The notes below the pieces were generated by a model, which worked only from the letters and a program-made list of their open reading frames with translations, had not been told where the DNA came from and made no database searches. DNA of 64,000 bases. Source: Taibaiella koreensis. Its GTDB lineage: Bacteria > Bacteroidota > Bacteroidia > Chitinophagales > Chitinophagaceae. Of the stretch, positions 1-64,000 are shown piece after piece. Location of the stretch: positions 992,001 through 1,056,000 of the forward strand of contig NZ_QVNU01000001.1 in NCBI RefSeq assembly GCF_003545715.1. The letters are read 5' to 3'. Numbering within the stretch: position 1 is the first letter of the stretch; each line of letters begins with the position of its first letter. The position numbers and the translations under genes are program-made.

Positions 1-261
1 ACTGAACAGGCATACCGAAGCGACATTGCCCTCTGCGCCGATCCCATAGTCCGATACGATGCTGGCGCCGGGAATAGTCGGTATCGCGGCCACCGGCACC
101 AGGCCCATGTCGACCGATCCGTCGCGCAGGTGCTGTGCAATAAGGGAGGGGTATTCCAGCACAAGATCGATATCCTGCATCACAGCATGGTGCGATATTC
201 CGTAAAGTAATGGTTTGGTATTGAGGTAACTTACGGCAGAAACTTTTATTTTGCGGTCCAA
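1..261 (-). CDS. mqnA: Chorismate dehydratase MqnA (5' part; gene runs off the left edge)
   Basis: Only the first 87 codons are inside the window. The translation begins LDRKIKVSAVSYLNTKPLLY, which carries the MqnA hallmark SAVSYLNTKP loop followed by a substrate-binding-protein-like fold (DIDLVLEYPSLIAQ, VDMGLVPVAAI). MqnA converts chorismate to 3-enolpyruvyl-benzoate, the first step of the futalosine route to menaquinone. No ATG lies in frame upstream. A well-formed Bacteroidetes promoter at 279-308 puts the transcription start near 272, so I take the TTG at 261-259 as the start codon. It is divergent from rnhA. The family call is strong because of the N-terminal signature; the rest of the protein is not visible. 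Confidence 0.85.
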   Translation of the reverse strand, partial: MDRKIKVSAVSYLNTKPLLYGISHHAVMQDIDLVLEYPSLIAQHLRDGSVDMGLVPVAAIPTIPGASIVSDYGIGAEGNVASVCLFS

Positions 262-278
262 GATTGTAATTTTGACTG

Positions 279-308
279 CAAAGGTAATCGAAATGTATCC
301 CCGGGCAA
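279..308 (-). promoter_or_regulatory. Promoter for mqnA (TTG-N19-TACCTTTG)
   Basis: On the minus strand TTG (308-306), 19 bases, then TACCTTTG (286-279) match the Bacteroidetes primary-sigma consensus (-33 TTTG/TTG, -7 TAnnTTTG) with ideal spacing. The -7 box ends 17 bases before the TTG start codon at 261, implying a very short leader and excluding longer N-termini. Confidence 0.7.
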
Positions 309-358
309 GGCTTTGCTGTTATTGCTTTCCCGCTATTGAAGATATTTAAATTCCACAT

Positions 359-823
359 TTGTCACTTATTATTTATACCGACGGCGCATCGCGCGGCAAT
401 CCCGGCAGGGGAGGCTACGGCGCCATATTGCAATGGGGCGGTAAAGAAAAAGAGCTTTCCGCCGGCTATAAGCTCACGACCAACAACCGCATGGAATTGC
501 TGGGTGTGATCAAAGCCCTGGAGGCGCTTACCCGCGAAAGTCTTGATATCCAGATCTTCACCGACTCCGAGTATGTGGTCAATTCTATTGAGAAAGGCTG
601 GGTTTTCGGCTGGGAGAAGAAAGGATTTGCGGGGAAAAAGAATGTAGACCTGTGGCAGCGGTTCCTGAAGCTCTACAGGAAGCACCGGATCAAGATGAAC
701 TGGGTGAAAGGACATGCCAGCAATGTGATGAACAACCGTTGCGATGTGCTGGCTACACGGGCTGCCGACGGCGGCAACCTGCTTACCGACGAAGTATACG
801 AAATGGAGTATTACGCCCAATAG
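359..823 (+). CDS. rnhA: Ribonuclease HI
   Basis: A 154-residue protein that cuts the RNA strand of RNA-DNA hybrids (Okazaki primers, R-loops). The N-terminus has the family signature YTDGASRGNPG. The acidic active site is complete: D8, E46 (in NNRMEL), D69 (FTDSEYV) and D129 (RCDVLA), with the flexible-loop histidine H119 (VKGHAS). Length is normal for bacterial type 1 enzymes without the N-terminal hybrid-binding domain. The frame has no ATG before the conserved core; TTG at 359 is the only sensible start, so both this gene and divergent mqnA seem to start with TTG. The stop lies 16 bases before the M1 peptidase start, suggesting cotranscription. Confidence 0.95.
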   Translation: MSLIIYTDGASRGNPGRGGYGAILQWGGKEKELSAGYKLTTNNRMELLGVIKALEALTRESLDIQIFTDSEYVVNSIEKGWVFGWEKKGFAGKKNVDLWQRFLKLYRKHRIKMNWVKGHASNVMNNRCDVLATRAADGGNLLTDEVYEMEYYAQ

Positions 824-839
824 GCTTTCCCTAATCATA

Positions 840-3800
840 ATGGCCTGCCCCGGCAGGTTGCTAAAACAGATCACCTTGAACCTGAAAAGAATTGGAACGG
901 CTTTGTTGCTTTCCCTGTCCTGCATAGTATCGGCGCAGCAGCCTTATTGGCAGCAGCGCGTCGATAACCATATCGCGGTTACCCTCGACGACAAGGAGCA
1001 TATGCTGCATGGCCATATCAGCATGCGCTATGCCAACAATTCGCCCGATACACTGCGCTATATCTATATGCATCTTTTTCCCAATGCCTATAGCAGCGAC
1101 CGGACGGCATTTGAACGGCAGGCAGTCGAGAACAGGAATACGAAGCATTATTTTAGCGCTGAAAAGGACCGCGGCTATATAGACAGCCTTAAGTTTTCCG
1201 TGTTTTCCGGCGAAATGGGCCGGCTGGCAGGCGTAGTAACCACGGCAGATCCCGATGTGATACGCCTGGTGCTGCCGGAGCCGCTGGCGCCGGGAGGGCA
1301 GGTGACCATTGAAACGCCTTTCCGGGTAAAGCTTCCGCTTACGTTTTCCCGCATGGGGCACGAGGGGCAATCTTACCAGGTATCGCAATGGTTCCCAAAG
1401 CCGGCGGTATACGATGCCCGTGGCTGGCACCAGATGCCCTATCTCGACCAGGGCGAGTTCTACAGCGAGTACGGGGCTTATCATGTGGAGGTGACCTTGC
1501 CGGAGAACTATGTGATCATGGGCACGGGAAACATTCTTGAAGCAACAGAGCGGGCATGGCTGGATAGCCTGTCCCGCATGCCTGCCCGCTATACAGAAAA
1601 GGAAAGCCGCAAGAGCGCCTTGCTTAGAGATACGGTCAATATACCTTCGTCGACGGCCATGAAGACCGTAACCTTCGAGGAGGAGAATATTCACGACTTT
1701 GCCTGGTTTGCCGATAAACGATGGCTGGTGCGGAAAGATACGATAGCCGTTCCCGGAACGGGGAACAGCGTTACTGCCTATGCATGCTACCTGCCACGGC
1801 ATGAAGCCGGGTGGAGCAAAAGCATGCAGTGGATCCGCGATGCGATCGGGGGCTACAGCACTGCCGTAGGTCCCTATCCCTACAAGACGGTGAAGGCAGT
1901 AGAAGGTGCGTTGAGCGCAGGAGGGGGTATGGAATATCCTACGATCACCGTTATCGCTGCATCGAATAATGAGGAAGAGGTGCATACGGCCGTAGTGCAC
2001 GAAGTAGGACATAACTGGTTCTATGGTATGCTTGGCAGCAACGAAAGAGCCTATCCCTGGATGGACGAAGGCATCAACAGCTTTTACGAGCATAAATTCG
2101 CACCCTCGGTATCTTCCCTGAAAAGGCTGATGGGCGGTAAAGATGAGAACCAGGTGGTCTATTCCATGCTGTCGGCAACGCACGACCTGGTACCCGCCGA
2201 TACTGCCGCCGCAGTAATGCCCGAAATGAATTATCTCGCCGATATTTATGTCAAGTCAGCCGGATTGTTGGGCTGGTTGGAAGCCTATATGGGGCCCGAT
2301 ACTTTCAGGACCGCGATGCAGGAATACTTCACCGCCTGGCAGTACAAGCATCCTCAGCCCGCTGATTTTGAACAGATCTTCCGCCGGAATACGACCCAAA
2401 ATCTCGATTGGTTCTTCAATGAGGCTATGCACAGCAGCCGCCCTGTCGACTTTGCCCTGAAAGCCGGTAAAGAAGGCGTAACGCTGAAAAACAAGACCGG
2501 CTTAAATGCACCGGCAGCCTTTGTGGCTTACCAGGGGCAGGACTCGACCGTACAATGGGTGGCGCCTTTTACCGGCACAAAGCACATACCTTATGCCACA
2601 CCGGGCACTTACAGCCGGGTAAAGATCGCAGATGCCATACCCGACTACAATTATCGTAACAATGAAGACCGGTCGCCGCTGGCTTTGCGTCCCTTCCTGG
2701 GCTTCAACACGACACCGCAAAATAAAATATGGTATGCGCCCGCTATAGGCTATAATTACTACGATGGCTTTATGGCAGGATTGTTGCTGCACAATATTAC
2801 CGTGCCCCAGCATAAGTTCCAGTTCATCCTGGCGCCTTTGTACGGCTTTAGCAGCGGTACCTTTGCCGGTACCGGCATCATAGGATACACGGCTTACTTC
2901 GACAAGGGCTGGCTGCACGATATCCAGCTGAACCTCGAAGGAAAGACCTTTAGCTACGATAAGACCAATACCAATATTCCCGATTTCCTCCACAGCCGTT
3001 ATGTCAAGGTAGCGCCGGAGATCATCTTCAACCTCCGCAAACCCGAATGGCGCAGCACGGTAACGCGTAGCATCTCCCTGAAAGGTTATTGGATCAGGGA
3101 AGAGCAGTTTGCTTTCAATATGAACCCTTCCGACAGCCTTTATTATCCCTCCAAAGGCGGCTATGAGGACAATTTTTATGCCCGCCTGCGTTATCGCCAC
3201 GAGAACCAGCGCACCTTCAATCCCTTCAGCTACCAGTTGGAAGGGCAGGTCGGCAAATCTTTTGCCAAGCTGAGCCTGGAGGCGAACCTGAAGATCGATT
3301 ACTTCAAAAAGAATAAGGCTTTGTATATCCGCGGCTATGCCGGCAAATTCTGGGATCTTACCAGCTCCGGTACCGATGCTTACCGGTACCGGATCGCCAA
3401 TACCTACAGCGGCTGGAACGACTACCTGTATGATGAGACCTATGGCGGGCGCAGCGAAGCTACCGGTACCTGGTCGCAGCAGGTAAGTATGAAAGAAGGA
3501 GGTTTTAAGGTCAATACGCTGCAGTATGCCTTGCAGCTGGGGCTGAGCGACGACTGGCTCGTATCGCTCAATATTAAAAGCGATCTGCCTTTCTTTAACC
3601 TGCCTATACGCCTGTTTGCCGATGTGTCCACCTTTTCCAATGCCCGCCAGATGAATCCCAGCGGCGCCACGGTGCTATACGTAGCAGGGATCGAGATATC
3701 CGGCGGCGACCTGTTCTCTATCTACATACCCCTGGTGATGAGCCGCGATTTTACCGATTATACCAAGTCGGTATATCCCGAAAACCGGTTCCTGAAAACC

Positions 3801-3869
3801 ATTACTTTCAGCCTCAACCTGGGCAATGTTGACTGGATGAAACTGCCGGGTAAAATATTGAAAATGTAG
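840..3869 (+). CDS. Secreted M1-family metallopeptidase with long C-terminal (barrel-like) extension
   Basis: A 1009-residue zinc peptidase of the aminopeptidase N (M1) family. The ATG at 840 gives a typical signal peptide (KRIGTALLLSLSCIVSAQ). The catalytic site is complete: the exopeptidase motif GGGMEYP near residues 360-366, HEVGH at 387-391 and the third zinc ligand E410 in WMDEGINSFYEH, i.e. HExxH-18-E. The catalytic part ends near residue 570. The remaining ~430 residues are not the usual M1 C-terminal helical domain: they are rich in alternating aromatic/polar strands, and I infer a beta-rich, perhaps outer-membrane barrel-like, region. The reading frame is open back to 744 inside rnhA, but the signal peptide fixes the start at 840. 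Confidence 0.88.
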   Translation: MACPGRLLKQITLNLKRIGTALLLSLSCIVSAQQPYWQQRVDNHIAVTLDDKEHMLHGHISMRYANNSPDTLRYIYMHLFPNAYSSDRTAFERQAVENRNTKHYFSAEKDRGYIDSLKFSVFSGEMGRLAGVVTTADPDVIRLVLPEPLAPGGQVTIETPFRVKLPLTFSRMGHEGQSYQVSQWFPKPAVYDARGWHQMPYLDQGEFYSEYGAYHVEVTLPENYVIMGTGNILEATERAWLDSLSRMPARYTEKESRKSALLRDTVNIPSSTAMKTVTFEEENIHDFAWFADKRWLVRKDTIAVPGTGNSVTAYACYLPRHEAGWSKSMQWIRDAIGGYSTAVGPYPYKTVKAVEGALSAGGGMEYPTITVIAASNNEEEVHTAVVHEVGHNWFYGMLGSNERAYPWMDEGINSFYEHKFAPSVSSLKRLMGGKDENQVVYSMLSATHDLVPADTAAAVMPEMNYLADIYVKSAGLLGWLEAYMGPDTFRTAMQEYFTAWQYKHPQPADFEQIFRRNTTQNLDWFFNEAMHSSRPVDFALKAGKEGVTLKNKTGLNAPAAFVAYQGQDSTVQWVAPFTGTKHIPYATPGTYSRVKIADAIPDYNYRNNEDRSPLALRPFLGFNTTPQNKIWYAPAIGYNYYDGFMAGLLLHNITVPQHKFQFILAPLYGFSSGTFAGTGIIGYTAYFDKGWLHDIQLNLEGKTFSYDKTNTNIPDFLHSRYVKVAPEIIFNLRKPEWRSTVTRSISLKGYWIREEQFAFNMNPSDSLYYPSKGGYEDNFYARLRYRHENQRTFNPFSYQLEGQVGKSFAKLSLEANLKIDYFKKNKALYIRGYAGKFWDLTSSGTDAYRYRIANTYSGWNDYLYDETYGGRSEATGTWSQQVSMKEGGFKVNTLQYALQLGLSDDWLVSLNIKSDLPFFNLPIRLFADVSTFSNARQMNPSGATVLYVAGIEISGGDLFSIYIPLVMSRDFTDYTKSVYPENRFLKTITFSLNLGNVDWMKLPGKILKM

Positions 3870-3890
3870 CCATCTGTGCCCGAGGTTACG

Positions 3891-3898
3891 TATCTTTG
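3891..3898 (+). promoter_or_regulatory. -7 element upstream of fructose-bisphosphatase
   Basis: TATCTTTG is an exact TAnnTTTG box 32 bases before the ATG at 3931. No clear TTTG or TTG lies at the expected -33 distance, so the promoter is only half supported. Confidence 0.5.
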
Positions 3899-3930
3899 TG
3901 CCGCAAAATATTCATTTAAGTACATAAAAA

Positions 3931-4968
3931 ATGGCAACATCCCGTAAGCTGATTACACTTGACGAATTTACCATCCAGCAGACCCGTGCTTTCCCCAAAG
4001 CGACAGGGGAGCTCTCCGCACTGCTTCGCGATATTTCATTGGCATGCAAGCTGATCAACAAGCAGGTAAATAAAGCCGGCCTGGTCGACATCATCGGCAA
4101 ATTCGGGGCTACCAATGTTCAGGGTGAGGAGCAAATGAAGCTGGATATTTATTCCGACGAAATGCTGATCAATGTGCTGCGCAACAGTAACGACTGTGCC
4201 GGTATCGCTTCGGAGGAGAATGACGATTTTATCGCTTTCGACGATGCTTATTCTGTAAATTCCAAATACGTGGTGCTGTTCGACCCGCTCGACGGCTCTT
4301 CCAATATCGATGTCAACGCCTCCATCGGTACTATATTCTCGATTTATCGCCGCGTATCCCCGTTGGGAAAGCCCTGTACCAAAGAAGACTTCCTGCAGCC
4401 CGGCAATAAGCTGATGGCCGCCGGCTACGTGATCTATGGCAGCAGCACTATGCTGGTGTATGCTACCCGCCTGGGTGTGAACGGGTTTACCCTGGAGCCT
4501 TCCATCGGTGAGTTCTGCCTTTCGCATCCCGATATGGTTTGCGCCGAAAAAGGAAAGATCTATTCGCTCAACCAGGGCAATAGCCGGCAGTATGATAAAG
4601 GCATGCTGGCTTTCCTCGACTATTGCATGGAAATTAATAAGGAAGAAGGACGGCCTTATGCGCACCGCTATATCGGCTCTATGGTGGCCGATCTGCATCG
4701 TACGCTCATTAAAGGTGGCATCTTTATCTATCCCGGCGATAAGAAAAATCTCAACGGAAAGCTCCGCCTTCAGTATGAATGCAACCCCATGTCCTTTATC
4801 ATCGAAGCGGCTGGCGGTGTAAGCTCCGACGGCAAGCAACGGGTACTCGATATACAACCCTCCGAGCTGCATCAGCGCGTGCCCATCTTTATTGGGTCAA
4901 AGCTGATGGTGCACAAAGCGCTCGAATTTGTTACCGCCGGAACGGAGGAAGCAGCAGTAGCGCCCTAG
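3931..4968 (+). CDS. fbp: Class I fructose-1,6-bisphosphatase
   Basis: A 345-residue cytoplasmic enzyme that hydrolyses fructose 1,6-bisphosphate to fructose 6-phosphate in gluconeogenesis. The metal-binding signature VLFDPLDGSSNIDVN supplies D118 and D121, and the upstream SEEND supplies glutamates at 95-96. Other class I landmarks follow: GTIFSIYRR, AAGYVIYGSSTMLVY, RYIGSMVADLHRTL and the substrate-binding LRLQYECNPMSFIIEAAGG. Length is slightly above the typical ~335. The start at 3931 leaves a TAnnTTTG box upstream and the gene is closed by a strong intrinsic terminator at 4999-5052, so it looks monocistronic. Confidence 0.96.
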   Translation: MATSRKLITLDEFTIQQTRAFPKATGELSALLRDISLACKLINKQVNKAGLVDIIGKFGATNVQGEEQMKLDIYSDEMLINVLRNSNDCAGIASEENDDFIAFDDAYSVNSKYVVLFDPLDGSSNIDVNASIGTIFSIYRRVSPLGKPCTKEDFLQPGNKLMAAGYVIYGSSTMLVYATRLGVNGFTLEPSIGEFCLSHPDMVCAEKGKIYSLNQGNSRQYDKGMLAFLDYCMEINKEEGRPYAHRYIGSMVADLHRTLIKGGIFIYPGDKKNLNGKLRLQYECNPMSFIIEAAGGVSSDGKQRVLDIQPSELHQRVPIFIGSKLMVHKALEFVTAGTEEAAVAP

Positions 4969-4998
4969 GCATATTATTTTGGAACGATAATTTATTTC

Positions 4999-5052
4999 GA
5001 AAGCTTCCCACGGTTGATGTTTGCTGCGGCACCGTATGGGAAGCTTTCTTTT
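4999..5052 (+). terminator. Intrinsic terminator after fbp
   Basis: A perfect 12-bp inverted repeat, GAAAGCTTCCCA at 4999-5010 and its complement at 5037-5048, with a 26-base loop and a T-rich tail (TTCTTTTT). It lies between fbp and the next gene's ATG at 5067. Confidence 0.8.
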
Positions 5053-5066
5053 TCACTTCAATCACA

Positions 5067-5942
5067 ATGAAAGTATTTATTTCCGGCGCCTCGGGTCTTG
5101 TAGGTGGCAATTGTCTGAAGCATTTTAAAGAAATGGGCTGGAACGTAATCGGCTCGCACCTGTCCTTTGCCACTCCCGGTACGGTATTTTACAATACTCA
5201 GGAGCCAGCCCATCCCGAAAATTTTGATGTGGAAACGTTTCAGCCCGATGTGATCGTACATTGCGGCGCGCTCACGCATGTGGACTATTGTGAAGCCCAT
5301 CCGGAAGAAAGCTACGAAAAGACGGTACAGAGCACCATCAACCTGATGGCACTGGCCCGCAAATGTAAGGCCCGTTTTGTCTTTATCTCCACCGATTACG
5401 TATTCGACGGTGTCGATGGCCCTTACCGGGAAGAGGCAGCGGTTAACCCCTTAAGCGTCTACGCAAAGCATAAGCTGGAGGCAGAGCGCCTTTCCTTAAA
5501 AGAGCTGGCACATACCTTAGTGCTCCGGGTCACCAATGTGTATGGCAACGAGCTTCGCCATAAGAACTTTGTAGCCCGTATTATAGAGCAATGCCGCGAC
5601 GGTAAAAAGCTGACGCTCAAATTGCCCTACGACCAGTTTGCCAGTCCGGTCAATGCCTGGGATATTGCCCGGGCCATGTACCTGCTGTTGCAAGATGGCA
5701 AAGAGGGTATTTACCATATCGGCGGCAGTGATTATATGAACAGGATTGAGCTGGCACTCCGGGTGCTCAGCTATTTTCCCGGGGCGGAATACGACCTGAT
5801 CCCTGTAAGCACTGAAGAGTTGAATCAACCTGCCGCCAGACCACTTCTCGGTGGTTTCGTGAAAATGAAGTTTGCAAGAGAATACCCCGGCTTTCTTTTC
5901 GGTACTGTCGATACCTATGTCCGGTCGCAAGTGAACGGATAA
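5067..5942 (+). CDS. RmlD-like NAD(P)-dependent sugar reductase (extended SDR)
   Basis: A 291-residue extended short-chain dehydrogenase resembling dTDP-4-dehydrorhamnose reductase (RmlD). The N-terminal nucleotide-binding motif is GASGLVGGN (7-15). The catalytic set is present: ISTDYVFDG around S108-T109 and Y132/K136 in VYAKHK. CGALTHVDYCE at 66-76 is the RmlD-type loop. No other rhamnose genes are near, so the substrate is uncertain; many Bacteroidetes carry such stand-alone reductases. The frame is open far upstream, but the ATG at 5067 falls exactly at the Rossmann beta-1 start (MKVFISGASG) and behind the fbp terminator. Confidence 0.82.
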   Translation: MKVFISGASGLVGGNCLKHFKEMGWNVIGSHLSFATPGTVFYNTQEPAHPENFDVETFQPDVIVHCGALTHVDYCEAHPEESYEKTVQSTINLMALARKCKARFVFISTDYVFDGVDGPYREEAAVNPLSVYAKHKLEAERLSLKELAHTLVLRVTNVYGNELRHKNFVARIIEQCRDGKKLTLKLPYDQFASPVNAWDIARAMYLLLQDGKEGIYHIGGSDYMNRIELALRVLSYFPGAEYDLIPVSTEELNQPAARPLLGGFVKMKFAREYPGFLFGTVDTYVRSQVNG

Positions 5943-6219
5943 TGAATTGCCGCTTTTTGCTCCCGGCCTTTCTATTTGCCGGAGTACACATCGCATGTCT
6001 CCGGTTATACGTATTGCCCGTATCCCGTGGCATTATCTTTCGGGCCACACCTATGCTAAGGGCTCACTTTGACTATCTTGCTTTTTTGCCGGTACCCACC
6101 TTCCGGCGCTCCTGTGCCAATAGCCGGAATGCCGGTGAAAACTGGCGTCTTGCCCTCATTTGAGCCTATCCGATAGGTTTTGTCTATGTGCTATGGCAAT
6201 AATTTTTCTTTAAAAAATT

Positions 6220-6259
6220 AATTAAACGTTTGTTTAATTCAAACGTTTGTTTAATTTTG
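6220..6259 (+). promoter_or_regulatory. Efflux-operon promoter overlapped by a TetR-type operator
   Basis: A perfect 8-bp inverted repeat AATTAAAC / GTTTAATT (6220-6227 and 6232-6239, 4-base spacer) is followed by a second copy of AAACGTTTGTTTAATT (6241-6256; first copy 6224-6239) containing the palindrome CAAACGTTTG (6240-6249). Within it sits a full Bacteroidetes promoter: TTTG (6229-6232), 19 bases, TAATTTTG (6252-6259). The operator therefore covers both promoter elements, as expected for autorepression by the TetR protein starting at 6294. Confidence 0.75.
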
Positions 6260-6293
6260 TGGTTGTTTATGTCAACGAATAAAAATAACCGCG

Positions 6294-6941
6294 ATGGAAA
6301 CTGAATTGAACGACAAGCAGCTCCAGATCATGGATAAGGCGCTGGAAGTGTTTGCAGAGAAGGGATTTGATTCTGCCTCGGTACGTGATATTGCACAAAG
6401 AGCGGAAGTGAATGTAGCGATGATCTCCTATTATTTCGGGTCGAAGGAAAAGCTGCTGGAGGCTATTTTCAGAAACCATACCGGAAATATGCGTAAGAAA
6501 ATTGAATCGATCATCCACTCCAAAACGCATGATCCGTTGGAGAAAGTCGATCTGCTGATTGATACTTATGTGACAGTGATTATTGAAAACCATAGTTTTC
6601 ACCAGCTGATGATGCGGGAACAGGTATTAATGAAAGAGGGACCTTTATATACGCTCATTAAGGATATGAAAACCCAGAACCGCAATCTGATCGAAGTAGC
6701 GGTGAAGGCGGGACAGAAAGCCGGTCTCTTTCAAAAGCATATTGATGTCAATATGCTGGCCGTTACGCTTATCGGAACAGTCAATCATTTTTTCTCTAAT
6801 TATAAATTCATATGCCAGGAGCGTCATACCAAGCCGGGAAAGGATAGCGATTTTGACGCTGAATCTACGGAGAAGCTCCGTTCGCATATAAAAGTCATGT
6901 TCAAAGCATTTTTAACTTATGGAATATCGAACAAAAAGTAA
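6294..6941 (+). CDS. TetR/AcrR-family transcriptional regulator of the efflux operon
   Basis: A 215-residue repressor. Residues about 10-56 form the TetR helix-turn-helix (ALEVFAEKGFDSASVRDIA ... VNVAMISYYFGSKEKL), with the highly conserved YYFGSKEKL recognition-helix end. The remaining helical part is the ligand-binding and dimer domain and is not conserved enough to name a ligand. It is the first gene of a same-strand operon with TolC-, EmrA- and EmrB-like genes and its end overlaps the TolC gene. The palindromic operator at 6220-6256 overlaps its own promoter, so I infer drug-inducible autorepression of the entire operon. Confidence 0.92.
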   Translation: METELNDKQLQIMDKALEVFAEKGFDSASVRDIAQRAEVNVAMISYYFGSKEKLLEAIFRNHTGNMRKKIESIIHSKTHDPLEKVDLLIDTYVTVIIENHSFHQLMMREQVLMKEGPLYTLIKDMKTQNRNLIEVAVKAGQKAGLFQKHIDVNMLAVTLIGTVNHFFSNYKFICQERHTKPGKDSDFDAESTEKLRSHIKVMFKAFLTYGISNKK

Positions 6942-8265
6942 GATGGGACTAATGCTGGCCCTGTTGCTTTCAGCCAATAACCTGCAGGCCCAGCAAACCC
7001 GGCAACTGTCGCTGGATGAAGCGATACAGTTGGGTCTCGACAACAGCAAAAACCTAAAAGTATCGCAAGCCAAAATCGACCAGGCTGCCGCCGAGCTAAG
7101 CGAGGCAAAGCTGCGCCAGTATCCCGATCTTAAAGTTTCCGGTTCCTATCTGCGGGTCAATCAACCCAACGTGGACATGAAGGTGAAGCTGGGAGGCAGC
7201 GGCGAAGGCAGTGGCTCTTCCTCGGAGATCAAGGTGGACCAGGTGGCTTACGGTATGGCCACAGCATCGGTACCTTTGTTCTCAGGTCTGCGTATCCGCA
7301 ATGGCATCGAATCGGCCAAATACCTGAAGAGAGCGGCCGAGCTGGATGCACAGCAAGATAAGGACGAGGTGATCCAGAACACTATAGCCGCTTACTACAA
7401 TCTGTATAAAGCACAGGCCGCTCTGGGACTGGTACAGGAAAACCTGAAGCAGGCGCAGCAAAGGGTAAAGGACTTCAGCAGTCTGGAACAGAACGGACTG
7501 ATGGCCCGTAACGATCTGCTTAAAGCGCAGTTGCAGGAATCCAACGTAGAGCTGGCCCTGGTCGACGCCGAGCACAACAGCGATATCGCCAACTTCAATA
7601 TGGACCTCATGCTGGGGCTCGATGAGCAAACCGAGCTAAAGCTGGACGCAAGTGGCCTGGGCAGGACCTATAAGATCGAAAGTCTGCAGGCCTGGGAAGA
7701 TAAGGCGCTTTCCAGCCGCTCCGATTACCAGGCCGTACAGCAACGGCAGCTGGCTTCCCAATCGGGGATCAAAGCTGCCAAGGGGGAATATTATCCTTCC
7801 CTGGCTTTGTCCGGAGGCTATGTAGCAGCGAATATTCCTAACTTTCTTACCGTAACCAATGCTTTAAATGTAGGGGTAGGGCTCAGCTATAATATCGCTT
7901 CGCTTTATAAGAACGGCGCCAAGGTAAAGCAGGCTAAGGCCCAGGAGCAACAATTGCACTGGTCGGCTCTGGAGCTGAATGATGGTATCCGCATGCAGAT
8001 CCATCAGGCTTATCAAAACTATCTGGAGAGCGTAAAAAAGATAGAAGTATATCGCAAAGCAGTGGAACAGGCGAAAGAGAATTACCGCATTACCAAGAAT
8101 AAATATGATAACGCGCTGGTCAACACTACCGATCTGCTCGATGCCGACGTAGCCCAGCTGCAGGCCGATATTAATTACGAATATGCGCGCGCCGACGCTG
8201 AAGTGGCCATCAACAAACTTTATGAAACAGCAGGGGTAGCCCGCGAAACCAACGTAAAAAAATAA
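6919..8265 (+). CDS. TolC-family outer-membrane efflux protein
   Basis: A 448-residue outer-membrane channel component of a tripartite efflux pump. A signal peptide (GLMLALLLSANNLQAQ) ends near residue 24. Two repeated TolC-type segments follow, starting LSLDEAIQLGLDNSKNLKVSQAKIDQA, with long coiled-coil stretches (for example VQENLKQAQQRVKDFSSLEQ and KYDNALVNTTDLLDADVAQLQADINYEYARAD). The ATG at 6919 overlaps the TetR gene by 23 bases; a second ATG at 6943 would start just after the TetR stop and still retain the signal peptide. Genes for the fusion protein and inner-membrane pump follow directly. Confidence 0.92.
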   Translation: MEYRTKSKMGLMLALLLSANNLQAQQTRQLSLDEAIQLGLDNSKNLKVSQAKIDQAAAELSEAKLRQYPDLKVSGSYLRVNQPNVDMKVKLGGSGEGSGSSSEIKVDQVAYGMATASVPLFSGLRIRNGIESAKYLKRAAELDAQQDKDEVIQNTIAAYYNLYKAQAALGLVQENLKQAQQRVKDFSSLEQNGLMARNDLLKAQLQESNVELALVDAEHNSDIANFNMDLMLGLDEQTELKLDASGLGRTYKIESLQAWEDKALSSRSDYQAVQQRQLASQSGIKAAKGEYYPSLALSGGYVAANIPNFLTVTNALNVGVGLSYNIASLYKNGAKVKQAKAQEQQLHWSALELNDGIRMQIHQAYQNYLESVKKIEVYRKAVEQAKENYRITKNKYDNALVNTTDLLDADVAQLQADINYEYARADAEVAINKLYETAGVARETNVKK

Positions 8266-8335
8266 CAACTACGGCGCTTAGCTGCGCCAAAGCAGAATAC
8301 AAATCACATTCAACAGCACATTCTAATAAGCAACA

Positions 8336-9454
8336 ATGGAAAATAATCAGGCACAACCTCAGGCCGCTGAGGAAGCAAAAAAACCAAAGAGCAAACGTTT
8401 CGCCATCGTATTTGGCGTACTGGTGGTCGTAGGTGGCACTTACGGCGTGATCAAATACATGCATGCACAAAAACATGAAGAAACGGATGATGCCCAGGTA
8501 GAATCGCTGATCAGCCCCGTTATTCCCCGTGTTTCGGGATACATTAAAGAGATCAGGGTAAACGATAACCAGCTGGTGAAAAAAGGCGATACCCTGGTCG
8601 TACTGGACGACCGCGACTACGCCGTTAAGGTATCGGAAGCTGAAGCTTCCCTGGCAGCGGCACAAAGCAGCGCTTCTGTAGCAGGAGCCGGCGTTCCCGT
8701 GGCCTCGGCCAATATTTTTTCAGCTGAGTCCAACATCAACACGGTAGATGCCCAGATCGAAGCGGCAAAAGTAAACGTTTGGCGTGCCAACCAGGACTTT
8801 GCCCGCTACGAGAACCTGATCAAGGACCACAGCATTACCCAGCAGCAATATGAGCAGGCCCTTGCTGCCAAGCAAACCGCCGAGCGTCAGCTCGATGTGC
8901 TGAAAGCGCAGAAGCAAGGCGCCAGCAGGCAAACTGCAGCCATAACCCAGCAGCGCAATGTTACTTCAGGCCAGGTGTCCGTAGCCAACGCTACTATTAA
9001 GCAGAGAGATGCCGAGCTGCAGGCTGCTGTGTTGAACCTCAATTATACGGTGATCGTTGCCGCAGTAGATGGCCAGGTATCGCGTGTTAACCTCCAGCCG
9101 GGACAATTGCTCCAGGCCGGCCAGGCATTGTTCAATATCGTACCGGGCGACGCCCGCTGGGTAGTGGCCAACTTTAAGGAAACACAGCTTACCAAAATGC
9201 GGCTGGGACAGAAGGTATCGGTTAAGGTAGATGCCTTCCCCGACCATGAATATGAAGGCAAGATCACTTCCTTCAGCCCGGCCACAGGCGCCAAATTCTC
9301 TTTGCTTCCGCCCGACAACGCGAGTGGCAACTTTGTAAAGGTGGTGCAGCGTGTACCGGTGAAGATCGAATTTACCAATCCCAAAGATGATAAGCTGAAG
9401 CTGTTGCGCGCCGGTATGAACGTATACGTAGACGTGCACCTGGATTCCAAATAG
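8336..9454 (+). CDS. EmrA/HlyD-family membrane fusion protein
   Basis: A 372-residue periplasmic adaptor with one N-terminal transmembrane helix (about residues 21-40, RFAIVFGVLVVVGGTYGVIK). The barrel-sandwich (lipoyl-like) halves are VSGYIKEIRVNDNQLVKKGDTLVVLDDRDY (split over about 66-95) and VDGQVSRVNLQPGQLLQAGQ near 245-263, separated by an alpha-helical hairpin. The C-terminal beta-barrel ends in RAGMNVYVDVHLDSK, typical of EmrA. It would bridge the 14-helix pump encoded next to the TolC-like channel. The 70-base gap after the TolC gene shows no terminator. Confidence 0.93.
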   Translation: MENNQAQPQAAEEAKKPKSKRFAIVFGVLVVVGGTYGVIKYMHAQKHEETDDAQVESLISPVIPRVSGYIKEIRVNDNQLVKKGDTLVVLDDRDYAVKVSEAEASLAAAQSSASVAGAGVPVASANIFSAESNINTVDAQIEAAKVNVWRANQDFARYENLIKDHSITQQQYEQALAAKQTAERQLDVLKAQKQGASRQTAAITQQRNVTSGQVSVANATIKQRDAELQAAVLNLNYTVIVAAVDGQVSRVNLQPGQLLQAGQALFNIVPGDARWVVANFKETQLTKMRLGQKVSVKVDAFPDHEYEGKITSFSPATGAKFSLLPPDNASGNFVKVVQRVPVKIEFTNPKDDKLKLLRAGMNVYVDVHLDSK

Positions 9455-9507
9455 GTGCGGCTATCCTGCCGGCCCTGAAGCCGGCAACTCAACAATTTTA
9501 AACCATT

Positions 9508-11082
9508 ATGCAACAGGAATCTTTAGTAGAATACGGCAGCAGGAGAGCCATCGTCACCGTCACCGCCATTATGTGTGCGCTGCTGGAGATCGTGGATACG
9601 ACTATTGTCAATGTGGCCCTCAACAATATGAAGGGCAACCTGGGAGCGACCTTGAGCGAGATCGGTTGGGTAATTACTGCCTATGCCATCGGTAATGTGA
9701 TCATTGTGCCGATGACCAGCTGGTTGTCGCAGCAGTTTGGCCGGCGCAATTACTTTGCGGCGTCCATCATGCTGTTCACCATATGCTCCTTCCTTTGCGG
9801 TAATGCCTCTACCATGTGGGAGCTCATCTTGTTCCGTTTCCTGCAAGGGGTAGGCGGCGGCGCCCTGCTGGTGACCTCGCAAACGATCATTACCGAAAGC
9901 TGGCCTCCTGAAAAACGGGGCATGTCGCAGGCGATCTATGGCCTGGGCGTGATCATTGGCCCCACACTGGGCCCACCCCTGGGAGGCTATATCGTGGAAA
10001 ACTACAGCTGGCCTTATATCTTTTACATCAACATTCCGCTCGGTATCGCGGCTTTCATGCTTACCCTGCAGTATGTACGCAGTCCCAAGTATGCCGAGAA
10101 GAAATCATCGAAGGAGATCGACTGGTGGGGTATTGTTTTCCTGGCAGCAGCTGTAGGCTCACTACAATACGTGTTGGAACGAGGGCAGGAAGATGACTGG
10201 TTCAATAACCATGAGATACTGGCGCTGTCTATAGTGGCATGCCTGGGCTTCTATTTCTTCATATGGCGCGAGCTTACTTACAAGAATCCCATTGTGGAGC
10301 TACGGGTATTGAAGAACGGGAATCTCCGTATTGGTACCATACTGTCCTTTATCATGGGCTTCGGTTTGTACGGGTCTACCTTCGTGGTGCCGCTGTACCT
10401 GCAGAACTCCCTGGGATGGAATGCCCAGCAGGCGGGCATGATCATGATCCCGGCAGCGTTGATGACCGCCTTTATGATGCCCATTATTGGTATGCTGATC
10501 CAAAAAGGAGTGAAACCACAATACCTGGCGGCTATGGGTATGTTCCTTTTCTTCGTATACAGTTTCTGGGGCTATAAGATATTGACACCCGATACTTCGG
10601 GCAATGCCTTCTTCTGGATGCTGATGATGCGTGGTCTGGCCATGAGTATGCTGTTCATTCCCGTGTCGACCATGTCGCTGTCCACGCTTAAAGGGCAGCA
10701 GATAGGGCAGGGCGCGGCCTTTACCGGTATGATGCGGCAGCTGGGAGGTTCCTTCGGTATTGCGCTCATTACTACTTTCATGACCATCGGTAACGCCACG
10801 CACCGTAGCGATATGCTTAAGAATATTTCGCCCGACAATGTTTCCTTTGCCCAGCAGTATAACGGCATGGTGAATAAGTTCATGGCAGCAGGTATGCCGG
10901 CCAATGCAGCTTCTGCCGCAGCTTACAGGATGATGGAAGGATCGGTGATGCGCCAGGCTTCGGTGTTGACCTATATGGATGTGTTCCTGTATATCGGCCT
11001 CATGTTCCTGGTATGCGTACCCTTTATCTTAATGATCCGGAGCAGCAAGCAGAAGGTGAGCATGTCTGAGGCGATGCATTAA
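9508..11082 (+). CDS. EmrB/QacA-family (DHA2) multidrug MFS transporter
   Basis: A 524-residue inner-membrane drug:H+ antiporter of the 14-helix DHA2 class. Visible family motifs are VDTTIVNVALNNM in helix 1 (motif D1), GWVITAYAIGNVIIVPMTSWLSQQFGRRNYF (helix 2 and motif A-like loop) and LGVIIGPTLGPPLGGYI (motif C). Many further hydrophobic segments follow to the end. It is the last gene of the TetR-TolC-EmrA-EmrB operon and is followed by a strong terminator. Substrates cannot be named; hydrophobic drugs or dyes are typical for the family. Confidence 0.94.
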   Translation: MQQESLVEYGSRRAIVTVTAIMCALLEIVDTTIVNVALNNMKGNLGATLSEIGWVITAYAIGNVIIVPMTSWLSQQFGRRNYFAASIMLFTICSFLCGNASTMWELILFRFLQGVGGGALLVTSQTIITESWPPEKRGMSQAIYGLGVIIGPTLGPPLGGYIVENYSWPYIFYINIPLGIAAFMLTLQYVRSPKYAEKKSSKEIDWWGIVFLAAAVGSLQYVLERGQEDDWFNNHEILALSIVACLGFYFFIWRELTYKNPIVELRVLKNGNLRIGTILSFIMGFGLYGSTFVVPLYLQNSLGWNAQQAGMIMIPAALMTAFMMPIIGMLIQKGVKPQYLAAMGMFLFFVYSFWGYKILTPDTSGNAFFWMLMMRGLAMSMLFIPVSTMSLSTLKGQQIGQGAAFTGMMRQLGGSFGIALITTFMTIGNATHRSDMLKNISPDNVSFAQQYNGMVNKFMAAGMPANAASAAAYRMMEGSVMRQASVLTYMDVFLYIGLMFLVCVPFILMIRSSKQKVSMSEAMH

Positions 11083-11110
11083 CGCCTGCGGGCAAAAGAT
11101 TTTTCAGAAG

Positions 11111-11155
11111 AAGAAGAGGGGCTGTTCCGTAAGTGGAGCGGCTCCTCTTCTTTTT
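11111..11155 (+). terminator. Intrinsic terminator of the efflux operon
   Basis: AAGAAGAGGGGCTG (11111-11124) pairs with CGGCTCCTCTTCTT (11139-11152), 12 of 14 Watson-Crick pairs and two G-U-type positions, and ends in a run of five T. It lies 28 bases after the EmrB-like stop. Confidence 0.75.
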
Positions 11156-11171
11156 GCCGGGAGGGACGATC

Positions 11172-11915
11172 TTAACGATCAAAAGCACAAAGGTCCTCGT
11201 AGCCGGTAAGCTGAGCCCAACGTGTCGCCAGCAATCTGGCATAGTCGGTATAGAAGAGGCCGTAGGCGCCGATGCTGAAACCTTCGTTAACCTCGACCAG
11301 CAATGTGCGTCCCTGATCTGTGACGCCGAAATCCATGGCATAAGCTGCCGGTGCATCAACAAAATCCCGGACGGCATTCTCGATCACCGTTGGGTCGTAG
11401 TGAAAACGATAGCTACCCTTGTACGGCCGTATGTCGAGTATGCGGCCATACCGCACAAATACCCGCCATTCCCTGAGGAAGACCACGGGCCCCGAAACCC
11501 AGACCGGTGTATTGTTCTCTTGGTCGCCGCCGCCCCTCAGGTCGCTGAAGCTGCGGATAACCCTTCCGGTAAATTTTTTTCGTTCATTCCTGGGCTTGAC
11601 AAAAACGGGCCATTGCCCGGGATCGTTGCTGATCTCGTCAATGGTGGAACTGCTGAGCGACCGGCCCAGGTAATGTCGCAGGCTGGCGGGATAGCTGATA
11701 TCAGCCGGCAGAGAAAGGCCCAGATGCTCTAAGGCATCCTGCATATATTGTATTGAACCTACGGCCACACAATCCCGGTCGTCAAGGGGAATAGCCGACG
11801 CTGTTTCTGTTTCGATCAGGTGAAAGCCAAAATGACGAAAGGCCTCCGCGGCAATGATAAAATTCAGCTGTGCCGGTTCACCGTTGCGGGGTGATTTTTC
11901 CAGATAAAGACGCAT
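11172..11915 (-). CDS. ATP-grasp protein, DUF4343 / R2K-type
   Basis: A 247-residue protein with ATP-grasp landmarks: PVFVKPRNERKKFTG (nucleotide-binding lysine strand), VVFLREWRVFVRYGRILDIRPYKGSYRFHYDP in the middle, and the metal-binding end AYAMDFGVTDQG followed by LLVEVNEGFSIGAYGL. This arrangement fits the small ATP-grasp family formerly called DUF4343, placed in the R2K clade. ATP-grasp enzymes form amide bonds via acyl-phosphates; R2K members have been proposed to modify peptides or proteins, but this substrate is unknown. It is divergent from a 96-residue unknown protein at 12014, sharing a ~100-base intergenic region. Confidence 0.78.
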   Translation of the reverse strand: MRLYLEKSPRNGEPAQLNFIIAAEAFRHFGFHLIETETASAIPLDDRDCVAVGSIQYMQDALEHLGLSLPADISYPASLRHYLGRSLSSSTIDEISNDPGQWPVFVKPRNERKKFTGRVIRSFSDLRGGGDQENNTPVWVSGPVVFLREWRVFVRYGRILDIRPYKGSYRFHYDPTVIENAVRDFVDAPAAYAMDFGVTDQGRTLLVEVNEGFSIGAYGLFYTDYARLLATRWAQLTGYEDLCAFDR

Positions 11916-11988
11916 TTTTTTTTATCTTAGATTTATATTATTTTGTTGATAATAGTTGAAAATGATAGCAAAGCGAAAAATAAACAAT

Positions 11989-11996
11989 TACTTTTG
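11989..11996 (+). promoter_or_regulatory. -7 element before the 96-residue unknown gene
   Basis: TACTTTTG matches TAnnTTTG and lies 17 bases before the ATG at 12014. The expected -33 TTTG is not obvious. Confidence 0.45.
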
Positions 11997-12013
11997 CTCC
12001 AAAAATAACATAG

Positions 12014-12304
12014 ATGAAATATTGTACTTTTTCCTTTAGCGTCCACTACAACAACCGGAAAGTGAAAAGCGGCGTGGCTCCCTATCGCGGAGAAAACCTG
12101 GAGGCAGAAAACCTGCGGGAGTTTGTACAGGAGTATTTTTCAGGCGCACCCGAAAGCTACAACCAGATCGAGGTGAAGGTAGAAAAAGAATTTGAGGGTG
12201 AAGAACAGTGGATCAAGGGTGTTATTGACCTCGATACTTTCCGTTATCTCCAGAAAGTGAATGGCTATGCCGGCGAACTGCTGCAGAAATATTTTGATCG
12301 TTAA
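12014..12304 (+). CDS. Small unknown protein (96 residues)
   Basis: I do not recognise a family. The protein is mostly soluble with an N-terminal predicted beta strand (YCTFSFSVHYN), a charged central part rich in glutamate (EVKVEKEFEGEEQW) and a C-terminal helix. It has no signal peptide or membrane segment and no cysteine pair; the only cysteine is C4. A TAnnTTTG box precedes it and an intrinsic terminator follows 27 bases after the stop, so it is probably a real single-gene unit. It is divergent from the ATP-grasp gene; a functional link is possible but unproven. Confidence 0.7.
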   Translation: MKYCTFSFSVHYNNRKVKSGVAPYRGENLEAENLREFVQEYFSGAPESYNQIEVKVEKEFEGEEQWIKGVIDLDTFRYLQKVNGYAGELLQKYFDR

Positions 12305-12331
12305 TTGAATAAGATAATCCGATAAGGAATA

Positions 12332-12362
12332 CGGCAGGATCTCATCCTGCCGCTTCTGTTTT
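12332..12362 (+). terminator. Intrinsic terminator after the 96-residue unknown gene
   Basis: CGGCAGGAT (12332-12340) and ATCCTGCCG (12344-12352) form a perfect 9-bp stem with a 3-base loop, followed by CTTCTGTTTT. Confidence 0.7.
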
Positions 12363-12374
12363 AAGCGCTTTCTT

Positions 12375-12842
12375 ATGGATGTGAGCCTTTGCACCAAAGC
12401 AGACTTTGACCAGATCAGGTCGGCGATCGTCGCCTTCTGGGGCAGCGACCGTACCCTGTACCTCCACCATCCTATGCTGATCTATGAATTTGGCAGTACG
12501 GCTTTCGTGATCCGCGACGGCGATATAGTGGCCGCCTATCTTTTCGGTTTTTTTTCCCAGACAGAGGACCTGGCTTATGCACACCTGGTTGCCGTAAGGG
12601 AAGGGTATAAACGTCAGGGACTGGGCCGGCAGCTCTACCGGCATTTTATCGGAGTGGCTAAGGAAAAAGGATACGGGGTGCTTAAAGCCATTACTACAAC
12701 CGATAACCCAGCCTCGATCCGTTTCCATACCGGTGTCATCGGGATGCAGATGAAGGGAGAAGATATGGGAGCGGGAATACCCGTCGTACAAGACTATTCT
12801 GGCCCTGGCATGCATCGTGTCGTTTTCACCAAAGCACTTTAA
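12375..12842 (+). CDS. GNAT-family N-acetyltransferase
   Basis: A 155-residue acetyl-CoA-dependent acyltransferase. The core motif A is LAYAHLVAVREGYKRQGLGR, with the pyrophosphate loop RQGLGR at 80-85, followed by the helix LYRHFIGVAKEKGY and the C-terminal NPASIRFHTGVIGMQ strand-helix unit typical of GNATs. The acceptor substrate is not deducible. It precedes a Crp/Fnr regulator by 23 bases and is probably cotranscribed. Confidence 0.85.
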   Translation: MDVSLCTKADFDQIRSAIVAFWGSDRTLYLHHPMLIYEFGSTAFVIRDGDIVAAYLFGFFSQTEDLAYAHLVAVREGYKRQGLGRQLYRHFIGVAKEKGYGVLKAITTTDNPASIRFHTGVIGMQMKGEDMGAGIPVVQDYSGPGMHRVVFTKAL

Positions 12843-12865
12843 TCCCCGTTATAACCGTCGGCTAT

Positions 12866-13447
12866 ATGGATCCACGGCAACAGATCAAGGCAGCCATCGA
12901 TCGCCTGCAAGCCCTGCCGGAAGAAGAATGGGAGGCTTTTGCTGCGCAAATGACCCTGAAGCGCTATGCCAAAGGCGTCAGTCTTACAGAAGAAGGCCAG
13001 GTCGAAAACCACATCTATTTTCTGAACAGCGGCGCCACACGTCATTACTTTATCCGCGATGGAAAGGAGTTCACGGTCGATTTTCAGTTTGCAGGCGATT
13101 TCGTTACCGCTTATTATTCCCTCATCACACGCGAGCCCAGCACCGTCTTTATCAGTGTACTCGAAGAGGTAGAAGCATGGGTGATCTCACGCAATACGTT
13201 GCAGCATTTCTACGAGCGGTCCAGGTATGGTGAGCGTATTGGGCGCCTGATCGCCGAAGAACAATATGTGAAACGACTCCGTAAAGAAATGGCGTTGCGC
13301 TCGCTTACCGCCGAAGAGCGCTACACGGCCCTGATGGCCAAAGATCCGGCGCTTGTCGCCAATATTTCGGTAAAGCACCTGTCTTCTTACCTGGGCGTGC
13401 AGCCCGAAAGCCTGAGCCGTATCCGTAAGCAATACAGGAAAAGCTAA
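12866..13447 (+). CDS. Crp/Fnr-family transcriptional regulator
   Basis: A 193-residue regulator. Residues about 25-115 form a cyclic-nucleotide-binding-like beta roll (YAKGVSLTEEGQVENHIYFLNSG ... DFQFAGDFV), followed by a dimer helix and a C-terminal winged helix-turn-helix (ISVKHLSSYLGVQPESLSRIRKQY). The canonical cAMP-contacting RS pair is absent, as in most Bacteroidetes members of this group, so the ligand is unknown. The gene sits between a GNAT and a DoxX-like gene on the same strand, which may be its targets. Confidence 0.88.
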   Translation: MDPRQQIKAAIDRLQALPEEEWEAFAAQMTLKRYAKGVSLTEEGQVENHIYFLNSGATRHYFIRDGKEFTVDFQFAGDFVTAYYSLITREPSTVFISVLEEVEAWVISRNTLQHFYERSRYGERIGRLIAEEQYVKRLRKEMALRSLTAEERYTALMAKDPALVANISVKHLSSYLGVQPESLSRIRKQYRKS

Positions 13448-13511
13448 CATAGATCATTTTCTGCGCCGGCTGCCGTGCCGAATTTTGTACGATAATCAAA
13501 AGCCCGAGCTC

Positions 13512-13964
13512 ATGAAAGTTTTGTCTGTATTGATCATAGCCTTTGCGCTGACAGTGGGTATTTCCCGCCTGGCCTCCGGTAGCTGGAACTTCGTTTTCGG
13601 CGGTAACCTGGCAATGTTCCTTATGCTCTGCCTTACAGCTGTAGGTCATTACAAATTTGCCGAAGGTATGGCGATGATGATCCCGGATCCAATCCCGTTC
13701 GGGAAAGAGATCGTTTTCTGGAGCGGTATTACCGAAGTATTGCTGGGTCTGGGGCTGCTGTTTCCGGCAACGCGTACGCCGGCCGGTATAGCCTTGCTAC
13801 TCTTGTTTGTGTTGCTGTTGCCCGGCAATATCCATGCAGCCCTCAGGCATATTGATTTTGAAAAGGCCAACCATGAAGGCCCGGGACCCGCCTATCTTTG
13901 GTTCCGCATCCCCATGCAGGTATTGCTGATGGCCTGGGTGTACTGGTTTTCGATCCGTAAATGA
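13512..13964 (+). CDS. DoxX-like integral membrane protein
   Basis: A 150-residue protein with about four transmembrane helices (VLSVLIIAFALTVGISRLA, LAMFLMLCLTAVGHYKFAEGM, VFWSGITEVLLGLGLLFPATR, AGIALLLLFVLLLPGNIHAAL) and the DoxX-family pattern GITEVLLGLGLL...P.T...A...L. Such proteins are small quinone- or redox-related membrane proteins of unclear function. The frame is open from a TTG at 13485, but the ATG at 13512 begins immediately before the first helix. It follows the Crp/Fnr gene by 64 bases. Confidence 0.82.
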   Translation: MKVLSVLIIAFALTVGISRLASGSWNFVFGGNLAMFLMLCLTAVGHYKFAEGMAMMIPDPIPFGKEIVFWSGITEVLLGLGLLFPATRTPAGIALLLLFVLLLPGNIHAALRHIDFEKANHEGPGPAYLWFRIPMQVLLMAWVYWFSIRK

Positions 13965-14052
13965 CGGAAGGGGAAGGTTAAGACAATTGTGTCAATGGTG
14001 TAACACAATGTTTGGGGCTATAGGAGCGTTGTATACCTGCTAAAACCTCAAT

Positions 14053-14847
14053 ATGCTTATTGTTCCGTTGCAGCCGGAAGACCTCGACCAAGTGGCGAAC
14101 TTAACACCCGAAGGCTGGGATAACCTGGTCCCGCATTTTACCTTTAACCTGCAGGCACCCTTTTGCTTCCCGCTAAAAGCGCTGCTGGACGGCGAGATCG
14201 CCGGCGTAGGCAATGTGATCTGTAATGCCGGTACGGCCTGGCTGGCGCAGATCGTGGTACATCCTTCCTTTCGCAATCGCGGGGTGGGGAAGGCGATCAC
14301 TTCGGCCCTGCTGGAGCAGGTCGACCGCCGACGTTTCCCGACCATACTGCTGGATGCTACCGATATGGGCTATCCCGTGTACCGCAGCCTGGGTTTTGAG
14401 ACCATTTCCCGCCATGTTCATTTTTCAGGTTCCTTATTGCCGGAGCATACGACATCTGCAATCGTTCCCTATGAGCCGGCTTATCGCATAGAAGTATTAC
14501 AACTCGATCGCAGGGCGACCGGCGAAAACAGGGAAGCTATTCTGGAGCCATACCTGGAGCAAGCTTATATTTACCGGGATGGCGATAAGGTAAGCGGAGT
14601 ATTTTTCCCTACCCTTTATCGTGGTCTCGTGGTGGTGGAAAATGTTACCGCGGGATTGACGCTGTTGCAGATGCGATTGGGCAGCAAAGCCCATGCCATG
14701 TTGCCTGAAGAGAATACGGTCGCACTGGCGGCACTGGAAGAATGGGGATTTAAGGAGCAGCGACGCTCACGACGCATGCGCCTTGGGCCCGCAGTGCCCT
14801 GGCAACCCCGCATGATCTTTAACGTGACCGGTGGCGCATTGGGCTAA
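14053..14847 (+). CDS. GNAT-family N-acetyltransferase with C-terminal extension
   Basis: A 264-residue protein. The N-terminal half is a GNAT domain: IAGVGNVICNAGTAWLAQIVVHPSFRNRGVGKAI with the acetyl-CoA loop RNRGVGK at 74-80 and YPVYRSLGFE closing the fold. The C-terminal ~120 residues (YIYRDGDKVSGVFFPTLYRGLVVVEN ... LLQMRLGSKAHAMLPEENTVALAALEEWGFK) look like a second, degenerate GNAT-type domain, a known two-domain architecture. The stop codon overlaps the stop of the convergent unknown gene by 4 bases. Confidence 0.85.
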   Translation: MLIVPLQPEDLDQVANLTPEGWDNLVPHFTFNLQAPFCFPLKALLDGEIAGVGNVICNAGTAWLAQIVVHPSFRNRGVGKAITSALLEQVDRRRFPTILLDATDMGYPVYRSLGFETISRHVHFSGSLLPEHTTSAIVPYEPAYRIEVLQLDRRATGENREAILEPYLEQAYIYRDGDKVSGVFFPTLYRGLVVVENVTAGLTLLQMRLGSKAHAMLPEENTVALAALEEWGFKEQRRSRRMRLGPAVPWQPRMIFNVTGGALG

Positions 14848-15242
14848 ACTGGCGCCACAGGCTGCCACTGGTGCTTCCCGGGATAATATTGCTGGCCGAA
14901 TTTAATGTGCAGCCGCTCATAATCGCTGGAGTCGCGCATCAGCAGTACCGGGAAGAGATACTGGCCATCGATGGTCAATACTTCTTGCTTGTCGTTAAGG
15001 AACAGGCAATACGTTTCACTATTGAAAAAACGTCCTTTTTTGATCGGGATGGGGATAGAGAGCTCCGTGGCCACACCCCTGACCGTATTTTCCGGCACAG
15101 TAGCGGCAATATCTCCCTTGTCCCGGGTATAGATGTGGAGCACAGCCGTTGTGTGCGCGATATGATCCGCATGCCGTTCGCTGATGTCAAAAGCTTCGCC
15201 GGCTATAGTGTAAAAGATTTCGCAGGGTACCTGGGACGTCAT
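14844..15242 (-). CDS. Unknown protein (132 residues)
   Basis: I do not recognise a family. The sequence has no signal peptide and no hydrophobic helix, and alternates short strands and polar loops (CEIFYTIAGEAFDISERHADHIAHTT, RFFNSETYCLFLNDKQEVLTIDGQYLFPVLLMRDSSDYERLH). Composition and codon use match the neighbouring genes, and the gene fits tail-to-tail with the GNAT gene with a 4-base overlap. It is the last gene before a long gene-poor region. Confidence 0.6.
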   Translation of the reverse strand: MTSQVPCEIFYTIAGEAFDISERHADHIAHTTAVLHIYTRDKGDIAATVPENTVRGVATELSIPIPIKKGRFFNSETYCLFLNDKQEVLTIDGQYLFPVLLMRDSSDYERLHIKFGQQYYPGKHQWQPVAPV

Positions 15243-15820
15243 ATACAGGTCGTTTGTGTGTTATAATAACCCTTATATCCACATAATGTTGCGTTTGCGC
15301 CATCCTGGCTTTTTAGGGCTTTAGCCGCAACTTTCCCTGTGGTTCCTGTTCTTGCAATATACCAACACCATTAGTTTATGAAGAGACCGCTGCTGTGTGC
15401 CGATTTTGCCGGTTCTATTCTACCTGCGGAGCGGCTACATGGGAAGGCAGTCCGGGCATCCCGTGAGCTAAGTAAATTCGCGGTGCAGGTAACAAAGCGC
15501 ACATACCCGCGCCGGAACCAGACCTGAATTGCTCACAGAAGTTAAAGGCGACCATAAAATGAGGCTTAAGAAGATCCCTGCAACCATCGGGTATCTCTAT
15601 ATCCTGACGTTTAGGGTTTTGTCGCTTTCTATTTGCGTTTATTTATAATTTGTTGAATTTTTAATAATTATGAATTATGATGAGCGTATTGTTTATTATC
15701 CCCTCTCTTTACGCTTGGCGAAAACCCGTAAATATTCACGCTTATTACCTGAAAATAACCACTTATAAACTAAATACTACCGTTTGTTAAATTTTGTACA
15801 TTAAATTGGAACATCCTTTT

Positions 15821-16062
15821 TACATTCGTAATGTATTTGATCCAAATACGTATTGTTTATTGAGTTAGTAGATTTTATGCAGTATTATTTTAAGTGCGGG
15901 TAATATTGCAACAGCCGGATTTTAACATTTTTCAAAATGATTAAAATCCGGAATCGATACCAACGGCCTCCGGGCGCAACATAATGTACTGACTGATTCC
16001 GAATCAGTACTATCACCAGAAAAAGGAAGGGTTATCCGGGGAAGGATAACCCTATTTCTTTT
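15821..16062 (+). ncRNA. Candidate structured non-coding RNA
   Basis: Five inverted repeats follow each other: TACATT/AATGTA (15821-15835), GTATTTG/CAAATAC (15833-15849), a long hairpin CCGGATTTTAA/TTAAAATCCGG (15915-15951, its loop able to pair further through CATTTT/AAAATG), GTACTGA/TCAGTAC (15986-16010) and GGGTTATCC/GGATAACCC (16029-16052) with a T-rich tail. The last looks like an intrinsic terminator although no protein gene precedes it. I see no good promoter match and do not recognise an Rfam family by eye. Confidence 0.35.
16029..16062 (+). terminator. Orphan intrinsic terminator
   Basis: Perfect 9-bp stem GGGTTATCC (16029-16037) / GGATAACCC (16044-16052), 6-base loop, then TATTTCTTTT. 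No protein-coding gene is found upstream for about 800 bases, so it probably ends an untranslated RNA. Confidence 0.6.
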
Positions 16063-16649
16063 GTATCATGCCTCGTCTTAAAAAAACGTTGGAATCAAGC
16101 GGAATGGGTAAAAGAGGGACCAAGCGGAAAAGGGATCAAGCGGAAAAGTTGGGGGGAGATGTGTCATGATGATCTTGTGAAAGCTTAGCGCTAAAGAGTG
16201 AGATAGACGGTAGCGTCAAGACTTAATCAAACAATTTTTAGGTGTGTGGGTATTGCGAGTCATCGTTATGGATGCCAGGCGAAGCCAAACTGCCAAAGAC
16301 GCGTGGCCGTCTGGCGTGGGGCAGCTATGGACAATACTCCTTCCTGAATACCAGATAGTGCTATATAGGAAACCAGCCAAAACAGGATCAATGAAAAAAG
16401 ATCCTTTTGGTTAATGATTAAACGTTGATCTATGATCCTATGTCCGGCAATGCTGCATTAAAGTTGCTATCTGTTTTCAAGCCCGGGTGCGCTGGCCACA
16501 AAAAAACAGCGGAGCATTGTTTTTTTGCCGCCTTTTTTCTTTCTTTTTTGGCGGAGCAAAAAAGAAAAAGATATTGACACCCAATAAAAATACAGGTAAG
16601 GCAAAGCGTGCTGACTAGTATTTGTAGATGTACAAAAGTTTGTTTCCTT

Positions 16650-16799
16650 TATCCGGATAGCCATTTACTTTTTTATCATCCCCCAGATATTTCGCTTGAT
16701 CCTAAAAGAGGGGGATCAAGTGTAACCGGGATTACGTTTTGGGCTGTTGTTATTTAGGAACAAATTGTGTCCTGTTTTCTATATCCGGATAGTCATTTA
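16650..16799. repeat. Two copies of an 18-base element TATCCGGATAGYCATTTA
   Basis: TATCCGGATAGCCATTTA at 16650-16667 and TATCCGGATAGTCATTTA at 16782-16799 differ at one base. Each starts with the perfect 10-bp palindrome TATCCGGATA. A related stretch, GCCGGATAGTCAGA, occurs near 52123 beside another gene end. Confidence 0.5.
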
Positions 16800-17075
16800 G
16801 AACAAATCAAATCGTTCTTCTCTGGAATATTGCTTAACCCTATGCATCGTTGGATTCAAAGGTTGGCCCAATCAATTTTTCCCGGGCTACTTCCGATAAA
16901 GTTGGAAATAAGAAGACGAATTGGATAAATTATGCTGGTCCCAATGCGGATATTAGCATTCTTTATACAATTGGTGAACGACTATTCATTATCTTTGTGC
17001 TTTCATGGTGATAGGGTTTATAGGGGCTGGCTCATTCTTGGGCTGGCTTTCCTTTTTTAACCCCATTTCTTACCT

Positions 17076-17330
17076 TCAGGGCAGCTGCAATTGCTGCCGG
17101 GTAATGCTGAGCAATTCCATGTCAATATCGGCCAGGGACAGATCCCCGTGATCGTTGAGAATTTGCTGGTATAAACCGTCCAATGCTTCCAGTGTTGAAG
17201 GGATGAAATCGTCGAAGTATACGACACGCTCCTGGGTATCTTCACTGCTGCCATCAAAACGAAATAAGGGTCCTTGTGCCAGCCTCGTGCTGATCGCCTG
17301 CTCCAGCAGACGGCTCACCTGCTCTTTCAT
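17076..17330 (-). CDS. Unknown small protein (84 residues)
   Basis: I recognise no family. From the ATG at 17330 the sequence MKEQVSRLLEQAISTRLAQ suggests an N-terminal helix, followed by an acidic central part (SSEDTQERVVYFDDFIPSTLEALDGLYQQILNDHGDLSLADIDMELLSI). A longer frame starting at 17372 exists but adds a less protein-like leader. No terminator or promoter is obvious. It lies alone in the gene-poor region, so it may be a real small gene or chance. Confidence 0.4.
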   Translation of the reverse strand: MKEQVSRLLEQAISTRLAQGPLFRFDGSSEDTQERVVYFDDFIPSTLEALDGLYQQILNDHGDLSLADIDMELLSITRQQLQLP

Positions 17331-17567
17331 ATTGCTCTTTTTATCGTTCCCGGGCATAACCTGCATTACCAAAACAGGGCCTGGATATTGGTTTTATCAT
17401 GCTGTTCTTGTGGGCAAAACAGGCTTCAAATGTACATTTCCGCGTGTGCAGCTGCAACCCCCATTTTCGTACCCCCTCTTTAGTGTCTTTTAAAAGTTTC
17501 ATTTTTGTTAAAATGTACCTGGAAAAGTTACTGTTTTTTACCTGTATTTTCCTGTCAATCTCCTTCT

Positions 17568-17575
17568 TACCTTTG
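17568..17575 (+). promoter_or_regulatory. -7 element before the 37-residue membrane protein
   Basis: TACCTTTG matches TAnnTTTG; a T-rich TATTTTCC lies at the -33 position instead of TTTG. The ATG of the small protein is 57 bases downstream. Confidence 0.45.
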
Positions 17576-17631
17576 TGATACTGAAAGCAATATCACCTGT
17601 TACCCGCTTGCAAAAGCAAAAACCACAGGAT

Positions 17632-17745
17632 ATGGATAAGGAATTTATTAACAGTAATCAGTTGATCGCCCTGTTAACAATAGGGGTCCTGGCCCTTATC
17701 GTTTGGCTGGCAGTTTACATTCCTATTTCGGAATTTACCATGTAG
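17632..17745 (+). CDS. Putative small single-pass membrane protein (37 residues)
   Basis: The frame starts MDKEFINSNQLIALLT and continues into one uninterrupted hydrophobic helix (about residues 10-32: LIALLTIGVLALIVWLAVYIPI), then SEFTM and a stop. A charged N-terminus followed by a single membrane helix is typical of real small membrane proteins. It has its own -7 box (17568-17575), and a long inverted repeat with a T tail (17848-17927) lies about 100 bases downstream, so promoter, gene and terminator are in order. No homologue is recognised; function unknown. Confidence 0.45.
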   Translation: MDKEFINSNQLIALLTIGVLALIVWLAVYIPISEFTM

Positions 17746-17847
17746 ATCTCCGAACGGATAAATTAGCCGCTTTGACCTGTCTGTAGCCCTTACGGTTACA
17801 GGTGATCGTTGTCGCCGTGCTCAGCTGATCTAAGAAATGAAATATAC

Positions 17848-17927
17848 ATTCCTGTCCCTGATACGGATTTGCCTCCTCTTTTTACGGTTCTTGAAGGGGT
17901 AAGGACGGTTAGGGACAGGAATTTTTT
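17848..17927 (+). terminator. Terminator-like inverted repeat with a long loop
   Basis: ATTCCTGTCCCT (17848-17859) and AGGGACAGGAAT (17911-17922) are perfect 12-bp arms separated by 51 bases and followed by six T. It may end the transcript of the small membrane protein at 17632-17745. Confidence 0.5.
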
Positions 17928-18451
17928 AATGGTGACAAGATCATAGGATGGCCGCCGCAGTGCCGTTGTCGCACTTCGTACATTGGAATTACGTAGCTAT
18001 CGTTGTCATTGAAGCGTTCACGGCCCGTCTTGTCCGGCAAGCCGGTCGGAACGCGCCAGCGGTCTGAACGGTGGCTGAAAGTATATAGCGTGTTTAAACT
18101 TGTTTTGTTTTGCTCCTCCGGGAGCAATTATGGTTTATCTGGTTTGTCTACACCTCTTTTGTCCCTATAGGACAATTTCAGGGCTGCTTATTTTTTTGCT
18201 ATAGACCTTAGTCCCTGCAGGCAATGTTATTAAACTAACCCATGGTTGTGTCCCCATAGCATTAAGGGCCTCTATGGCGCCCGCATCAATGAGCATGATA
18301 CAGTTCCGGTGTAGTCGGTCCTATGTTGAGCATTGATGTTCCCCATAGAACGAACACTTTTTGCCATGATCTGAGACTTTTGAATAATTGTTCCATTCCC
18401 TCAACTTTTCTGCTTGATCCCTGTCGTACTTCCGTGCACAGCTATATGCAA

Positions 18452-18483
18452 ACAAGCCCGCAAGATCATGCGGGCTTGTTTAA
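18452..18483. terminator. Bidirectional intrinsic terminator
   Basis: Perfect 11-bp stem ACAAGCCCGCA (18452-18462) / TGCGGGCTTGT (18469-18479) with a 6-base loop and short T runs on both sides. It closes the leftward T9SS gene that ends at 18504. Confidence 0.7.
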
Positions 18484-18503
18484 GCTTTATCCGGATGGCA
18501 GGT

Positions 18504-19343
18504 TTATTGTTTGATAAACGGCATCATGCCTTTGCCATACTTTAGAAAGTACATACCCGGGGCAAGCTGTTGCAGGTCATGCTTCTGCTCTTTGATGGAG
18601 AAAGCCGCTCTTACCTTTCCCGTTATGTCTATGATCTGTCCTTCATCCGATACCAGCTTTTCTTTACCGGTATATTCCCAATGCAGGGTTTGTTGTACAG
18701 GATTGGGGTAGATCTTCCAGGAAGCCCGGTCCATAACGGTTTCGTCGATCGAAGTGGTGGTTGCCTTTACATTAAAGTTGTCCACTGCGGCGGTAAACCA
18801 GTTCTGGTACGAAGTGTAATGAAAGGCAAGATAAGCCTGGCCGGTAGTCGGTGGGACAACGATATTGTTCGTATCCCTGAAGTTGTGATTGGCGCTGCTG
18901 TGCAGGCCAATGAGATTGGCCAGCAACACTTTTCCCGTGGCAGTTGCCGGGTCGGCGCTACCTTTGAGCAGGTACAGCTGTATGCTGTCGCCGGCCTGCA
19001 AGCCCATGATGGAGTAGACATTGATCTTGAAAGATACCTTGGCTCCTGTGCTCAAATTCAGGGAAGGCGAAACCGACCAGTCGTTGGTCAGTTGTGTCTC
19101 GACGCCGTCCATCGGGTATTGATGGAATAAGCAATCGGGCGCCGAAGGCGGAACGATAGCGCCGTCGGGCGCTTCAGAAAGATACTTCCACGAGTGAACA
19201 CTGTTGTAGCCTTTCCGGAAGGCTTGCCAGCCGGCCTTTTGCGCGGTGTTGTCGAAGTTGCTGGAATAAGGGAGCGGGGTTTGCGCTGATGCGGAAAGCC
19301 ATAGTCCGGTCACTACGCTAGTCAGGATAGCGATGCGTTTCAT
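18504..19343 (-). CDS. Secreted protein with T9SS type A sorting domain
   Basis: A 279-residue exported protein: N-terminal signal peptide (MKRIAILTSVVTGLWLSASAQ), a central jelly-roll-like region starting PLPYSSNFDNTAQKAGWQAF that resembles the choice-of-anchor J / cleaved-adhesin type, and a C-terminal type A sorting signal (WKIYPNPVQQTLHWEYTG ... DLQQLAPGMYFLKYGKG). T9SS cargo is moved across the outer membrane and the C-terminal domain is removed or anchored. The function of the central domain is unknown; binding to surfaces or glycans is possible. A bidirectional terminator follows the stop. Confidence 0.85.
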   Translation of the reverse strand: MKRIAILTSVVTGLWLSASAQTPLPYSSNFDNTAQKAGWQAFRKGYNSVHSWKYLSEAPDGAIVPPSAPDCLFHQYPMDGVETQLTNDWSVSPSLNLSTGAKVSFKINVYSIMGLQAGDSIQLYLLKGSADPATATGKVLLANLIGLHSSANHNFRDTNNIVVPPTTGQAYLAFHYTSYQNWFTAAVDNFNVKATTTSIDETVMDRASWKIYPNPVQQTLHWEYTGKEKLVSDEGQIIDITGKVRAAFSIKEQKHDLQQLAPGMYFLKYGKGMMPFIKQ

Positions 19344-19478
19344 GTTGCCTGTCTTTTTGTGGTTAGAGATTAAATTGGTTTAGGTCAATAGCCCGATAAG
19401 ACCCGGCCGCTTTCCGGAAACGTTGGCCTGCAGCGATTGCGATATCCTGCTGTTTTAAGTTTGCCCTGCAAAAGCAAA

Positions 19479-19498
19479 GGAGGGATAGATATCCCTCC
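19479..19498 (-). terminator. Terminator of the 610-residue T9SS gene
   Basis: GGAGGGAT and ATCCCTCC form a perfect 8-bp stem with a 4-base loop; on the minus strand it is followed by TTTGCTTTTG. It lies 55 bases beyond the stop of the leftward gene. Confidence 0.6.
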
Positions 19499-19553
19499 TG
19501 TAGTTGAACCAGGTTCAGCAATAGCTTCCGGCATCGCAAGCCCTGCGCTGCTT

Positions 19554-21386
19554 TTACTGCTTTACAAAAATACCTTTGGCCCGGGTGTGGTCGAATTGAA
19601 GTGTATAGTGATAAGCACCCGGAGCCAGCTGTCCCACCGGCACCGTGGCGTGGCCCTCATGGCCTATGGTTTGCTGCAATACGGTCCTGCCCATAACATC
19701 TACTATTGAAAGCCTGGCCTGGCCATAAGCCTGCTGCCATTCGAGATGGATTACCTGCGTAGCTGGGTTGGGGTACAGCGTCGCAGTTACAGCCGCTTTG
19801 GCTTCATCGATACCAGTAGGCTTATATACACCGTTGAAGCAATTGCCATCGTAGTCGGGAAAGAAATCATTGACCGAATAGCTGGCGCCGGATTGATAGA
19901 ACGGGAAGGGCATATTGGATTGCGGTCCGCCTATGCCTACCGGCCGCAGGAAGCTGCTGATACCGCAATCGTTTGTCCACAGGCAACCGGTAACCTCTCC
20001 TTTATCGGTAGTGCGTACAAATTTCATGTTCAGTGTATTGGCAGCGGTGTTCCATACCGGCGCTGACAAAACAATGTCCTTGGTCACGCTGTAATCGCGT
20101 ACGGCTGTTACCGGTGTCCAGGCATTATTGCTACGATAGCCGCCCAGGCTGAAATAGGAATTGGTAAGCGAGCTGCTACCTGTGCCGTTAAAGGAAAGTA
20201 TGGTATTCCAGAAAACGGGGTTTACATTAATGGTGCCGCCAGCCATACTGAGCTGCAGCATCGCAAGGAAAGGATTGATGTTGTTCATCGAAGTCGCCGG
20301 AAAGCTGTTGCAGCGGCGGTTGCTGGTAAAACCATTAAGAATTACATTCTGATCTGCCGAAGCATCGGGCAGCACGTTTATGCCCCAGGCATAATCATAG
20401 CTGTTGAATTGCCAGCGGCTATTGCCGGGATAAGGCACCAGCGCATTGTTGACGCCAGTAATGTGGACGAACATAGGCATGGCCGAAGGCTGGGGTAGTG
20501 TGTAATGGGCATACACATTTCCGAAGACATACAAATTACCCGTCGACAAATCCTCTGCTACGTCGAAGCTGCTCTCGTAGCCATAAGGATAAGGAACACC
20601 GAAATGAACCGCATAAATGTCATTAAGCGTAGCCGGATCGATCACCCGGTTCATCATCGGGCCGCCATTGACGCTACCACCTACCCAGATGCCGCTGCTC
20701 ACGGTCTTCATACGGGTAGCCATATCGTAGTCGTAAGAAGATATGACAGGACTGGAAAAATAGTGGACATCGATCACGGCATTGGCGTTCACATCAAACT
20801 TCAGCACAAAGCCTTCTTTTGGCGTGCTGAGATCGGGTGTGGAACCGGGACCGCCATTGGTTACGTAGCCGCAGATGAACAGCTCGGCATCGCTGTACTT
20901 AAGGCTGCTAAGCGGGTACATACTGGGATACGAAGGGTCGGCGCTATTGATCACCGTGCTCATCATCAAGTTGCCGGCCAGGTCCTGAGTAATGACCTCT
21001 ATACCATTGGGTCCACCGGTGAGCCCTTCTCTTCCGGCAACTGTAACCGAATTGCCATTGAAAAGGTGTACGCCTACAGGGCGCTGGTCATAGTCAGGAT
21101 CATCGACCACTTTGGCAGCGACCAGGTTGCCTATGTTATCAAAGTGCAGCCAATGCACAGCATTGTTATTTGCTGCCCCGGCATAATTGAACACGGTACC
21201 GGCCATCAGGTATTCGTCTCTGCCTTCAATGGCAGCGACGGCGTAATGCTTCTGATCGTAAGCATTGTAAAAAAGTGCATGCTCGCCGTCAAACTGCGCA
21301 TGGGCGGCGCTTAGCGTTAGGCTGGAAAGGAGGAGCAATGTGCCGTGGCGCCTGCGCCAGGCATTGCTGGATAGGAATGGATGCAT
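19554..21386 (-). CDS. Large secreted protein with T9SS type A sorting domain
   Basis: A 610-residue exported protein. The ATG at 21386 starts MHPFLSSNAWRRRHGTLLLL and gives a signal peptide ending AAHAQ; the frame is open further upstream but without a better signal. The body contains repeated strand-turn units with AAxEG/GxDEYLMAGTV-like and FIVGN-like elements typical of Bacteroidetes secreted beta-propeller-like proteins, but no catalytic motif. The C-terminus is a type A sorting domain: ATLYPNPATQVIHLEW ... LSIVDVMGRTVLQQ ... VGQLAPGAYHYTLQF. It is followed by a terminator and then the other T9SS type A gene. Confidence 0.85.
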   Translation of the reverse strand: MHPFLSSNAWRRRHGTLLLLSSLTLSAAHAQFDGEHALFYNAYDQKHYAVAAIEGRDEYLMAGTVFNYAGAANNNAVHWLHFDNIGNLVAAKVVDDPDYDQRPVGVHLFNGNSVTVAGREGLTGGPNGIEVITQDLAGNLMMSTVINSADPSYPSMYPLSSLKYSDAELFICGYVTNGGPGSTPDLSTPKEGFVLKFDVNANAVIDVHYFSSPVISSYDYDMATRMKTVSSGIWVGGSVNGGPMMNRVIDPATLNDIYAVHFGVPYPYGYESSFDVAEDLSTGNLYVFGNVYAHYTLPQPSAMPMFVHITGVNNALVPYPGNSRWQFNSYDYAWGINVLPDASADQNVILNGFTSNRRCNSFPATSMNNINPFLAMLQLSMAGGTINVNPVFWNTILSFNGTGSSSLTNSYFSLGGYRSNNAWTPVTAVRDYSVTKDIVLSAPVWNTAANTLNMKFVRTTDKGEVTGCLWTNDCGISSFLRPVGIGGPQSNMPFPFYQSGASYSVNDFFPDYDGNCFNGVYKPTGIDEAKAAVTATLYPNPATQVIHLEWQQAYGQARLSIVDVMGRTVLQQTIGHEGHATVPVGQLAPGAYHYTLQFDHTRAKGIFVKQ

Positions 21387-21599
21387 AGTCGATTGGTTTT
21401 GGTTTGGTTTTTGGGGAATAGCAAAAGAAGAGGCTTTGCCGGTAGCCTGAAACAAAGATTGTTGTTCCTTTTTAAAAATCCTATAGGTAAATGGCGCTGA
21501 TTTTAAGCGGCTTTTATCTATGTATATTTTGAATCCGGATAATTTCTGCCAGCAGAAGACTGGTGTAAATACCAGGAGGCGGTATTTTGGGCGATGTGC

Positions 21600-21812
21600 T
21601 TAATATAAAGTCCCCGAAAGGGCCCAGTCTTCCATCAGCGCCGACCACGATGGATACAGCAGGAAATGGTCTTGTCCTATTATTGCGATCTGTACTTTGC
21701 CTGTGGCTCTGAAATAGGTAATGCGCAGCATATAGGCGCTGCCAGGTTTTAGTTGGCCCACGGCCTCGTCCCCCCGGAACAAGGCCGTGATCTGTTCAAA
21801 TATGATAGGCAT
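21600..21812 (-). CDS. Unknown small protein (70 residues)
   Basis: From the ATG at 21812 the protein reads MPIIFEQITALFRGDEAVGQ, then KPGSAYMLRITYFRATGKVQIAIIGQDHFLLYPSWSALMEDW. It looks like a small beta-rich soluble protein. A longer frame reaches 22016, but the extra 68 residues are basic, cysteine-containing and unlike a protein N-terminus, so I prefer the internal start. No family recognised. Confidence 0.45.
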   Translation of the reverse strand: MPIIFEQITALFRGDEAVGQLKPGSAYMLRITYFRATGKVQIAIIGQDHFLLYPSWSALMEDWALSGTLY

Positions 21813-22118
21813 GGTTTTGGGGTGGTTTACGCAAGCACAAAGCCACCCTGTTAAGAGTGGCGCAACAGTCGACAAGCCATTTTTCTTGCTGCTGTATAAC
21901 AGCGAAAGTCGTGTATTGTTTTTGCACGGTTGCAGGTTTTCAGCAGCCTTTAAACCGGATAAAAAACAGGTGTTTGTAGCTGTATGTTCCCGGCGCCGTT
22001 TTCCATACAGACGCAATGCAGGCGTGCCGGGCAGGCATGTCTGTGAAAAATTAGCCTGGAATTAATCCCTTTTTAGATGTAAAAAGCGTTAATTGCAGTT
22101 ATAAAAATCCTCTTTAAA

Positions 22119-22547
22119 ATGGCAAAAATGAATCCCTATCTGAACTTCGACGGTAAGACCGAAGAAGCGTTCAACTTTTACAAATCTGTTTTTGGCGGCG
22201 AGTTCCTGGCGGTACACCGCATGAGCGAAGCCCCGGGTACCGAAAATCTCCCGGAAGACGAACGCAACCGGATCATGCACATCTCGCTGCCTGTAGACGA
22301 GCATACCGTGCTTATGGCTTCAGACATTGTGCCTTCGATGGGACATACGCTTACTGAAGGCAACGGTGTGCATATTTCACTGGCGCCTTCGAGCCGCGAA
22401 GAGGCCGACAAGCTGTTCCATGGCCTTTCTGAAGGTGGCAAAGTGGAAATGCCTATCGGCGACACTTTCTGGGGTGCTTATTTCGGCAGCTTCAAGGACC
22501 GCTATGGCATTTACTGGATGGTTAACTATCAAAATCAACCACAATAA
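22119..22547 (+). CDS. VOC-family protein, PhnB/YjdN-like
   Basis: A 142-residue glyoxalase-fold protein. It begins NPYLNFDGKTEEAFNFYKSVFGGEF, the diagnostic start of the PhnB-like (3-demethylubiquinone-methyltransferase-like) group, and ends WGAYFGSFKDRYGIYWMVNY. Members have two beta-alpha-beta-beta-beta modules that pair into a cup, often without a full metal site; the biochemical role of this group is unclear. The gene is followed by an intrinsic terminator. Confidence 0.9.
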   Translation: MAKMNPYLNFDGKTEEAFNFYKSVFGGEFLAVHRMSEAPGTENLPEDERNRIMHISLPVDEHTVLMASDIVPSMGHTLTEGNGVHISLAPSSREEADKLFHGLSEGGKVEMPIGDTFWGAYFGSFKDRYGIYWMVNYQNQPQ

Positions 22548-22568
22548 AATAAGGTTACCCTGTTTTCG

Positions 22569-22595
22569 TCCCTCCCCTCTAGGGAGGGATTTTTT
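22569..22595 (+). terminator. Intrinsic terminator after the VOC gene
   Basis: TCCCTCC (22569-22575) pairs with GGAGGGA (22583-22589), followed by six T. Confidence 0.7.
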
Positions 22596-22640
22596 ATGCC
22601 GGTGACCGGGTACTATTGGGAAAAATTTAAAGTGCTTCTG

Positions 22641-22672
22641 TTGCCCCGGATCAGGGAAACCGGTTATATTCG
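22641..22672 (+). promoter_or_regulatory. Candidate promoter of the MoxR-VWA cluster
   Basis: TTG (22641-22643), 21 bases, TATATTCG (22665-22672), one mismatch to TAnnTTTG. It is 24 bases ahead of the first gene and downstream of a terminator, so the five genes can form one transcript. Confidence 0.4.
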
Positions 22673-22695
22673 CCAGGCAATACCTATCATCTTTT

Positions 22696-24006
22696 ATGCA
22701 GTATAGTACCGAGCAGATTCTGCAAATGGCTCCCGATACCCCGGCAGCCAAGGCCGGACAGCAATTGGCAAGCAATGCCAAATGGTTGTTGAAGGCCGTT
22801 AATGAAAAGGCCTTATGGGGCGATTGCCAGGGCAGCGGCAAGACTCCTTACCGCACCATGGTCGACCTGGATAATATTGCCTTCAAATGCTCCTGTCCCA
22901 GCCGTAAATTTCCCTGCAAACATGGTCTTGGCCTGATGCTGCTCTACGTGCAGCAACCTGATGTATTTACAGTGGAAGCTTCGCTGCCCGATACGGTGGC
23001 CGAATGGCTGAGCCGGCGGGGCGCCAGGGAAGCGGCAAAGGACGAGAAGGTACAAAAACCCGTAGATGAGGCTGCTCAGGAAAAGCGGATACAGGCTCGT
23101 GAGAAAAAGGTGCTGGCCGGCATCGAAGAATTGCGCTATTGGCTTAAAGATGTTGTACGGACGGGCATCATGAATGTACCCCAGGATATCTACGGGTTCA
23201 ACCAAAGCATAACGGCGCGAATGGTCGATGCGCAGGCCGGCGGATTGGCCAACCAGCTGCGGCAGATCAACCGCATCGACTTTTTCCACGAAGGCTGGCA
23301 GCTGGCATTGCTGAAGCGGCTGTCTAAAATTTACCTCATCACAGAAGCCTTTGATCATAAGGAGCAGCTACCTCCGGAAATGGTGCAGGAGCTGCAGACC
23401 CTTATCGGCTGGACCCAAAGCAAGGAAGAGGTATTGCAGACTATGCCGGTCGAAGATACCTGGACGGTGCTCTCGATCACCTTAAGCGAAGAAGAACAGC
23501 TGCGCACAGAAAGGGTATGGCTATACGGTCATAACAGTAAGCGTTACGCCTTATTGCTGCAGTTCTATGCCGGCAACCAATCGCCGGAACATCTTTGGGT
23601 AAAGGGAATGCAGCTGCAGGCAGCGATCGCTTATTTTCCGGGTGCTGCACCATTGCGTGCGCTGATCAAAAGCCACCAGTCGCTCTCCGTGCAGCCGATC
23701 GATATCGAGGTTGCCGGCGAGGTTACACAAATCTATGAACAGGTATCCGGAGCCTTGAGCGTGAATCCTTTCCTGACCCAATTTCCCTTTATATTGAACC
23801 GGGGCACACTCACCCGGCACGAGGGCCACTGGTGGTTTAAAGATGCTGCGAACCAGGCCATACCCTTGGCCAACACTACCGGTGAATGCTGGCGCATGCT
23901 GGCTTTTAGCCAGGGGAAACCCTGCTCGGCTTTTGGCATCTATGAAGAAGAACGATTTGCCCTCCATACATTATGGTCGGATCATAAAAGCTGTTTTGTA
24001 TCATGA
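22696..24006 (+). CDS. SWIM zinc-finger protein
   Basis: A 436-residue protein. The SWIM motif CxC-x6-CxH is intact: C65, C67, C74 and H76 in FKCSCPSRKFPCKHGLGL. SWIM domains bind zinc and are thought to contact DNA or protein. The segment after it, about residues 110-140 (KVQKPVDEAAQEKRIQAREKKV), is highly charged and probably coiled coil, followed by a mostly helical region of unknown type. It is the first gene of the cluster; its end overlaps the DUF5691 gene start by 4 bases (ATGA), implying translational coupling and a 1:1 partnership. Confidence 0.88.
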   Translation: MQYSTEQILQMAPDTPAAKAGQQLASNAKWLLKAVNEKALWGDCQGSGKTPYRTMVDLDNIAFKCSCPSRKFPCKHGLGLMLLYVQQPDVFTVEASLPDTVAEWLSRRGAREAAKDEKVQKPVDEAAQEKRIQAREKKVLAGIEELRYWLKDVVRTGIMNVPQDIYGFNQSITARMVDAQAGGLANQLRQINRIDFFHEGWQLALLKRLSKIYLITEAFDHKEQLPPEMVQELQTLIGWTQSKEEVLQTMPVEDTWTVLSITLSEEEQLRTERVWLYGHNSKRYALLLQFYAGNQSPEHLWVKGMQLQAAIAYFPGAAPLRALIKSHQSLSVQPIDIEVAGEVTQIYEQVSGALSVNPFLTQFPFILNRGTLTRHEGHWWFKDAANQAIPLANTTGECWRMLAFSQGKPCSAFGIYEEERFALHTLWSDHKSCFVS

Positions 24007-25469
24007 TCGAACAAGAGATACTGAAAGCCGGTCTGCTGGGGACCGATAAATACATGCCGCTTCCGGTACCCGCGCTCGAAGATATAGGCGCCCGTATAAC
24101 GGCGCAGAACGATGGTAAGGAAGACCAGTTCCTGAAGCTGGCTGCGCTTACGCTGCTGTACCGGGAATGTGGCGCCACGCCGCAGGAGGTGACAGCCACA
24201 TTGCCTCCCTGCCCAGGTGAACCGGCGCAACCCGCCGGTAAAAGAACGGCTATGTTGCTGGAGCAGGCTTTGTCGGGCAAGGAAGAAGTGCTGTTGCACT
24301 ACCTTATCTTTCGCTGTAATCAAAGAAATGAAGTGGCGCCTTCAGCACTGGCGCCCGCACTGCTGGATAAGGCGCTAGAGCGACGTAAGACGGCCAGGTC
24401 CATAGTACAGGTATGCGGCGTGGCAGGGCAATGGCTGTGCAGCCTGAACGAAGACTGGGCAGTTTTGCTGGCAGATGCTGTGCCCGAAGAAGATATATGG
24501 GAGACCGGAAGCCTTGAACGCAGGAAAGAATACCTGACCGGTCTGAGACAGCGTGACCCCCAGGCGGCATTACAATTGCTGGCAGCATCAATAGGACAGG
24601 AAAATGCCGCGGCGCGCCAGGCATTCACCGAAGTGCTCCGTATCCGTCTTTCGCTGCAGGATGAATCGCTCCTCGAGCAGTTATTGAAAGATAAAAGCCA
24701 GAAGGTAAAAGAACTGGCCCTATCACTGCTGCAACAACTACAGGGTTCGGCGATCAACAGGCACTATCTCGACCAGGTATTGCGCATGGTCCGGATCAAA
24801 GAAGAACGCCACCTGCTGATTACTAAGAAAAAAGTACTGGCGATTGACGAGGCCGCCATGCCTGATGAGGCTATCTTTAAGACGGGTATCGCTAAAGTCA
24901 GCTCTGAAAAAGGCGTGAGCGATGGCTTGTACCTGTTGGGTCAGCTGCTCGCCTGCATTGATCCGGCAGTGTTGGCGGCGGCTTTGCACAGTACCGACCA
25001 GGAACTGATCAACTTACTGTTACTGCATAAGGAAGCGGCCACGCTGCAACCTTATCTCACCGAAAGTGTAGTCCGGTTTGGAAATGCCGCCTGGGCGCGA
25101 ACCTTGCTGCAGGCTAAGGTCGCCGATATCCGCTTACTGGATGCCTTGCCGGCCGGAGACCGCGTCGCCTTCTATGAGGCATTCCTTACGGCGCAGCATG
25201 TGGCGCCCCTGTTGGATCACTTGCTGGATGACGACTATACCTCCTTACCTACAACGCTTGCCGGAGCCTTGCTGGATCAGCTTTCCAGGCAGCCTTACAT
25301 AATCCAGCAGCAAGGATACCAGCGGCTGGCCCTGCATTTGCCCCCGGAAGTATATGATATGCTAAAAGGCCACCAGGACAAGCCCGGTGACGATTACCAG
25401 GCCAGGTACTTTAAGGCGCAGGCCATGGAAATGCTGCGTCAGATGGACTTTAAAAAAATGATCGATTAA
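24003..25469 (+). CDS. DUF5691-family helical-repeat protein
   Basis: A 488-residue protein that I place in DUF5691 from its length, sequence style and position next to a SWIM gene. It starts MIEQEILKAGLLGTDKYMPLP, the usual opening of this group. The body is nearly all alpha-helical with HEAT-like units (for example DESLLEQLLKDKSQKVKELALSLLQQL), suggesting a scaffold or adaptor. No catalytic motif is visible. Start overlaps the SWIM stop; the MoxR gene begins 16 bases after its stop. Confidence 0.75.
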   Translation: MIEQEILKAGLLGTDKYMPLPVPALEDIGARITAQNDGKEDQFLKLAALTLLYRECGATPQEVTATLPPCPGEPAQPAGKRTAMLLEQALSGKEEVLLHYLIFRCNQRNEVAPSALAPALLDKALERRKTARSIVQVCGVAGQWLCSLNEDWAVLLADAVPEEDIWETGSLERRKEYLTGLRQRDPQAALQLLAASIGQENAAARQAFTEVLRIRLSLQDESLLEQLLKDKSQKVKELALSLLQQLQGSAINRHYLDQVLRMVRIKEERHLLITKKKVLAIDEAAMPDEAIFKTGIAKVSSEKGVSDGLYLLGQLLACIDPAVLAAALHSTDQELINLLLLHKEAATLQPYLTESVVRFGNAAWARTLLQAKVADIRLLDALPAGDRVAFYEAFLTAQHVAPLLDHLLDDDYTSLPTTLAGALLDQLSRQPYIIQQQGYQRLALHLPPEVYDMLKGHQDKPGDDYQARYFKAQAMEMLRQMDFKKMID

Positions 25470-25485
25470 AAACGCCCTATACGAT

Positions 25486-26568
25486 ATGTCACAGAACATT
25501 TTGCGCCTTTCGGCCGAGCAGCAATTTGCAGAAGAACTGGAAGAGCTGAAGAAACAGGATAAATTGAAAAGACCGGAGCGTTGGCAGTTGTCGCCGCAAG
25601 CCGTGGTGACCTACCTTACCGGTGGTAAGCTGGACAATGGTTTTACCGTGTCTCCGAAATATATTGGTAACCGCCGCCTTATGGAGATTGCCGTGGCTAC
25701 GCTCACTACCGACCGGGCCCTGCTCCTGTACGGGCTGCCGGGTACTGCTAAATCCTGGGTGTCGGAACACATGACCGCCGCCGTCTCAGGCGATTCTTCC
25801 ATGGTGATCCAGGGTACCGCCGGCACCAGTGAAGAATCGGTGCGCTACGGCTGGAACTATGCCCGTTTGCTGTCTGCCGGGCCGGTGCCGGATGCGATCG
25901 TGGAAACGCCGGTGATGCGTGGCATGAAGGAAGGCAAGATCGTCCGTATCGAAGAGCTTACCCGCATTGGTTCCGATGTGCAGGACACGCTGATCACGAT
26001 ACTGTCGGAAAAAATGTTGCCCATCCCGGAGTTGAACAGCCAGGTACAGGCAGTGAAGGGCTTTAACATAATTGCTACTGCAAACAACCGGGATAAGGGT
26101 GTGAACGACCTTTCCAGCGCGCTGAAGCGCCGGTTCAATACGGTGATCCTGCCCGTGCCCGATACCATGGAAGAAGAAGTGGAGATCGTACAACAGCGGG
26201 TAGCCAGCTATAGTAAAAGCATGGAGCTGCCGGTGGAAAAGCCTATCCTTGAAGAGATACGGCGCATTGTGACGGTCTTCCGCGAGCTGCGTAACGGCGT
26301 ATCTTCCGATGGCAAAACGAAGCTGAAATCGCCTTCAGGTACGCTGAGTACTGCAGAGGCGATATCGGTAATGAACAGCGGTCTTTCGCTGGCCTGCCAT
26401 TTCGGCGACGGTAGCCTTAAGGCCGATGATATCGCCAGCGGCCTTATCGGAGCCGTGATCAAGGATCCGGTGCAGGATAAGATCGTTTTCCAGGAATACA
26501 TGGAGACCGTATTGAAGCAGCGGGACGGCTGGAAGGATATATACCGTGCCTGTCGCGATATCGTTTAA
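25486..26568 (+). CDS. MoxR-type AAA+ ATPase
   Basis: A 360-residue AAA+ ATPase of the MoxR kind, which usually act as chaperone-like remodelling motors with VWA proteins. The P-loop is GLPGTAKS (83-90), where alanine replaces the usual second-last glycine of GxxxxGK[ST]. The Walker B region reads KIVRIEELTR (151-160), with two glutamates where DE is usual. Sensor 1 is in FNIIATANNRDKG (193-205), and arginines follow in SALKRRF (211-217). Lys and Ser of the P-loop are intact, so ATP binding is likely. The VWA gene of this cluster should encode its partner. Confidence 0.93.
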   Translation: MSQNILRLSAEQQFAEELEELKKQDKLKRPERWQLSPQAVVTYLTGGKLDNGFTVSPKYIGNRRLMEIAVATLTTDRALLLYGLPGTAKSWVSEHMTAAVSGDSSMVIQGTAGTSEESVRYGWNYARLLSAGPVPDAIVETPVMRGMKEGKIVRIEELTRIGSDVQDTLITILSEKMLPIPELNSQVQAVKGFNIIATANNRDKGVNDLSSALKRRFNTVILPVPDTMEEEVEIVQQRVASYSKSMELPVEKPILEEIRRIVTVFRELRNGVSSDGKTKLKSPSGTLSTAEAISVMNSGLSLACHFGDGSLKADDIASGLIGAVIKDPVQDKIVFQEYMETVLKQRDGWKDIYRACRDIV

Positions 26569-26609
26569 ACGGAAATCTGCCTTGATATTTACCTTGTAAA
26601 AATGAGAAC

Positions 26610-28838
26610 ATGCCCCTTCACTTACTTGGTATCCGTCATCATGGACCAGGCTCATCCCGGCATGTGCTGGATGCGCTGCATGACCTTAAGCCGGATATTA
26701 TACTGATAGAAGGGCCGCCCGAAGGCGAAGCAATGCTTTCCTGGGTAGCCCATCAGGATATGAAGCCTCCTGTGGCCTTGCTGGCCTATGTGCCCGATCA
26801 GCCGCAGCAGGCCGTCTTCTATCCTTTTACTTCCTTTTCTCCCGAATGGAATGCGATACGCTATGGCCTGGAGCATAAGATCCCGGTGCGTTTTATCGAT
26901 ATGCCGTTGGTGCATCAACTAGCTGGTGAAGCGCCTTCGGCCGGGGAAGAGGAGACGGTTCCCGAAGCAATCGCTGAAAAAGAAGAAGAACAGGATGTAG
27001 CTGCGATCCGCCGCAATCCCATTGCCTGGCTGGCCGATATTGCCGGTTTTGACGATGCGGAAGAATGGTGGGAGCAGCAATTTGAGATAGCACATCATGC
27101 AACCGGCGTATTTGATGCCGTCACCGAATCCATGACCGCGTTACGTGACCATCTTCTGCCCGAAAAAAGCCGGCGCGAGGTCATCAGAGAGGCCTTTATG
27201 CGGCGTGCCATCCGTACGGCGCAGAAGGAAATGTACGCCGATATTGTCGTGGTCTGCGGCGCCTGGCACGTGCCGGCGTTAAGCAATATGCCCGCGCAAA
27301 AAGAAGATGATGCTTTGCTGAAAGGCCTGCCCAAAATAAAAATAGAGACTACCTGGATCCCCTGGACCAATGACCGGCTGTCTTTTGAAAGCGGCTATGG
27401 CGCAGGCCTGGAATCGCCCGGCTGGTACCAGCATCACTGGACCCATCCCGAAGATAATGGCGCGGTATGGCTGGCGCATACGGCCAGGGTATTCCGGCGC
27501 AACCAGGTGGATGTTTCTGCTGCGCATATCATAGAAGCCGTACGGCTATCCCAGGCACTGGCTGCGCTTCGCGGGATAGCGCGACCCGGGCTTAAGGAAT
27601 TCAACGAAGCCACACAGGCAGTTATGTGCATGGGTGACAACATACCGATGCAATTGATACGGAAAGAGCTGATCGTAGGCCACGATATGGGCGCCGTACC
27701 CGAAGGCACTCCTCAGGTGCCGCTGCAACGGGACTTTGAGCAACAAGCCAAAAAGCTGCGGCTTAAGATCAGCAACGAGCCCAGAAGCCTTAAGCTTGAC
27801 CTGCGTGAAGACCAGGACCTGCAAAAGAGTGTGCTGCTACACCGGCTGCTGCTGCTGAACATAGGCTGGGGACAAACGCAGTATACCAGTGGGAAAGGCA
27901 CCTTCAAAGAAGAATGGACTTTATGCTGGTTCCCCGAGTTGACCATCCAACTACTGGAGAAGGCGCCCTGGGGCAATACGATCGGTTTTGCGGCCAATGC
28001 TTACCTGGAGCATGCTGCCGTGCAATGTACCCGCCTGGACGAGATCACCGGTCTGGTAAGTAAGGCGCTGCCTGCAGGGTTGCACAGCGGTATCCGTATG
28101 GCTATGAAGCGTATGGATGAGCTGGCGGCAGGTACTTCCGATACGAGCCTGCTGATGGGGGCCTTTATCCCGCTGGTAAAGCTAAGCCGCTACGGTAATG
28201 TACGCCGTACCGATCTTGAAACCGTGAACATTATCCTGCAATCGGTTTTCTATCGTATCACCGCAGGGCTGCCCATGACCTGCTTAGGTATCGATGAGGA
28301 GCAGGCAGCAGTATTGGCCGATAAGATCAGGGAAGTGAACCAGTCGGTGCTCCTACTGGACGACGCAGTGCTGAAGGATGCCTGGAAGGATACCGTCTTT
28401 GCGATCACAGGACAAACTCAGGCAGCGCCTGAAGTTCAGGGCTGCTGCTGCAAGATACTATACGATGCCGGAACGTTGGACGAAGCGGCGACGGCGCAGG
28501 CGTTCAGCCGGGCTTTGTCGCCGGGCAGCGAACCGGCTTTTGCCGCGCAATGGCTGGAAGGATTTCTCAAAGATGCGGCCACCGTGCTTATCCTGGACGA
28601 TAAGATCTGGCATATTGTTCATAGCTGGGTGCTTTCCCTGGACGGTGATCTGTTTGTTACGGTGCTGCCTTTGCTGCGCCGGACTTTCTCGGTCTACGGC
28701 AATGTCGAAAAAAGAAAGATTGCCGACAGGGCCCGTCATGCCGGAACCGGCGCTACGCATGTCTTGACTGTTGCCGGTTTCGACGAAGCACGCGCTGCAA
28801 GGATATTACCTGTATTGACCCGGTTGATGGGTCTGTAA
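26610..28838 (+). CDS. DUF5682-family protein with TraB/ChaN/EreA-like motifs
   Basis: A 742-residue cytoplasmic protein without signal peptide, assigned to DUF5682 by its opening LLGIRHHGPGSSRHV and its context. Three motifs recall the TIKI/TraB, ChaN and erythromycin-esterase superfamily: histidines H10-H11 (GIRHHGPG), E34 in KPDIILIEGPPEGE, and H220 in DIVVVCGAWHVPAL; these could form a metal or acid/base site. A charged linker (about 105-135) and a large helical C-terminal half follow. It lies 41 bases after the MoxR gene and 12 bases before the VWA gene. Enzymatic activity is my inference, not known. Confidence 0.75.
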   Translation: MPLHLLGIRHHGPGSSRHVLDALHDLKPDIILIEGPPEGEAMLSWVAHQDMKPPVALLAYVPDQPQQAVFYPFTSFSPEWNAIRYGLEHKIPVRFIDMPLVHQLAGEAPSAGEEETVPEAIAEKEEEQDVAAIRRNPIAWLADIAGFDDAEEWWEQQFEIAHHATGVFDAVTESMTALRDHLLPEKSRREVIREAFMRRAIRTAQKEMYADIVVVCGAWHVPALSNMPAQKEDDALLKGLPKIKIETTWIPWTNDRLSFESGYGAGLESPGWYQHHWTHPEDNGAVWLAHTARVFRRNQVDVSAAHIIEAVRLSQALAALRGIARPGLKEFNEATQAVMCMGDNIPMQLIRKELIVGHDMGAVPEGTPQVPLQRDFEQQAKKLRLKISNEPRSLKLDLREDQDLQKSVLLHRLLLLNIGWGQTQYTSGKGTFKEEWTLCWFPELTIQLLEKAPWGNTIGFAANAYLEHAAVQCTRLDEITGLVSKALPAGLHSGIRMAMKRMDELAAGTSDTSLLMGAFIPLVKLSRYGNVRRTDLETVNIILQSVFYRITAGLPMTCLGIDEEQAAVLADKIREVNQSVLLLDDAVLKDAWKDTVFAITGQTQAAPEVQGCCCKILYDAGTLDEAATAQAFSRALSPGSEPAFAAQWLEGFLKDAATVLILDDKIWHIVHSWVLSLDGDLFVTVLPLLRRTFSVYGNVEKRKIADRARHAGTGATHVLTVAGFDEARAARILPVLTRLMGL

Positions 28839-28850
28839 AACAATTAGAAT

Positions 28851-29981
28851 ATGGAACAAGATGCCATAAAACGCTGGCGGCTGATATTGGGTAAAGAAAC
28901 GCACGAAGAGTTGTCCTGTTCGCTGAGTAAGGAAGAAACAGGCATCGATAAAACACTTGAAGCCTTGTACAATGCCGGTAAGAAAGGCGGCCTGGGGCCC
29001 TCTTCTCCCAATGTCGCCCGCTGGCTGGGCGATGTGCGGGAGTATTTCCCGGCCTCCGTAGTAAAGGTGATCCAGCAGGATGCCCTGAACCGCCTCAACC
29101 TTACGGCGATGCTTACCGAGCCCGAAATGCTCGAAACAGTGGTGCCCGATGTGCACCTGGTAGCCAACCTGATGACGCTGGGGAAAATGATACCGGAGAA
29201 AACAAAGGCTACTGCCCGGCAGGTGGTCAGGACGGTAGTTGACGAGCTTATCAGAAAGCTTTCGGGCCCCACACAACAGGCCATCGCTGGGACGCTGAAC
29301 CGCTCTGTCCGTAACCTCAGGCCCCGTCACAACGAGATCAACTGGAGCGAGACTATCCGCCGGAACCTGAAGCACTACCAGTCAGAATATAACACTATCA
29401 TTCCCGAAACAAGGGTTGGTTTCGGCCGCAAGCGGAAAGCCATGAAAGATGTGGTGCTGTGTATCGATCAAAGCGGATCGATGGGCTCTTCAGTTATCTA
29501 TTCGGGCATATTTGGCGCTGTAATGGCTTCTATTCCTGCGATACAGACCCGCATGGTGGTATTCGATACCGCCGTAGCCGATCTTACCGAGGAGCTGGAC
29601 GATCCTGTGGACCTGCTATTCGGCGTACAACTGGGTGGTGGTACCGACATTCATAAAGCCCTCAGCTATTGCCAGCAGCTCATCAGCCGTCCGCTGGATA
29701 CCGTGCTTGTACTCATTACCGATCTGTACGAAGGCGGTAACCAGGAAGAGATGCGCAAAAAGGCTCTGGAGCTGGTCAACAGCGGGGTACAGATCGTTAC
29801 CCTGCTGGCCTTGAATGATGACGGTGCGCCGGCTTATGATCACGGTAACGCCGCTTTCCTGGCAGGGATCGGAGTCCCGGTCTTTGCCTGTACGCCCGAT
29901 AAATTTCCTGATCTGATGGCCGCTGCTTTGAGTAAACAGGATATTGCCGGATGGGCAGGCCGTAACGATATCAAGCTGTAA
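28851..29981 (+). CDS. VWA-domain protein, MoxR partner
   Basis: A 376-residue protein. A helical N-terminal region (about 1-195) precedes a von Willebrand factor A domain (about 200-370) with a complete metal-ion-dependent adhesion site: D206, S208 and S210 (CIDQSGSMG), T265 (GGGTDIHKA) and D291 (LITDLYEGG). No signal peptide or membrane helix, so it acts in the cytoplasm. MoxR and VWA proteins typically form a motor/adaptor pair. Last gene of the five-gene cluster. Confidence 0.92.
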   Translation: MEQDAIKRWRLILGKETHEELSCSLSKEETGIDKTLEALYNAGKKGGLGPSSPNVARWLGDVREYFPASVVKVIQQDALNRLNLTAMLTEPEMLETVVPDVHLVANLMTLGKMIPEKTKATARQVVRTVVDELIRKLSGPTQQAIAGTLNRSVRNLRPRHNEINWSETIRRNLKHYQSEYNTIIPETRVGFGRKRKAMKDVVLCIDQSGSMGSSVIYSGIFGAVMASIPAIQTRMVVFDTAVADLTEELDDPVDLLFGVQLGGGTDIHKALSYCQQLISRPLDTVLVLITDLYEGGNQEEMRKKALELVNSGVQIVTLLALNDDGAPAYDHGNAAFLAGIGVPVFACTPDKFPDLMAAALSKQDIAGWAGRNDIKL

Positions 29982-30048
29982 GCATATTTTGTCGCAGAAG
30001 ACCCTTAATTCGTCGCGGGAGTACCACCGGACATAGTATTACCGGTCG

Positions 30049-30056
30049 TAATTTTG
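30049..30056 (+). promoter_or_regulatory. -7 element before the DUF1905 gene
   Basis: TAATTTTG matches TAnnTTTG and lies 39 bases before the ATG at 30096; a -33 box is not clear. Confidence 0.45.
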
Positions 30057-30095
30057 GACAGGTGTTTTTAATAACTTTTGAAAATATCGATCCAT

Positions 30096-30404
30096 ATGAA
30101 TACCATAACATCAAGTGCCAGACCTGTTAGGCCCTTAGACCGTAAATTCAACGCGGTACTGCAAAAAAGCGAGAGCAAAGCTGGTTGGACCTACCTGGTA
30201 TGGCCCGATTCTGCTGCGTTTTTTGGTACCCGTGGCCTGGTCAAGGTGAAAGGAACCATCAATGGTCAGCCCTTTGAGAGTGCCTTCATGGCGCTGGGCG
30301 ACGGACGCCACAAGCTGCCGGTAAAGACGGCGCTGCGCCAATTGATCGGTAAAGAAGCTGGCGATACGGTTACCGTACACCTCCGGGGACGCATCGGCCG
30401 GTGA
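30096..30404 (+). CDS. DUF1905-domain protein
   Basis: A 102-residue protein made almost entirely of a DUF1905 beta-barrel: [79 protein letters not shown] is split over its length. Function of the family is unknown. The ATG at 30096 is preferred over a TTG at 30078. Stands alone between the VWA gene and a leftward Crp/Fnr gene. Confidence 0.8.
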
Positions 30405-30452
30405 TCCATTTTCCCTGAGGACAATAAGGCACAAGGGCACTCTATTCCGGTA

Positions 30453-31037
30453 TTATTGCTCCTTTCTCAGTACCTGTGTGCGTACCGTATTGAAAAATTC
30501 AGGTGTCATGCCTAGGAAGGAAGCAATATATTTCTGTGGGATACGCCGGTCAAACTCGGGGTAAGTCTGCCTGAAGCTTCGGTAGCGTTCTTCGGCAGTC
30601 AACTGGTGCGCCTGCAGCAGGCGGTCCTGGTATACGGCTACGGAACGCTGGAACAGCTTCCGGTAAAAATGTTCCATACGGGGAACGGCTTTCAGAAAGG
30701 TCTCCAGCTGCTCGTCCCTGATAAGAAATACTTCCGAGTGCTCCAGCGCCATGATCTCATAGCGGCTGGGGCGTTTAAACATCCGGCTAGCAAGGTCGGA
30801 TATCCACCAATCTTCGATGCCAAAATATACCGTGTGCTCTATGTCTTCCGTGTCGGTAAAAAATGTGCGGAAGCTGCCTTTGTTGATATAGGCCTCATAG
30901 TCGCACAGCTCACCGCATTTCACAAGATGCATTCTTTTCTTTATCTTCTTTACTTCCAGCAAGGAACAGAAATAGGCGGCCTCGTCGGGGCTTAAGATAA
31001 CCTGTTTGGCAATGTTACCGAGTATACCTTCGAACAT
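30453..31037 (-). CDS. Crp/Fnr-family transcriptional regulator
   Basis: A 194-residue regulator from the ATG at 31037 (a longer start at 31058 is possible). The cyclic-nucleotide-binding-like roll spans about residues 20-115 (KKRMHLVKCGELCDYEAYINKGSF, VYFGIEDWWISDL), followed by the dimer helix (LQRSVAVYQDRLLQAHQLTAEERY region) and a C-terminal HTH (IPQKYIASFLGMTPEFFNTVRTQVL). Divergent from the SphA-like/EamA gene pair with a short shared intergenic region, a layout that suggests it controls them. Confidence 0.88.
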   Translation of the reverse strand: MFEGILGNIAKQVILSPDEAAYFCSLLEVKKIKKRMHLVKCGELCDYEAYINKGSFRTFFTDTEDIEHTVYFGIEDWWISDLASRMFKRPSRYEIMALEHSEVFLIRDEQLETFLKAVPRMEHFYRKLFQRSVAVYQDRLLQAHQLTAEERYRSFRQTYPEFDRRIPQKYIASFLGMTPEFFNTVRTQVLRKEQ

Positions 31038-31125
31038 AAGGATATATAGCAGGGACAAATCTAAAGGTACCTTAATTTTTCCGGCTACAAGCCGCCGGTA
31101 ATTTTACAGCCTTAAACGATCGCCT

Positions 31126-32073
31126 ATGTTTCTTTGCCGACGAGTCGCCATCCTGATGCTGCTCCTTCTTTCTGCCGGTTTTGCTCCTGCCCAGGATCCG
31201 TCTTTGCCGGCAACCAACCTGGGTATGGCCAATATACAGGACGGTTTTTCGCCCGGTCCGGGATGGTACTACCTGCATTATATACAACTCTACCAGCCCA
31301 GGCGCGTGGCCGATGCTTATGGGAATAGCCTGCCGGGCGCCGTACGGGTGAGTTCATTATTGGCTATGCACCAGCTGATCCATGAAACAAAGATAAAAGT
31401 AGCGGGAGGAAATTTGGCTTTCAGCCTGCTGCTTCCTCTGGTAAAGCTCACCGCAACAGGCGATGGAAAGAGTGTACTGCCTTCAGTTAACCCGGGTGTT
31501 GCCGGCGGTCTCATCTTCGGCCCTGTGATCCAATGGTCAAACAAAAGGTTGCTGGGATTGCCTTATGCGCATCGTGCGGAGATCGATCTCAGTGTGCCGC
31601 TGGCCAGCTACAACATCCGTTACGATATTAATCCTTCCTCCAGGTTATACACCATTACGGCCTATTATGCTTTTACGCTATGGCTGACGAAAGGGCTCAG
31701 CATAAGCAACCGTCACAACATCAATTATAATTCTGACAGGATCGGTACCGGCGAGCGCCCGGGTATGTTCTATAATGTCAATTTCTCGGTTGAGCAGCAA
31801 TTGTTCAAAGGTTTCTGTGCGGCCATTACCGGCTACTACCTCACGCAGCTGGGGCAAGATGCCTATCATGGCGATACCCATTACTATCAAGAAACTTACC
31901 AGGTAGCAGATACCCGGGAAAGGGTCCTGGGCCTGGGTCCTGGCGTCAGCTACGTTTTTCCGGGAGGATTGGCGGCTGAGCTGAAGGTATTCCTTGAAAC
32001 TGCAGCCAGGAACCGGCAGGAAGGTGCGAGGCCAACCTTAAAGCTTGCTTACCAGTTAAACCGTCGATCATGA
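31126..32073 (+). CDS. Outer-membrane protein, SphA/phenol-MetA-pathway-like
   Basis: A 315-residue exported protein: signal peptide VAILMLLLLSAGFAPAQ, then a region rich in amphipathic beta strands, beginning NLGMANIQDGFSPGPGWYYLHYIQLYQP, with FGPVIQWSNKRLLG and LGLGPGVSYVFPGG. This matches the transporter-like barrel family annotated as a putative MetA pathway of phenol degradation protein. Real substrates are unknown. Its stop overlaps the start of the EamA transporter gene by 4 bases, indicating joint translation. Confidence 0.75.
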   Translation: MFLCRRVAILMLLLLSAGFAPAQDPSLPATNLGMANIQDGFSPGPGWYYLHYIQLYQPRRVADAYGNSLPGAVRVSSLLAMHQLIHETKIKVAGGNLAFSLLLPLVKLTATGDGKSVLPSVNPGVAGGLIFGPVIQWSNKRLLGLPYAHRAEIDLSVPLASYNIRYDINPSSRLYTITAYYAFTLWLTKGLSISNRHNINYNSDRIGTGERPGMFYNVNFSVEQQLFKGFCAAITGYYLTQLGQDAYHGDTHYYQETYQVADTRERVLGLGPGVSYVFPGGLAAELKVFLETAARNRQEGARPTLKLAYQLNRRS

Positions 32074-32966
32074 AAAAGGAATTCCTGACCGGTATATTAC
32101 TTGTTGTTGCCGGTGCTATATGTTTTGGATCGCTCAGTACGGTCGTTAGCCTGGCCAGGAAAGAGGGCTACGATGTGCCTTCGATCACTTTTGCGCAGGT
32201 ATTATTAGGATTTCTGGTCCTGGTCCTGCTCAATCTTTTACCACGACCTGCTAAGGGACCGTCAAATACTTTTTCGGGAAAGGATATCCTGAAGGTGATG
32301 CTGCACGGCGTATGCGTAGGACTGATCAGCACCTTTTATATTCTTTCTGTCCGTTACGGTTCGGCAGCAGTCAGCATTGTGCTGCTGGCACAATCAGTAT
32401 GGATGAGCATCGTGCTGGAAGCTGTGCCGGCGCGTACTTTTCCCTCGCTGAAGAAGATAGTGGCAGCCGTGGTTATCCTCGCCGGCACTTTGCTGGCCAC
32501 CAATGTGCTGTTTCGCAGCAGTGTTTCCATTGCTCCGGCAGGCATGGTCTATGGCTTGCTGGCAGCCGTTGCCAATACGGCTTCTATTTATTGCTCGGGC
32601 CGTATTGTTACCGGTAAAGCGCCTTTGCGCCGGACTTTATACCTGGGTATGGGTTGCCTGCTGGTTGTTTCGCTGGTTTGGGGACCGGCCTTGCTGCGGC
32701 ATTTCGACAGCAGCATCTTATGGAGCTGGGGTTGGGCCCTTGCATTAGTCGGTATGGTATTGCCAACCTTGCTCTATATCAAAGGCATGCCAGTGATCGG
32801 CATAGGCTTAAGCGCTATCGTTACCTGCCTGCAGATACCGGTATCGGCGCTGCTGGCCTTTATTGTGCTGGGTGAGCCGGTGAGCGGGTATCAGTGGTTG
32901 GGTTTGCTGCTTATTGCCGGTTCCATCATAGGTATGCATATGCCATGGAAAATTGCAGGGCGGTAG
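32070..32966 (+). CDS. EamA-family (DMT) transporter
   Basis: A 298-residue inner-membrane protein with ten hydrophobic segments arranged as two EamA repeats (MKKEFLTGILLVVAGAICFG onward; second repeat from about residue 150, MVYGLLAAVANTASIYCSG). Conserved ends such as VGMVLPTLLYIKGMPVIG and VLGEPVSGYQWLGLLLI are family-typical. DMT exporters move amino acids or other metabolites; substrate not predictable. Coupled to the upstream outer-membrane protein gene. Confidence 0.9.
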   Translation: MKKEFLTGILLVVAGAICFGSLSTVVSLARKEGYDVPSITFAQVLLGFLVLVLLNLLPRPAKGPSNTFSGKDILKVMLHGVCVGLISTFYILSVRYGSAAVSIVLLAQSVWMSIVLEAVPARTFPSLKKIVAAVVILAGTLLATNVLFRSSVSIAPAGMVYGLLAAVANTASIYCSGRIVTGKAPLRRTLYLGMGCLLVVSLVWGPALLRHFDSSILWSWGWALALVGMVLPTLLYIKGMPVIGIGLSAIVTCLQIPVSALLAFIVLGEPVSGYQWLGLLLIAGSIIGMHMPWKIAGR

Positions 32967-33044
32967 CATTGTGGTGCCGGTATGAAGCCTGTACCCGGAG
33001 AAAATTCCGGGAAAACCGGTAGCAGGCAGAAAAGGCCGCAGCGG

Positions 33045-33052
33045 TATCTTTG
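33045..33052 (+). promoter_or_regulatory. -7 element before the 242-residue unknown gene
   Basis: TATCTTTG matches TAnnTTTG, 34 bases before the ATG at 33087. Confidence 0.45.
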
Positions 33053-33086
33053 CTGTTTAACCGGGCATCTTCTTCAACCTTTCTTT

Positions 33087-33815
33087 ATGAAATATGCGAT
33101 CACTATCTTGATAACGCTGATCACAGCGCAGGCTTACGGACAGCCGGTCCTGGTCCCTGGTGCACATATTGTGGATCTCCAATGGGCGAAGGAAGGAGCG
33201 CAGCAAATGACGTGGTATGCGCTCAGGGATACCCTTCGCATGGAGATCGGTAGCGTCCGCAACCAGATCATCCGGGAGAGGGGAACCCTGATCTCTGTGA
33301 CACAGGTTCATCTTAAAAAGACAGCGGCAACCTGGGTAGATACCTCTATAGCGCTGTGGCCTGCACTTAAACCCGTTTATCATGCTTCCTATAATGCTCA
33401 GCGGGATATGGTATTGCATTTCGGCCCTGTGATCACCGGTTTCTATTATGATAAGATAAAGCCGGATACCCAGGATATCAACGAAAGGGTAAGCTCGCCT
33501 TATTTTGACAGCAACCTTTATCCCCAGCTATTGGCATGGCTTCCGTTAAAAGAAGGCTACCGGCAAACGTTGGCTGTTTATGATTACAACAGCGCAGTAT
33601 CCGGTCTCACGGAGGTTCATATTGTGGAAGTAAGTAGCAGCACCTATAGCTCCGCGCGGTCGGGAATAAGACCGGTATGGATTGTGAAAGTCAACGACAA
33701 TATAGGGGGTAGCGACAATACCAGCAGTTACTTTTTTGATAAAGCCGACCGGAAGCTATGGCAGCAGGAGATCAGCGCCGGTGAGCGTAAAATGCTGATG
33801 GTAGCCGTGGAATAA
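33087..33815 (+). CDS. Unknown exported protein (242 residues)
   Basis: From the ATG at 33087 the protein has a clear signal peptide (MKYAITILITLITAQAYGQ). The mature part resembles DUF3108-type periplasmic beta proteins in style (LWPALKPVYHASYNAQRDMVLHFG, YPQLLAWLPLKEGYRQTLAVYDYN, WIVKVNDN) but I do not claim the family. No catalytic motif. The frame is open back to 32982, but those codons lack a signal peptide and lie upstream of the -7 box. Confidence 0.65.
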   Translation: MKYAITILITLITAQAYGQPVLVPGAHIVDLQWAKEGAQQMTWYALRDTLRMEIGSVRNQIIRERGTLISVTQVHLKKTAATWVDTSIALWPALKPVYHASYNAQRDMVLHFGPVITGFYYDKIKPDTQDINERVSSPYFDSNLYPQLLAWLPLKEGYRQTLAVYDYNSAVSGLTEVHIVEVSSSTYSSARSGIRPVWIVKVNDNIGGSDNTSSYFFDKADRKLWQQEISAGERKMLMVAVE

Positions 33816-33898
33816 TGATGGATGAGAACGGTTGCCTGTTTGCATGAGAGAGAGTGGCGTTGTGTCGTTAACTTTACATCATCCAAATCAAATTGAAT

Positions 33899-34639
33899 AT
33901 GGCAGCCAATCTGGAAAAGAGGGTGCAATGGCTCACCGCTTATGTAGTCTTTATTACAGCCTTGTGTGGCTATCTCGTTTTTAGCTCGTATAAAAACGCC
34001 GGCAAGCGGGAAAACCTGGATGAGCTTACCGTAAAGCGGATCAATATTGTAGATGAAAGCGGTAAGCTGCTACGGCTCGTGATCAGCAACGAAACGCGGC
34101 AGCATCCTGGCCGGTCGGCGGGAGTGCAAATGCCCAAAAGAGAACGTCCTGCCGGCTTGCTTTTTTTCAATGACGACGGCGATGAATGTGGTGGCCTGAC
34201 CTATTATGTAAGCAGGGAAAAGAATAGTGTTTCTGCCGGTACTTTACTTACCATGGATCAATACCATAACGACCAGGTTGTACACCTGATGAATGACGAG
34301 GCGTACGATAGTAGTGGTAAGGCTACCTGGATACGCCGGGGGCTGGCTGTTAATGATATTCCTATAGGACTTGAACTGACAGAGACCATGAAAAAGTATG
34401 AAACGCTGAAGCAGATCGCCGATCCTAAAGTACGTGAGGAAAAAATCCGGCAGCTGAGGCGGGAAGAAGGAGGGCGTAATCGTCTGTTCGTCGGTCGTAA
34501 CGACCTGGACGAATACGGCTTGTTCCTGATGGACAGCGCAGGCAGCTGCCGCTTTAAGATCTTTATCGATGCTTCCGGTAGTCCCAAAATGCAAACGATG
34601 GACGCAAGCGGAAAAAGCCTGAACCTGCCCCTACGGTAA
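33899..34639 (+). CDS. Unknown membrane-anchored protein (246 residues)
   Basis: An N-terminal membrane helix (VQWLTAYVVFITALCGYLVFSSY, about residues 9-31) is followed by a soluble part with an EKREN-like charged linker and repeated short strand units (INIVDESGKLLRLVISN, YGLFLMDSAGSCRFKIFIDASGSPKMQTMDASG). The opening of the soluble part looks like a small beta-propeller or sandwich. No family recognised. ATG at 33899; convergent with dnaE2. Confidence 0.6.
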   Translation: MAANLEKRVQWLTAYVVFITALCGYLVFSSYKNAGKRENLDELTVKRINIVDESGKLLRLVISNETRQHPGRSAGVQMPKRERPAGLLFFNDDGDECGGLTYYVSREKNSVSAGTLLTMDQYHNDQVVHLMNDEAYDSSGKATWIRRGLAVNDIPIGLELTETMKKYETLKQIADPKVREEKIRQLRREEGGRNRLFVGRNDLDEYGLFLMDSAGSCRFKIFIDASGSPKMQTMDASGKSLNLPLR

Positions 34640-34683
34640 ATCCATCTCATTACGGGCTTGCTGTCGCTTCTGTTTCGTGCGTG

Positions 34684-37600
34684 CTACTTAAAATCTCTCG
34701 AAGGGAAAAGCTCGCCCTGCACGGCTTTAGGCGCTGCATGCTTCTCCTTTTCGGGCGGCGCATAAAACCCATTGCGTTCTTCCATGCCAGCATCCGCAGG
34801 CAGGTGAAGCGTTTGCAGCAGCCAGTTCATGTTGTAGCAGCGCTTGACCACGATATGGATCACTTCACCTTCGATCTGTACTTTCCCGCTTACCATCAGC
34901 AACCGCGCCTGCGTGATCTCCTGGCGGTAATGATCAAATCCTTTCCGGAAGACGACGAGGTTGGCGATGCCGGTCTCATCTTCCAGTGTAATGAAGCACA
35001 CGCCGGTGGCCGTGCCCGGCCGCTGTCGTACTAGTATCAGCCCCGCCACCCGTACCTGGTCGCCATCGGTAAGCTTACCCAGACGATTATTAGGACATAC
35101 GTTGAAACGATTTAATCTTTCCCTTACAAAGCTTACGGGATGGGCTTTTAACGATAGGCCTATGCTGTTGTAGTCTTGCAGCACATGTTCGGATAAAGAG
35201 AGTTGGGGGAGTCGCACTTCCGGCTCTGTGGCGCTTTCGGAAGGCTGTCCTTCGAAGGCCCCGATAGGTTTATCGGCAAGGGCAGAGACTTCCCATAAGG
35301 ACTGCCGCCGGTCCAGCCCGATGGAGCGGAACGCATCGGCATCGGCCAGCTTTTCCAGTACCAATTGCGATACGCCGGCATAGTGTACTTCATAAACACT
35401 CGTATAGGCCTGGGTACGCCCCTTTGTCAAGAGTTCTATGTCCTCTTCCTTTACGCCATTCACCTGCCTGAAGCCAAGCCGGATAGGGCAGTACTCACCT
35501 GTTCTTTCTTCCAGTATATTGTCCCATTGGGAATAGTTGATGTCCACGGGGAGTACCGTAACTTTATGTTTTCGGGCATCGATAATGATCTGCGCCGGCT
35601 GGTAAAAGCCCATGGGCATGCTGTTGAGCAGGGCGGTGGCAAACACATCGGGGTAGCGGCATTTGATCCAGGAGGAAACATAGACCAGTAGCGCGAAGCT
35701 GGCCGCATGGCTCTCCGGGAAGCCATAGCTGCCGAAGCCTTCCAACTGTTTGAATACTCTTTCTGCAAAATTCTGTTCATAACCTTTGGCTACCATACCA
35801 CCGACCAGCTTTTCCCGCCATTTGGTTACCTGCCCATGCGATTTGAATGAAGCCATGCTGCGGCGAAGGCCATCGGCTTCTGCAGGGGTAAAGCCCGCAG
35901 CCACAATGGCAATCTCCATAGCCTGCTCCTGGAATAGGGGTACGCCCATTGTCCTTCCCAGGATATCCTCTAGCTCTTTAGAAGGATAAGTAACAGCTTC
36001 TTTCCCGTCACGCCGGCGCAGGTAAGGATGTACCATGTCGCCTTGAATGGGCCCTGGCCGCACGATAGCCACTTCGATTACCAGGTCGTAAAACTCTTTC
36101 GGCTTGAGGCGGGGAAGCATAGACATCTGGGCACGGCTTTCGATCTGGAACACGCCGATGGTGTCCGCCTTACAGATCATGTCGTATACTTCAGGAACTT
36201 CCTTCGGAATATTGGCTAAGGTAAATTGTTTGCCATAGTGGTCCCTGATCAGGTCAAAAGCCTTGCGGATACAGGTCAGCATGCCTAGGGCCAGCACATC
36301 CACTTTCAGAAAGCCCAAGGATTCGATATCATCCTTGTTCCATTCGATGCAGGTGCGGTTTTCCATACGGGCATTGAGGATAGGGCAGAGGTCGGAGAGC
36401 TTGCCCTGTGTCATGACAAAGCCGCCTGTATGCTGCCCTAGCTGCCTTGGAAAGCCCATGTATTGCCGGGTTAGCGCCAGTACCTTGAGCAGGTGTGGGT
36501 CCTTGGCCGAAAACCCTTCGCTGGAAACGATTTCCTGCGTTGCCCATTCCTCACCAAACTCATAAGCCGATTTGGCCAGGTGATCCACGGCATCCATCGA
36601 CAGGCCCATGGCTTTGCCCACGTCACGCACGGCCCCCTTCCAGCGCACCTGCGTTACGGTAGCTACGATGCCCGCCCGGTCACGGCCATATTTTTCATAG
36701 ATATACTGCATCACTTCCTCCCGCCGCTCGTGCTCAAAGTCCACATCGATATCGGGTGGCTCATCCCGCGCGTCGGACATGAAGCGGGCAAACAATACCC
36801 TGGTTTTGGAAGGGTCCACTGAAGTAATGCCCAGGCAATAGCACACCACCGAGTTGGCTGCGGAACCACGTCCCTGGCAAAGGATATTGTTATCCTTGGC
36901 AAAGCGGACAAGGTCATAAACCGTGAGGAAATAGGAAGCATAGTTTTTACGCGCAATAAAGGCCAGCTCTTCGTCGATGGTCTGCTGTATCTTTAGGGGA
37001 ATATTATGGCCAAAGCGTTCTTTGGCTCCCTCCTCTGTCAGCAACTCCAGCTCTTGTTGCGGCGTGCGGCCATCCCGGGTAAGCTCTTCGGGATATACAT
37101 ATTCCAGTTCATCGAGAGAGAAGCGGCAGGCATCGGTAATCTCCTGTGTACGGGCAATAGCATCGGGGTATTGCCGGAACAGGCGCAGCATCTCCGCTTC
37201 GGCTTTCAGGTAACGCTCAGCATGCTGACACAGCCGGTAACCGGCATCGGTGATCGTACATTTCTTGCGGATACAGGTCAGTATATCCTGCAGCTCCCTT
37301 CTCGCCGCATCATGGTAATGAACATCGTTGGTGGCAACCATCGGTATACCATATTGCTGCGATAGCTGCGACAGCCGGAACAGCTTCTTGGCATCGTTGC
37401 CCTGGTAAGCGCAGGTGGCGCCGAGGTAGAGATCGGCGTCCAGCATACGTTTGTACTCGCTGGCAGCATCCTTGAAGGTTTGCTCCAGGTCGAAGCGGGC
37501 ATTCAGCTCGGCCGGGGGGATCATTATAAATTTAATGCCACCCGCATGGCGGTATACATCCGCTTTATACAAGTCGCATTTGCCTTTTTCGGTACGCAGG

Positions 37601-37887
37601 TTACCTTCCGTGAGCAGTGCCGAGAGCCTGCTGTAGGCTTCGCGATGCGTAGGGTAAGCCAGCAGGCCGGGGCCGTCCAGCAGGTTGAGCCGGCAGCCCG
37701 GGATTACCCTCATGTTATGTTCCCTGGCCGCGGTATGGGCGCGTACTACGCCCGCCAGCGTATTGTGATCTGTAATGGCGATGGCGGTATAGCCCAGTGT
37801 CGCGGCATGTGCGACAAGCTCCTCCGGGTGCGAGCCACCCCGTAGAAACGTAAAGTTGGTTGTTATCTGTAATTCCGTATAGGGCAT
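34684..37887 (-). CDS. dnaE2: Error-prone DNA polymerase III alpha subunit DnaE2
   Basis: A 1067-residue C-family polymerase used for translesion synthesis and damage-induced mutagenesis. The PHP domain is at the N-terminus (FTFLRGGSHPEELV, IAITDHNTLAG). The palm holds the catalytic aspartates in DEPPDIDVDFEHERREEV. Fingers and helix-hairpin-helix regions follow (FPESHAASFALLVYVSSWIKCRYP), and an OB fold lies near the C-terminus (VRVAGLILVRQRPGTATGVCFITLEDETGIANLVV). The ATG at 37887 is 16 bases after the ImuB stop. Cassette order imuA-imuB-dnaE2 is the classical mutasome. Confidence 0.95.
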   Translation of the reverse strand: MPYTELQITTNFTFLRGGSHPEELVAHAATLGYTAIAITDHNTLAGVVRAHTAAREHNMRVIPGCRLNLLDGPGLLAYPTHREAYSRLSALLTEGNLRTEKGKCDLYKADVYRHAGGIKFIMIPPAELNARFDLEQTFKDAASEYKRMLDADLYLGATCAYQGNDAKKLFRLSQLSQQYGIPMVATNDVHYHDAARRELQDILTCIRKKCTITDAGYRLCQHAERYLKAEAEMLRLFRQYPDAIARTQEITDACRFSLDELEYVYPEELTRDGRTPQQELELLTEEGAKERFGHNIPLKIQQTIDEELAFIARKNYASYFLTVYDLVRFAKDNNILCQGRGSAANSVVCYCLGITSVDPSKTRVLFARFMSDARDEPPDIDVDFEHERREEVMQYIYEKYGRDRAGIVATVTQVRWKGAVRDVGKAMGLSMDAVDHLAKSAYEFGEEWATQEIVSSEGFSAKDPHLLKVLALTRQYMGFPRQLGQHTGGFVMTQGKLSDLCPILNARMENRTCIEWNKDDIESLGFLKVDVLALGMLTCIRKAFDLIRDHYGKQFTLANIPKEVPEVYDMICKADTIGVFQIESRAQMSMLPRLKPKEFYDLVIEVAIVRPGPIQGDMVHPYLRRRDGKEAVTYPSKELEDILGRTMGVPLFQEQAMEIAIVAAGFTPAEADGLRRSMASFKSHGQVTKWREKLVGGMVAKGYEQNFAERVFKQLEGFGSYGFPESHAASFALLVYVSSWIKCRYPDVFATALLNSMPMGFYQPAQIIIDARKHKVTVLPVDINYSQWDNILEERTGEYCPIRLGFRQVNGVKEEDIELLTKGRTQAYTSVYEVHYAGVSQLVLEKLADADAFRSIGLDRRQSLWEVSALADKPIGAFEGQPSESATEPEVRLPQLSLSEHVLQDYNSIGLSLKAHPVSFVRERLNRFNVCPNNRLGKLTDGDQVRVAGLILVRQRPGTATGVCFITLEDETGIANLVVFRKGFDHYRQEITQARLLMVSGKVQIEGEVIHIVVKRCYNMNWLLQTLHLPADAGMEERNGFYAPPEKEKHAAPKAVQGELFPSRDFK

Positions 37888-37903
37888 TGAATGTTTTTTT
37901 TTA

Positions 37904-39403
37904 TCAGGCAAAAAATCCATGCAGGAACCATTCCGGTTCATCTGCCTCATACCGTCCCGAGCGGAACAGCCAATAGCGGGCGCCCTCCTCATCTTCCACC
38001 ACGTAATAGTCCCTTACCAAGCCCTGCTCCAGCCACCATTCCTGCTCTATCCTTTCGGGACCGTCGGCCTTTGTGATCTTGTACCGTTGTCCTTTATGGA
38101 TGAACAATAAAGGTGGATAATCGGGCAGCGGTACGCTCACCTCGATCCGTTCCGGCTCCGGTAACAGGTATATAGGTCTTGGCCGGTCGCAACGCCAATC
38201 TGTAGCAGGCGTTTCCGCAAGGGACGCGGCAAGCTTTATCGAACGGCCGGGCCAGTAATGCTCGGCGGGCAGGTAGCGCCGGATGGCCCCGGCGCCAACA
38301 CGTCCGGCTACACGGTCCAGGAGATGTGCCAATGCGGTGTTCTCCCCGTTGCTGCCCCAGGCTGCCCAAAGGGTTTCCTGCTGTACGGAGAGTGGTGCTA
38401 CTACGGGTGCTTCAAGCAGGAACAGCTCGATGCCCAACCCCGGCGCAATGCAGGCGATCTTTTGCTCCAACAGCTTAAAGAGGTGCATAGGGTTACGCAC
38501 CGGCCGATTGGTACCTATTGCGATCTGCTGTACGTTGCCGTCGATACGGTATGCTTTCAGTTCAGCAGACCGTAGGCCTTGTCCCTCACGCAATAGTTGC
38601 CGGCACAAGCGTTCCAGCAGGGTCTTAAGGGCAAAAGCTATTGCGTTGGCGGTGCGTATGGGCTCGGGGCAAGGCAGCCGTTCGCAGAAGGTTGCCGGCG
38701 CCTGCACGGGCTCGGGTAGCTCTATAGCCTGTCCCTGGGCCTGATCGATACGATGCAGCAATGCCTGGCCAAACCGCCGGCGCAATACGGTACGCGGCAT
38801 ATGGATAAAGCTGCCGATATGGCGCAGACCCAGCTTCCGCATTTTGTCGCGCAGCAAAGTATCCAGGCGTAAGGCTTCGGGTGGCAGCGGGAGCAAGGCG
38901 TCCATCGGATTGCCGGGAGGAACGATGCCGGGCTCGGCACCAAACCTGGCCATGGCCCAGGCTGCGCCGATGGTATCGGCTACCGCTGCCCTGACCCGGT
39001 AGCCGAGCCATGTCAGCTGTGCCAGGATATCCTCACGATAGGTTGCTTCTCCGCCCCAGAGATGGGCGCAGCCGCTGATATCGAGCAGGAGCCCGTCGGG
39101 CAGATCTATAGCAGCTACCGGTGTAAACCGGAGGCACCACAGGGCCAGCTCCCTGAGTAGCTGTTCCGTAAATCCTTCAGCATAAGGCAATACTTCAAGG
39201 TCTGGTAAGATAGCCCGTGCATCGGCCGCAGCCATGCCCGCGCATATGCCTTTGCCCGAGGCTACAGGATTGGCATGCTGTATGATCATGCGTCCTCTTT
39301 GCGCCGCTGCCAGCACAAAAGGAAGCTTTTCCCGCTCTGGTTGCAGTGCCGTCATTTTATCGGTAACTGCGAACGGCAGCCATATGCTCATATACCTTTT
39401 CAT
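37904..39403 (-). CDS. imuB: ImuB, Y-family polymerase-like mutasome protein
   Basis: A 499-residue protein resembling Y-family polymerases but apparently inactive: the N-terminal segment is MSIWLPFAVTD where active enzymes have a metal-binding aspartate (hVDxDxFFA). The ImuB-typical FTPVAAIDLPDGLLLDISGCAHLWGG is present. ImuB links the sliding clamp to DnaE2 and ImuA; a C-terminal part carries proline/acidic runs. It starts 2 bases from the ImuA stop, so the two are tightly coupled. Confidence 0.93.
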   Translation of the reverse strand: MKRYMSIWLPFAVTDKMTALQPEREKLPFVLAAAQRGRMIIQHANPVASGKGICAGMAAADARAILPDLEVLPYAEGFTEQLLRELALWCLRFTPVAAIDLPDGLLLDISGCAHLWGGEATYREDILAQLTWLGYRVRAAVADTIGAAWAMARFGAEPGIVPPGNPMDALLPLPPEALRLDTLLRDKMRKLGLRHIGSFIHMPRTVLRRRFGQALLHRIDQAQGQAIELPEPVQAPATFCERLPCPEPIRTANAIAFALKTLLERLCRQLLREGQGLRSAELKAYRIDGNVQQIAIGTNRPVRNPMHLFKLLEQKIACIAPGLGIELFLLEAPVVAPLSVQQETLWAAWGSNGENTALAHLLDRVAGRVGAGAIRRYLPAEHYWPGRSIKLAASLAETPATDWRCDRPRPIYLLPEPERIEVSVPLPDYPPLLFIHKGQRYKITKADGPERIEQEWWLEQGLVRDYYVVEDEEGARYWLFRSGRYEADEPEWFLHGFFA

Positions 39404-39405
39404 CG

Positions 39406-40143
39406 CTATCCTGCCGCTTGAGTGAACATTGGTTCCCGGCTCTGCAGGGACATGGCGGCTACTTTGAACCCTGTATCCGTCCAGCCGACCTGCCAGGCGC
39501 CGGGCTTCCCATTCCTTACTTTAGACAGTGTTACCTGCCATTGCGGGAAGCCGACACCGGGCAGACCATCTTCCGATAAGCCAGGTAAAGGACGCACCTG
39601 CCAACGGGAGACGCAAGCTGTGCTTCCCGGCTGAACACAACCAGGCCGGTGAATGAATCCGGTAACGCGGCTCTGTTCTACAGCCAGCTGCAACCTGCGG
39701 GAAGGTGTGAAGCCAAGGTCGCGTACTTCGCCTACCACAGCGGCCAAAGCTTCGCATTTCAAAGCTTCTTCCACTGTCCAAAGCATATCTTTGGTACGGG
39801 AAACGGTTGTGAAGATCACCTGGTCGGGCGTCAGTCCAAAGGTTTTTAAAGCAACCGGGAAAATGATAGGGCAGGGGCTGATCCACAGGCAAGGACCTTT
39901 CTGCATCAGGGCGCCCAGCAGGCCGGCGATAAAGCCCGCTGTAGCAGCGGCCTGGCCGGGGCCAAGGCTTAGGAACTCATGTATAGCGCCGGTAGGAAAA
40001 GTATGGTTGGGAAATGCTTGCTGGATGGGACCTAAGCCGGTATCGATCTGCGCGGTTTCGGCTGTTGCGTGAAAACCTTGCATGGATAATATTTCCTGCT
40101 GCAAAGCCTGTATCTGCTCTCTGTTCGTTGCGCACTGGTTCAT
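39406..40143 (-). CDS. imuA: ImuA, RecA-like mutasome protein
   Basis: A 245-residue protein of the Bacteroidetes ImuA type. After a helical N-terminus it has the RecA/SulA-like core: GLGPIQQAFPNHTFPTGAIHEFLSLGPGQAAATAGFIAGLLGAL, CLWISPCPIIFPVALKTFGLTPDQVIF and the later WEVRDLGFTPSRRLQLAVEQSRVTGF-type segment. The P-loop (GPGQAAAT) lacks the GKT lysine, so ATP use is doubtful. First gene of the leftward imuA-imuB-dnaE2 operon; two inverted repeats lie just upstream. Confidence 0.85.
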   Translation of the reverse strand: MNQCATNREQIQALQQEILSMQGFHATAETAQIDTGLGPIQQAFPNHTFPTGAIHEFLSLGPGQAAATAGFIAGLLGALMQKGPCLWISPCPIIFPVALKTFGLTPDQVIFTTVSRTKDMLWTVEEALKCEALAAVVGEVRDLGFTPSRRLQLAVEQSRVTGFIHRPGCVQPGSTACVSRWQVRPLPGLSEDGLPGVGFPQWQVTLSKVRNGKPGAWQVGWTDTGFKVAAMSLQSREPMFTQAAG

Positions 40144-40158
40144 GGCTTTAAATCATTT

Positions 40159-40199
40159 TGTCATTATTAGTGACATCTTATTGTTGTCAATAATAACAA
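40159..40199 (-). promoter_or_regulatory. Two inverted repeats upstream of imuA (candidate SOS-type operators)
   Basis: TGTCA-7-TGACA at 40159-40175 and TTGTT-9-AACAA at 40181-40199 lie 16 and 38 bases before the imuA start. On the minus strand they contain related half-sites (TTATTATTGACA and CTAATAATGACA). imu cassettes are usually repressed by LexA or a LexA-like S24 repressor, and these are the only dyads in the interval. No repressor gene is in the window. Confidence 0.45.
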
Positions 40200-40257
40200 A
40201 AAAATGAAAAAAAAGATCAGGTTTTTTTCCACATCGGGTATTGGGTGTCAAGTATCA

Positions 40258-40380
40258 GGTATTAGGTATTAGGTATTAGGTATTAGGTATTAGGTATTAG
40301 GTATTAGGTATTAGGTATTAGGTATTAGGTATTAGGTATTAGGTATTAGGTATTAGGTATTAGGTATTAGGTATTAGGTA
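40258..40380. repeat. Heptanucleotide tandem repeat (GGTATTA) x17.6
   Basis: Seventeen perfect copies of the 7-bp unit GGTATTA plus four further bases, without a single mismatch. Degenerate copies flank it on both sides (for example GGTATTGGGTGTCAAGTATC to the left, and GTATTGAGTATTGAGTATTGG at about 40406 to the right). The array lies 115 bases upstream of imuA and about 235 bases downstream of the leftward esterase gene's stop at 40617, that is, between the two units. It is non-coding in this position. Length likely varies between strains through slippage. Confidence 0.97.
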
Positions 40381-40560
40381 TCACGTATTGGGTATCCAGT
40401 ATTGAGTATTGAGTATTGGAAACTTGGAATTTAAGATTTGAAAATTGCCAACTCTCAATTGCCCATTGTCAACTGCCAATTACCTGAGTGCGCTTGAGTA
40501 TTGATCTTCGACTTTGGAATTTGCTTTTTGGACTTTTGCATTTTGCATTTTGATTTAAAA
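40381..40560. other. Degenerate low-complexity spacer beside the 7-bp repeat
   Basis: Short words recur imperfectly (CAATTGCCCATTGTCAACTGCCAATT; TTTTGCATTTTGCATTTTG). No coding or RNA feature is seen. Confidence 0.6.
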
Positions 40561-40596
40561 AAAGAAGGCAAAACAGTGCTCCGTTTTGCCTTCTTT
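40561..40596 (-). terminator. Intrinsic terminator of the esterase gene
   Basis: AAAGAAGGCAAAAC (40561-40574) and GTTTTGCCTTCTTT (40583-40596) form a perfect 14-bp stem with an 8-base loop. On the minus strand the stem is followed by a run of T, just beyond the stop at 40617. Confidence 0.85.
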
Positions 40597-40616
40597 AATC
40601 TTATAGCGTAAGCTTT

Positions 40617-41603
40617 CTAAGCGAACAATGCTTTTTTAAGCACAGCTCCGGCCTGGAGCATGGCTGTTTGCACGGCTGGCACTGTAGCCAGGGGATTCAG
40701 CAGGCCATAGTCATGGATCAAACCTCCGTAGCGGGTAAGCGTCACCGCAACGCCGGCTTCATCCAGCTTACGGGCATATGCCTCTCCCTCGTCGCGCAGC
40801 ACATCGTTCTCGGCAGTCTGTATCAATGCAGGAGGCAGGCCTTTCAGTTGTTCTGTTGTGGCTTGCAGGGGGGATGCATAAATCTCTTTACGTGCGGCCA
40901 GATCGGTGGTATAGTTGTCCCAGAACCAGAGCATCATATTCCGGGTCAGGAAGCGTTCCTCAGCGAAGGCGTGATAAGAAGTGGTTTCGAAACCGGCATC
41001 GGTAACGGGCCATAGCATTACCTGTGCTTTGAGCTCCGGTCCACCCTGTGCTTTGGCCATAAGGGCCACTACAGCAGTCATATTGCCGCCCACGCTATTG
41101 CCGGCCACAGCCAGCCGCCTGCTGTCGACGCCTATTTCCTCGCCATGCTGTGCCACCCAACGGGTAGCGGCATAAGCCTCGTTGATGGCCACAGGATACC
41201 GGGCTTCGGGTGAAGGTGTGTAATCGGGAAATACCGCTGCTGCACCACTGGCGACCACGAGGTCCCTTACCAGCCTGCGGTGCGTGGGGTAGTCGCCCAA
41301 CACCCATCCGCCGCCATGGAAGAACATAAACACGGGCAGGCCGGCAGCGGCGCCCTGGGGCTTTACGATGTGTAGCTTAATGTTATGACCTGCCTCGGTA
41401 ATGGTCTTTTCTGTCTCCTCAATGCCGGAATAGTCTACTGTAACCGATTGCTGTGCATCGGTGAGCACCTGCCTTGCCGCCTGGGGGCTCAATTGCTCCA
41501 TAGGGGTGCCGCCGCTTTCGTTCAGCCCTTTCAGGAAGCTGCGTACAGCTGTAAGTATCTGCGGATCGTTTGCTGCCTTTACGGCTTGAGCTGTTTGTGT
41601 CAT
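40617..41603 (-). CDS. Alpha/beta hydrolase of the HSL (hormone-sensitive lipase-like) family
   Basis: A 328-residue carboxylesterase-type enzyme. The oxyanion motif HGGG is at 96-99 (FFHGGGWVLGDYP), the nucleophile S170 in GNSVGGN. The remaining triad is likely D in ENDVLRDEGEAYA and H in GLIHDYGLLN near the C-terminus. No signal peptide, so cytoplasmic. Substrate could be short-chain esters; not predictable. It is the first gene downstream of osmC on the same strand and may be cotranscribed. Confidence 0.92.
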   Translation of the reverse strand: MTQTAQAVKAANDPQILTAVRSFLKGLNESGGTPMEQLSPQAARQVLTDAQQSVTVDYSGIEETEKTITEAGHNIKLHIVKPQGAAAGLPVFMFFHGGGWVLGDYPTHRRLVRDLVVASGAAAVFPDYTPSPEARYPVAINEAYAATRWVAQHGEEIGVDSRRLAVAGNSVGGNMTAVVALMAKAQGGPELKAQVMLWPVTDAGFETTSYHAFAEERFLTRNMMLWFWDNYTTDLAARKEIYASPLQATTEQLKGLPPALIQTAENDVLRDEGEAYARKLDEAGVAVTLTRYGGLIHDYGLLNPLATVPAVQTAMLQAGAVLKKALFA

Positions 41604-41664
41604 GATATTGGTATTTTTTTAGAGAAATGAAGTATTTCAGTTAACCCCGGAAAGGGTGGGATGT

Positions 41665-42075
41665 TCACAGCAAAACCGCGTCCAGTGTGATCTTAAAGTT
41701 AAATGCCTGGCTTACGGGGCAGGTTTGCTCAGCCTGGCGGGCTATTTCCTGGAATTGTGTTTCTGTAATGCCGGGTACACGGGCCTTAAGGGTGAGCACC
41801 GAGCTGGTGATCTTTCCATTATCAAGGGTGATCACAGAATCGGTTTCCAGTTCGTCGGGTACGAAACCTGCATTGGTAAGATCCAGGCTCAGCTTCATGG
41901 TGAAGCAGCCGGCATGTGCTGCGGCCAGCAGCTCTTCGGGGTTGGTACCGGCGCCGTCGGCAAAACGGCTGTTGAAGGAGTAGGGTGTTTGGCTGAGTAC
42001 AGCGCTTCCGGTAGTAAGATGTCCGTTTCCGGATTTGATGTTGCCTTGCCATACGGCGGTGGATCTGCGTTTCAT
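41665..42075 (-). CDS. OsmC-family peroxiredoxin
   Basis: A 136-residue thiol peroxidase of the OsmC/Ohr fold, which reduces organic hydroperoxides. Both redox cysteines are there: C57 (HAGCFTM) and C118 (QTCPVSQAF). The N-terminus MKRRSTAVWQGNIKSGNGHLT is the usual OsmC opening. ATG at 42075. It is followed by the esterase gene after about 60 bases. Confidence 0.95.
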   Translation of the reverse strand: MKRRSTAVWQGNIKSGNGHLTTGSAVLSQTPYSFNSRFADGAGTNPEELLAAAHAGCFTMKLSLDLTNAGFVPDELETDSVITLDNGKITSSVLTLKARVPGITETQFQEIARQAEQTCPVSQAFNFKITLDAVLL

Positions 42076-42223
42076 TTGCTTTTGATTTTAAGCAAAGCTA
42101 CGATGCCGCTACCCCCGTTTTCAAGAGCATAATGGGTATTAAAATTGTACTTTTATCCCTTTCAGGAGAAAAAGGTACATTTTTAATAAGTGGCTTAAAA
42201 TTCAGTAACGATGTGATGGCGGA

Positions 42224-43081
42224 TCATCCGGCCACTTCTTCGGCCAGGTATTGCTTGCGGAAGGCGGCGGGGGTACAATCATTCTTTAAGGTGAACAGCC
42301 GGTTGAAGTAAGCCGGGTCTTCGTAGCCCAGGTGATAGGCGATCTCTTTAATGCTCATCGGGGTATAGGCCAGCAGGCGTTTGGCTTCCAGGAGGATACG
42401 GTCTTTGATCAGGTCGTTAGGCCTCAGTACATGGATCCGGGCCAGCTTTTTGTTCAGGGTTTTGGGTGTCATGGCGAGCAGGCCGGCGTAGTCGGCCAAT
42501 CCGTGTTTTTCCCTGAAATGGATCTCGACCAGCCGGTTAAAGTTGCGGAAGAACTCCATGTCATTTGAGGGCTCGGCCAGCTCCCGGTGCTGCTGCTTCC
42601 ACAGCCGGGTGGCACGTATAATGATCTGCTTCAGGTAGGTGCGGATCATTTCTTCACGCGAAGATAATTGTGTGGCAAACTCTTCCCTGATCTGCCCCAG
42701 AATGCCATTGATGATGTTTTGTTCCCTGGCGCCTAAGGTCAGCGCCGGGATTTCGAAGATATTGTTGAACAATAGTCCGTCGCAGGCTACTTCCTCGTCA
42801 TGTATCTGCACACAATAAAAATCACGGTTGTAATACAGGAGCACACCGGGTTTGCTGCCGGCATGCTGCAGGGCGAAATATTGGTTGGCATTAATGAAGA
42901 AGAGGCTACCCGAACGTGTCGTGAATTGTTTGAAATCAATAGTAAGGGTATAGCCGGCGGGTAAGTATAGCACCCTGATAAAATTACTATACCGTTCTTC
43001 ATTCAATACATAAGCATTGCTGTGCTGTACTTCCAGCATGCCGATCTTTTTGTGATGGGCGGTCAGTAGTTGTGATTTCAT
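42224..43081 (-). CDS. AraC-family transcriptional regulator
   Basis: A 285-residue regulator. The N-terminal part is a cupin-like sensor (VLYLPAGYTLTIDFKQFTTRSGSLFFINANQYF). The C-terminal AraC DNA-binding domain has two HTH units: LADYAGLLAMTPKTLNKKLARIHV and SIKEIAYHLGYEDPAYFNRLFTLKNDCTPAAFRKQY. It sits upstream of osmC on the same strand and could control it, but this is inference. Confidence 0.93.
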   Translation of the reverse strand: MKSQLLTAHHKKIGMLEVQHSNAYVLNEERYSNFIRVLYLPAGYTLTIDFKQFTTRSGSLFFINANQYFALQHAGSKPGVLLYYNRDFYCVQIHDEEVACDGLLFNNIFEIPALTLGAREQNIINGILGQIREEFATQLSSREEMIRTYLKQIIIRATRLWKQQHRELAEPSNDMEFFRNFNRLVEIHFREKHGLADYAGLLAMTPKTLNKKLARIHVLRPNDLIKDRILLEAKRLLAYTPMSIKEIAYHLGYEDPAYFNRLFTLKNDCTPAAFRKQYLAEEVAG

Positions 43082-43162
43082 TACTCCGGCTTTTGATTCT
43101 TTGGGTATAAAGATAAGCGCTCCCTGTCGAAGGAAGCGCCTATGCGAAAATACAGGTGAAGC

Positions 43163-45598
43163 CTACAGGTTGAAGGAAACGCCCAGGGCGAAATTGCCAT
43201 TCTTCTTCAGGTCCATTTTACCATCGTCCCAATGGTAGAAATAGCCGGCATTGAGATTGATGTAGGCGAGGTTAAGGTATTTGTATTTGAGCACATCATT
43301 GAGCGTGATGCCGCTTTCGTGATAACCCTTATCAGGGACCGAGAAACTAACGGCGCCATGAACCTGTGGGTTTTGCATACTGCCGTAGAGCAGGTTGTGC
43401 GACAGACTGATGTAAGGATTGCTCCAGCTTCCTACCTTAAACAACTTCCAGTCGAAGTCATGTTTCCAGAAAAGGCTAACGAAGCGGTCGGTGTAATAGT
43501 CATAGGGGTACATTGTGATGAAGTTGCCGGAGGCATAGATGGGATTGCTGTTTCGCACGCCACGGCCGGCAAATAATTTCGATAAGGGCAGATCGGCGTT
43601 ACTGTTCGATATGCCGGCCATCAGCAGGAAGTTTTCTTTTCCTATCCTGTTCCAGTGCTTGGTCCAGCTCAGGGCGGCTACTGCCTGCAGGTATTGTGCC
43701 TTGTAGCCGGCTTCGCCTTCAATGTCGCCCCCGGTCAGCTTCAGGTAGGCTATGGGATATTTCGTTCCCATATTTTCATACCTTCTGAACACGAGGCTTC
43801 TCCTTTCACCGAAGGCATAACGCAAGCTGAGGGAAGCTTCCTTTACCCTGAACTGCGGTGTGCCCTCATATCCCTGGAAGGTGTAAGTGTACATAGGGGT
43901 GATATCCTGTATGCGGGCCTCCAGGCCCAGGTTCCAGTAACCCATACGCGCACTGGCCTTGATATAGCTACCTTCTACTTTATCGGCCCTGTTCATGACC
44001 CACATCTGCAGGTAATTCCGGTCGATGTCTTTATGGATCGATATGCGGCCCGGATCAACAAGATCGTTGTCGTATCCGGCCCTGATCGTATAGTCTTTGT
44101 ACCGGTCGAGGTAAAGCTCGGCAAAGCCGCCATATTTCCACTGCTTGTCGTGAAAGCCGTAGCCAGCCCATCCGCCTATAGAAGCATATTTGAACAGCCG
44201 CTCATTGGTCTGCATTCCCAATCCCAATCTTGTCTTTTCATAAGCGTTATAGGAATACAGGCGCTTAATGTCGAAGTCGATAATGCTGACGGGTATTTTC
44301 CCTTCGGAAAGCTTGTCCATAAAGGGTAACATTTTGTCCAGCCCTGCTGCTTCATAAAGGCTATCCATGAAATGATAGGTAGCCGATTCTTTACTATCGA
44401 GGGCAACAGGACGCAGGGTGTTCCAGGCGCTATCCGGCCTTTCATCTGCCCCATCTGCCATTAGTATGGTTTTTGCACGGTCAAAGCGGAAATGTTCCTG
44501 CCGTTGCCATTGCGGCGTATCGATATCCGATGTGCCTTTCATATGAAGGCCCAGGGGTACGCCCTTGCTGGTCTTGATATATTGCTCCCATATCAGCTCA
44601 TAGTTCAGTTGTTGGGGGAACCACCGGCCATCAACCTGCTGGTATTTTTGCTCTACTTTAATGGTGCGCTTTAATGATTCGTCTACATTTCTGCCGAGAA
44701 AATAGGCTATAGCGTATTGGCCGGAATGAATATACACCTGGCCCCGCAGCAATGTTGAAGACCTGGTCTTTTGTTTAGGCCGGAAGGAAAGAATATACAG
44801 CGTATCCAGGCCCTGTTGCAGCTCGTCAACAAGGTCGAACTCATAACGCGCCGCCCAGCCTTTGCTGATCGGATTAGCATAATCCTGGCCGTTCATGGTA
44901 ATGTAGTCGCTGTACACATCAAAGGGGATCACGTTGGTGATCAGGGTAGCGAAGGGCGCTTTTTTCCAGCCGCTTATCCTGGTTGCTAGTACTTCATCCT
45001 GCAGCTTCTGTGGTTTCTGGTGCGTGCGCCGGCTGTAGGTCTCGCTGAGCAGCACATGCTTGTCCTTAAGGAAATTGCCCAGCACGGTCTGGCTGCTGTC
45101 TTGTGCAATGGAGTCGGGGGCAACAATGTCGAGTATGGTCTTCTGGTAGATATGACAGCAATACCAGTCATAGTTGTCAGGCCGGTGCAGGGACCGGTTA
45201 CTGATCGTCTTATTGATAATGGCCCTGATCTTATCGTAGGGTGGTGTGATCACAACCTCGTCCAGCTTGCCTTCCTTTGCCTTGAGCTGAATCGATATGT
45301 CCTTTCGGGATCCGGGCGTCAGCGTGATCTGCTGCGCTTCGTATCCAAGATAAAGTATGCTGAGGGTCTGAATGCTATCCGGGATGGTTGCAGCGAATTT
45401 TCCATTCAGATCGGTAAGAAAGGCTACTGTTGCTCCGGCCGATTTAATCGTGGCAAAGGGTAAGGGCTCTAGATTCGCCGCATCAGTTACTATTCCGGAA
45501 ATAGTTCTTTGCGCCTGTGCAACAAATCCGGAGCAGAGTAATACAGTAACATAAAGGGAGGTCGTGATCTTTTTCAGTTTGGCCAGGGTAGGGTACAC
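43163..45598 (-). CDS. DUF5686-family outer-membrane protein with carboxypeptidase-regulatory-like domain
   Basis: An 811-residue exported protein that starts with GTG at 45598. Signal peptide about 12-29 (TTSLYVTVLLCSGFVAQAQ). Residues about 30-115 form a CarboxypepD_reg-like domain (RTISGIVTDAANLEPLPFATI ... GYEAQQITLTPG). Then follows DUF5686 (from DEVVITPPYDKIRAIINKTISNR), whose C-terminal half has strand-rich barrel-like stretches. Such proteins are common in Bacteroidetes outer membranes; the role is unknown. Monocistronic, as far as I see. Confidence 0.88.
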   Translation of the reverse strand: MYPTLAKLKKITTSLYVTVLLCSGFVAQAQRTISGIVTDAANLEPLPFATIKSAGATVAFLTDLNGKFAATIPDSIQTLSILYLGYEAQQITLTPGSRKDISIQLKAKEGKLDEVVITPPYDKIRAIINKTISNRSLHRPDNYDWYCCHIYQKTILDIVAPDSIAQDSSQTVLGNFLKDKHVLLSETYSRRTHQKPQKLQDEVLATRISGWKKAPFATLITNVIPFDVYSDYITMNGQDYANPISKGWAARYEFDLVDELQQGLDTLYILSFRPKQKTRSSTLLRGQVYIHSGQYAIAYFLGRNVDESLKRTIKVEQKYQQVDGRWFPQQLNYELIWEQYIKTSKGVPLGLHMKGTSDIDTPQWQRQEHFRFDRAKTILMADGADERPDSAWNTLRPVALDSKESATYHFMDSLYEAAGLDKMLPFMDKLSEGKIPVSIIDFDIKRLYSYNAYEKTRLGLGMQTNERLFKYASIGGWAGYGFHDKQWKYGGFAELYLDRYKDYTIRAGYDNDLVDPGRISIHKDIDRNYLQMWVMNRADKVEGSYIKASARMGYWNLGLEARIQDITPMYTYTFQGYEGTPQFRVKEASLSLRYAFGERRSLVFRRYENMGTKYPIAYLKLTGGDIEGEAGYKAQYLQAVAALSWTKHWNRIGKENFLLMAGISNSNADLPLSKLFAGRGVRNSNPIYASGNFITMYPYDYYTDRFVSLFWKHDFDWKLFKVGSWSNPYISLSHNLLYGSMQNPQVHGAVSFSVPDKGYHESGITLNDVLKYKYLNLAYINLNAGYFYHWDDGKMDLKKNGNFALGVSFNL

Positions 45599-45856
45599 TA
45601 AAAGGAGTTTTAAAGGTGAACGCTTTTATTCTTCTATAAATGCCGGTGTAGACGCCGGGGTTGCCCGATGGAAAAATAATTATGGCTTTTGGATATAGTG
45701 AAGTCTTTGTTTATATGATTGGCATGGTTCTTGTGTTGCTGATATAATAGCCTTTCCCGCTCCGTTTTGTCGTTGTGTAGTTGAGAAATTTCTAGAATAA
45801 ATGGGAATTCCCGGAACGGGTTTACATTATAATAACGTACAAATACATATTTATTG

Positions 45857-46864
45857 ATGCAGCTGAATACACAGATCATATTCCAGATACAGAAGATCAT
45901 TGCTAGTGCCAGAGATAAAGCGATCCGGTCGGTCGACACACACCGGGTAGTGATGTACTGGGAAATCGGTAAAGTGATTTTCGAAGAAGAACAGCAGGGT
46001 AAAGATCGTGCCGGCTATGGCGAATATCTTATACGATCGCTGTCTGAACAGTTACAGCCTCAGTTTGGCAACGGGTTTTCGATAAGACAGCTGGAGCGTT
46101 ATCGTCAGTTTTTTAGAATGTTTCCAATTACGTCCGCACTGCGGACGCAATTCAGCTGGACGCATTATAAGTTACTGATAGCTATTGATAATCAGGATAA
46201 AAGGTCATTTTATATTGCAGAAGCAGAAAAGAACAACTGGACGGCCAGGCAGCTGGAGCGACAAGTGAACAGCCAGCTTTTTGAGCGCCTGCTGATCAGC
46301 AACAATGTAACAGAGGTACTGGCTGTCGCCCGTAAGGAAAAACCGCTTTCAGATGCCAGGGCTATTATCAAGGACCCTATGGTGCTCGAGTTCCTGGGAT
46401 TGAAACGGGAAGCGGCATACTACGAAAAGGATATGGAGGGCGCTATCCTGACGCACCTGCAGGAATTTCTGCTTGAAATGGGAAACGGCTTTTCTTTTGT
46501 GGCCCGGCAAAAACGTATTCATCTCGAAGGCGATGAATTTTTCGCTGATCTTGTTTTGTACAATCGCCTGCTCCGCTGCTTCGTTGTCCTGGAAATAAAG
46601 ACCCATAAGCTTAGTCACCAGGACCTGGGGCAGCTGCAGATGTATGTCAATTACTATGACCGTATAGAAAAGCTTCCTGAAGAAAACCCGACCATCGGTA
46701 TCCTGCTGTGCGCCGATAAGAATAATGCCGTGGTGAAGTTTTCCCTGCCGGAAAGCAATACCAGTATCTATGCCAGCCAATACCAGCTATACCTGCCTAC
46801 CGAGCAGCAGCTGCTCACCGAAGTGGAAAAGGAAATAGAGAAGCTGGCGGAAGATAAACCGTAG
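45857..46864 (+). CDS. YhcG/DUF1016-type PDDEXK nuclease-domain protein
   Basis: A 335-residue protein with two domains: an N-terminal DUF1016_N helical domain (VVMYWEIGKVIFEEEQQGKDRAGYG ... SWTHYKLLIAI) and a C-terminal PDDEXK nuclease domain (GDEFFADLVLYNRLLRCFVVLEIKTHKL, with D and E-x-K in proper order). Family members often lie in defence or restriction islands; here it is isolated. A palindromic stretch (CGTCCGCA...TGCGGACG, 46131-46147) lies within the coding sequence. TTG three bases upstream is an alternative start. Confidence 0.88.
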   Translation: MQLNTQIIFQIQKIIASARDKAIRSVDTHRVVMYWEIGKVIFEEEQQGKDRAGYGEYLIRSLSEQLQPQFGNGFSIRQLERYRQFFRMFPITSALRTQFSWTHYKLLIAIDNQDKRSFYIAEAEKNNWTARQLERQVNSQLFERLLISNNVTEVLAVARKEKPLSDARAIIKDPMVLEFLGLKREAAYYEKDMEGAILTHLQEFLLEMGNGFSFVARQKRIHLEGDEFFADLVLYNRLLRCFVVLEIKTHKLSHQDLGQLQMYVNYYDRIEKLPEENPTIGILLCADKNNAVVKFSLPESNTSIYASQYQLYLPTEQQLLTEVEKEIEKLAEDKP

Positions 46865-46899
46865 CGGCCGTCTTGAAGATAGAATCGCCCCCGCTCAGG

Positions 46900-47784
46900 T
46901 TAACGCGCAAATCGCCTGGAGCAGGCAACACAAAGAATAACACATACGGTAATGCCTAGCATGCCGGGACTGACTTCCTCGTGCAATAATCCTGCGGCTA
47001 CGGCCAGCCCGAAGAAGGGCTGTAACAGCTGCAGTTGCCCTACAGCGGCGATGCCGCCTTGCGCCAATCCACGGTACCAGAATACAAACCCGATAAACAT
47101 GCTGAATACCGAAACGTAGGCCAGGCCTGTCCAGGCGGCGGGGCTTACCGCCGCGAAGGATGCCGGTAACCGCAGGAACATTAAAGGTACCATAACGGGT
47201 AGTGACAGCACCAGGGCCCAGGATATCACCTGCCATCCGCCCAGCTCCCTGGAAAGCTTTGCGCCTTCTGCATAGCCTAGTCCGCATAAGATGATCGCCA
47301 ACAGCATGAGCAGATCGCCAATAGGCGATGCTGACAAACCTTGTGTAACCGCATAGCCTATGACCAGCAGACTACCCATTATTGAGAATATCCAGAAAGC
47401 AGGATGCGGCCGTTCGCCACCCCGCAGTACGCCAAAAATGGCCGTGGTAAGGGGCAGCATACCCAGGAACACAATAGAATGGGCCGAAGTAATGTATTGT
47501 AATGCTAATGCTGAGAGCAAGGGAAAGCCCAGCACAACACCAGCAGCTACTATTACCAGCGGGAAAAGCTGCTTGGGTGATGGCTGCTTTTCTTTTGAAA
47601 GCAGCAAAAGGCAAAGCGCAAGTAAGGCGGCGATTGTCGCGCGGGTTGCTGTTACAAAAAGGGGGTGGAGCTCGAGTCCGGCCACTCTTGTGGCGGGCAG
47701 GGAGCCGCTGAAGATAAGTACACCGATAAATCCATTGATCCAGCCGCTTGCTGCCGCGGGCTTATGAGAAAGAGAGGTTTGCAT
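46900..47784 (-). CDS. EamA-family (DMT) transporter
   Basis: A 294-residue membrane protein with ten hydrophobic segments in two EamA repeats (GFIGVLIFSGSLPATRVA at the start; SWALVLSLPVMVPLMFLRLPAS and FVFWYRGLAQGGIAAVGQLQLLQPFFGLAVAAGLLHE in the second). The APATRVAVxxLxP-type motif of PecM/RhaT-like exporters is present as SLPATRVAGLEL. Divergent from a MocR-type regulator; direct repeats lie between. Likely exporter of a metabolite sensed by that regulator. Confidence 0.9.
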   Translation of the reverse strand: MQTSLSHKPAAASGWINGFIGVLIFSGSLPATRVAGLELHPLFVTATRATIAALLALCLLLLSKEKQPSPKQLFPLVIVAAGVVLGFPLLSALALQYITSAHSIVFLGMLPLTTAIFGVLRGGERPHPAFWIFSIMGSLLVIGYAVTQGLSASPIGDLLMLLAIILCGLGYAEGAKLSRELGGWQVISWALVLSLPVMVPLMFLRLPASFAAVSPAAWTGLAYVSVFSMFIGFVFWYRGLAQGGIAAVGQLQLLQPFFGLAVAAGLLHEEVSPGMLGITVCVILCVACSRRFAR

Positions 47785-47825
47785 AAAGCTTGTTTTACAG
47801 AAGTAAAAGTAGCAGCCTTTATGCT

Positions 47826-47873
47826 ATGGATACAGTCTCAGTTTTTTATTTTAGATGGATACAGTTATATTTG
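47826..47873. promoter_or_regulatory. Direct repeats and promoter between the EamA and MocR genes
   Basis: ATGGATACAGT occurs at 47826-47836 and again at 47855-47865 (29 bases apart). The second copy abuts a -7 element TATATTTG (47866-47873) that ends 4 bases before the MocR ATG, implying a nearly leaderless transcript. The first copy overlaps the likely -33 region of the leftward EamA promoter (minus-strand TACTTTTA at 47811-47804). Direct repeats are the usual operator form for MocR/GabR-type regulators. Confidence 0.55.
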
Positions 47874-47877
47874 ATCT

Positions 47878-49290
47878 ATGAACAGGGATTTTCTTTATAA
47901 TGAAATCGCGGGCCGGATGGCACACCAGATCAGGAATGGTGTATTTAAGGCCGGCGATCGCTTGCCCTCGGTAAGGGCGCTTTGCCAGGAACATGGTATT
48001 AGCATGAATACAGCCAAGAGGGTATTTGTCGAGCTTGAGGCGCAGTCGCTTATCGACTCCCGACCGCAATCGGGCTATTATGTCAGCAGTCTGCCTTATT
48101 ACAGGCTGCCGCTGCCGGGTGTCAGCAAGCCTTCTCCCATAGCCAAGGACCGGGAGCCGGAAGAGTTGATCAGTAAGGTCTATGCCAACATGGGTAACGA
48201 TAAACTGACGCTTTTATCCATCGGCGCTCCTTCCGGCAGCCTGCTGCCCTGGCCAAGACTTGAAAGAGAAGTCGCGCAAGCCGCACGCGGGCTTAAAGAC
48301 GGAGGTACCGGCTATGCCCCTTTACAAGGCAGCGCCCAATTGCGGAAAATGGTTGCTATTCGCTCACTAACCTGGGGCGGACGCCTGGTCGATGACGACC
48401 TTATCACCACCAATGGCGGTATGGATGCATTGTCGCTTGCCCTGATGGCGCTGACAAAACCGGGCGATACTATTGCCATAGAAAGTCCCTGCTACCCGGG
48501 AATTTTGCAGCTGGCATTGAGCCAGGGATTGAAAGTGCTGGAGCTGCCTACGCATCCCACCACCGGTATCGAGATCGAGGCTTTGAAAAAGGCTATCCCC
48601 AAAATAAAGGTGTGCCTGCTGATCCCGAACTTTAATACGCCGCTGGGCAGCTGTATGCCCGATGAACACAAAAGGGAAGTTGTTTCCCTTTTGGCTGCTC
48701 ATAATATCCCGCTGATCGAGGACGATGTATACGGCGACCTTTATTACGGGACGCGACGACCTAAATGCTGCAAATCGTTCGATACGGAAGGAGACGTGAT
48801 ATGGTGTGGCTCCATATCCAAAACACTGGCGCCGGGATACCGGGTGGGGTGGATCGCGCCTGGCAGGTATAAGGCGCAGGTATTGAAGCTGAAGTTGGTG
48901 CACGCAATTACCTCGCCTTCCGTTACGCAGGAAGCGGTTGGCAACTTCCTGCAGACCGGCCGTTATGAACAGCATCTTCGCCTGTTACGGCGCACTTTGC
49001 AGGACAATTGCCAGCATTATATGCGTACTATTGCGGCACACTTTCCCGAAGGAACAAAGACCAGCCGACCGCAGGGCGGGCTGGCGCTATGGGTCGAGCT
49101 GGGCAAGCAAGCAGACACCACGATCCTGTACGAGCTTGCCCTGAAGAAACAGATCAGCATTGCTCCCGGGCGTATGTTCACGTTGCAGGATCAATACCAG
49201 AATTGTATGCGTCTTTGCACAGGTCTGCCCTGGACTGTTGAGCTTGAATCGAAGCTGAAACAACTGGGAAGGATGGCTAAGCTGCTCTGA
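47878..49290 (+). CDS. MocR/GabR-type transcriptional regulator (GntR HTH + aminotransferase fold)
   Basis: A 470-residue fusion: N-terminal GntR winged helix (residues about 1-75; VFKAGDRLPSVRALCQEHGISMNTAKRVFVELEAQSLIDSRPQSGYYV is split over it) and a fold-type I aminotransferase domain with the PLP-lysine K315 in GSISKTLAPGYRVGW. Motifs such as YAPLQGSAQLRK, NGGMDALSLAL and PNFNTPLG are typical. Such proteins bind PLP and an amino compound to regulate neighbouring genes. The divergent EamA gene is the likely target. Confidence 0.94.
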   Translation: MNRDFLYNEIAGRMAHQIRNGVFKAGDRLPSVRALCQEHGISMNTAKRVFVELEAQSLIDSRPQSGYYVSSLPYYRLPLPGVSKPSPIAKDREPEELISKVYANMGNDKLTLLSIGAPSGSLLPWPRLEREVAQAARGLKDGGTGYAPLQGSAQLRKMVAIRSLTWGGRLVDDDLITTNGGMDALSLALMALTKPGDTIAIESPCYPGILQLALSQGLKVLELPTHPTTGIEIEALKKAIPKIKVCLLIPNFNTPLGSCMPDEHKREVVSLLAAHNIPLIEDDVYGDLYYGTRRPKCCKSFDTEGDVIWCGSISKTLAPGYRVGWIAPGRYKAQVLKLKLVHAITSPSVTQEAVGNFLQTGRYEQHLRLLRRTLQDNCQHYMRTIAAHFPEGTKTSRPQGGLALWVELGKQADTTILYELALKKQISIAPGRMFTLQDQYQNCMRLCTGLPWTVELESKLKQLGRMAKLL

Positions 49291-49312
49291 GCAGTTGATG
49301 TCCTCATAATTT

Positions 49313-51931
49313 TTACCGGATCAGCGTTACATTGCCCTGGTAGCGCTCCTCCTGCCGGTCATCGATCAGGACTTCAATAAGATAGACATACACACCCTGA
49401 GGCTGATCCTTGCTGTTAAACCGCCCATCCCATCCCCTTCCTTCCGTTCTGGCAGTTTCGAATATTACCTGGCCCCAACGGTTAAATACCTGCATCCGGA
49501 AGCGCGTAACCTTGCGCGATAATAATTGTCTTGGAAAGAAATGGTCGTTTACGCCATCGCCGTTAGGCGTAAAGGCATTGGGGATATCGATATAGCAATC
49601 TTTATGGATGGTGATCGTCTCTGTAGTGCTGCAGCCCAATGGATCTGCACTTATAGTCAGGCTATAGACGCCGGGATGTACGCCGGTAAGCAAGGCGGTG
49701 GTGTCGCCAGTGCTCCACAGGTAACGATAGCTCCCGGTTGGTAAAGACCGGAGATTTTGAAGTAATACCGGCGCGCCATTCAGGCAAAGCGTCGTATCCG
49801 CAGCCAGCTGAATATAGGGTAATGGATACACATGGACCGTATGTGTAAAAGAAGTTTCGGGACAGGCGCGGAAATGACTGGTCAGCTGTACAGGCATGAT
49901 GCCGTCCCGGTCATAAGCATGGGATACCGGGCCTGCTGGTGCCCCGGCTATCGTAACATCATCTCCGAATTGCCAGTCCAACGTGCTTAAGGTAGTCGAA
50001 GTGTCGGGAAAGAATCCAATAGATTGCCCGGTGCAAATGCTGTCCCTGTCGGTAAAGAAAGCAGGCTGCAGCAACGAGTCTACAGTTATCGTTAGTCGTG
50101 CCGTATCATAACAGGGATAGCCGGTATGAGCGACCAGCTGTACTTCATAGGTTCCGGGATCAGGGTACAGATGCTGGGGATTTGCTAAGGCGGCGCTGCC
50201 GCCGTCTCCGAAGGACCAGCTGTAGCCTGACATAGGGCCCTGTGATGTGCTTTCGAAAGACACAGTTTGTCCCATGCAAATCACTGTATCGGATGCCCTG
50301 AAGGAAGTCCTGTAGAAAGAGGGTTGCGGAACGTTGATCATCAGCGTTACGGCGCAATCGCTGTCTACGGCCACATTTAGCTTATAGGCTCCCGGCGTCA
50401 GGTGGAGCAGGCTATCGCCATGATTGGTGAGCAAAGGACCACGCAGCACCTGGTCGTTGCTGTTGCGCCAGGTGTAGCTATAGGTAGTCGTATCGCCATA
50501 GGCGGGCATGGCCCAGGCCATTGCGTTGCTGTCGTTCCGGCAGCCGCCGAGGGCAAAAAGGTCCGGGCGTTGTCCTTTGAAGCTTACCTGGAAAGTATCG
50601 ACCCGGTACGTGCAGGGCGGGATATGATAACTTACCCAATAGGTGCCCGGCAAAGTCACTGTAGTGGCAGGGCCATGCGCGTTATTGCTCCACAGGTAAT
50701 CCCAGCCTGCAGTGTCGGCTGCCATCAGCAACTGCCCGGTGCTGAAGCAAGCTGTTTTGACAGACATAGCATTGTATAGACTATCCCGGTGAAATACCGG
50801 GACAACATTGGGTAATCCGAATACAAAAGATGTGCCGGAGAGTAGCGGAATAATGCCGGGCTCGTACAAGCTGGCACTGCCCGGAAGATCCGGATGGGCA
50901 AAAGCGCTGAGCGCCGTGCCACCAGAGAAGTAAACCTTACCGCTAGGGCCCCGTTTGATGATGCCTGTAGCGGGAGGAGCCACAGCTACCCTCGAACCGA
51001 TGATAGCGGGCAGGCTTCCGGCTGTGAGGTCGTACTGCGTAATGCCCGTCGTGCTGCTGGAATTGGTAGTATAGAGCTTGGTGCCGCCCGGCGAGAAGCA
51101 GGCTGCGTAGCCGCCGATGCTGTCCAGCATTTGCCTGTTCGATACGACGCCCGTTACCGGATTAAAAGTGAACAGCTCTACGGCCCCTCCGATAGCCGAA
51201 AGCGGTACGGACCGTGAAAAGGCCAGCTGCTTCCGGTTGGGGGCAATATCCATTTGACCGGCGCAATTGCCTAAAGTAAACGGAACAGAGAAGCTGGATG
51301 TTACCGGGACAGGATCAACGCCTGCGGCTGTAACCTCGAATGCCTTGATCTTTTCCGCATTGGGTCCCGTGATCGACAAGGTGAGGACCCATACATTACA
51401 GCGGTCGCCTACTGTGCCGGTCAGGTGTTCGGTATTGAGCGAATCCAGTAATATCCCTTTTTGTGTTGCGATAACGGCACCCATACCACCGTTAAGCGTC
51501 ATGTCTACCAGGCTGTAATAGAGCCGGCCGCGGCGGGCCCCCAGCTCTACTGAGGTCAGCGAAAAAATATAATACAGGTTGGGGTGATCGGGCGCCGGAA
51601 CAATAAGCGCTCCCTGCGCTGTACTTGTAGTAGGCCCGTAAGATGGTACGGGGATATCGGTGATCAATGCAGCGCCATTGAGCATCACATTATGGCTGCG
51701 GTCCCACACGATATAGCCATCGGAATAAAAAAGTAGCTGGCCTGCCGCGTCGCATACGCTGGCACAGGCTTCCTGGCTGCTGATGGTGCTGCTGAATGCC
51801 GCAGGTGGTACGCTATTGAAATTGACCCCTGCATTTTCTCCAAAGACCCATACATTTTCCTGTTGCGCTATGGCAGTACAAACATGAAGAAGAAATACCG
51901 GTAAAAGAACAAGGCGAAAGTATCGGGTCAT
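49313..51931 (-). CDS. Large secreted PKD-containing protein with T9SS type B sorting domain
   Basis: An 872-residue exported protein. Signal peptide LLPVFLLHVCTAIAQ. The first ~370 residues resemble a beta-propeller (WVFGENAGVNFNSVPPAAF, LLFYSDGYIVWDRSHNVMLNG). PKD domains follow (ISFESTSQGPMSGYSWSFGDGGSAALANPQHLYPDPGTYEVQL). The C-terminal gliding-motility-associated (type B) domain reads DIPNAFTPNGDGVNDHFFP ... MQVFNRWGQVIFET ... VYVYLIEV. It is likely a cell-surface adhesin or filament. The neighbouring gene at 52141 is a paralogue. Confidence 0.9.
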   Translation of the reverse strand: MTRYFRLVLLPVFLLHVCTAIAQQENVWVFGENAGVNFNSVPPAAFSSTISSQEACASVCDAAGQLLFYSDGYIVWDRSHNVMLNGAALITDIPVPSYGPTTSTAQGALIVPAPDHPNLYYIFSLTSVELGARRGRLYYSLVDMTLNGGMGAVIATQKGILLDSLNTEHLTGTVGDRCNVWVLTLSITGPNAEKIKAFEVTAAGVDPVPVTSSFSVPFTLGNCAGQMDIAPNRKQLAFSRSVPLSAIGGAVELFTFNPVTGVVSNRQMLDSIGGYAACFSPGGTKLYTTNSSSTTGITQYDLTAGSLPAIIGSRVAVAPPATGIIKRGPSGKVYFSGGTALSAFAHPDLPGSASLYEPGIIPLLSGTSFVFGLPNVVPVFHRDSLYNAMSVKTACFSTGQLLMAADTAGWDYLWSNNAHGPATTVTLPGTYWVSYHIPPCTYRVDTFQVSFKGQRPDLFALGGCRNDSNAMAWAMPAYGDTTTYSYTWRNSNDQVLRGPLLTNHGDSLLHLTPGAYKLNVAVDSDCAVTLMINVPQPSFYRTSFRASDTVICMGQTVSFESTSQGPMSGYSWSFGDGGSAALANPQHLYPDPGTYEVQLVAHTGYPCYDTARLTITVDSLLQPAFFTDRDSICTGQSIGFFPDTSTTLSTLDWQFGDDVTIAGAPAGPVSHAYDRDGIMPVQLTSHFRACPETSFTHTVHVYPLPYIQLAADTTLCLNGAPVLLQNLRSLPTGSYRYLWSTGDTTALLTGVHPGVYSLTISADPLGCSTTETITIHKDCYIDIPNAFTPNGDGVNDHFFPRQLLSRKVTRFRMQVFNRWGQVIFETARTEGRGWDGRFNSKDQPQGVYVYLIEVLIDDRQEERYQGNVTLIR

Positions 51932-52038
51932 TTTGTTGGATTATTTATATTGATCAGTGGTGTTTGCCGGTATTTTATTTTTAGTGACTATCGGGATATA
52001 GGAAACAGGGATACAATTTGCTTCCCATCAACGGTTGC

Positions 52039-52115
52039 TGAGCTTGTCAGAGCATCATCTTCGTCCTTTACCTTCGGTGAGAAAAGTTCGGCAAGCTCAA
52101 GGAGCGGTTTCGTTT
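52039..52115. repeat. REP-like palindromic remnant
   Basis: GAGCTTGTC (about 52039) and GGCAAGCTC (about 52091) are near-complementary (8 of 9). The GAGCTTGTC...CAAGCTC pattern is widespread in bacterial intergenic repeats. It lies between the two type B genes. Confidence 0.4.
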
Positions 52116-52140
52116 CCGATAGCCGGATAGTCAGATTTTT

Positions 52141-54378
52141 TTAGCGGATCAGTACCAGATCGCCTTTGTGGTAATATTTGATCTGTTGCGTGCCGCCGGC
52201 AAAGCTGAGTTCGTACATATAGGTGCCCGCATCGGCGGGCTGCCCGTTAGGATAATTGCCATCCCAGCCGGCTGCAGGATTGGCGCTGCTGTATATCCTT
52301 GCCCCATAGCGGTTGTAGATATGGAAAGCATAGCTTCCCACGGCACAACCCTGCTCAATTACAGGCTGGAAGCGATCATTCCGGCCGTCGCCGTTTGGTG
52401 AAACGGCATTGGGCATACCAACCTTGCAGGCACAGATGACTTCGGTCACCTTTACCGTATCGGTCCCGGAGCAAACCTGATCCCTTACCGTCACCCAATA
52501 AATGCCGGTGTCCTGTACGGGTTGAACCGCAATATTGCTTCCCGTATTCCATAGCACTATAGCGCCTGAGGGTGCGTTGGCCTGCAAGTGCAGGTCTGTT
52601 GGTATGGCTTCACCTTTACACAGCGGAATATCAGCCCCAAGGTGCTGGCGCAGGTCTATGGCATTGATGACGATCGTATCGGCAACAATGCAATCGCCGG
52701 CCTTTGCTCTTACCCAATACTTTCCGCTGTCGGTAACCTTATAGGTGGCCTTTATGCTGCCATCCTGCCACAGGTAGCTACCACCCGGAACTGTGGCATT
52801 CAGCGTCAGCGTTCCACCGTTGCACAGCAGGGTATCCGCGCCCAGGGAAAGCGATACATTGCTGCCGGCTTTCACCTTTATTGTATCGATGAGGGAATGG
52901 CAATCGTCTTTGCACAATACCCAGTACACGCCAGTGTCCGTTATACCACGTGTTGAGCCCGAACTGCCATCATCCCAGAGATAGGCGCTATAGCCCGGAA
53001 TAGCCGGCAGGGTAGCATGATCGACGATATTGTTACGGAGACATATTGTCGTGTCCTTGCTGTGCCGGGCAGTGTCCGGCGGAAAAGCGTACACCACTTC
53101 GTTGGGCAGCGAGGGACCACCGGTAACGTAATTGCCAGGATTGTTGCTCAGGTACGGCTGATAATTACAGGCCATACCCGGCAGATTGGGTTGGTTGATC
53201 ACATACAGGTCGGGACCCAGAAAAGAGTTCAGATATATTTTGCCATCGTAAGATTTGAAACAGCCTGGAAGGAAGGAGGATACCTCGCCTACGCTTACCT
53301 GGGAAGCTGCAATGGCTGCTGAATCGAAAATGCTGATCTCATATTGTAATACCCCGGCGTGTGAGGTATAGATGGTACTGTTGCTATCGGCAAGTATGGC
53401 CAGGTATAGCTTGGTGTTGTCGGGCGAAAAGGCCAGCGAATAAGACATCATAGCGGTTTGGTTCACCTGTACCGAAGTTCCTGCACTTCCTGTAGCGGGA
53501 TCAAAGCGGCAGAGCAAAGCGCCGGTAGCGCCGGGTGTAGCGCCGAAAAGGAAGGCGCAGCTGGTGATGCCTATTGTTCGCCGGTCGGGGCTTACGGCCA
53601 TGCTGCCGGTCATATAGGCGCCCATGCCGCCAGTACCCTGTATCTGTGTGCCGGCCGTAGAAACTACCGGTGTGGGATCGACGCCGGCCTGTGTGATGTG
53701 GTAGGCCTTAAATATAGGATTAATATAGTCATGCACGACCAGCCAAATGTCGCAATTGTCCCCGGGTATGGCGATCATGCTTTCGCTGAGGGGAATGTTG
53801 TTGCCGAGCGGAATGTTCTTTTGCCCGGGGACAATGCCACCCAAACCGCCGTCCAGCGACATATCGACTACCGAGTAGTAGAGAAAGGGCGCGTTGGGTT
53901 GCGGACCGATCTGCCAGTTGGTGGGGCCGTCGAGCGAGAACAAGTAATACTTACCGGGCTCGTTGATAAAGGGCACAATGCACACACCCTGGGTAGTACT
54001 GCTTAGCGGATCCTGATTCATGTTTGACGGGGGACCATAATTTCCCATAAGCATGTCGCCGTTGAGCATGACCTCATTGTCTGCATTCCAGCATGTGGCG
54101 CCATTCGAATAGAACAATAAAGCGCCGGTCACGGGGTCGGCTACCGAGGCTAGCCCTTCTTGTCCTGCAGGGCCAATGGTATCCAGCAGGAGTGTAGTGG
54201 CTGGTACGGTATTGAAGTTGAGCCCGACGCTACCGCCATCTACGCCGGCAAGCAAAGCCCACATGCTGTTTGCCTTCAGGAATTCCGGCTTTTGGTTATA
54301 ATAAGATTGTGCCCCGGCGCGGGAGGGTAAGAACAAAATGCATACGATAATAAGGAGCTGTAATAGTGTGCTGCGCAT
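52141..54378 (-). CDS. Large secreted protein with T9SS type B sorting domain
   Basis: A 745-residue exported protein paralogous to the gene at 49313. Signal peptide LLIIVCILFLPSRAGAQ. The propeller-like region has NSMWALLAGVDGGSVGLNFNTVPATTLL and LLFYSNGATCWNADNEVMLNG, matching the neighbour. Three repeats (SLSLGADTLLCNGGTLTLNATVPGGSYLWQDGS and similar) act as stalk modules. The C-terminal type B domain is VGMPNAVSPNGDGRNDRFQP ... FHIYNRYGARIYSS ... YMYELSFAGGTQQIKYYHKGDLVLIR. No enzyme motif. Confidence 0.9.
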   Translation of the reverse strand: MRSTLLQLLIIVCILFLPSRAGAQSYYNQKPEFLKANSMWALLAGVDGGSVGLNFNTVPATTLLLDTIGPAGQEGLASVADPVTGALLFYSNGATCWNADNEVMLNGDMLMGNYGPPSNMNQDPLSSTTQGVCIVPFINEPGKYYLFSLDGPTNWQIGPQPNAPFLYYSVVDMSLDGGLGGIVPGQKNIPLGNNIPLSESMIAIPGDNCDIWLVVHDYINPIFKAYHITQAGVDPTPVVSTAGTQIQGTGGMGAYMTGSMAVSPDRRTIGITSCAFLFGATPGATGALLCRFDPATGSAGTSVQVNQTAMMSYSLAFSPDNTKLYLAILADSNSTIYTSHAGVLQYEISIFDSAAIAASQVSVGEVSSFLPGCFKSYDGKIYLNSFLGPDLYVINQPNLPGMACNYQPYLSNNPGNYVTGGPSLPNEVVYAFPPDTARHSKDTTICLRNNIVDHATLPAIPGYSAYLWDDGSSGSTRGITDTGVYWVLCKDDCHSLIDTIKVKAGSNVSLSLGADTLLCNGGTLTLNATVPGGSYLWQDGSIKATYKVTDSGKYWVRAKAGDCIVADTIVINAIDLRQHLGADIPLCKGEAIPTDLHLQANAPSGAIVLWNTGSNIAVQPVQDTGIYWVTVRDQVCSGTDTVKVTEVICACKVGMPNAVSPNGDGRNDRFQPVIEQGCAVGSYAFHIYNRYGARIYSSANPAAGWDGNYPNGQPADAGTYMYELSFAGGTQQIKYYHKGDLVLIR

Positions 54379-54680
54379 GGGTAGTTGTCTTAATCGGTTA
54401 AAAAAGAAAGCGGTTGCCGGTGCCGGCTATGGTGGCTGGTATGGTAATGTTGGTTGCCTTTCTACCTGTTTTCCGGTAGGCCTAATACCGGGTAGCAGGA
54501 GCTGGGCATGCATTATGTAGACACATGCGAATAGGTCATGCGCAGGGGCTGGAAACCGTTATATTAAATGAAAATAGTGGAAAACAGCTAGTGCTGCGGG
54601 TCAGTGCATGTCGCTCCGTTGGGGAATAATGGATAACTTAGCATTGTCCGCATGTTGTATGCCGGATTAATGCGGGGAAA
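54379..54680. other. Intergenic region between a leftward and a rightward gene
   Basis: No gene seen. It should carry the divergent promoters of the T9SS protein and the sensor kinase; CCGGTA / TACCGG (about 54471-54490) is a weak dyad, and TAGCATTG (about 54638) is one mismatch from a -7 box. Nothing stronger. Confidence 0.5.
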
Positions 54681-56621
54681 ATGAAGCGTTGCGTCCTGTT
54701 TATTGTACTGTCGGGTTGTTTCTTCCTGATGCAAAGGGCTGTAAGGGCACAGCCGCTATCGGTAATGGATTGCCTGGAGATCGGAAACATTCATTCCGGG
54801 AAGAGTATTGCCCAGATCGACACGTTGATCCGTAATGGCAACCGTTTACGGGCGCAGTATCCCGACACAGCGCTCGGTATGTTTACAGCAGCCTTCCGGA
54901 ACAGCTCACTGCTGGGTTACGCCGATGGGATTGCCGCTGCGCTGTTGGGCACAGGAGCCGTTTATGTAGATCAGAAGGCTAGTCCCGGAAAGGGCCTCGC
55001 TTATTTCCGTAAAGCCTATCCATTTTGCCTGCGTGCACGGAAGGAGATATTGCTGCTATGGTATAACGATATCGGCAGCGCTTTCTGCAATCTTGGTATT
55101 CTCGATAGCGCTGCGGGCTATTACTACAGCGGTCTGGCCATGGCCAGGCGTCTGGGTTGGAAAGATAAAGATTATCTCTTCCGGCTGTACAGCAATATGG
55201 GGATCAATTATTATGGCATGGGGCAATACGATCAGGCAATCCCCTATTTACGGCAGGCAAGAGATATCGTCGTGAAGGATAGCTTTGCCGGCGATCTCAC
55301 CAACACTTACCTTACCCTGTCCGGTCTCTTTGTCGAAAAAGATCAGCCGGATTCGGCGCTCTGTTACATCAAGGAGATCGAAAAATTGTTGCCCCTGAGG
55401 TCCGCTGCGCTTCAGCAGCAGATCGATTGCCTGTATGGGATCGTTTACTTTAAGCGGCAGCAGCCTGGGCAGGCGATCGTTTATTTTAAAAGGGCATCCG
55501 CTTACGAGGGCGGTAGTCCTGCCAATCGTATCAATAGCTTAGAAGGTCTTGGCGCAGCCTATACTTTGCTAAAGCGATATCAGGACGCGGCTTACCATAT
55601 GGAAGCAGGGCTACAGTTTGCTACCGGAAAGGGAATGGCGGGGCAGGAAGTGCTGAGTATCTACAGTAATCTTTCTGAAATTTATGACTCCCTGCACGAT
55701 TATAAAAAAGCTTACCGCTACCATAAGGCCTGGGCATTGCTCAAGGATAGCCTCGACAGGATCAGTAGCACCCGCTGGATGGAAGAGCTGAAAGGACGCT
55801 ACCAGCTGGCACAAAAGAACAACGAGCTGCAGCAAAAGCAGTTGCAGCTGGTATTGAATAAAAAAGCGTTGCGGAAAAAGGATATCTGGATCATTGGCGC
55901 ACTGTCCAGTGCCTTGGTGCTGCTGGTCGTCATGTACCAGAAGCACCGGCTGCAACAGCAGAGAGCAAAAACGGTGAAGCAGAAACAACGCATCGGACAG
56001 CTGAAAGCGGTGATCGACGGGGAGGAACGGGAGAAAAGCCGTATAGGCCGGCAACTGCACGATGATATCATGGTCGAACTGTCTATTGTCAAAATGGGAC
56101 TGGATGCCTTATCCCAGAATCATCCTGGTATTGCTGATACCGAAGACTACGAAGAGGTGCTCCGCCAGATCGATAATACGGGCATGAAGATCAGGCAAAC
56201 GGCGCACAACCTGATGCCGGATATATTGTTGCACGATGGCCTGGAACCGGCCATCCAGTATTTCTGCAATAACGTGGCGATGATGACCCGGCTCAGGATC
56301 AATTTTCAATATTATGGCGATCTCGCGCAGTTGAGTCCCGAGATCGCGATCAGCATTTACCGTATGGTCCAGGAGCTGGTCCAGAACGTAATGAAGCATG
56401 CGAGGGCGGACAATATACTAATCCAGATCAATTACAGAGCACATTTGCTAAGCCTTACCGTGGAGGACGACGGAAGAGGGATCAGTTACGAAAATGAACT
56501 GCCGGGCGATAAGATGGGACTTAAAAGTATCCGTATGCGGGTGAAGGCGCTGCAGGGTAGCATCGATATCCATCAGCGTATACCTAATGGCACTTCGATC
56601 AATATTGAACTAAAATTATAG
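54681..56621 (+). CDS. TPR-containing sensor histidine kinase (HisKA_3 type)
   Basis: A 646-residue membrane kinase. Signal peptide (VLFIVLSGCFFLMQRAVRAQ), a periplasmic TPR-like region with several helix pairs (for example GMGQYDQAIPYLRQARDIV, KRYQDAAYHMEAGLQFA), one transmembrane helix at about 400-418 (IWIIGALSSALVLLVVMY), a coiled linker, then HisKA_3 (EREKSRIGRQLHDDIMVELSIVKMG, phosphorylated H460) and an ATPase domain (N-box ELVQNVMKHARAD, G1 VEDDGRGI). It is followed at once by its response regulator gene (2 bases apart), forming a NarL-type two-component system. Confidence 0.93.
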   Translation: MKRCVLFIVLSGCFFLMQRAVRAQPLSVMDCLEIGNIHSGKSIAQIDTLIRNGNRLRAQYPDTALGMFTAAFRNSSLLGYADGIAAALLGTGAVYVDQKASPGKGLAYFRKAYPFCLRARKEILLLWYNDIGSAFCNLGILDSAAGYYYSGLAMARRLGWKDKDYLFRLYSNMGINYYGMGQYDQAIPYLRQARDIVVKDSFAGDLTNTYLTLSGLFVEKDQPDSALCYIKEIEKLLPLRSAALQQQIDCLYGIVYFKRQQPGQAIVYFKRASAYEGGSPANRINSLEGLGAAYTLLKRYQDAAYHMEAGLQFATGKGMAGQEVLSIYSNLSEIYDSLHDYKKAYRYHKAWALLKDSLDRISSTRWMEELKGRYQLAQKNNELQQKQLQLVLNKKALRKKDIWIIGALSSALVLLVVMYQKHRLQQQRAKTVKQKQRIGQLKAVIDGEEREKSRIGRQLHDDIMVELSIVKMGLDALSQNHPGIADTEDYEEVLRQIDNTGMKIRQTAHNLMPDILLHDGLEPAIQYFCNNVAMMTRLRINFQYYGDLAQLSPEIAISIYRMVQELVQNVMKHARADNILIQINYRAHLLSLTVEDDGRGISYENELPGDKMGLKSIRMRVKALQGSIDIHQRIPNGTSINIELKL

Positions 56622-56623
56622 CT

Positions 56624-57274
56624 ATGCGTATCATAAATATTGCTATTGTCGACGACCATCCCCTCATCATCAGTGGTCTTGTTGCTATACTGAGGCCTTA
56701 TAACCAGATTGTGGTGGGTGGTACGTATACCAGTGCTGCCGGGCTGCTGGAGGGATTGAAAAGTACGCCTCCCGACGTGCTTTTGCTCGATATATTGTTG
56801 CCGGATATATCAGGCAAAGAACTGGTCCCGGCGATACGGGAGTTATGCCCGGAAACCAGGATACTAGTGCTTACCAGCCTGGATATGCCTTCTATGGTCA
56901 GCAGTATGCTGCGTCGTGGCTGTAGCGGGTATCTTCTGAAGGGCGCGCCATCCCATACCTTAATCGATGCTATAGAAATTGTATTCGATGGAGGGCAGTA
57001 TATAGAGCCTAAGCTTAAAGAACAACTGTTCCAGAATTTCCTGAAATTTAAGGAGCATCCCAAAAACCAGATGGTCATTCCGGAACTGACGCAACGGGAG
57101 AAAGAGGTGCTGACGCTGATTGCAGCGGAATATACTACCCGTGAGATCGCCAGCAAACTGTTTATCAGCTATTATACAGCCGAAAATCATCGCAATAACC
57201 TGATCCAGAAACTGGATGTAAAGAATACGGCAGGGTTGATTAAAGTCGCGATCCAGATCGGGCTGATCAAATAA
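56624..57274 (+). CDS. LuxR/NarL-family response regulator
   Basis: A 216-residue regulator. Receiver domain with acidic pocket D10-D11 and phosphorylated D56 (DVLLLDILLP), switch residues T/S (VLTSLD) and K (YLLKGAP). C-terminal LuxR HTH: LTQREKEVLTLIAAEYTTREIASKLFISYYTAENHRNNLIQKLDVKN is split over about 150-196. Partner of the kinase at 54681. Targets unknown; no obvious target gene in this window. Confidence 0.95.
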   Translation: MRIINIAIVDDHPLIISGLVAILRPYNQIVVGGTYTSAAGLLEGLKSTPPDVLLLDILLPDISGKELVPAIRELCPETRILVLTSLDMPSMVSSMLRRGCSGYLLKGAPSHTLIDAIEIVFDGGQYIEPKLKEQLFQNFLKFKEHPKNQMVIPELTQREKEVLTLIAAEYTTREIASKLFISYYTAENHRNNLIQKLDVKNTAGLIKVAIQIGLIK

Positions 57275-57487
57275 AGGCAAACTGTTTCTGCTACAGACGA
57301 TCATATTGATCTTACACCAGTTGAGACGGCACATCAGGTAGCTTCGGTCTCTTTCCTGATCCTGCCTAACTATCGCAATAAGCTTTCCGTTATAAGGGTA
57401 TGAGCTTTCCAGCAATGAACATTGAGCTATACAACAAATTTGTTCTCCTGAACGTGACCGACCTTTGCTGAAACAAAAATGATCATA

Positions 57488-58381
57488 ATGGAAAAAGTTT
57501 GGTTGATTACCGGTAGCGCAAGGGGATTGGGCAGAAGTCTTACCGAAGCCGTGCTGGCTCATGGCGAGAGCGTGGTTGCTACTGCCCGCCAGCCGGAGCA
57601 GCTGGCAGATCTGGTGGAGCAATACGCCGGCCGGGTGCTGCCGCTGGCCCTGGATGTAAGCGATCCGGCGCGGGTGGAGCAGGTGGTTGCAGAAGCGATC
57701 CGCCAATTCGGGCGTATCGATGTGCTGGTGAACAATGCCGGCTTCGGCATTACCGGCGCTGCTGAAGGCTTTACCGAAGAGCAGGTGCGCAGCCAGCTGG
57801 AGGTGAATCTCTGTGCACCCATTGCAATCACCCGTGCAGTATTGCCCCATATGCGCAGGCAACGGTCCGGCCGCATTTTACAGATCAGCTCTGTCGGTGG
57901 CAGGGTGGGTAATGCCGGACTTACTATGTACCAGGCTGCTAAGTTCGGACTGACTGGTTTTTCCGAAGCATTACATAAAGAAGTCGCGCACCTGGGTATT
58001 CATGTTACCTCAGTAGAACCCGGGGGATTCCGCACCGATTGGGCCGGTGCTTCGATGACCTTTGCCCCTGATGTGGAAGGATATGAGCAGATCATTGGTG
58101 GCATGAAGGAATTCCTGACCTCAGGAAAGTTCATTCCCGTTGGCGATCCTGTGAAAGCGGCAAAAGCGCTGATCGACCTGGCCGCACACCCTGAGCCGCC
58201 GGTGCACCTCATCCTGGGCAGCGAAGCAATAGGTATCGTAAAAAAGGCTGATGAGATCAGGAGGGAAGAGCTGGAAAAATGGCTTCCGGTAAGCGTTTCC
58301 ACCGATCACGAAGATGCCTTCAAATTTTTTGAGTCGGAAGAGGGCAGGGCTTACCTGGAAAAGAGAGGAATTAAATTGTAA
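57488..58381 (+). CDS. SDR-family NAD(P)-dependent oxidoreductase
   Basis: A 297-residue short-chain dehydrogenase. The nucleotide motif is TGSARGLGRS, the NNAG motif is present, and the catalytic Ser (ISSVGG) and Y-x3-K (MYQAAKFGL) are in order. Length and the C-terminal part (SVEPGGFRTDWAGAS) fit the group of oxidoreductases acting on unknown hydroxyl/keto compounds. An alternative start at 57479 adds three residues. The AraC gene downstream (58448) probably regulates this gene. Confidence 0.92.
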   Translation: MEKVWLITGSARGLGRSLTEAVLAHGESVVATARQPEQLADLVEQYAGRVLPLALDVSDPARVEQVVAEAIRQFGRIDVLVNNAGFGITGAAEGFTEEQVRSQLEVNLCAPIAITRAVLPHMRRQRSGRILQISSVGGRVGNAGLTMYQAAKFGLTGFSEALHKEVAHLGIHVTSVEPGGFRTDWAGASMTFAPDVEGYEQIIGGMKEFLTSGKFIPVGDPVKAAKALIDLAAHPEPPVHLILGSEAIGIVKKADEIRREELEKWLPVSVSTDHEDAFKFFESEEGRAYLEKRGIKL

Positions 58382-58411
58382 CCAGGGCGGGCAATACTCG
58401 CCTTACCTTAT

Positions 58412-58419
58412 TAGCTTTG
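58412..58419 (+). promoter_or_regulatory. -7 element before the AraC gene
   Basis: TAGCTTTG matches TAnnTTTG, 28 bases before the ATG at 58448. Confidence 0.45.
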
Positions 58420-58447
58420 TTATCTCTTGAACGATAATCTCCGGGAA

Positions 58448-59269
58448 ATGGAACCGCAAAAAGATAACCGGAACAGGATCGCTTATTCCTGCTACTATAC
58501 TCAGAGCAGGGAAGGAGAGCAATTTGTGCCGGAGCATGTGTTGAGCTTCCAGCTCTCCGGTACTTTGGTCCTGGATGATGGCAGCCGGCAGTTCACTTCC
58601 GGGGAAGGCTCCCTGATTTTTGTCCGGAGGAATCAGCTGTTGAAGTTTGTTAAATATCCGCCACCCGGGGGTATGTTCCGGTCGCTTTCGCTTTACCTGA
58701 CTCAGGACGCGCTCCGCGCTTTCGGTATGAGCTATGGCCTGTCTGCAGAGCACCATATAAGTGCTGAGCCGGTGATACCTGTTGAAATGGATCATTTGCT
58801 CCGAGACTACCGGAATGCTTTATTGAATTACCAGGAAGCCGATCTTCATAACCAGCAGTTGGTCGATGTCAAGATCAGGGAAGGTATATTACTGCTGCTG
58901 CAAGCCTGTCCCGATTTGAGACATGTCCTGTTTGATTTTGCCGCACCGCATAAAATAGATCTGGAAGCCTTTATGAACAAGCACTTCCACTTCAATGTGA
59001 AGCTGGATCGCTTTGCTTATCTTACCGGCAGAAGCCTGGCTACCTTCAAACGGGATTTTGAGTACCTGTTTCATACCTCTCTCCGTCGCTGGTTGCTGCA
59101 AAGGCGGTTGCAGGAGGCACATTACCTTATCGGGCAGAAGGGAAGATCGGCATCCGATATCTATCTCGACCTGGGCTTTGAAGACCTCTCTCATTTTTCT
59201 TTTGCATTTAAAAAGCAATTCGGCCATCCGCCGGGATGGTTTCAACGGAACACGGGGCAAAATGGATAG
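58448..59269 (+). CDS. AraC-family transcriptional regulator
   Basis: A 273-residue regulator from the ATG at 58448 (TTG at 58427 is an alternative). N-terminal cupin-like sensor (EHVLSFQLSGTLVLDDGSRQFTSGEGSLIFVRRNQLLKF), then a C-terminal AraC domain with FAYLTGRSLATFKRDFEYLFHTSLRRWLLQRRLQEAHYLI and DIYLDLGFEDLSHFSFAFKKQFGHPPGWFQRN. Follows the SDR gene on the same strand; own -7 box. Likely regulates SDR and/or itself. Confidence 0.93.
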   Translation: MEPQKDNRNRIAYSCYYTQSREGEQFVPEHVLSFQLSGTLVLDDGSRQFTSGEGSLIFVRRNQLLKFVKYPPPGGMFRSLSLYLTQDALRAFGMSYGLSAEHHISAEPVIPVEMDHLLRDYRNALLNYQEADLHNQQLVDVKIREGILLLLQACPDLRHVLFDFAAPHKIDLEAFMNKHFHFNVKLDRFAYLTGRSLATFKRDFEYLFHTSLRRWLLQRRLQEAHYLIGQKGRSASDIYLDLGFEDLSHFSFAFKKQFGHPPGWFQRNTGQNG

Positions 59270-59327
59270 GCATTTTACACGTGCTGTAAGTTTTGCCCTA
59301 TCGCCGGTGTAATATATGGAGCGGGTT

Positions 59328-60443
59328 TTAGCTGGTCTTCCGGTAATTGAAAATCGCAAGACCGTTCAGGACAATGGCAAATAGCGTGAGCACGCCCATC
59401 CTTCCGGCAATATCCTTAAGACCGCTGCCTTTCAAAATGACCATGCGCATCACTTCGATGAGATACGTGACGGGATTAAAGCGGCTGGCAACCTGCGCCC
59501 ATTCCGGCATGCTGTCGGTAGAGGTAAAGAGGCCTCCCATCAACACGAAAATCATAATGAAGAAGAACATGATGAACATAGCTTGCTGCTGCGTGTCGCA
59601 GAAAGTGGATACCAGGAGGCCGAAGCCCAGCACGGCCAGCAGGTAGATCCAGATGAATCCGTAAAGCAGCAGGATGCTGCCCTGCGGCACGATGCCATAT
59701 ATAAGGCGGGATACAATAAGACCCAATGTGAATACGACATTGCCCAATACCCAGAAAGGAATCAGCTTGCCTAATATAAAGTGGTGCTTTTTGATCGGCG
59801 TTACATTGATCTGCTCAATTGTGCCGGCTTCTTTTTCCTTTACGATGTTGAGTGCGGTCAAAAAGCCGCCGATCATCGTAACCAATATGGCCAGGATACC
59901 CGGAACCATATACACCCGGTAATTCAGCAGGGGGTTGTACCAGTTGGCGGTAACGGTATCGATGGCCGGTGGCGCACCCGCTTGCTGAGGCGCCAGGTCC
60001 AGGCGTATATCGTCGTTGGCTGCTTTGATCACGGTGCCCAGGTATACGCCGCCCAGGTTGGCCTTGGTGCCGTTAATGGCATTAACAGCCACGAACAACT
60101 GCTGCCGGCCTTCCCGTACCAGGTTGCGCTCAAATCCCCGTGGTATTTCCAAGAGCAGGTCTGCCTGGTCCTTTTCAATGAGCGACATCGCTCCCTTATA
60201 GGAGAACAGGTAACCCGTGAGCCGGAAATAGCCCGATGCTGTGATCCCTGTAATTAGTTTTCGGGAATAGGAAGAATGATCATTGTCGATAATGGCGATG
60301 TTCACATTCCTGACTTCATAATTGGCCGCCAGTGGTAGCAGCAAAAGCTGTATGACCGGCATTACCAGAACCAAGAGCATAATAGACCGGTTGCGGAAGA
60401 TCTGCCTGAATTCTTTTTCCAGCAAAAAAAGGATCGTTCTCAT
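59328..60443 (-). CDS. ABC-2 type permease (YbhR-like)
   Basis: A 371-residue inner-membrane permease: one N-terminal helix (RSIMLLVLVMPVIQLLLLPLA), a large periplasmic loop, then about five C-terminal helices (VPGILAILVTMIGGFLTALNIVKEKEAGTIEQINVTPIKKHHFILGKLIPFWVLG region). The IVKEKEAGT-EQ motif is conserved in ABC-2 exporters. Last gene of a leftward operon; start overlaps the preceding permease by 4 bases. Substrate unknown; E. coli YbhFSR exports cations or drugs. Confidence 0.92.
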   Translation of the reverse strand: MRTILFLLEKEFRQIFRNRSIMLLVLVMPVIQLLLLPLAANYEVRNVNIAIIDNDHSSYSRKLITGITASGYFRLTGYLFSYKGAMSLIEKDQADLLLEIPRGFERNLVREGRQQLFVAVNAINGTKANLGGVYLGTVIKAANDDIRLDLAPQQAGAPPAIDTVTANWYNPLLNYRVYMVPGILAILVTMIGGFLTALNIVKEKEAGTIEQINVTPIKKHHFILGKLIPFWVLGNVVFTLGLIVSRLIYGIVPQGSILLLYGFIWIYLLAVLGFGLLVSTFCDTQQQAMFIMFFFIMIFVLMGGLFTSTDSMPEWAQVASRFNPVTYLIEVMRMVILKGSGLKDIAGRMGVLTLFAIVLNGLAIFNYRKTS

Positions 60444-61549
60444 GATAGCCGTATTTTGAAGCTCTTTAAGCTAATGACCAGTAATGCCAGGGTAATCCCG
60501 GCCAGGATCAGGGTCTCCTTCCATATGGCGGCAAATCCCAGCCCTTTGATCATGATAGCCTTTACAATGATGTAGTACCACTTGGAGGGCACCACATTGC
60601 TGATGAGCTGCAGAGGCCAGGGCATATTCTCTATGGGGAACATAAAGCCGCTGAATAAGATCGTAGGCAGCATCATGCCCATCAGTGAGATCAGCATGGC
60701 CACCTGTTGGGAGCTTGTCTTTACAGAAATGAAGATACCCAGCGTAAGACAGGTGATGATAAACAGAGTGCTCTCGGCAAACAACAGGATAAGGTTGCCC
60801 TGCACCGGGAGATCCAGCACAAATACACTCAGCAAGAGTATGGTGGTCACATTAATCAGCGATAGCAGCAGGTAGGGTATCGCTTTGGAAACGATGACCA
60901 TGAGCGGGCTAAAGGGCGATACCAGCAGGATCTCCATCGTTCCTGTTTCCTTTTCTTTTACGATGGAGACGGCTGTCATCATCACGCAGACGAGCATCAG
61001 TACCAGGGCCATGACGCCCGGTACGAAATTGGGCGCTCCCTTCAGCTGCGGGTTGTATAAAAATCTTATCTGCGGTACGATCTGGTAGGGTAAGTGGCCG
61101 GCAGCCGCAACCTGCTCCGATTGATAGTCCTGTATGATCGAAGAAATATAGCTGGAGAGCGTAGTAGCATAATTGGGATCGGAGGCATCGGCGATCACTT
61201 CTATCTGAGCCTGGTGCAGGTGCTGCAGTGCATGGTCAAATCCTTGGGGGAAAATGACTGCAAGCCTTACATCTCCTTGTTTGAACCCTTTTTCCAGTTC
61301 ATCCCGATGATGGATGTATTGATTCACTTCAAAGTACCTGCTGGCTTCGATCTTATCGATGATCTGCCGGGATGCCTGGTCTTTGGCCTGATCCATGATC
61401 ATGATCCGGGCGTTCTTCACCTCATTGGTAAGGGCAAATCCAAAGATGAGTATCTGGGCCACGGGCATACCGAAAAGAATGAGGAGGGTTTTCCGGTCGC
61501 GTAGTACATGTGCAAATTCTTTTCGTACAAAAGTGAGGAGCTGTTTCAT
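60440..61549 (-). CDS. ABC-2 type permease (YbhS-like)
   Basis: A 369-residue permease from the ATG at 61549 (frame open to 61597, but that would overlap the ATPase gene). It has the same architecture as its neighbour: VRKEFAHVLRDRKTLLILFGMPVAQILIFGFALT at the N-terminus, a periplasmic loop, and the IVKEKETGTMEILLVSPFSP motif before the C-terminal helices. The two permeases would form a heterodimer. Confidence 0.92.
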   Translation of the reverse strand: MKQLLTFVRKEFAHVLRDRKTLLILFGMPVAQILIFGFALTNEVKNARIMIMDQAKDQASRQIIDKIEASRYFEVNQYIHHRDELEKGFKQGDVRLAVIFPQGFDHALQHLHQAQIEVIADASDPNYATTLSSYISSIIQDYQSEQVAAAGHLPYQIVPQIRFLYNPQLKGAPNFVPGVMALVLMLVCVMMTAVSIVKEKETGTMEILLVSPFSPLMVIVSKAIPYLLLSLINVTTILLLSVFVLDLPVQGNLILLFAESTLFIITCLTLGIFISVKTSSQQVAMLISLMGMMLPTILFSGFMFPIENMPWPLQLISNVVPSKWYYIIVKAIMIKGLGFAAIWKETLILAGITLALLVISLKSFKIRLS

Positions 61550-61550
61550 A

Positions 61551-62291
61551 TTATTCGCTACGTTTAGCGCCTCGTGCCAGCGCGTAAAAGACTTCATCCA
61601 TGGTGGCTGCGCCGAAGTGCTCTTTGAGGTTACGGGGCGTATCCAATGCCTTTACCCGTCCGTCGACCATGATCGATATCCGGTTACAATACTCAGCCTC
61701 ATCCATATAATGGGTCGTGACGAAGATGGTAACGCCACGATCGGCGGCCTCGTAGATCATGTTCCAGAATTGCCGCCGCGTTACCGGATCTACGCCGCCT
61801 GTAGGCTCATCAAGGAATACGATCTGCGGGTCGTGCAGGATGGCGACGGAAAAGGACAGCTTTTGTTTCCAGCCCAAAGGCAGAGCGCCCACCAGTTTTT
61901 TCGCTTCCTGCTCGAGGCCCAGGTCCTTTATCAGTTTCTCCCCTTTTTCCCTGATCCGGGGGCGTGATAAGCCATAGATGCCACCAAAAAAGCGGATATT
62001 CTCCAGCACGGTAAGGTCTTCGTATAGAGAAAACTTCTGGCTCATATAGCCGATGTTCTTTTTGATCTGCTCTGTTTGTCTGTACACATCGAAGCCGGCA
62101 ATACTGGCATTGCCTGAGGATGGCGTGGAAAGGCCGCAGAGCATGCGCATAGCCGTTGTTTTCCCGGCGCCGTTAGCGCCCAGAAAGCCGAATATCTCGC
62201 CTCGGCTTACTTCGAAGCTGATCTCGTTGGTAGCGACAAAATCACCAAAACGCTTCGTAAGCTTATCGGTTGTTATCACGGCTTCTTTCAT
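61551..62291 (-). CDS. ABC transporter ATP-binding protein (YbhF C-half-like)
   Basis: A 246-residue ATPase. Walker A GANGAGKTTAM, Walker B IVFLDEPTGGVDP, H-loop FVTTHYMDEAE. The signature is LPLGWKQKLS rather than LSGGxxQ, which is usual for this subgroup (C-terminal half of YbhF). Starts 4 bases inside the upstream ATPase gene and ends one base before the permease start. Confidence 0.93.
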   Translation of the reverse strand: MKEAVITTDKLTKRFGDFVATNEISFEVSRGEIFGFLGANGAGKTTAMRMLCGLSTPSSGNASIAGFDVYRQTEQIKKNIGYMSQKFSLYEDLTVLENIRFFGGIYGLSRPRIREKGEKLIKDLGLEQEAKKLVGALPLGWKQKLSFSVAILHDPQIVFLDEPTGGVDPVTRRQFWNMIYEAADRGVTIFVTTHYMDEAEYCNRISIMVDGRVKALDTPRNLKEHFGAATMDEVFYALARGAKRSE

Positions 62292-63202
62292 GCCTGGCTA
62301 TTTAAGCGTTCAATAAAGCAATCTTCTATGGTTACCGGTGTGGGCCGTATCTCTATGTCGGTGAGTCCTTTCTTTGCCAGTATTGTCTCAAACGATGCTA
62401 TGTCTATATCCGTATCCTTAAAGCTGACATGGGCGAACTCGCCAAAGCCGTAGCTTGACCTTACATCGGCAGACTGCTGCAGCGCTTTGAGCAACTGGTG
62501 CATTTCGTTGGCACGCGCCGCATAAAGCGGTTGCGGATACGAAGCGACAATGGCCGCGGGCGTATCTACCGAAAGTATTTTGCCTTGCTGGATCAATGCA
62601 ACCTTGTCGCAAAGACTGGCTTCGTCCATATAGGGTGTGGAGACCAGTATCGTGATGTGTTGCGCTTTGAGCTGTTGCAGCATTTCCCAGAATTCTTTGC
62701 GCGAAACCGGGTCCACACCAGTAGTCGGCTCGTCAAGAAAGAGGACCGTAGGCTTGTGAATGAGCGCACAGCACAGGGCCAGCTTTTGCTTCATGCCACC
62801 CGATAGTTTGCCTGCACGGCGTTTTTTAAAGGGCTCGAGCTGGACGTATATATCTTTGATCAGCGTATAGTTTGCTGCAACAGTAGTGTTGAATACGGTG
62901 GCGAAGAAATTCAGGTTCTCTTCTACGCTCAGATCGGGGTATAGAGAGAATTTTCCCGGCATATAGCCTACCCTTTTTCTTATCTGTCGATAATCTTTCA
63001 CCACATCCAACCCGTCTACAGCAGCGGCGCCACCGTCTGGCAACAAAAGAGTGGTCAGCATTCTGAAAATGCTGGTCTTCCCCGCGCCGTCAGGACCGAT
63101 AAGTCCGAACAATTCGCCCTGTTCTATCGTGAGCGATACCTCGTCTACGGCTGTTTTGCCGTGATAGGTCTTTTTAAGATGAGTTGTTCTTACCGCCTCC
63201 AT
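62288..63202 (-). CDS. ABC transporter ATP-binding protein (YbhF N-half-like)
   Basis: A 304-residue ATPase. Walker A GPDGAGKTSIF, signature LSGGMKQKLALC, Walker B VLFLDEPTTGVDP, and STPYMDEAS as H-loop region, where the H is replaced by P/Y. The last ~80 residues are a C-terminal extension. With the other ATPase it corresponds to a YbhF protein split into two genes. It starts 3 bases after the HlyD stop. Confidence 0.92.
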   Translation of the reverse strand: MEAVRTTHLKKTYHGKTAVDEVSLTIEQGELFGLIGPDGAGKTSIFRMLTTLLLPDGGAAAVDGLDVVKDYRQIRKRVGYMPGKFSLYPDLSVEENLNFFATVFNTTVAANYTLIKDIYVQLEPFKKRRAGKLSGGMKQKLALCCALIHKPTVLFLDEPTTGVDPVSRKEFWEMLQQLKAQHITILVSTPYMDEASLCDKVALIQQGKILSVDTPAAIVASYPQPLYAARANEMHQLLKALQQSADVRSSYGFGEFAHVSFKDTDIDIASFETILAKKGLTDIEIRPTPVTIEDCFIERLNSQA

Positions 63203-63205
63203 GGC

Positions 63206-64000
63206 TTAAAATTTAATGTCAGCGTACATGCCGATCTTCAGGTAGCCGTCGTTGTTTACGCTTACCTTAATGGCATAGACAAGATTGGCCCTTTCCTCTT
63301 TTGTCTGGATTGTTTTGGGTGTGAATTCGGCTTTGTCGCTGATCCAGGTGATCGTGCCCTCGTAAGTTTTATAAGTATCCCTGGTGTCGTCAGCGAGCAC
63401 CTTTACTTTCTGACCTGTTTTTACCTGGGATAGCTGGTCGCCGGTAATATAGGCCCTGAGCAATATGGTATTGAGCGCTGCAATCTTATAAATGGGCTTG
63501 CCGGGAGCCGTTACCTCATTCGTCTCGGCGTACTTGGTGAGCACAGTCCCGTTTGCCGGATTTACCAGGCGGCATTTACGCAATTGATCGTCGATCTGCC
63601 TGATCTGCACTTCAAGCGGTACCACCTGTTCTTCCAGGTTCCCGGAAGTGATCTTCAGGGAGGATTGCAGCGCTGCGATCTGTTTTTTGACAACCGCAAC
63701 CTGGGCTGTGGCATCGTCCAGCTGTTTCCGGGTTGCTGCGTCGGCTTTTACCAGGTTGGCTGTGCGCTGCTGTTCCCGTTCGGCCTGGCGCAGCTGTTCC
63801 TGTAAAGCGGCTGTCTGTGCGTTGATGTCAGGTTTGCCGCTACGTACGGTTCCAATCTGTGCCTGTAGCTGCTTCTTCTTTAAATCAAGCTGAATGCTGT
63901 CGATATAGCCAATGGCCTGTCCCGCCTTCAAAGTCTGGCCCTCTTCTATATTCAGCTCCCTGATAGTGCCTGCGGCTTCTGAGGACACGATCGTTTCGAC
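63206..64000 (-). CDS. HlyD/YbhG-family membrane fusion protein (5' end outside window)
   Basis: The visible 264 residues comprise part of the barrel-sandwich (SSEAAGTIRELNIEEGQTLKAGQAIGYID), a long coiled-coil hairpin (LQEQLRQAEREQQRTANLVKADAATRKQLDDA, about residues 60-150), the second lipoyl half (CRLVNPANGTVLTKYAETNEVTAPGKPIYKI) and a beta-barrel end (YAIKVSVNNDGYLKIGMYADIKF). The N-terminus and signal peptide are beyond the right edge; the frame stays open there. First visible gene of the leftward export operon. Confidence 0.9.
   Translation of the reverse strand, partial: VETIVSSEAAGTIRELNIEEGQTLKAGQAIGYIDSIQLDLKKKQLQAQIGTVRSGKPDINAQTAALQEQLRQAEREQQRTANLVKADAATRKQLDDATAQVAVVKKQIAALQSSLKITSGNLEEQVVPLEVQIRQIDDQLRKCRLVNPANGTVLTKYAETNEVTAPGKPIYKIAALNTILLRAYITGDQLSQVKTGQKVKVLADDTRDTYKTYEGTITWISDKAEFTPKTIQTKEERANLVYAIKVSVNNDGYLKIGMYADIKF

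Follow-up and report, generated by a model that had tools for sequence, protein, structure and literature searches.

A five-gene YehL-subfamily MoxR locus of Taibaiella koreensis that pairs a MoxR–VWA core with a putative TIKI-type hydrolase

The window analyzed here is a 64,000-nucleotide stretch of Taibaiella koreensis DNA (contig NZ_QVNU01000001.1, positions 992,001 to 1,056,000). The ORF list and Pfam searches placed five + strand genes at 22696–29981, encoding in 5'→3' order SWIM, DUF5691, MoxR/AAA_5, DUF5682, and VWA_CoxE proteins, with intergenic gaps of -4, 16, 41, and 12 bases. The initial annotation had described tightly packed genes behind a terminator and ahead of a DUF1905 gene; the ORF coordinates, a located stem-loop with a T tract, and Pfam matches for all five proteins and the 3' neighbor (DUF1905, E 4.5e-21) agreed with this description. 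The scan for terminator-like sites as a whole found 13, against 10.4 in shuffles.

22568..22590, + strand: intrinsic-terminator-like stem-loop preceding the operon, 9 pairs, then TTTTTT
22696..24006, + strand: SWIM-family protein, 436 aa (Pfam SWIM 8e-05, 22.5 bits, cut-off 19.6)
24003..25469, + strand: DUF5691 helical-repeat protein, 488 aa (PF18944, E 9.4e-80)
25486..26568, + strand: YehL-type MoxR AAA+ ATPase, 360 aa (AAA_5, 2.7e-33)
26610..28838, + strand: DUF5682 protein, 742 aa (PF18934, 1.1e-250)
28851..29981, + strand: VWA_CoxE protein, 376 aa (VWA_CoxE, 2.4e-47)

The MoxR protein contained a Walker A motif, a Walker B-like acidic pair, a sensor, and an arginine finger. The VWA protein carried the full MIDAS that had been ascribed to it, and Pfam detected no effector domain in it. 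The ATPase motifs and the MIDAS are together the sequence features that characterize a MoxR–VWA chaperone pair.

25732-25755, + strand: MoxR Walker A, GLPGTAKS, conserved residues
25951-25956, + strand: MoxR Walker B-like E156-E157, conserved, reading E-E and not D-E
29466-29480, + strand: VWA MIDAS DQSGS, D206, S208, and S210 invariant in 12 VWA sequences
29643-29645, + strand: VWA MIDAS T265, nearly invariant in the 12 sequences
29721-29723, + strand: VWA MIDAS D291, invariant in the 12 sequences

Comparison with E. coli K-12 revealed homology of three of the genes to yehL, yehM, and yehP, which is absent from the initial annotation. The MoxR protein was 37% identical to YehL (225 bits), whereas its score against RavA, the second MoxR protein of this strain, was 29.6 bits, which places its core nearer to YehL; DUF5682 was 27.5% identical to YehM (E 3e-39) and the VWA protein 34% identical to YehP (E 3e-74). 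The SWIM protein had no significant blastp match to YehQ, and in profile comparison it matched the YehQ group only marginally (P 0.0017, probability 16%). Since MoxR, DUF5682, and VWA are homologous to YehL, YehM, and YehP, the operon is, as judged from sequence, a YehL-subfamily MoxR locus and not an orphan, in a variant with DUF5691. The YehL-type partner set of VWA, DUF5682, and SWIM proteins is present, the SWIM homology being marginal, and the three homologs stand in the same order and are likewise closely packed in yehL-yehM-yehP-yehQ. The SWIM gene is last in E. coli K-12, whereas it is first in the window operon, and the E. coli locus has a DUF4132 gene (yehI) upstream and lacks DUF5691, whereas Pfam found DUF5691 and no DUF4132 in the window operon; we treat the DUF4132 partner as the mark of a variant, not as defining for the subfamily. 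RavA–ViaA likewise combines a MoxR ATPase with a VWA partner but differs by the bit scores given above, and it is not known to have a DUF5682 or DUF5691 partner. Among the complete E. coli genomes searched, 5162 of 5426 carried at least 80% of yehLMPQ, and the literature examined contained no function for these genes.

To what extent the five families belong together was judged from 62 Bacteroidota genomes picked by presence or absence of DUF5682. The results showed that the MoxR, VWA, and SWIM proteins each occurred in 31/31 genomes with intact DUF5682 and in 0/31 without it, and that DUF5691 occurred in 29/31 (undetected in two) versus 0/31 (Fisher 4e-18 and 2e-15, respectively, kinship ignored). 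Full MoxR matches reached at least 459 bits, and other MoxR matches in these genomes at most 49. The genes were partly or wholly dispersed in 22 of the 31 DUF5682-bearing genomes, so that linkage is not required for their co-inheritance; in two genomes (G600 and G486) all five lay on one contig at least 37 kb apart. In a phylum sample (n=296), DUF5682 was found in seven genomes and DUF5691 in eight at E 0.001 (six above the cut-off), with an overlap of seven. By annotation, Deinococcus and Rhizobium repeat the gene order of the operon in full and Methylosinus repeats it as far as a broken VWA gene; own HMMs showed it in Nonomuraea. Chance clustering is ruled out by this recurrence across phyla and by the co-inheritance of unlinked copies. 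Thus, the proposal of a single recurrent unit made up of the five families was borne out, and the rare co-occurrence named as its refutation was not observed.

A pattern scan of contigs from 84,980 species, which detects only identical peptides and does not amount to a census, returned one relative, L010, with a full operon at 58% identity. The neighborhood sample comprised one genome per genus from 108 genomes, together with second copies in G382, G586, and G578 and eight more same-family genomes; the fragment G350 (53 positions) was excluded. Counts were made on the 71 proteins of more than 650 residues, and short contigs can hide partners. For 24 DUF5682 genes that had few partners or none in their vicinity, the most widespread other family was near five, and among 92 flank ORFs (up to three on each flank of 18 full operons) there was one similar pair.

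The initial annotation had suggested that SWIM and DUF5691 recognize a target. An essential role of the SWIM finger as target reader is not supported, as the SWIM-family match lacked the finger in 6/31 genomes, three of the short ORFs having been inspected.

about 22885-22941, + strand: SWIM finger C65xC67...C74xH76, with C65, C67, C74, and H76 invariant in 10 aligned sequences

The DUF5691 protein, presumed to be a scaffold or adaptor, matched HEAT repeats at just E 0.38 (Pfam). Profile comparison gave no signal of homology with DUF4132 (P 0.25) or with the 637-aa gene at the equivalent place in Fusobacterium (P 0.42). DUF5691 and DUF4132 occurred together in five operons, with DUF4132 after the VWA gene in four (L089, L090, L337, and L344) and within the operon in L096, which shows that they are not simple substitutes for each other.

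The idea that DUF5682 may be the effector enzyme gained strength from motifs in its N-terminal part and from weak profile matches that are suggestive of a hydrolase. The motif order GxxH, Glu, GxxH, which DUF5682 has in common with the TIKI superfamily (TraB/PrgY, ChaN, erythromycin-esterase-like), was present, and R193-E194-x-x-M197 precedes the second GxxH, with R193, E194, and M197 in 71/71.

about residues 1-290 of the DUF5682 protein, + strand: predicted TIKI-superfamily hydrolase domain (weak profile comparisons)
26628..26639, + strand: first GxxH, G7-I-R-H10, H10 in 69/69 with a letter there (71 aligned)
26709..26711, + strand: conserved Glu E34, in 70/70 with a letter there (71 aligned)
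27258..27269, + strand: second GxxH, G217-A-W-H220, G217 and H220 in 71/71

When residues 1-300 of DUF5682 were compared by hhalign, ChaN matched at P 0.013, TraB at P 0.039, and Ere at P 0.0079; the second GxxH region was aligned in register, and the probabilities were about 1-6%, below normal significance cut-offs. Against a panel of 24 other families, some of them clusters resembling antisense ORFs, the three TIKI families tested took ranks 1-3 (P 0.0061, 0.048, and 0.065; next 0.10). Under identical settings TraB and ChaN, an accepted related pair, matched at P 0.0069, and the accepted pair ChaN–Ere at P 7e-08, far better than any DUF5682 match; the TraB–Ere match (P 0.048) seems out of register, so a P near 0.05 is weak. 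No PDB relative was found by sequence, no TIKI family was among the Pfam matches of 15 members, and, in contrast with the TIKI superfamily, DUF5682 has a long C-terminal region in which no known domain is recognized. The TIKI active site is described as built of His and Glu in passages of PMC6254334. One TIKI enzyme has a 2His/2Glu motif whose first Glu corresponds to Ile8 in DUF5682; the TraB protein of L246 has Thr there. From the motifs and the weak profile matches we infer that the N-terminal domain of DUF5682 may be a hydrolase of the TIKI/ChaN/erythromycin-esterase type, whose putative active site would include H10, E34, and H220.

We propose, with confidence that is evenly balanced, that the products of the operon work together as a single YehL-type machine, in which a MoxR–VWA motor loads or activates a TIKI-type DUF5682 hydrolase and the DUF5691 and SWIM proteins act as adaptors. 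By analogy with established MoxR–VWA systems, the MoxR ATPase would form a ring and the VWA protein would link the ring to its client through the MIDAS; ATP-driven remodeling would then load a target into the DUF5682 hydrolase or switch the hydrolase on, and the DUF5691 helical-repeat and SWIM-family proteins would place the complex on the target. More tentatively, this could be a widespread and previously unrecognized ATP-driven machine, present in nearly all E. coli, in which a MoxR–VWA ring feeds or activates a TIKI peptidase/esterase (DUF5682/YehM) on alternative scaffolds, DUF5691 or DUF4132, in damage repair and not phage defense. Known MoxR–VWA systems serve mostly in protein folding or cofactor loading, and a hydrolase would be added to them if the TIKI assignment is true. 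Moreover, the partners of yehLMPQ are now defined and its candidate active site is open to mutagenesis in a laboratory strain, which makes an old gap in the best-studied bacterium directly testable.

It is unlikely that the MoxR–VWA pair is instead a cofactor chaperone, one that supplies a client enzyme with a metal or cofactor or activates it there, whether the client is DUF5682 or an external metalloenzyme. CoxD–CoxE and NorQ–NorD do combine a CoxE-family VWA protein, to which family Pfam assigns the window VWA, with a MoxR-class AAA+ ATPase, but the window operon differs from them in that no client metalloenzyme gene was seen beside it (ORFs and Pfam), and the single similar pair among the flank ORFs speaks against a constant neighbor gene. 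Iron insertion into cNOR is reported to require NorQ/NorD (PMC9976466), yehM mutations are reported under copper selection (PMC12409786), and citing passages give the DUF4132/MolR family an old molybdate-utilization label; however, the DUF4132 gene of D. radiodurans was induced by DdrO depletion with no change in moeA and moeB (PMC8533742). That gene, DRA0166, is there described as DdrO-controlled and mitomycin-induced, which favors another explanation, that the complex recognizes damaged DNA/RNA or a stalled nucleoprotein through its SWIM, DUF4132, and solenoid parts and then clears it. A passage of PMC4245954 adds that molR1 deletion is synthetically sick with lepA. In Deinococcus taeanensis a DdrO-box match with two mismatches lies 21-35 bp before the operon and is the only one at no more than two mismatches in 120,196 bp of the plasmid; at no more than three mismatches L029 has three, a number reached by 22/100 shuffles, so only the position of the box speaks for DdrO control. 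With presumed LexA-type patterns, nothing consistent was seen across 11 loci, an exact site near the first gene occurring in 0/10 other loci and a one-mismatch match in three. KptA, NADAR, and Macro genes adjoin the L089 operon and two RlaP genes the L058 operon, but RNA-repair neighbors were present in just two of the 26 full Bacteroidota operons examined. The RNA-repair/NAD gene row of L089 is no more than a lead, being absent from eight further operons, including that of the same-genus G635. In this specific form the damage explanation appears unlikely.

A function in phage defense or in conflict between bacteria, like that of the vWA-MoxR ternary systems, the speculative role first suggested beside stress, is very unlikely. 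The window operon has in common with the vWA-MoxR-VMAP/iSTAND systems (PMC7159879) a MoxR–VWA core with further conserved components, but its further component is DUF5682, and Pfam found no VMAP, iSTAND, or effector domain in the five proteins. Term searches of PMC7159879 turned up none of YehL, SWIM, DUF5682, TIKI, and TraB. A bpMoxR match (1.8e-05, below its cut-off), a patchy distribution within one genus, and restriction genes after the operon on an Iodobacter plasmid are in line with conflict; PADLOC on the 92 flank ORFs matched 33 families at 1e-8, with type I restriction, IetAS, Hhe, Mokosh, DrmC, and others among the 25 listed (raw counts, at most two ORFs each). These flank matches make a conflict role slightly more likely. 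Against this, PADLOC on the five proteins gave weak MoxR matches only (best 9e-4), yehLMPQ is near-universal in E. coli, the window VWA has no effector domain by Pfam, and neither of two scans of viral contigs (single protein; alignment) found a confirmed relative. The recurrent unit was supported and the enzyme idea strengthened, the finger as essential reader is not supported, and the conflict role is not favored; for the proposed machine, phage defense is a less likely role than maintenance or damage response. Of the 50,697 records in the phage collection, one carried MoxR–DUF5682–VWA; it is an unverified scaffold labeled 'Bacteriophage sp.' and is probably bacterial DNA.

All five genes of the operon were confirmed as open reading frames on the same strand, spaced by -4, 16, 41 and 12 bases as given in the initial annotation, and the terminator placed there before the operon corresponds to a terminator-like stem. 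Pfam matched the five proteins to SWIM, DUF5691, AAA_5 (MoxR), DUF5682 and VWA_CoxE; the upstream flank holds a glyoxalase-like gene and the downstream flank a DUF1905 gene. The features considered are:

19554-21455, strand opposite to the operon: large protein carrying a type IX secretion sorting domain (Por_Secre_tail)
22568-22590: terminator-like stem before the operon
22696-29981, + strand: five-gene operon
25951-25956, + strand: Walker B-like position of the MoxR protein

The last position reads Glu-Glu in each of the 12 aligned members of the MoxR group and also in E. coli YehL. For the five proteins, NCBIfam matches were far under the cut-offs and concerned only MoxR and VWA, and PADLOC gave weak matches to MoxR alone (IetA 9e-4, others up to 0.02).

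The initial annotation regarded the five families as one recurring set, with rare co-occurrence named beforehand as a refuting outcome; the families were found to co-occur in the genomes checked, and the claim stands. Of 296 genomes sampled from the phylum, apparently the same ones in both searches, 7 contained DUF5682 and 8 contained DUF5691 at a threshold of E 0.001; 7/7 DUF5682 genomes carried both, and 2 of the 8 DUF5691 matches (genomes G216 and G071) were under the curated cut-off. DUF5682 was present in 108 of 348 genomes of the window's order, and in two of four within the window's own genus. The co-inheritance test covered 62 genomes, 31 with an intact DUF5682 gene and 31 without, the latter including G015, which has a broken copy only. 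Full MoxR matches and the SWIM protein were each found in 31/31 genomes with DUF5682 and 0/31 without. The full MoxR matches scored 459 bits or more; no other MoxR match, including those in genomes of the DUF5682-less group, exceeded 49 bits. The same distribution held for VWA, bar a remnant interrupted by three stop codons in G015, and DUF5691 was found in 29/31 and 0/31, respectively, the G216 match being under the cut-off and G411 and G535 giving no match. The Fisher values (4e-18 for 31/31 vs 0/31, 2e-15 for 29/31 vs 0/31) overstate the significance, because related genomes are not independent; even so, presence and absence contrast within the window's own genus. At the G015 locus (L051, about 9158-10598) the DUF5682 gene has decayed and contains stop codons, and the VWA remnant lies close by; the system is undergoing loss in this relative.

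The strongest argument for a joint function is that the set is conserved without linkage. Among 35 full-length DUF5682 genes of f18, the other large family of the window's order, 20 had no partners within 9 kb, 11 had some and 4 had all, some contigs in this count being short; in the window's family 10/10 such genes, and 8/8 further ones, lay in full operons. By coordinates, the whole set was in one place in 0/22 f18 genomes tested. One contig carries all five genes in G600 and in G486, each 37 kb or more from the others; other f18 genomes kept pairs or triplets together. Two genomes (G578 and G586) each carried a full operon plus a lone DUF5682 gene, and the lone copies did not all fall in one supported clade of the tree.

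The E. coli K-12 locus comprises yehL (MoxR), yehM, yehP (VWA) and yehQ (SWIM), and yehI, a DUF4132 gene, lies upstream of them; YehM is labelled a DUF5682 protein in other E. coli records. By blastp, the window MoxR, DUF5682 and VWA proteins matched YehL (37 % identity, E 1e-74), YehM (27.5 %, E 3e-39) and YehP (34 %, E 3e-74), whereas the SWIM protein and DUF5691 had no significant match in the yeh locus. Compared at profile level, the SWIM protein was marginally similar to the YehQ group (P 0.0017, probability 16 %), and the window MoxR scored 29.6 bits against RavA. Passages of PMC3893208 list seven MoxR subfamilies, YehL among them, and two E. coli K-12 MoxR proteins, one being YehL. The window system is thus a variant of the locus of a named MoxR subfamily, and this analysis found no function for that locus. 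Three papers named two or more of yehL, yehM, yehP, yehQ and yehI, each incidentally, as judged by title; neither DUF5682 nor DUF5691 occurred among the literature matches listed, and a term search of PMC7159879 returned no YehL, SWIM or DUF5682.

The window-type order (SWIM–DUF5691–MoxR–DUF5682–VWA) was annotated in Deinococcus, Rhizobium and, with a broken VWA gene, Methylosinus; our own HMMs found it in Nonomuraea and Methylobacterium, and in Hymenobacter with SWIM and DUF5691 fused in one ORF. The Methylosinus VWA gene (L031 11220-12388) is split over three overlapping ORFs, the other four being annotated as whole genes. The E. coli-type order (DUF4132–MoxR–DUF5682–VWA–SWIM) occurred in E. 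coli, Iodobacter and Proteus, and in Agrobacterium, but there with DUF4132 within the operon. Streptomyces has a DUF4132 gene, MoxR, a longer DUF5682 and then a weakly SWIM-like protein, with no VWA match found. A 637-aa protein occupies the DUF5691 place in Fusobacterium; no relationship between it and DUF5691 was detected. Since DUF4132 and DUF5691 co-occur in five loci (L089, L090, L096, L337 and L344), the two architectures are not clean alternatives. The SWIM-family match began near position 132, past the finger, in G486, G426, G411, G535, G598 and G216, and the SWIM-family ORFs of L241, L242 and L245 were short to match. The constant part of the protein is the C-terminal region, not the finger, which may be encoded elsewhere in finger-less genomes.

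DUF5682 had no PDB sequence relative at useful E-values, and none of 15 members matched the TIKI families in Pfam. Among 71 aligned sequences, R193, E194, M197, G217 and H220 (numbering of the window protein) were present in all 71, H10 in 69/69 with a letter there and E34 in 70/70. According to passages of PMC6254334, the TIKI active site is formed by His and Glu residues. In hhalign comparisons of residues 1-300, ChaN (P 0.013) and TraB (0.039) were the top two of 32, the best control reaching 0.08; for the erythromycin-esterase-like family (Ere), P was 0.0079 and the GxxH region aligned with the R-D-x-x-M...H region of Ere. ChaN, Ere and TraB also ranked 1-3 (0.0061, 0.048, 0.065; next 0.10) among 24 non-self families of a panel built from fetched loci by clustering on similarity alone, in which these three had been fetched deliberately and the rest were bystander families, some apparently antisense ORFs. 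The reference pairs gave 0.0069 (TraB–ChaN), 0.048 (TraB–Ere, apparently out of register) and 7e-08 (ChaN–Ere). Judged by the invariant motifs and these weak profile matches, DUF5682 is probably a hydrolase of the TIKI superfamily; the enzyme prediction for the system is new and testable.

The E. coli locus matched in 5301 of 5426 complete genomes, at 5320 chromosomal and 2 plasmid places; its near-universal, chromosomal presence there (at least 80 % covered in 5162/5426) argues against an accessory defence system in this species. In the flanks of 18 full operons, PADLOC picked up scattered defence-type ORFs (type I restriction, IetAS, Hhe, Mokosh, DrmC, others), at most two per family among the matches listed, which may be no more than background. 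A link to the damage response is a lead. Passages of PMC8533742 describe the D. radiodurans DUF4132 protein DRA0166 as mitomycin-induced through IrrE/DdrO. With the consensus from the same passages, a DdrO-box-like palindrome with 2 mismatches was found 21-35 bp before the first gene in Deinococcus taeanensis (L029 4739-4753), the sole match of such quality in 120,196 bp of plasmid; at 3 mismatches, matches in L029 were no more numerous than in shuffles. LexA-type boxes gave nothing consistent at 10 other loci. Immediately upstream of the SWIM gene in L089 (genome G512; 11040-19752, - strand) lie KptA, NADAR, Macro, NAMPT-like and phosphoesterase genes, and an Rv2179c-like exonuclease stands between MoxR and DUF5682; two adjacent RlaP-family (RNA-repair polymerase-beta) genes lie just upstream of the SWIM gene in L058 (G220; 2221-4127). 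The L089-type row was not beside the operon in the same-genus genome G635, and neither set of neighbours recurred in other operons examined.

On an E. coli IncF plasmid (L039 2673-23411), two IS26 copies bracket the segment from yehI to mlrA, which is adjacent to drug-resistance genes. MoxR-DUF5682-VWA also occurs on a faecal scaffold (L038) that is entered, unverified, as 'Bacteriophage sp.' and is probably bacterial DNA.
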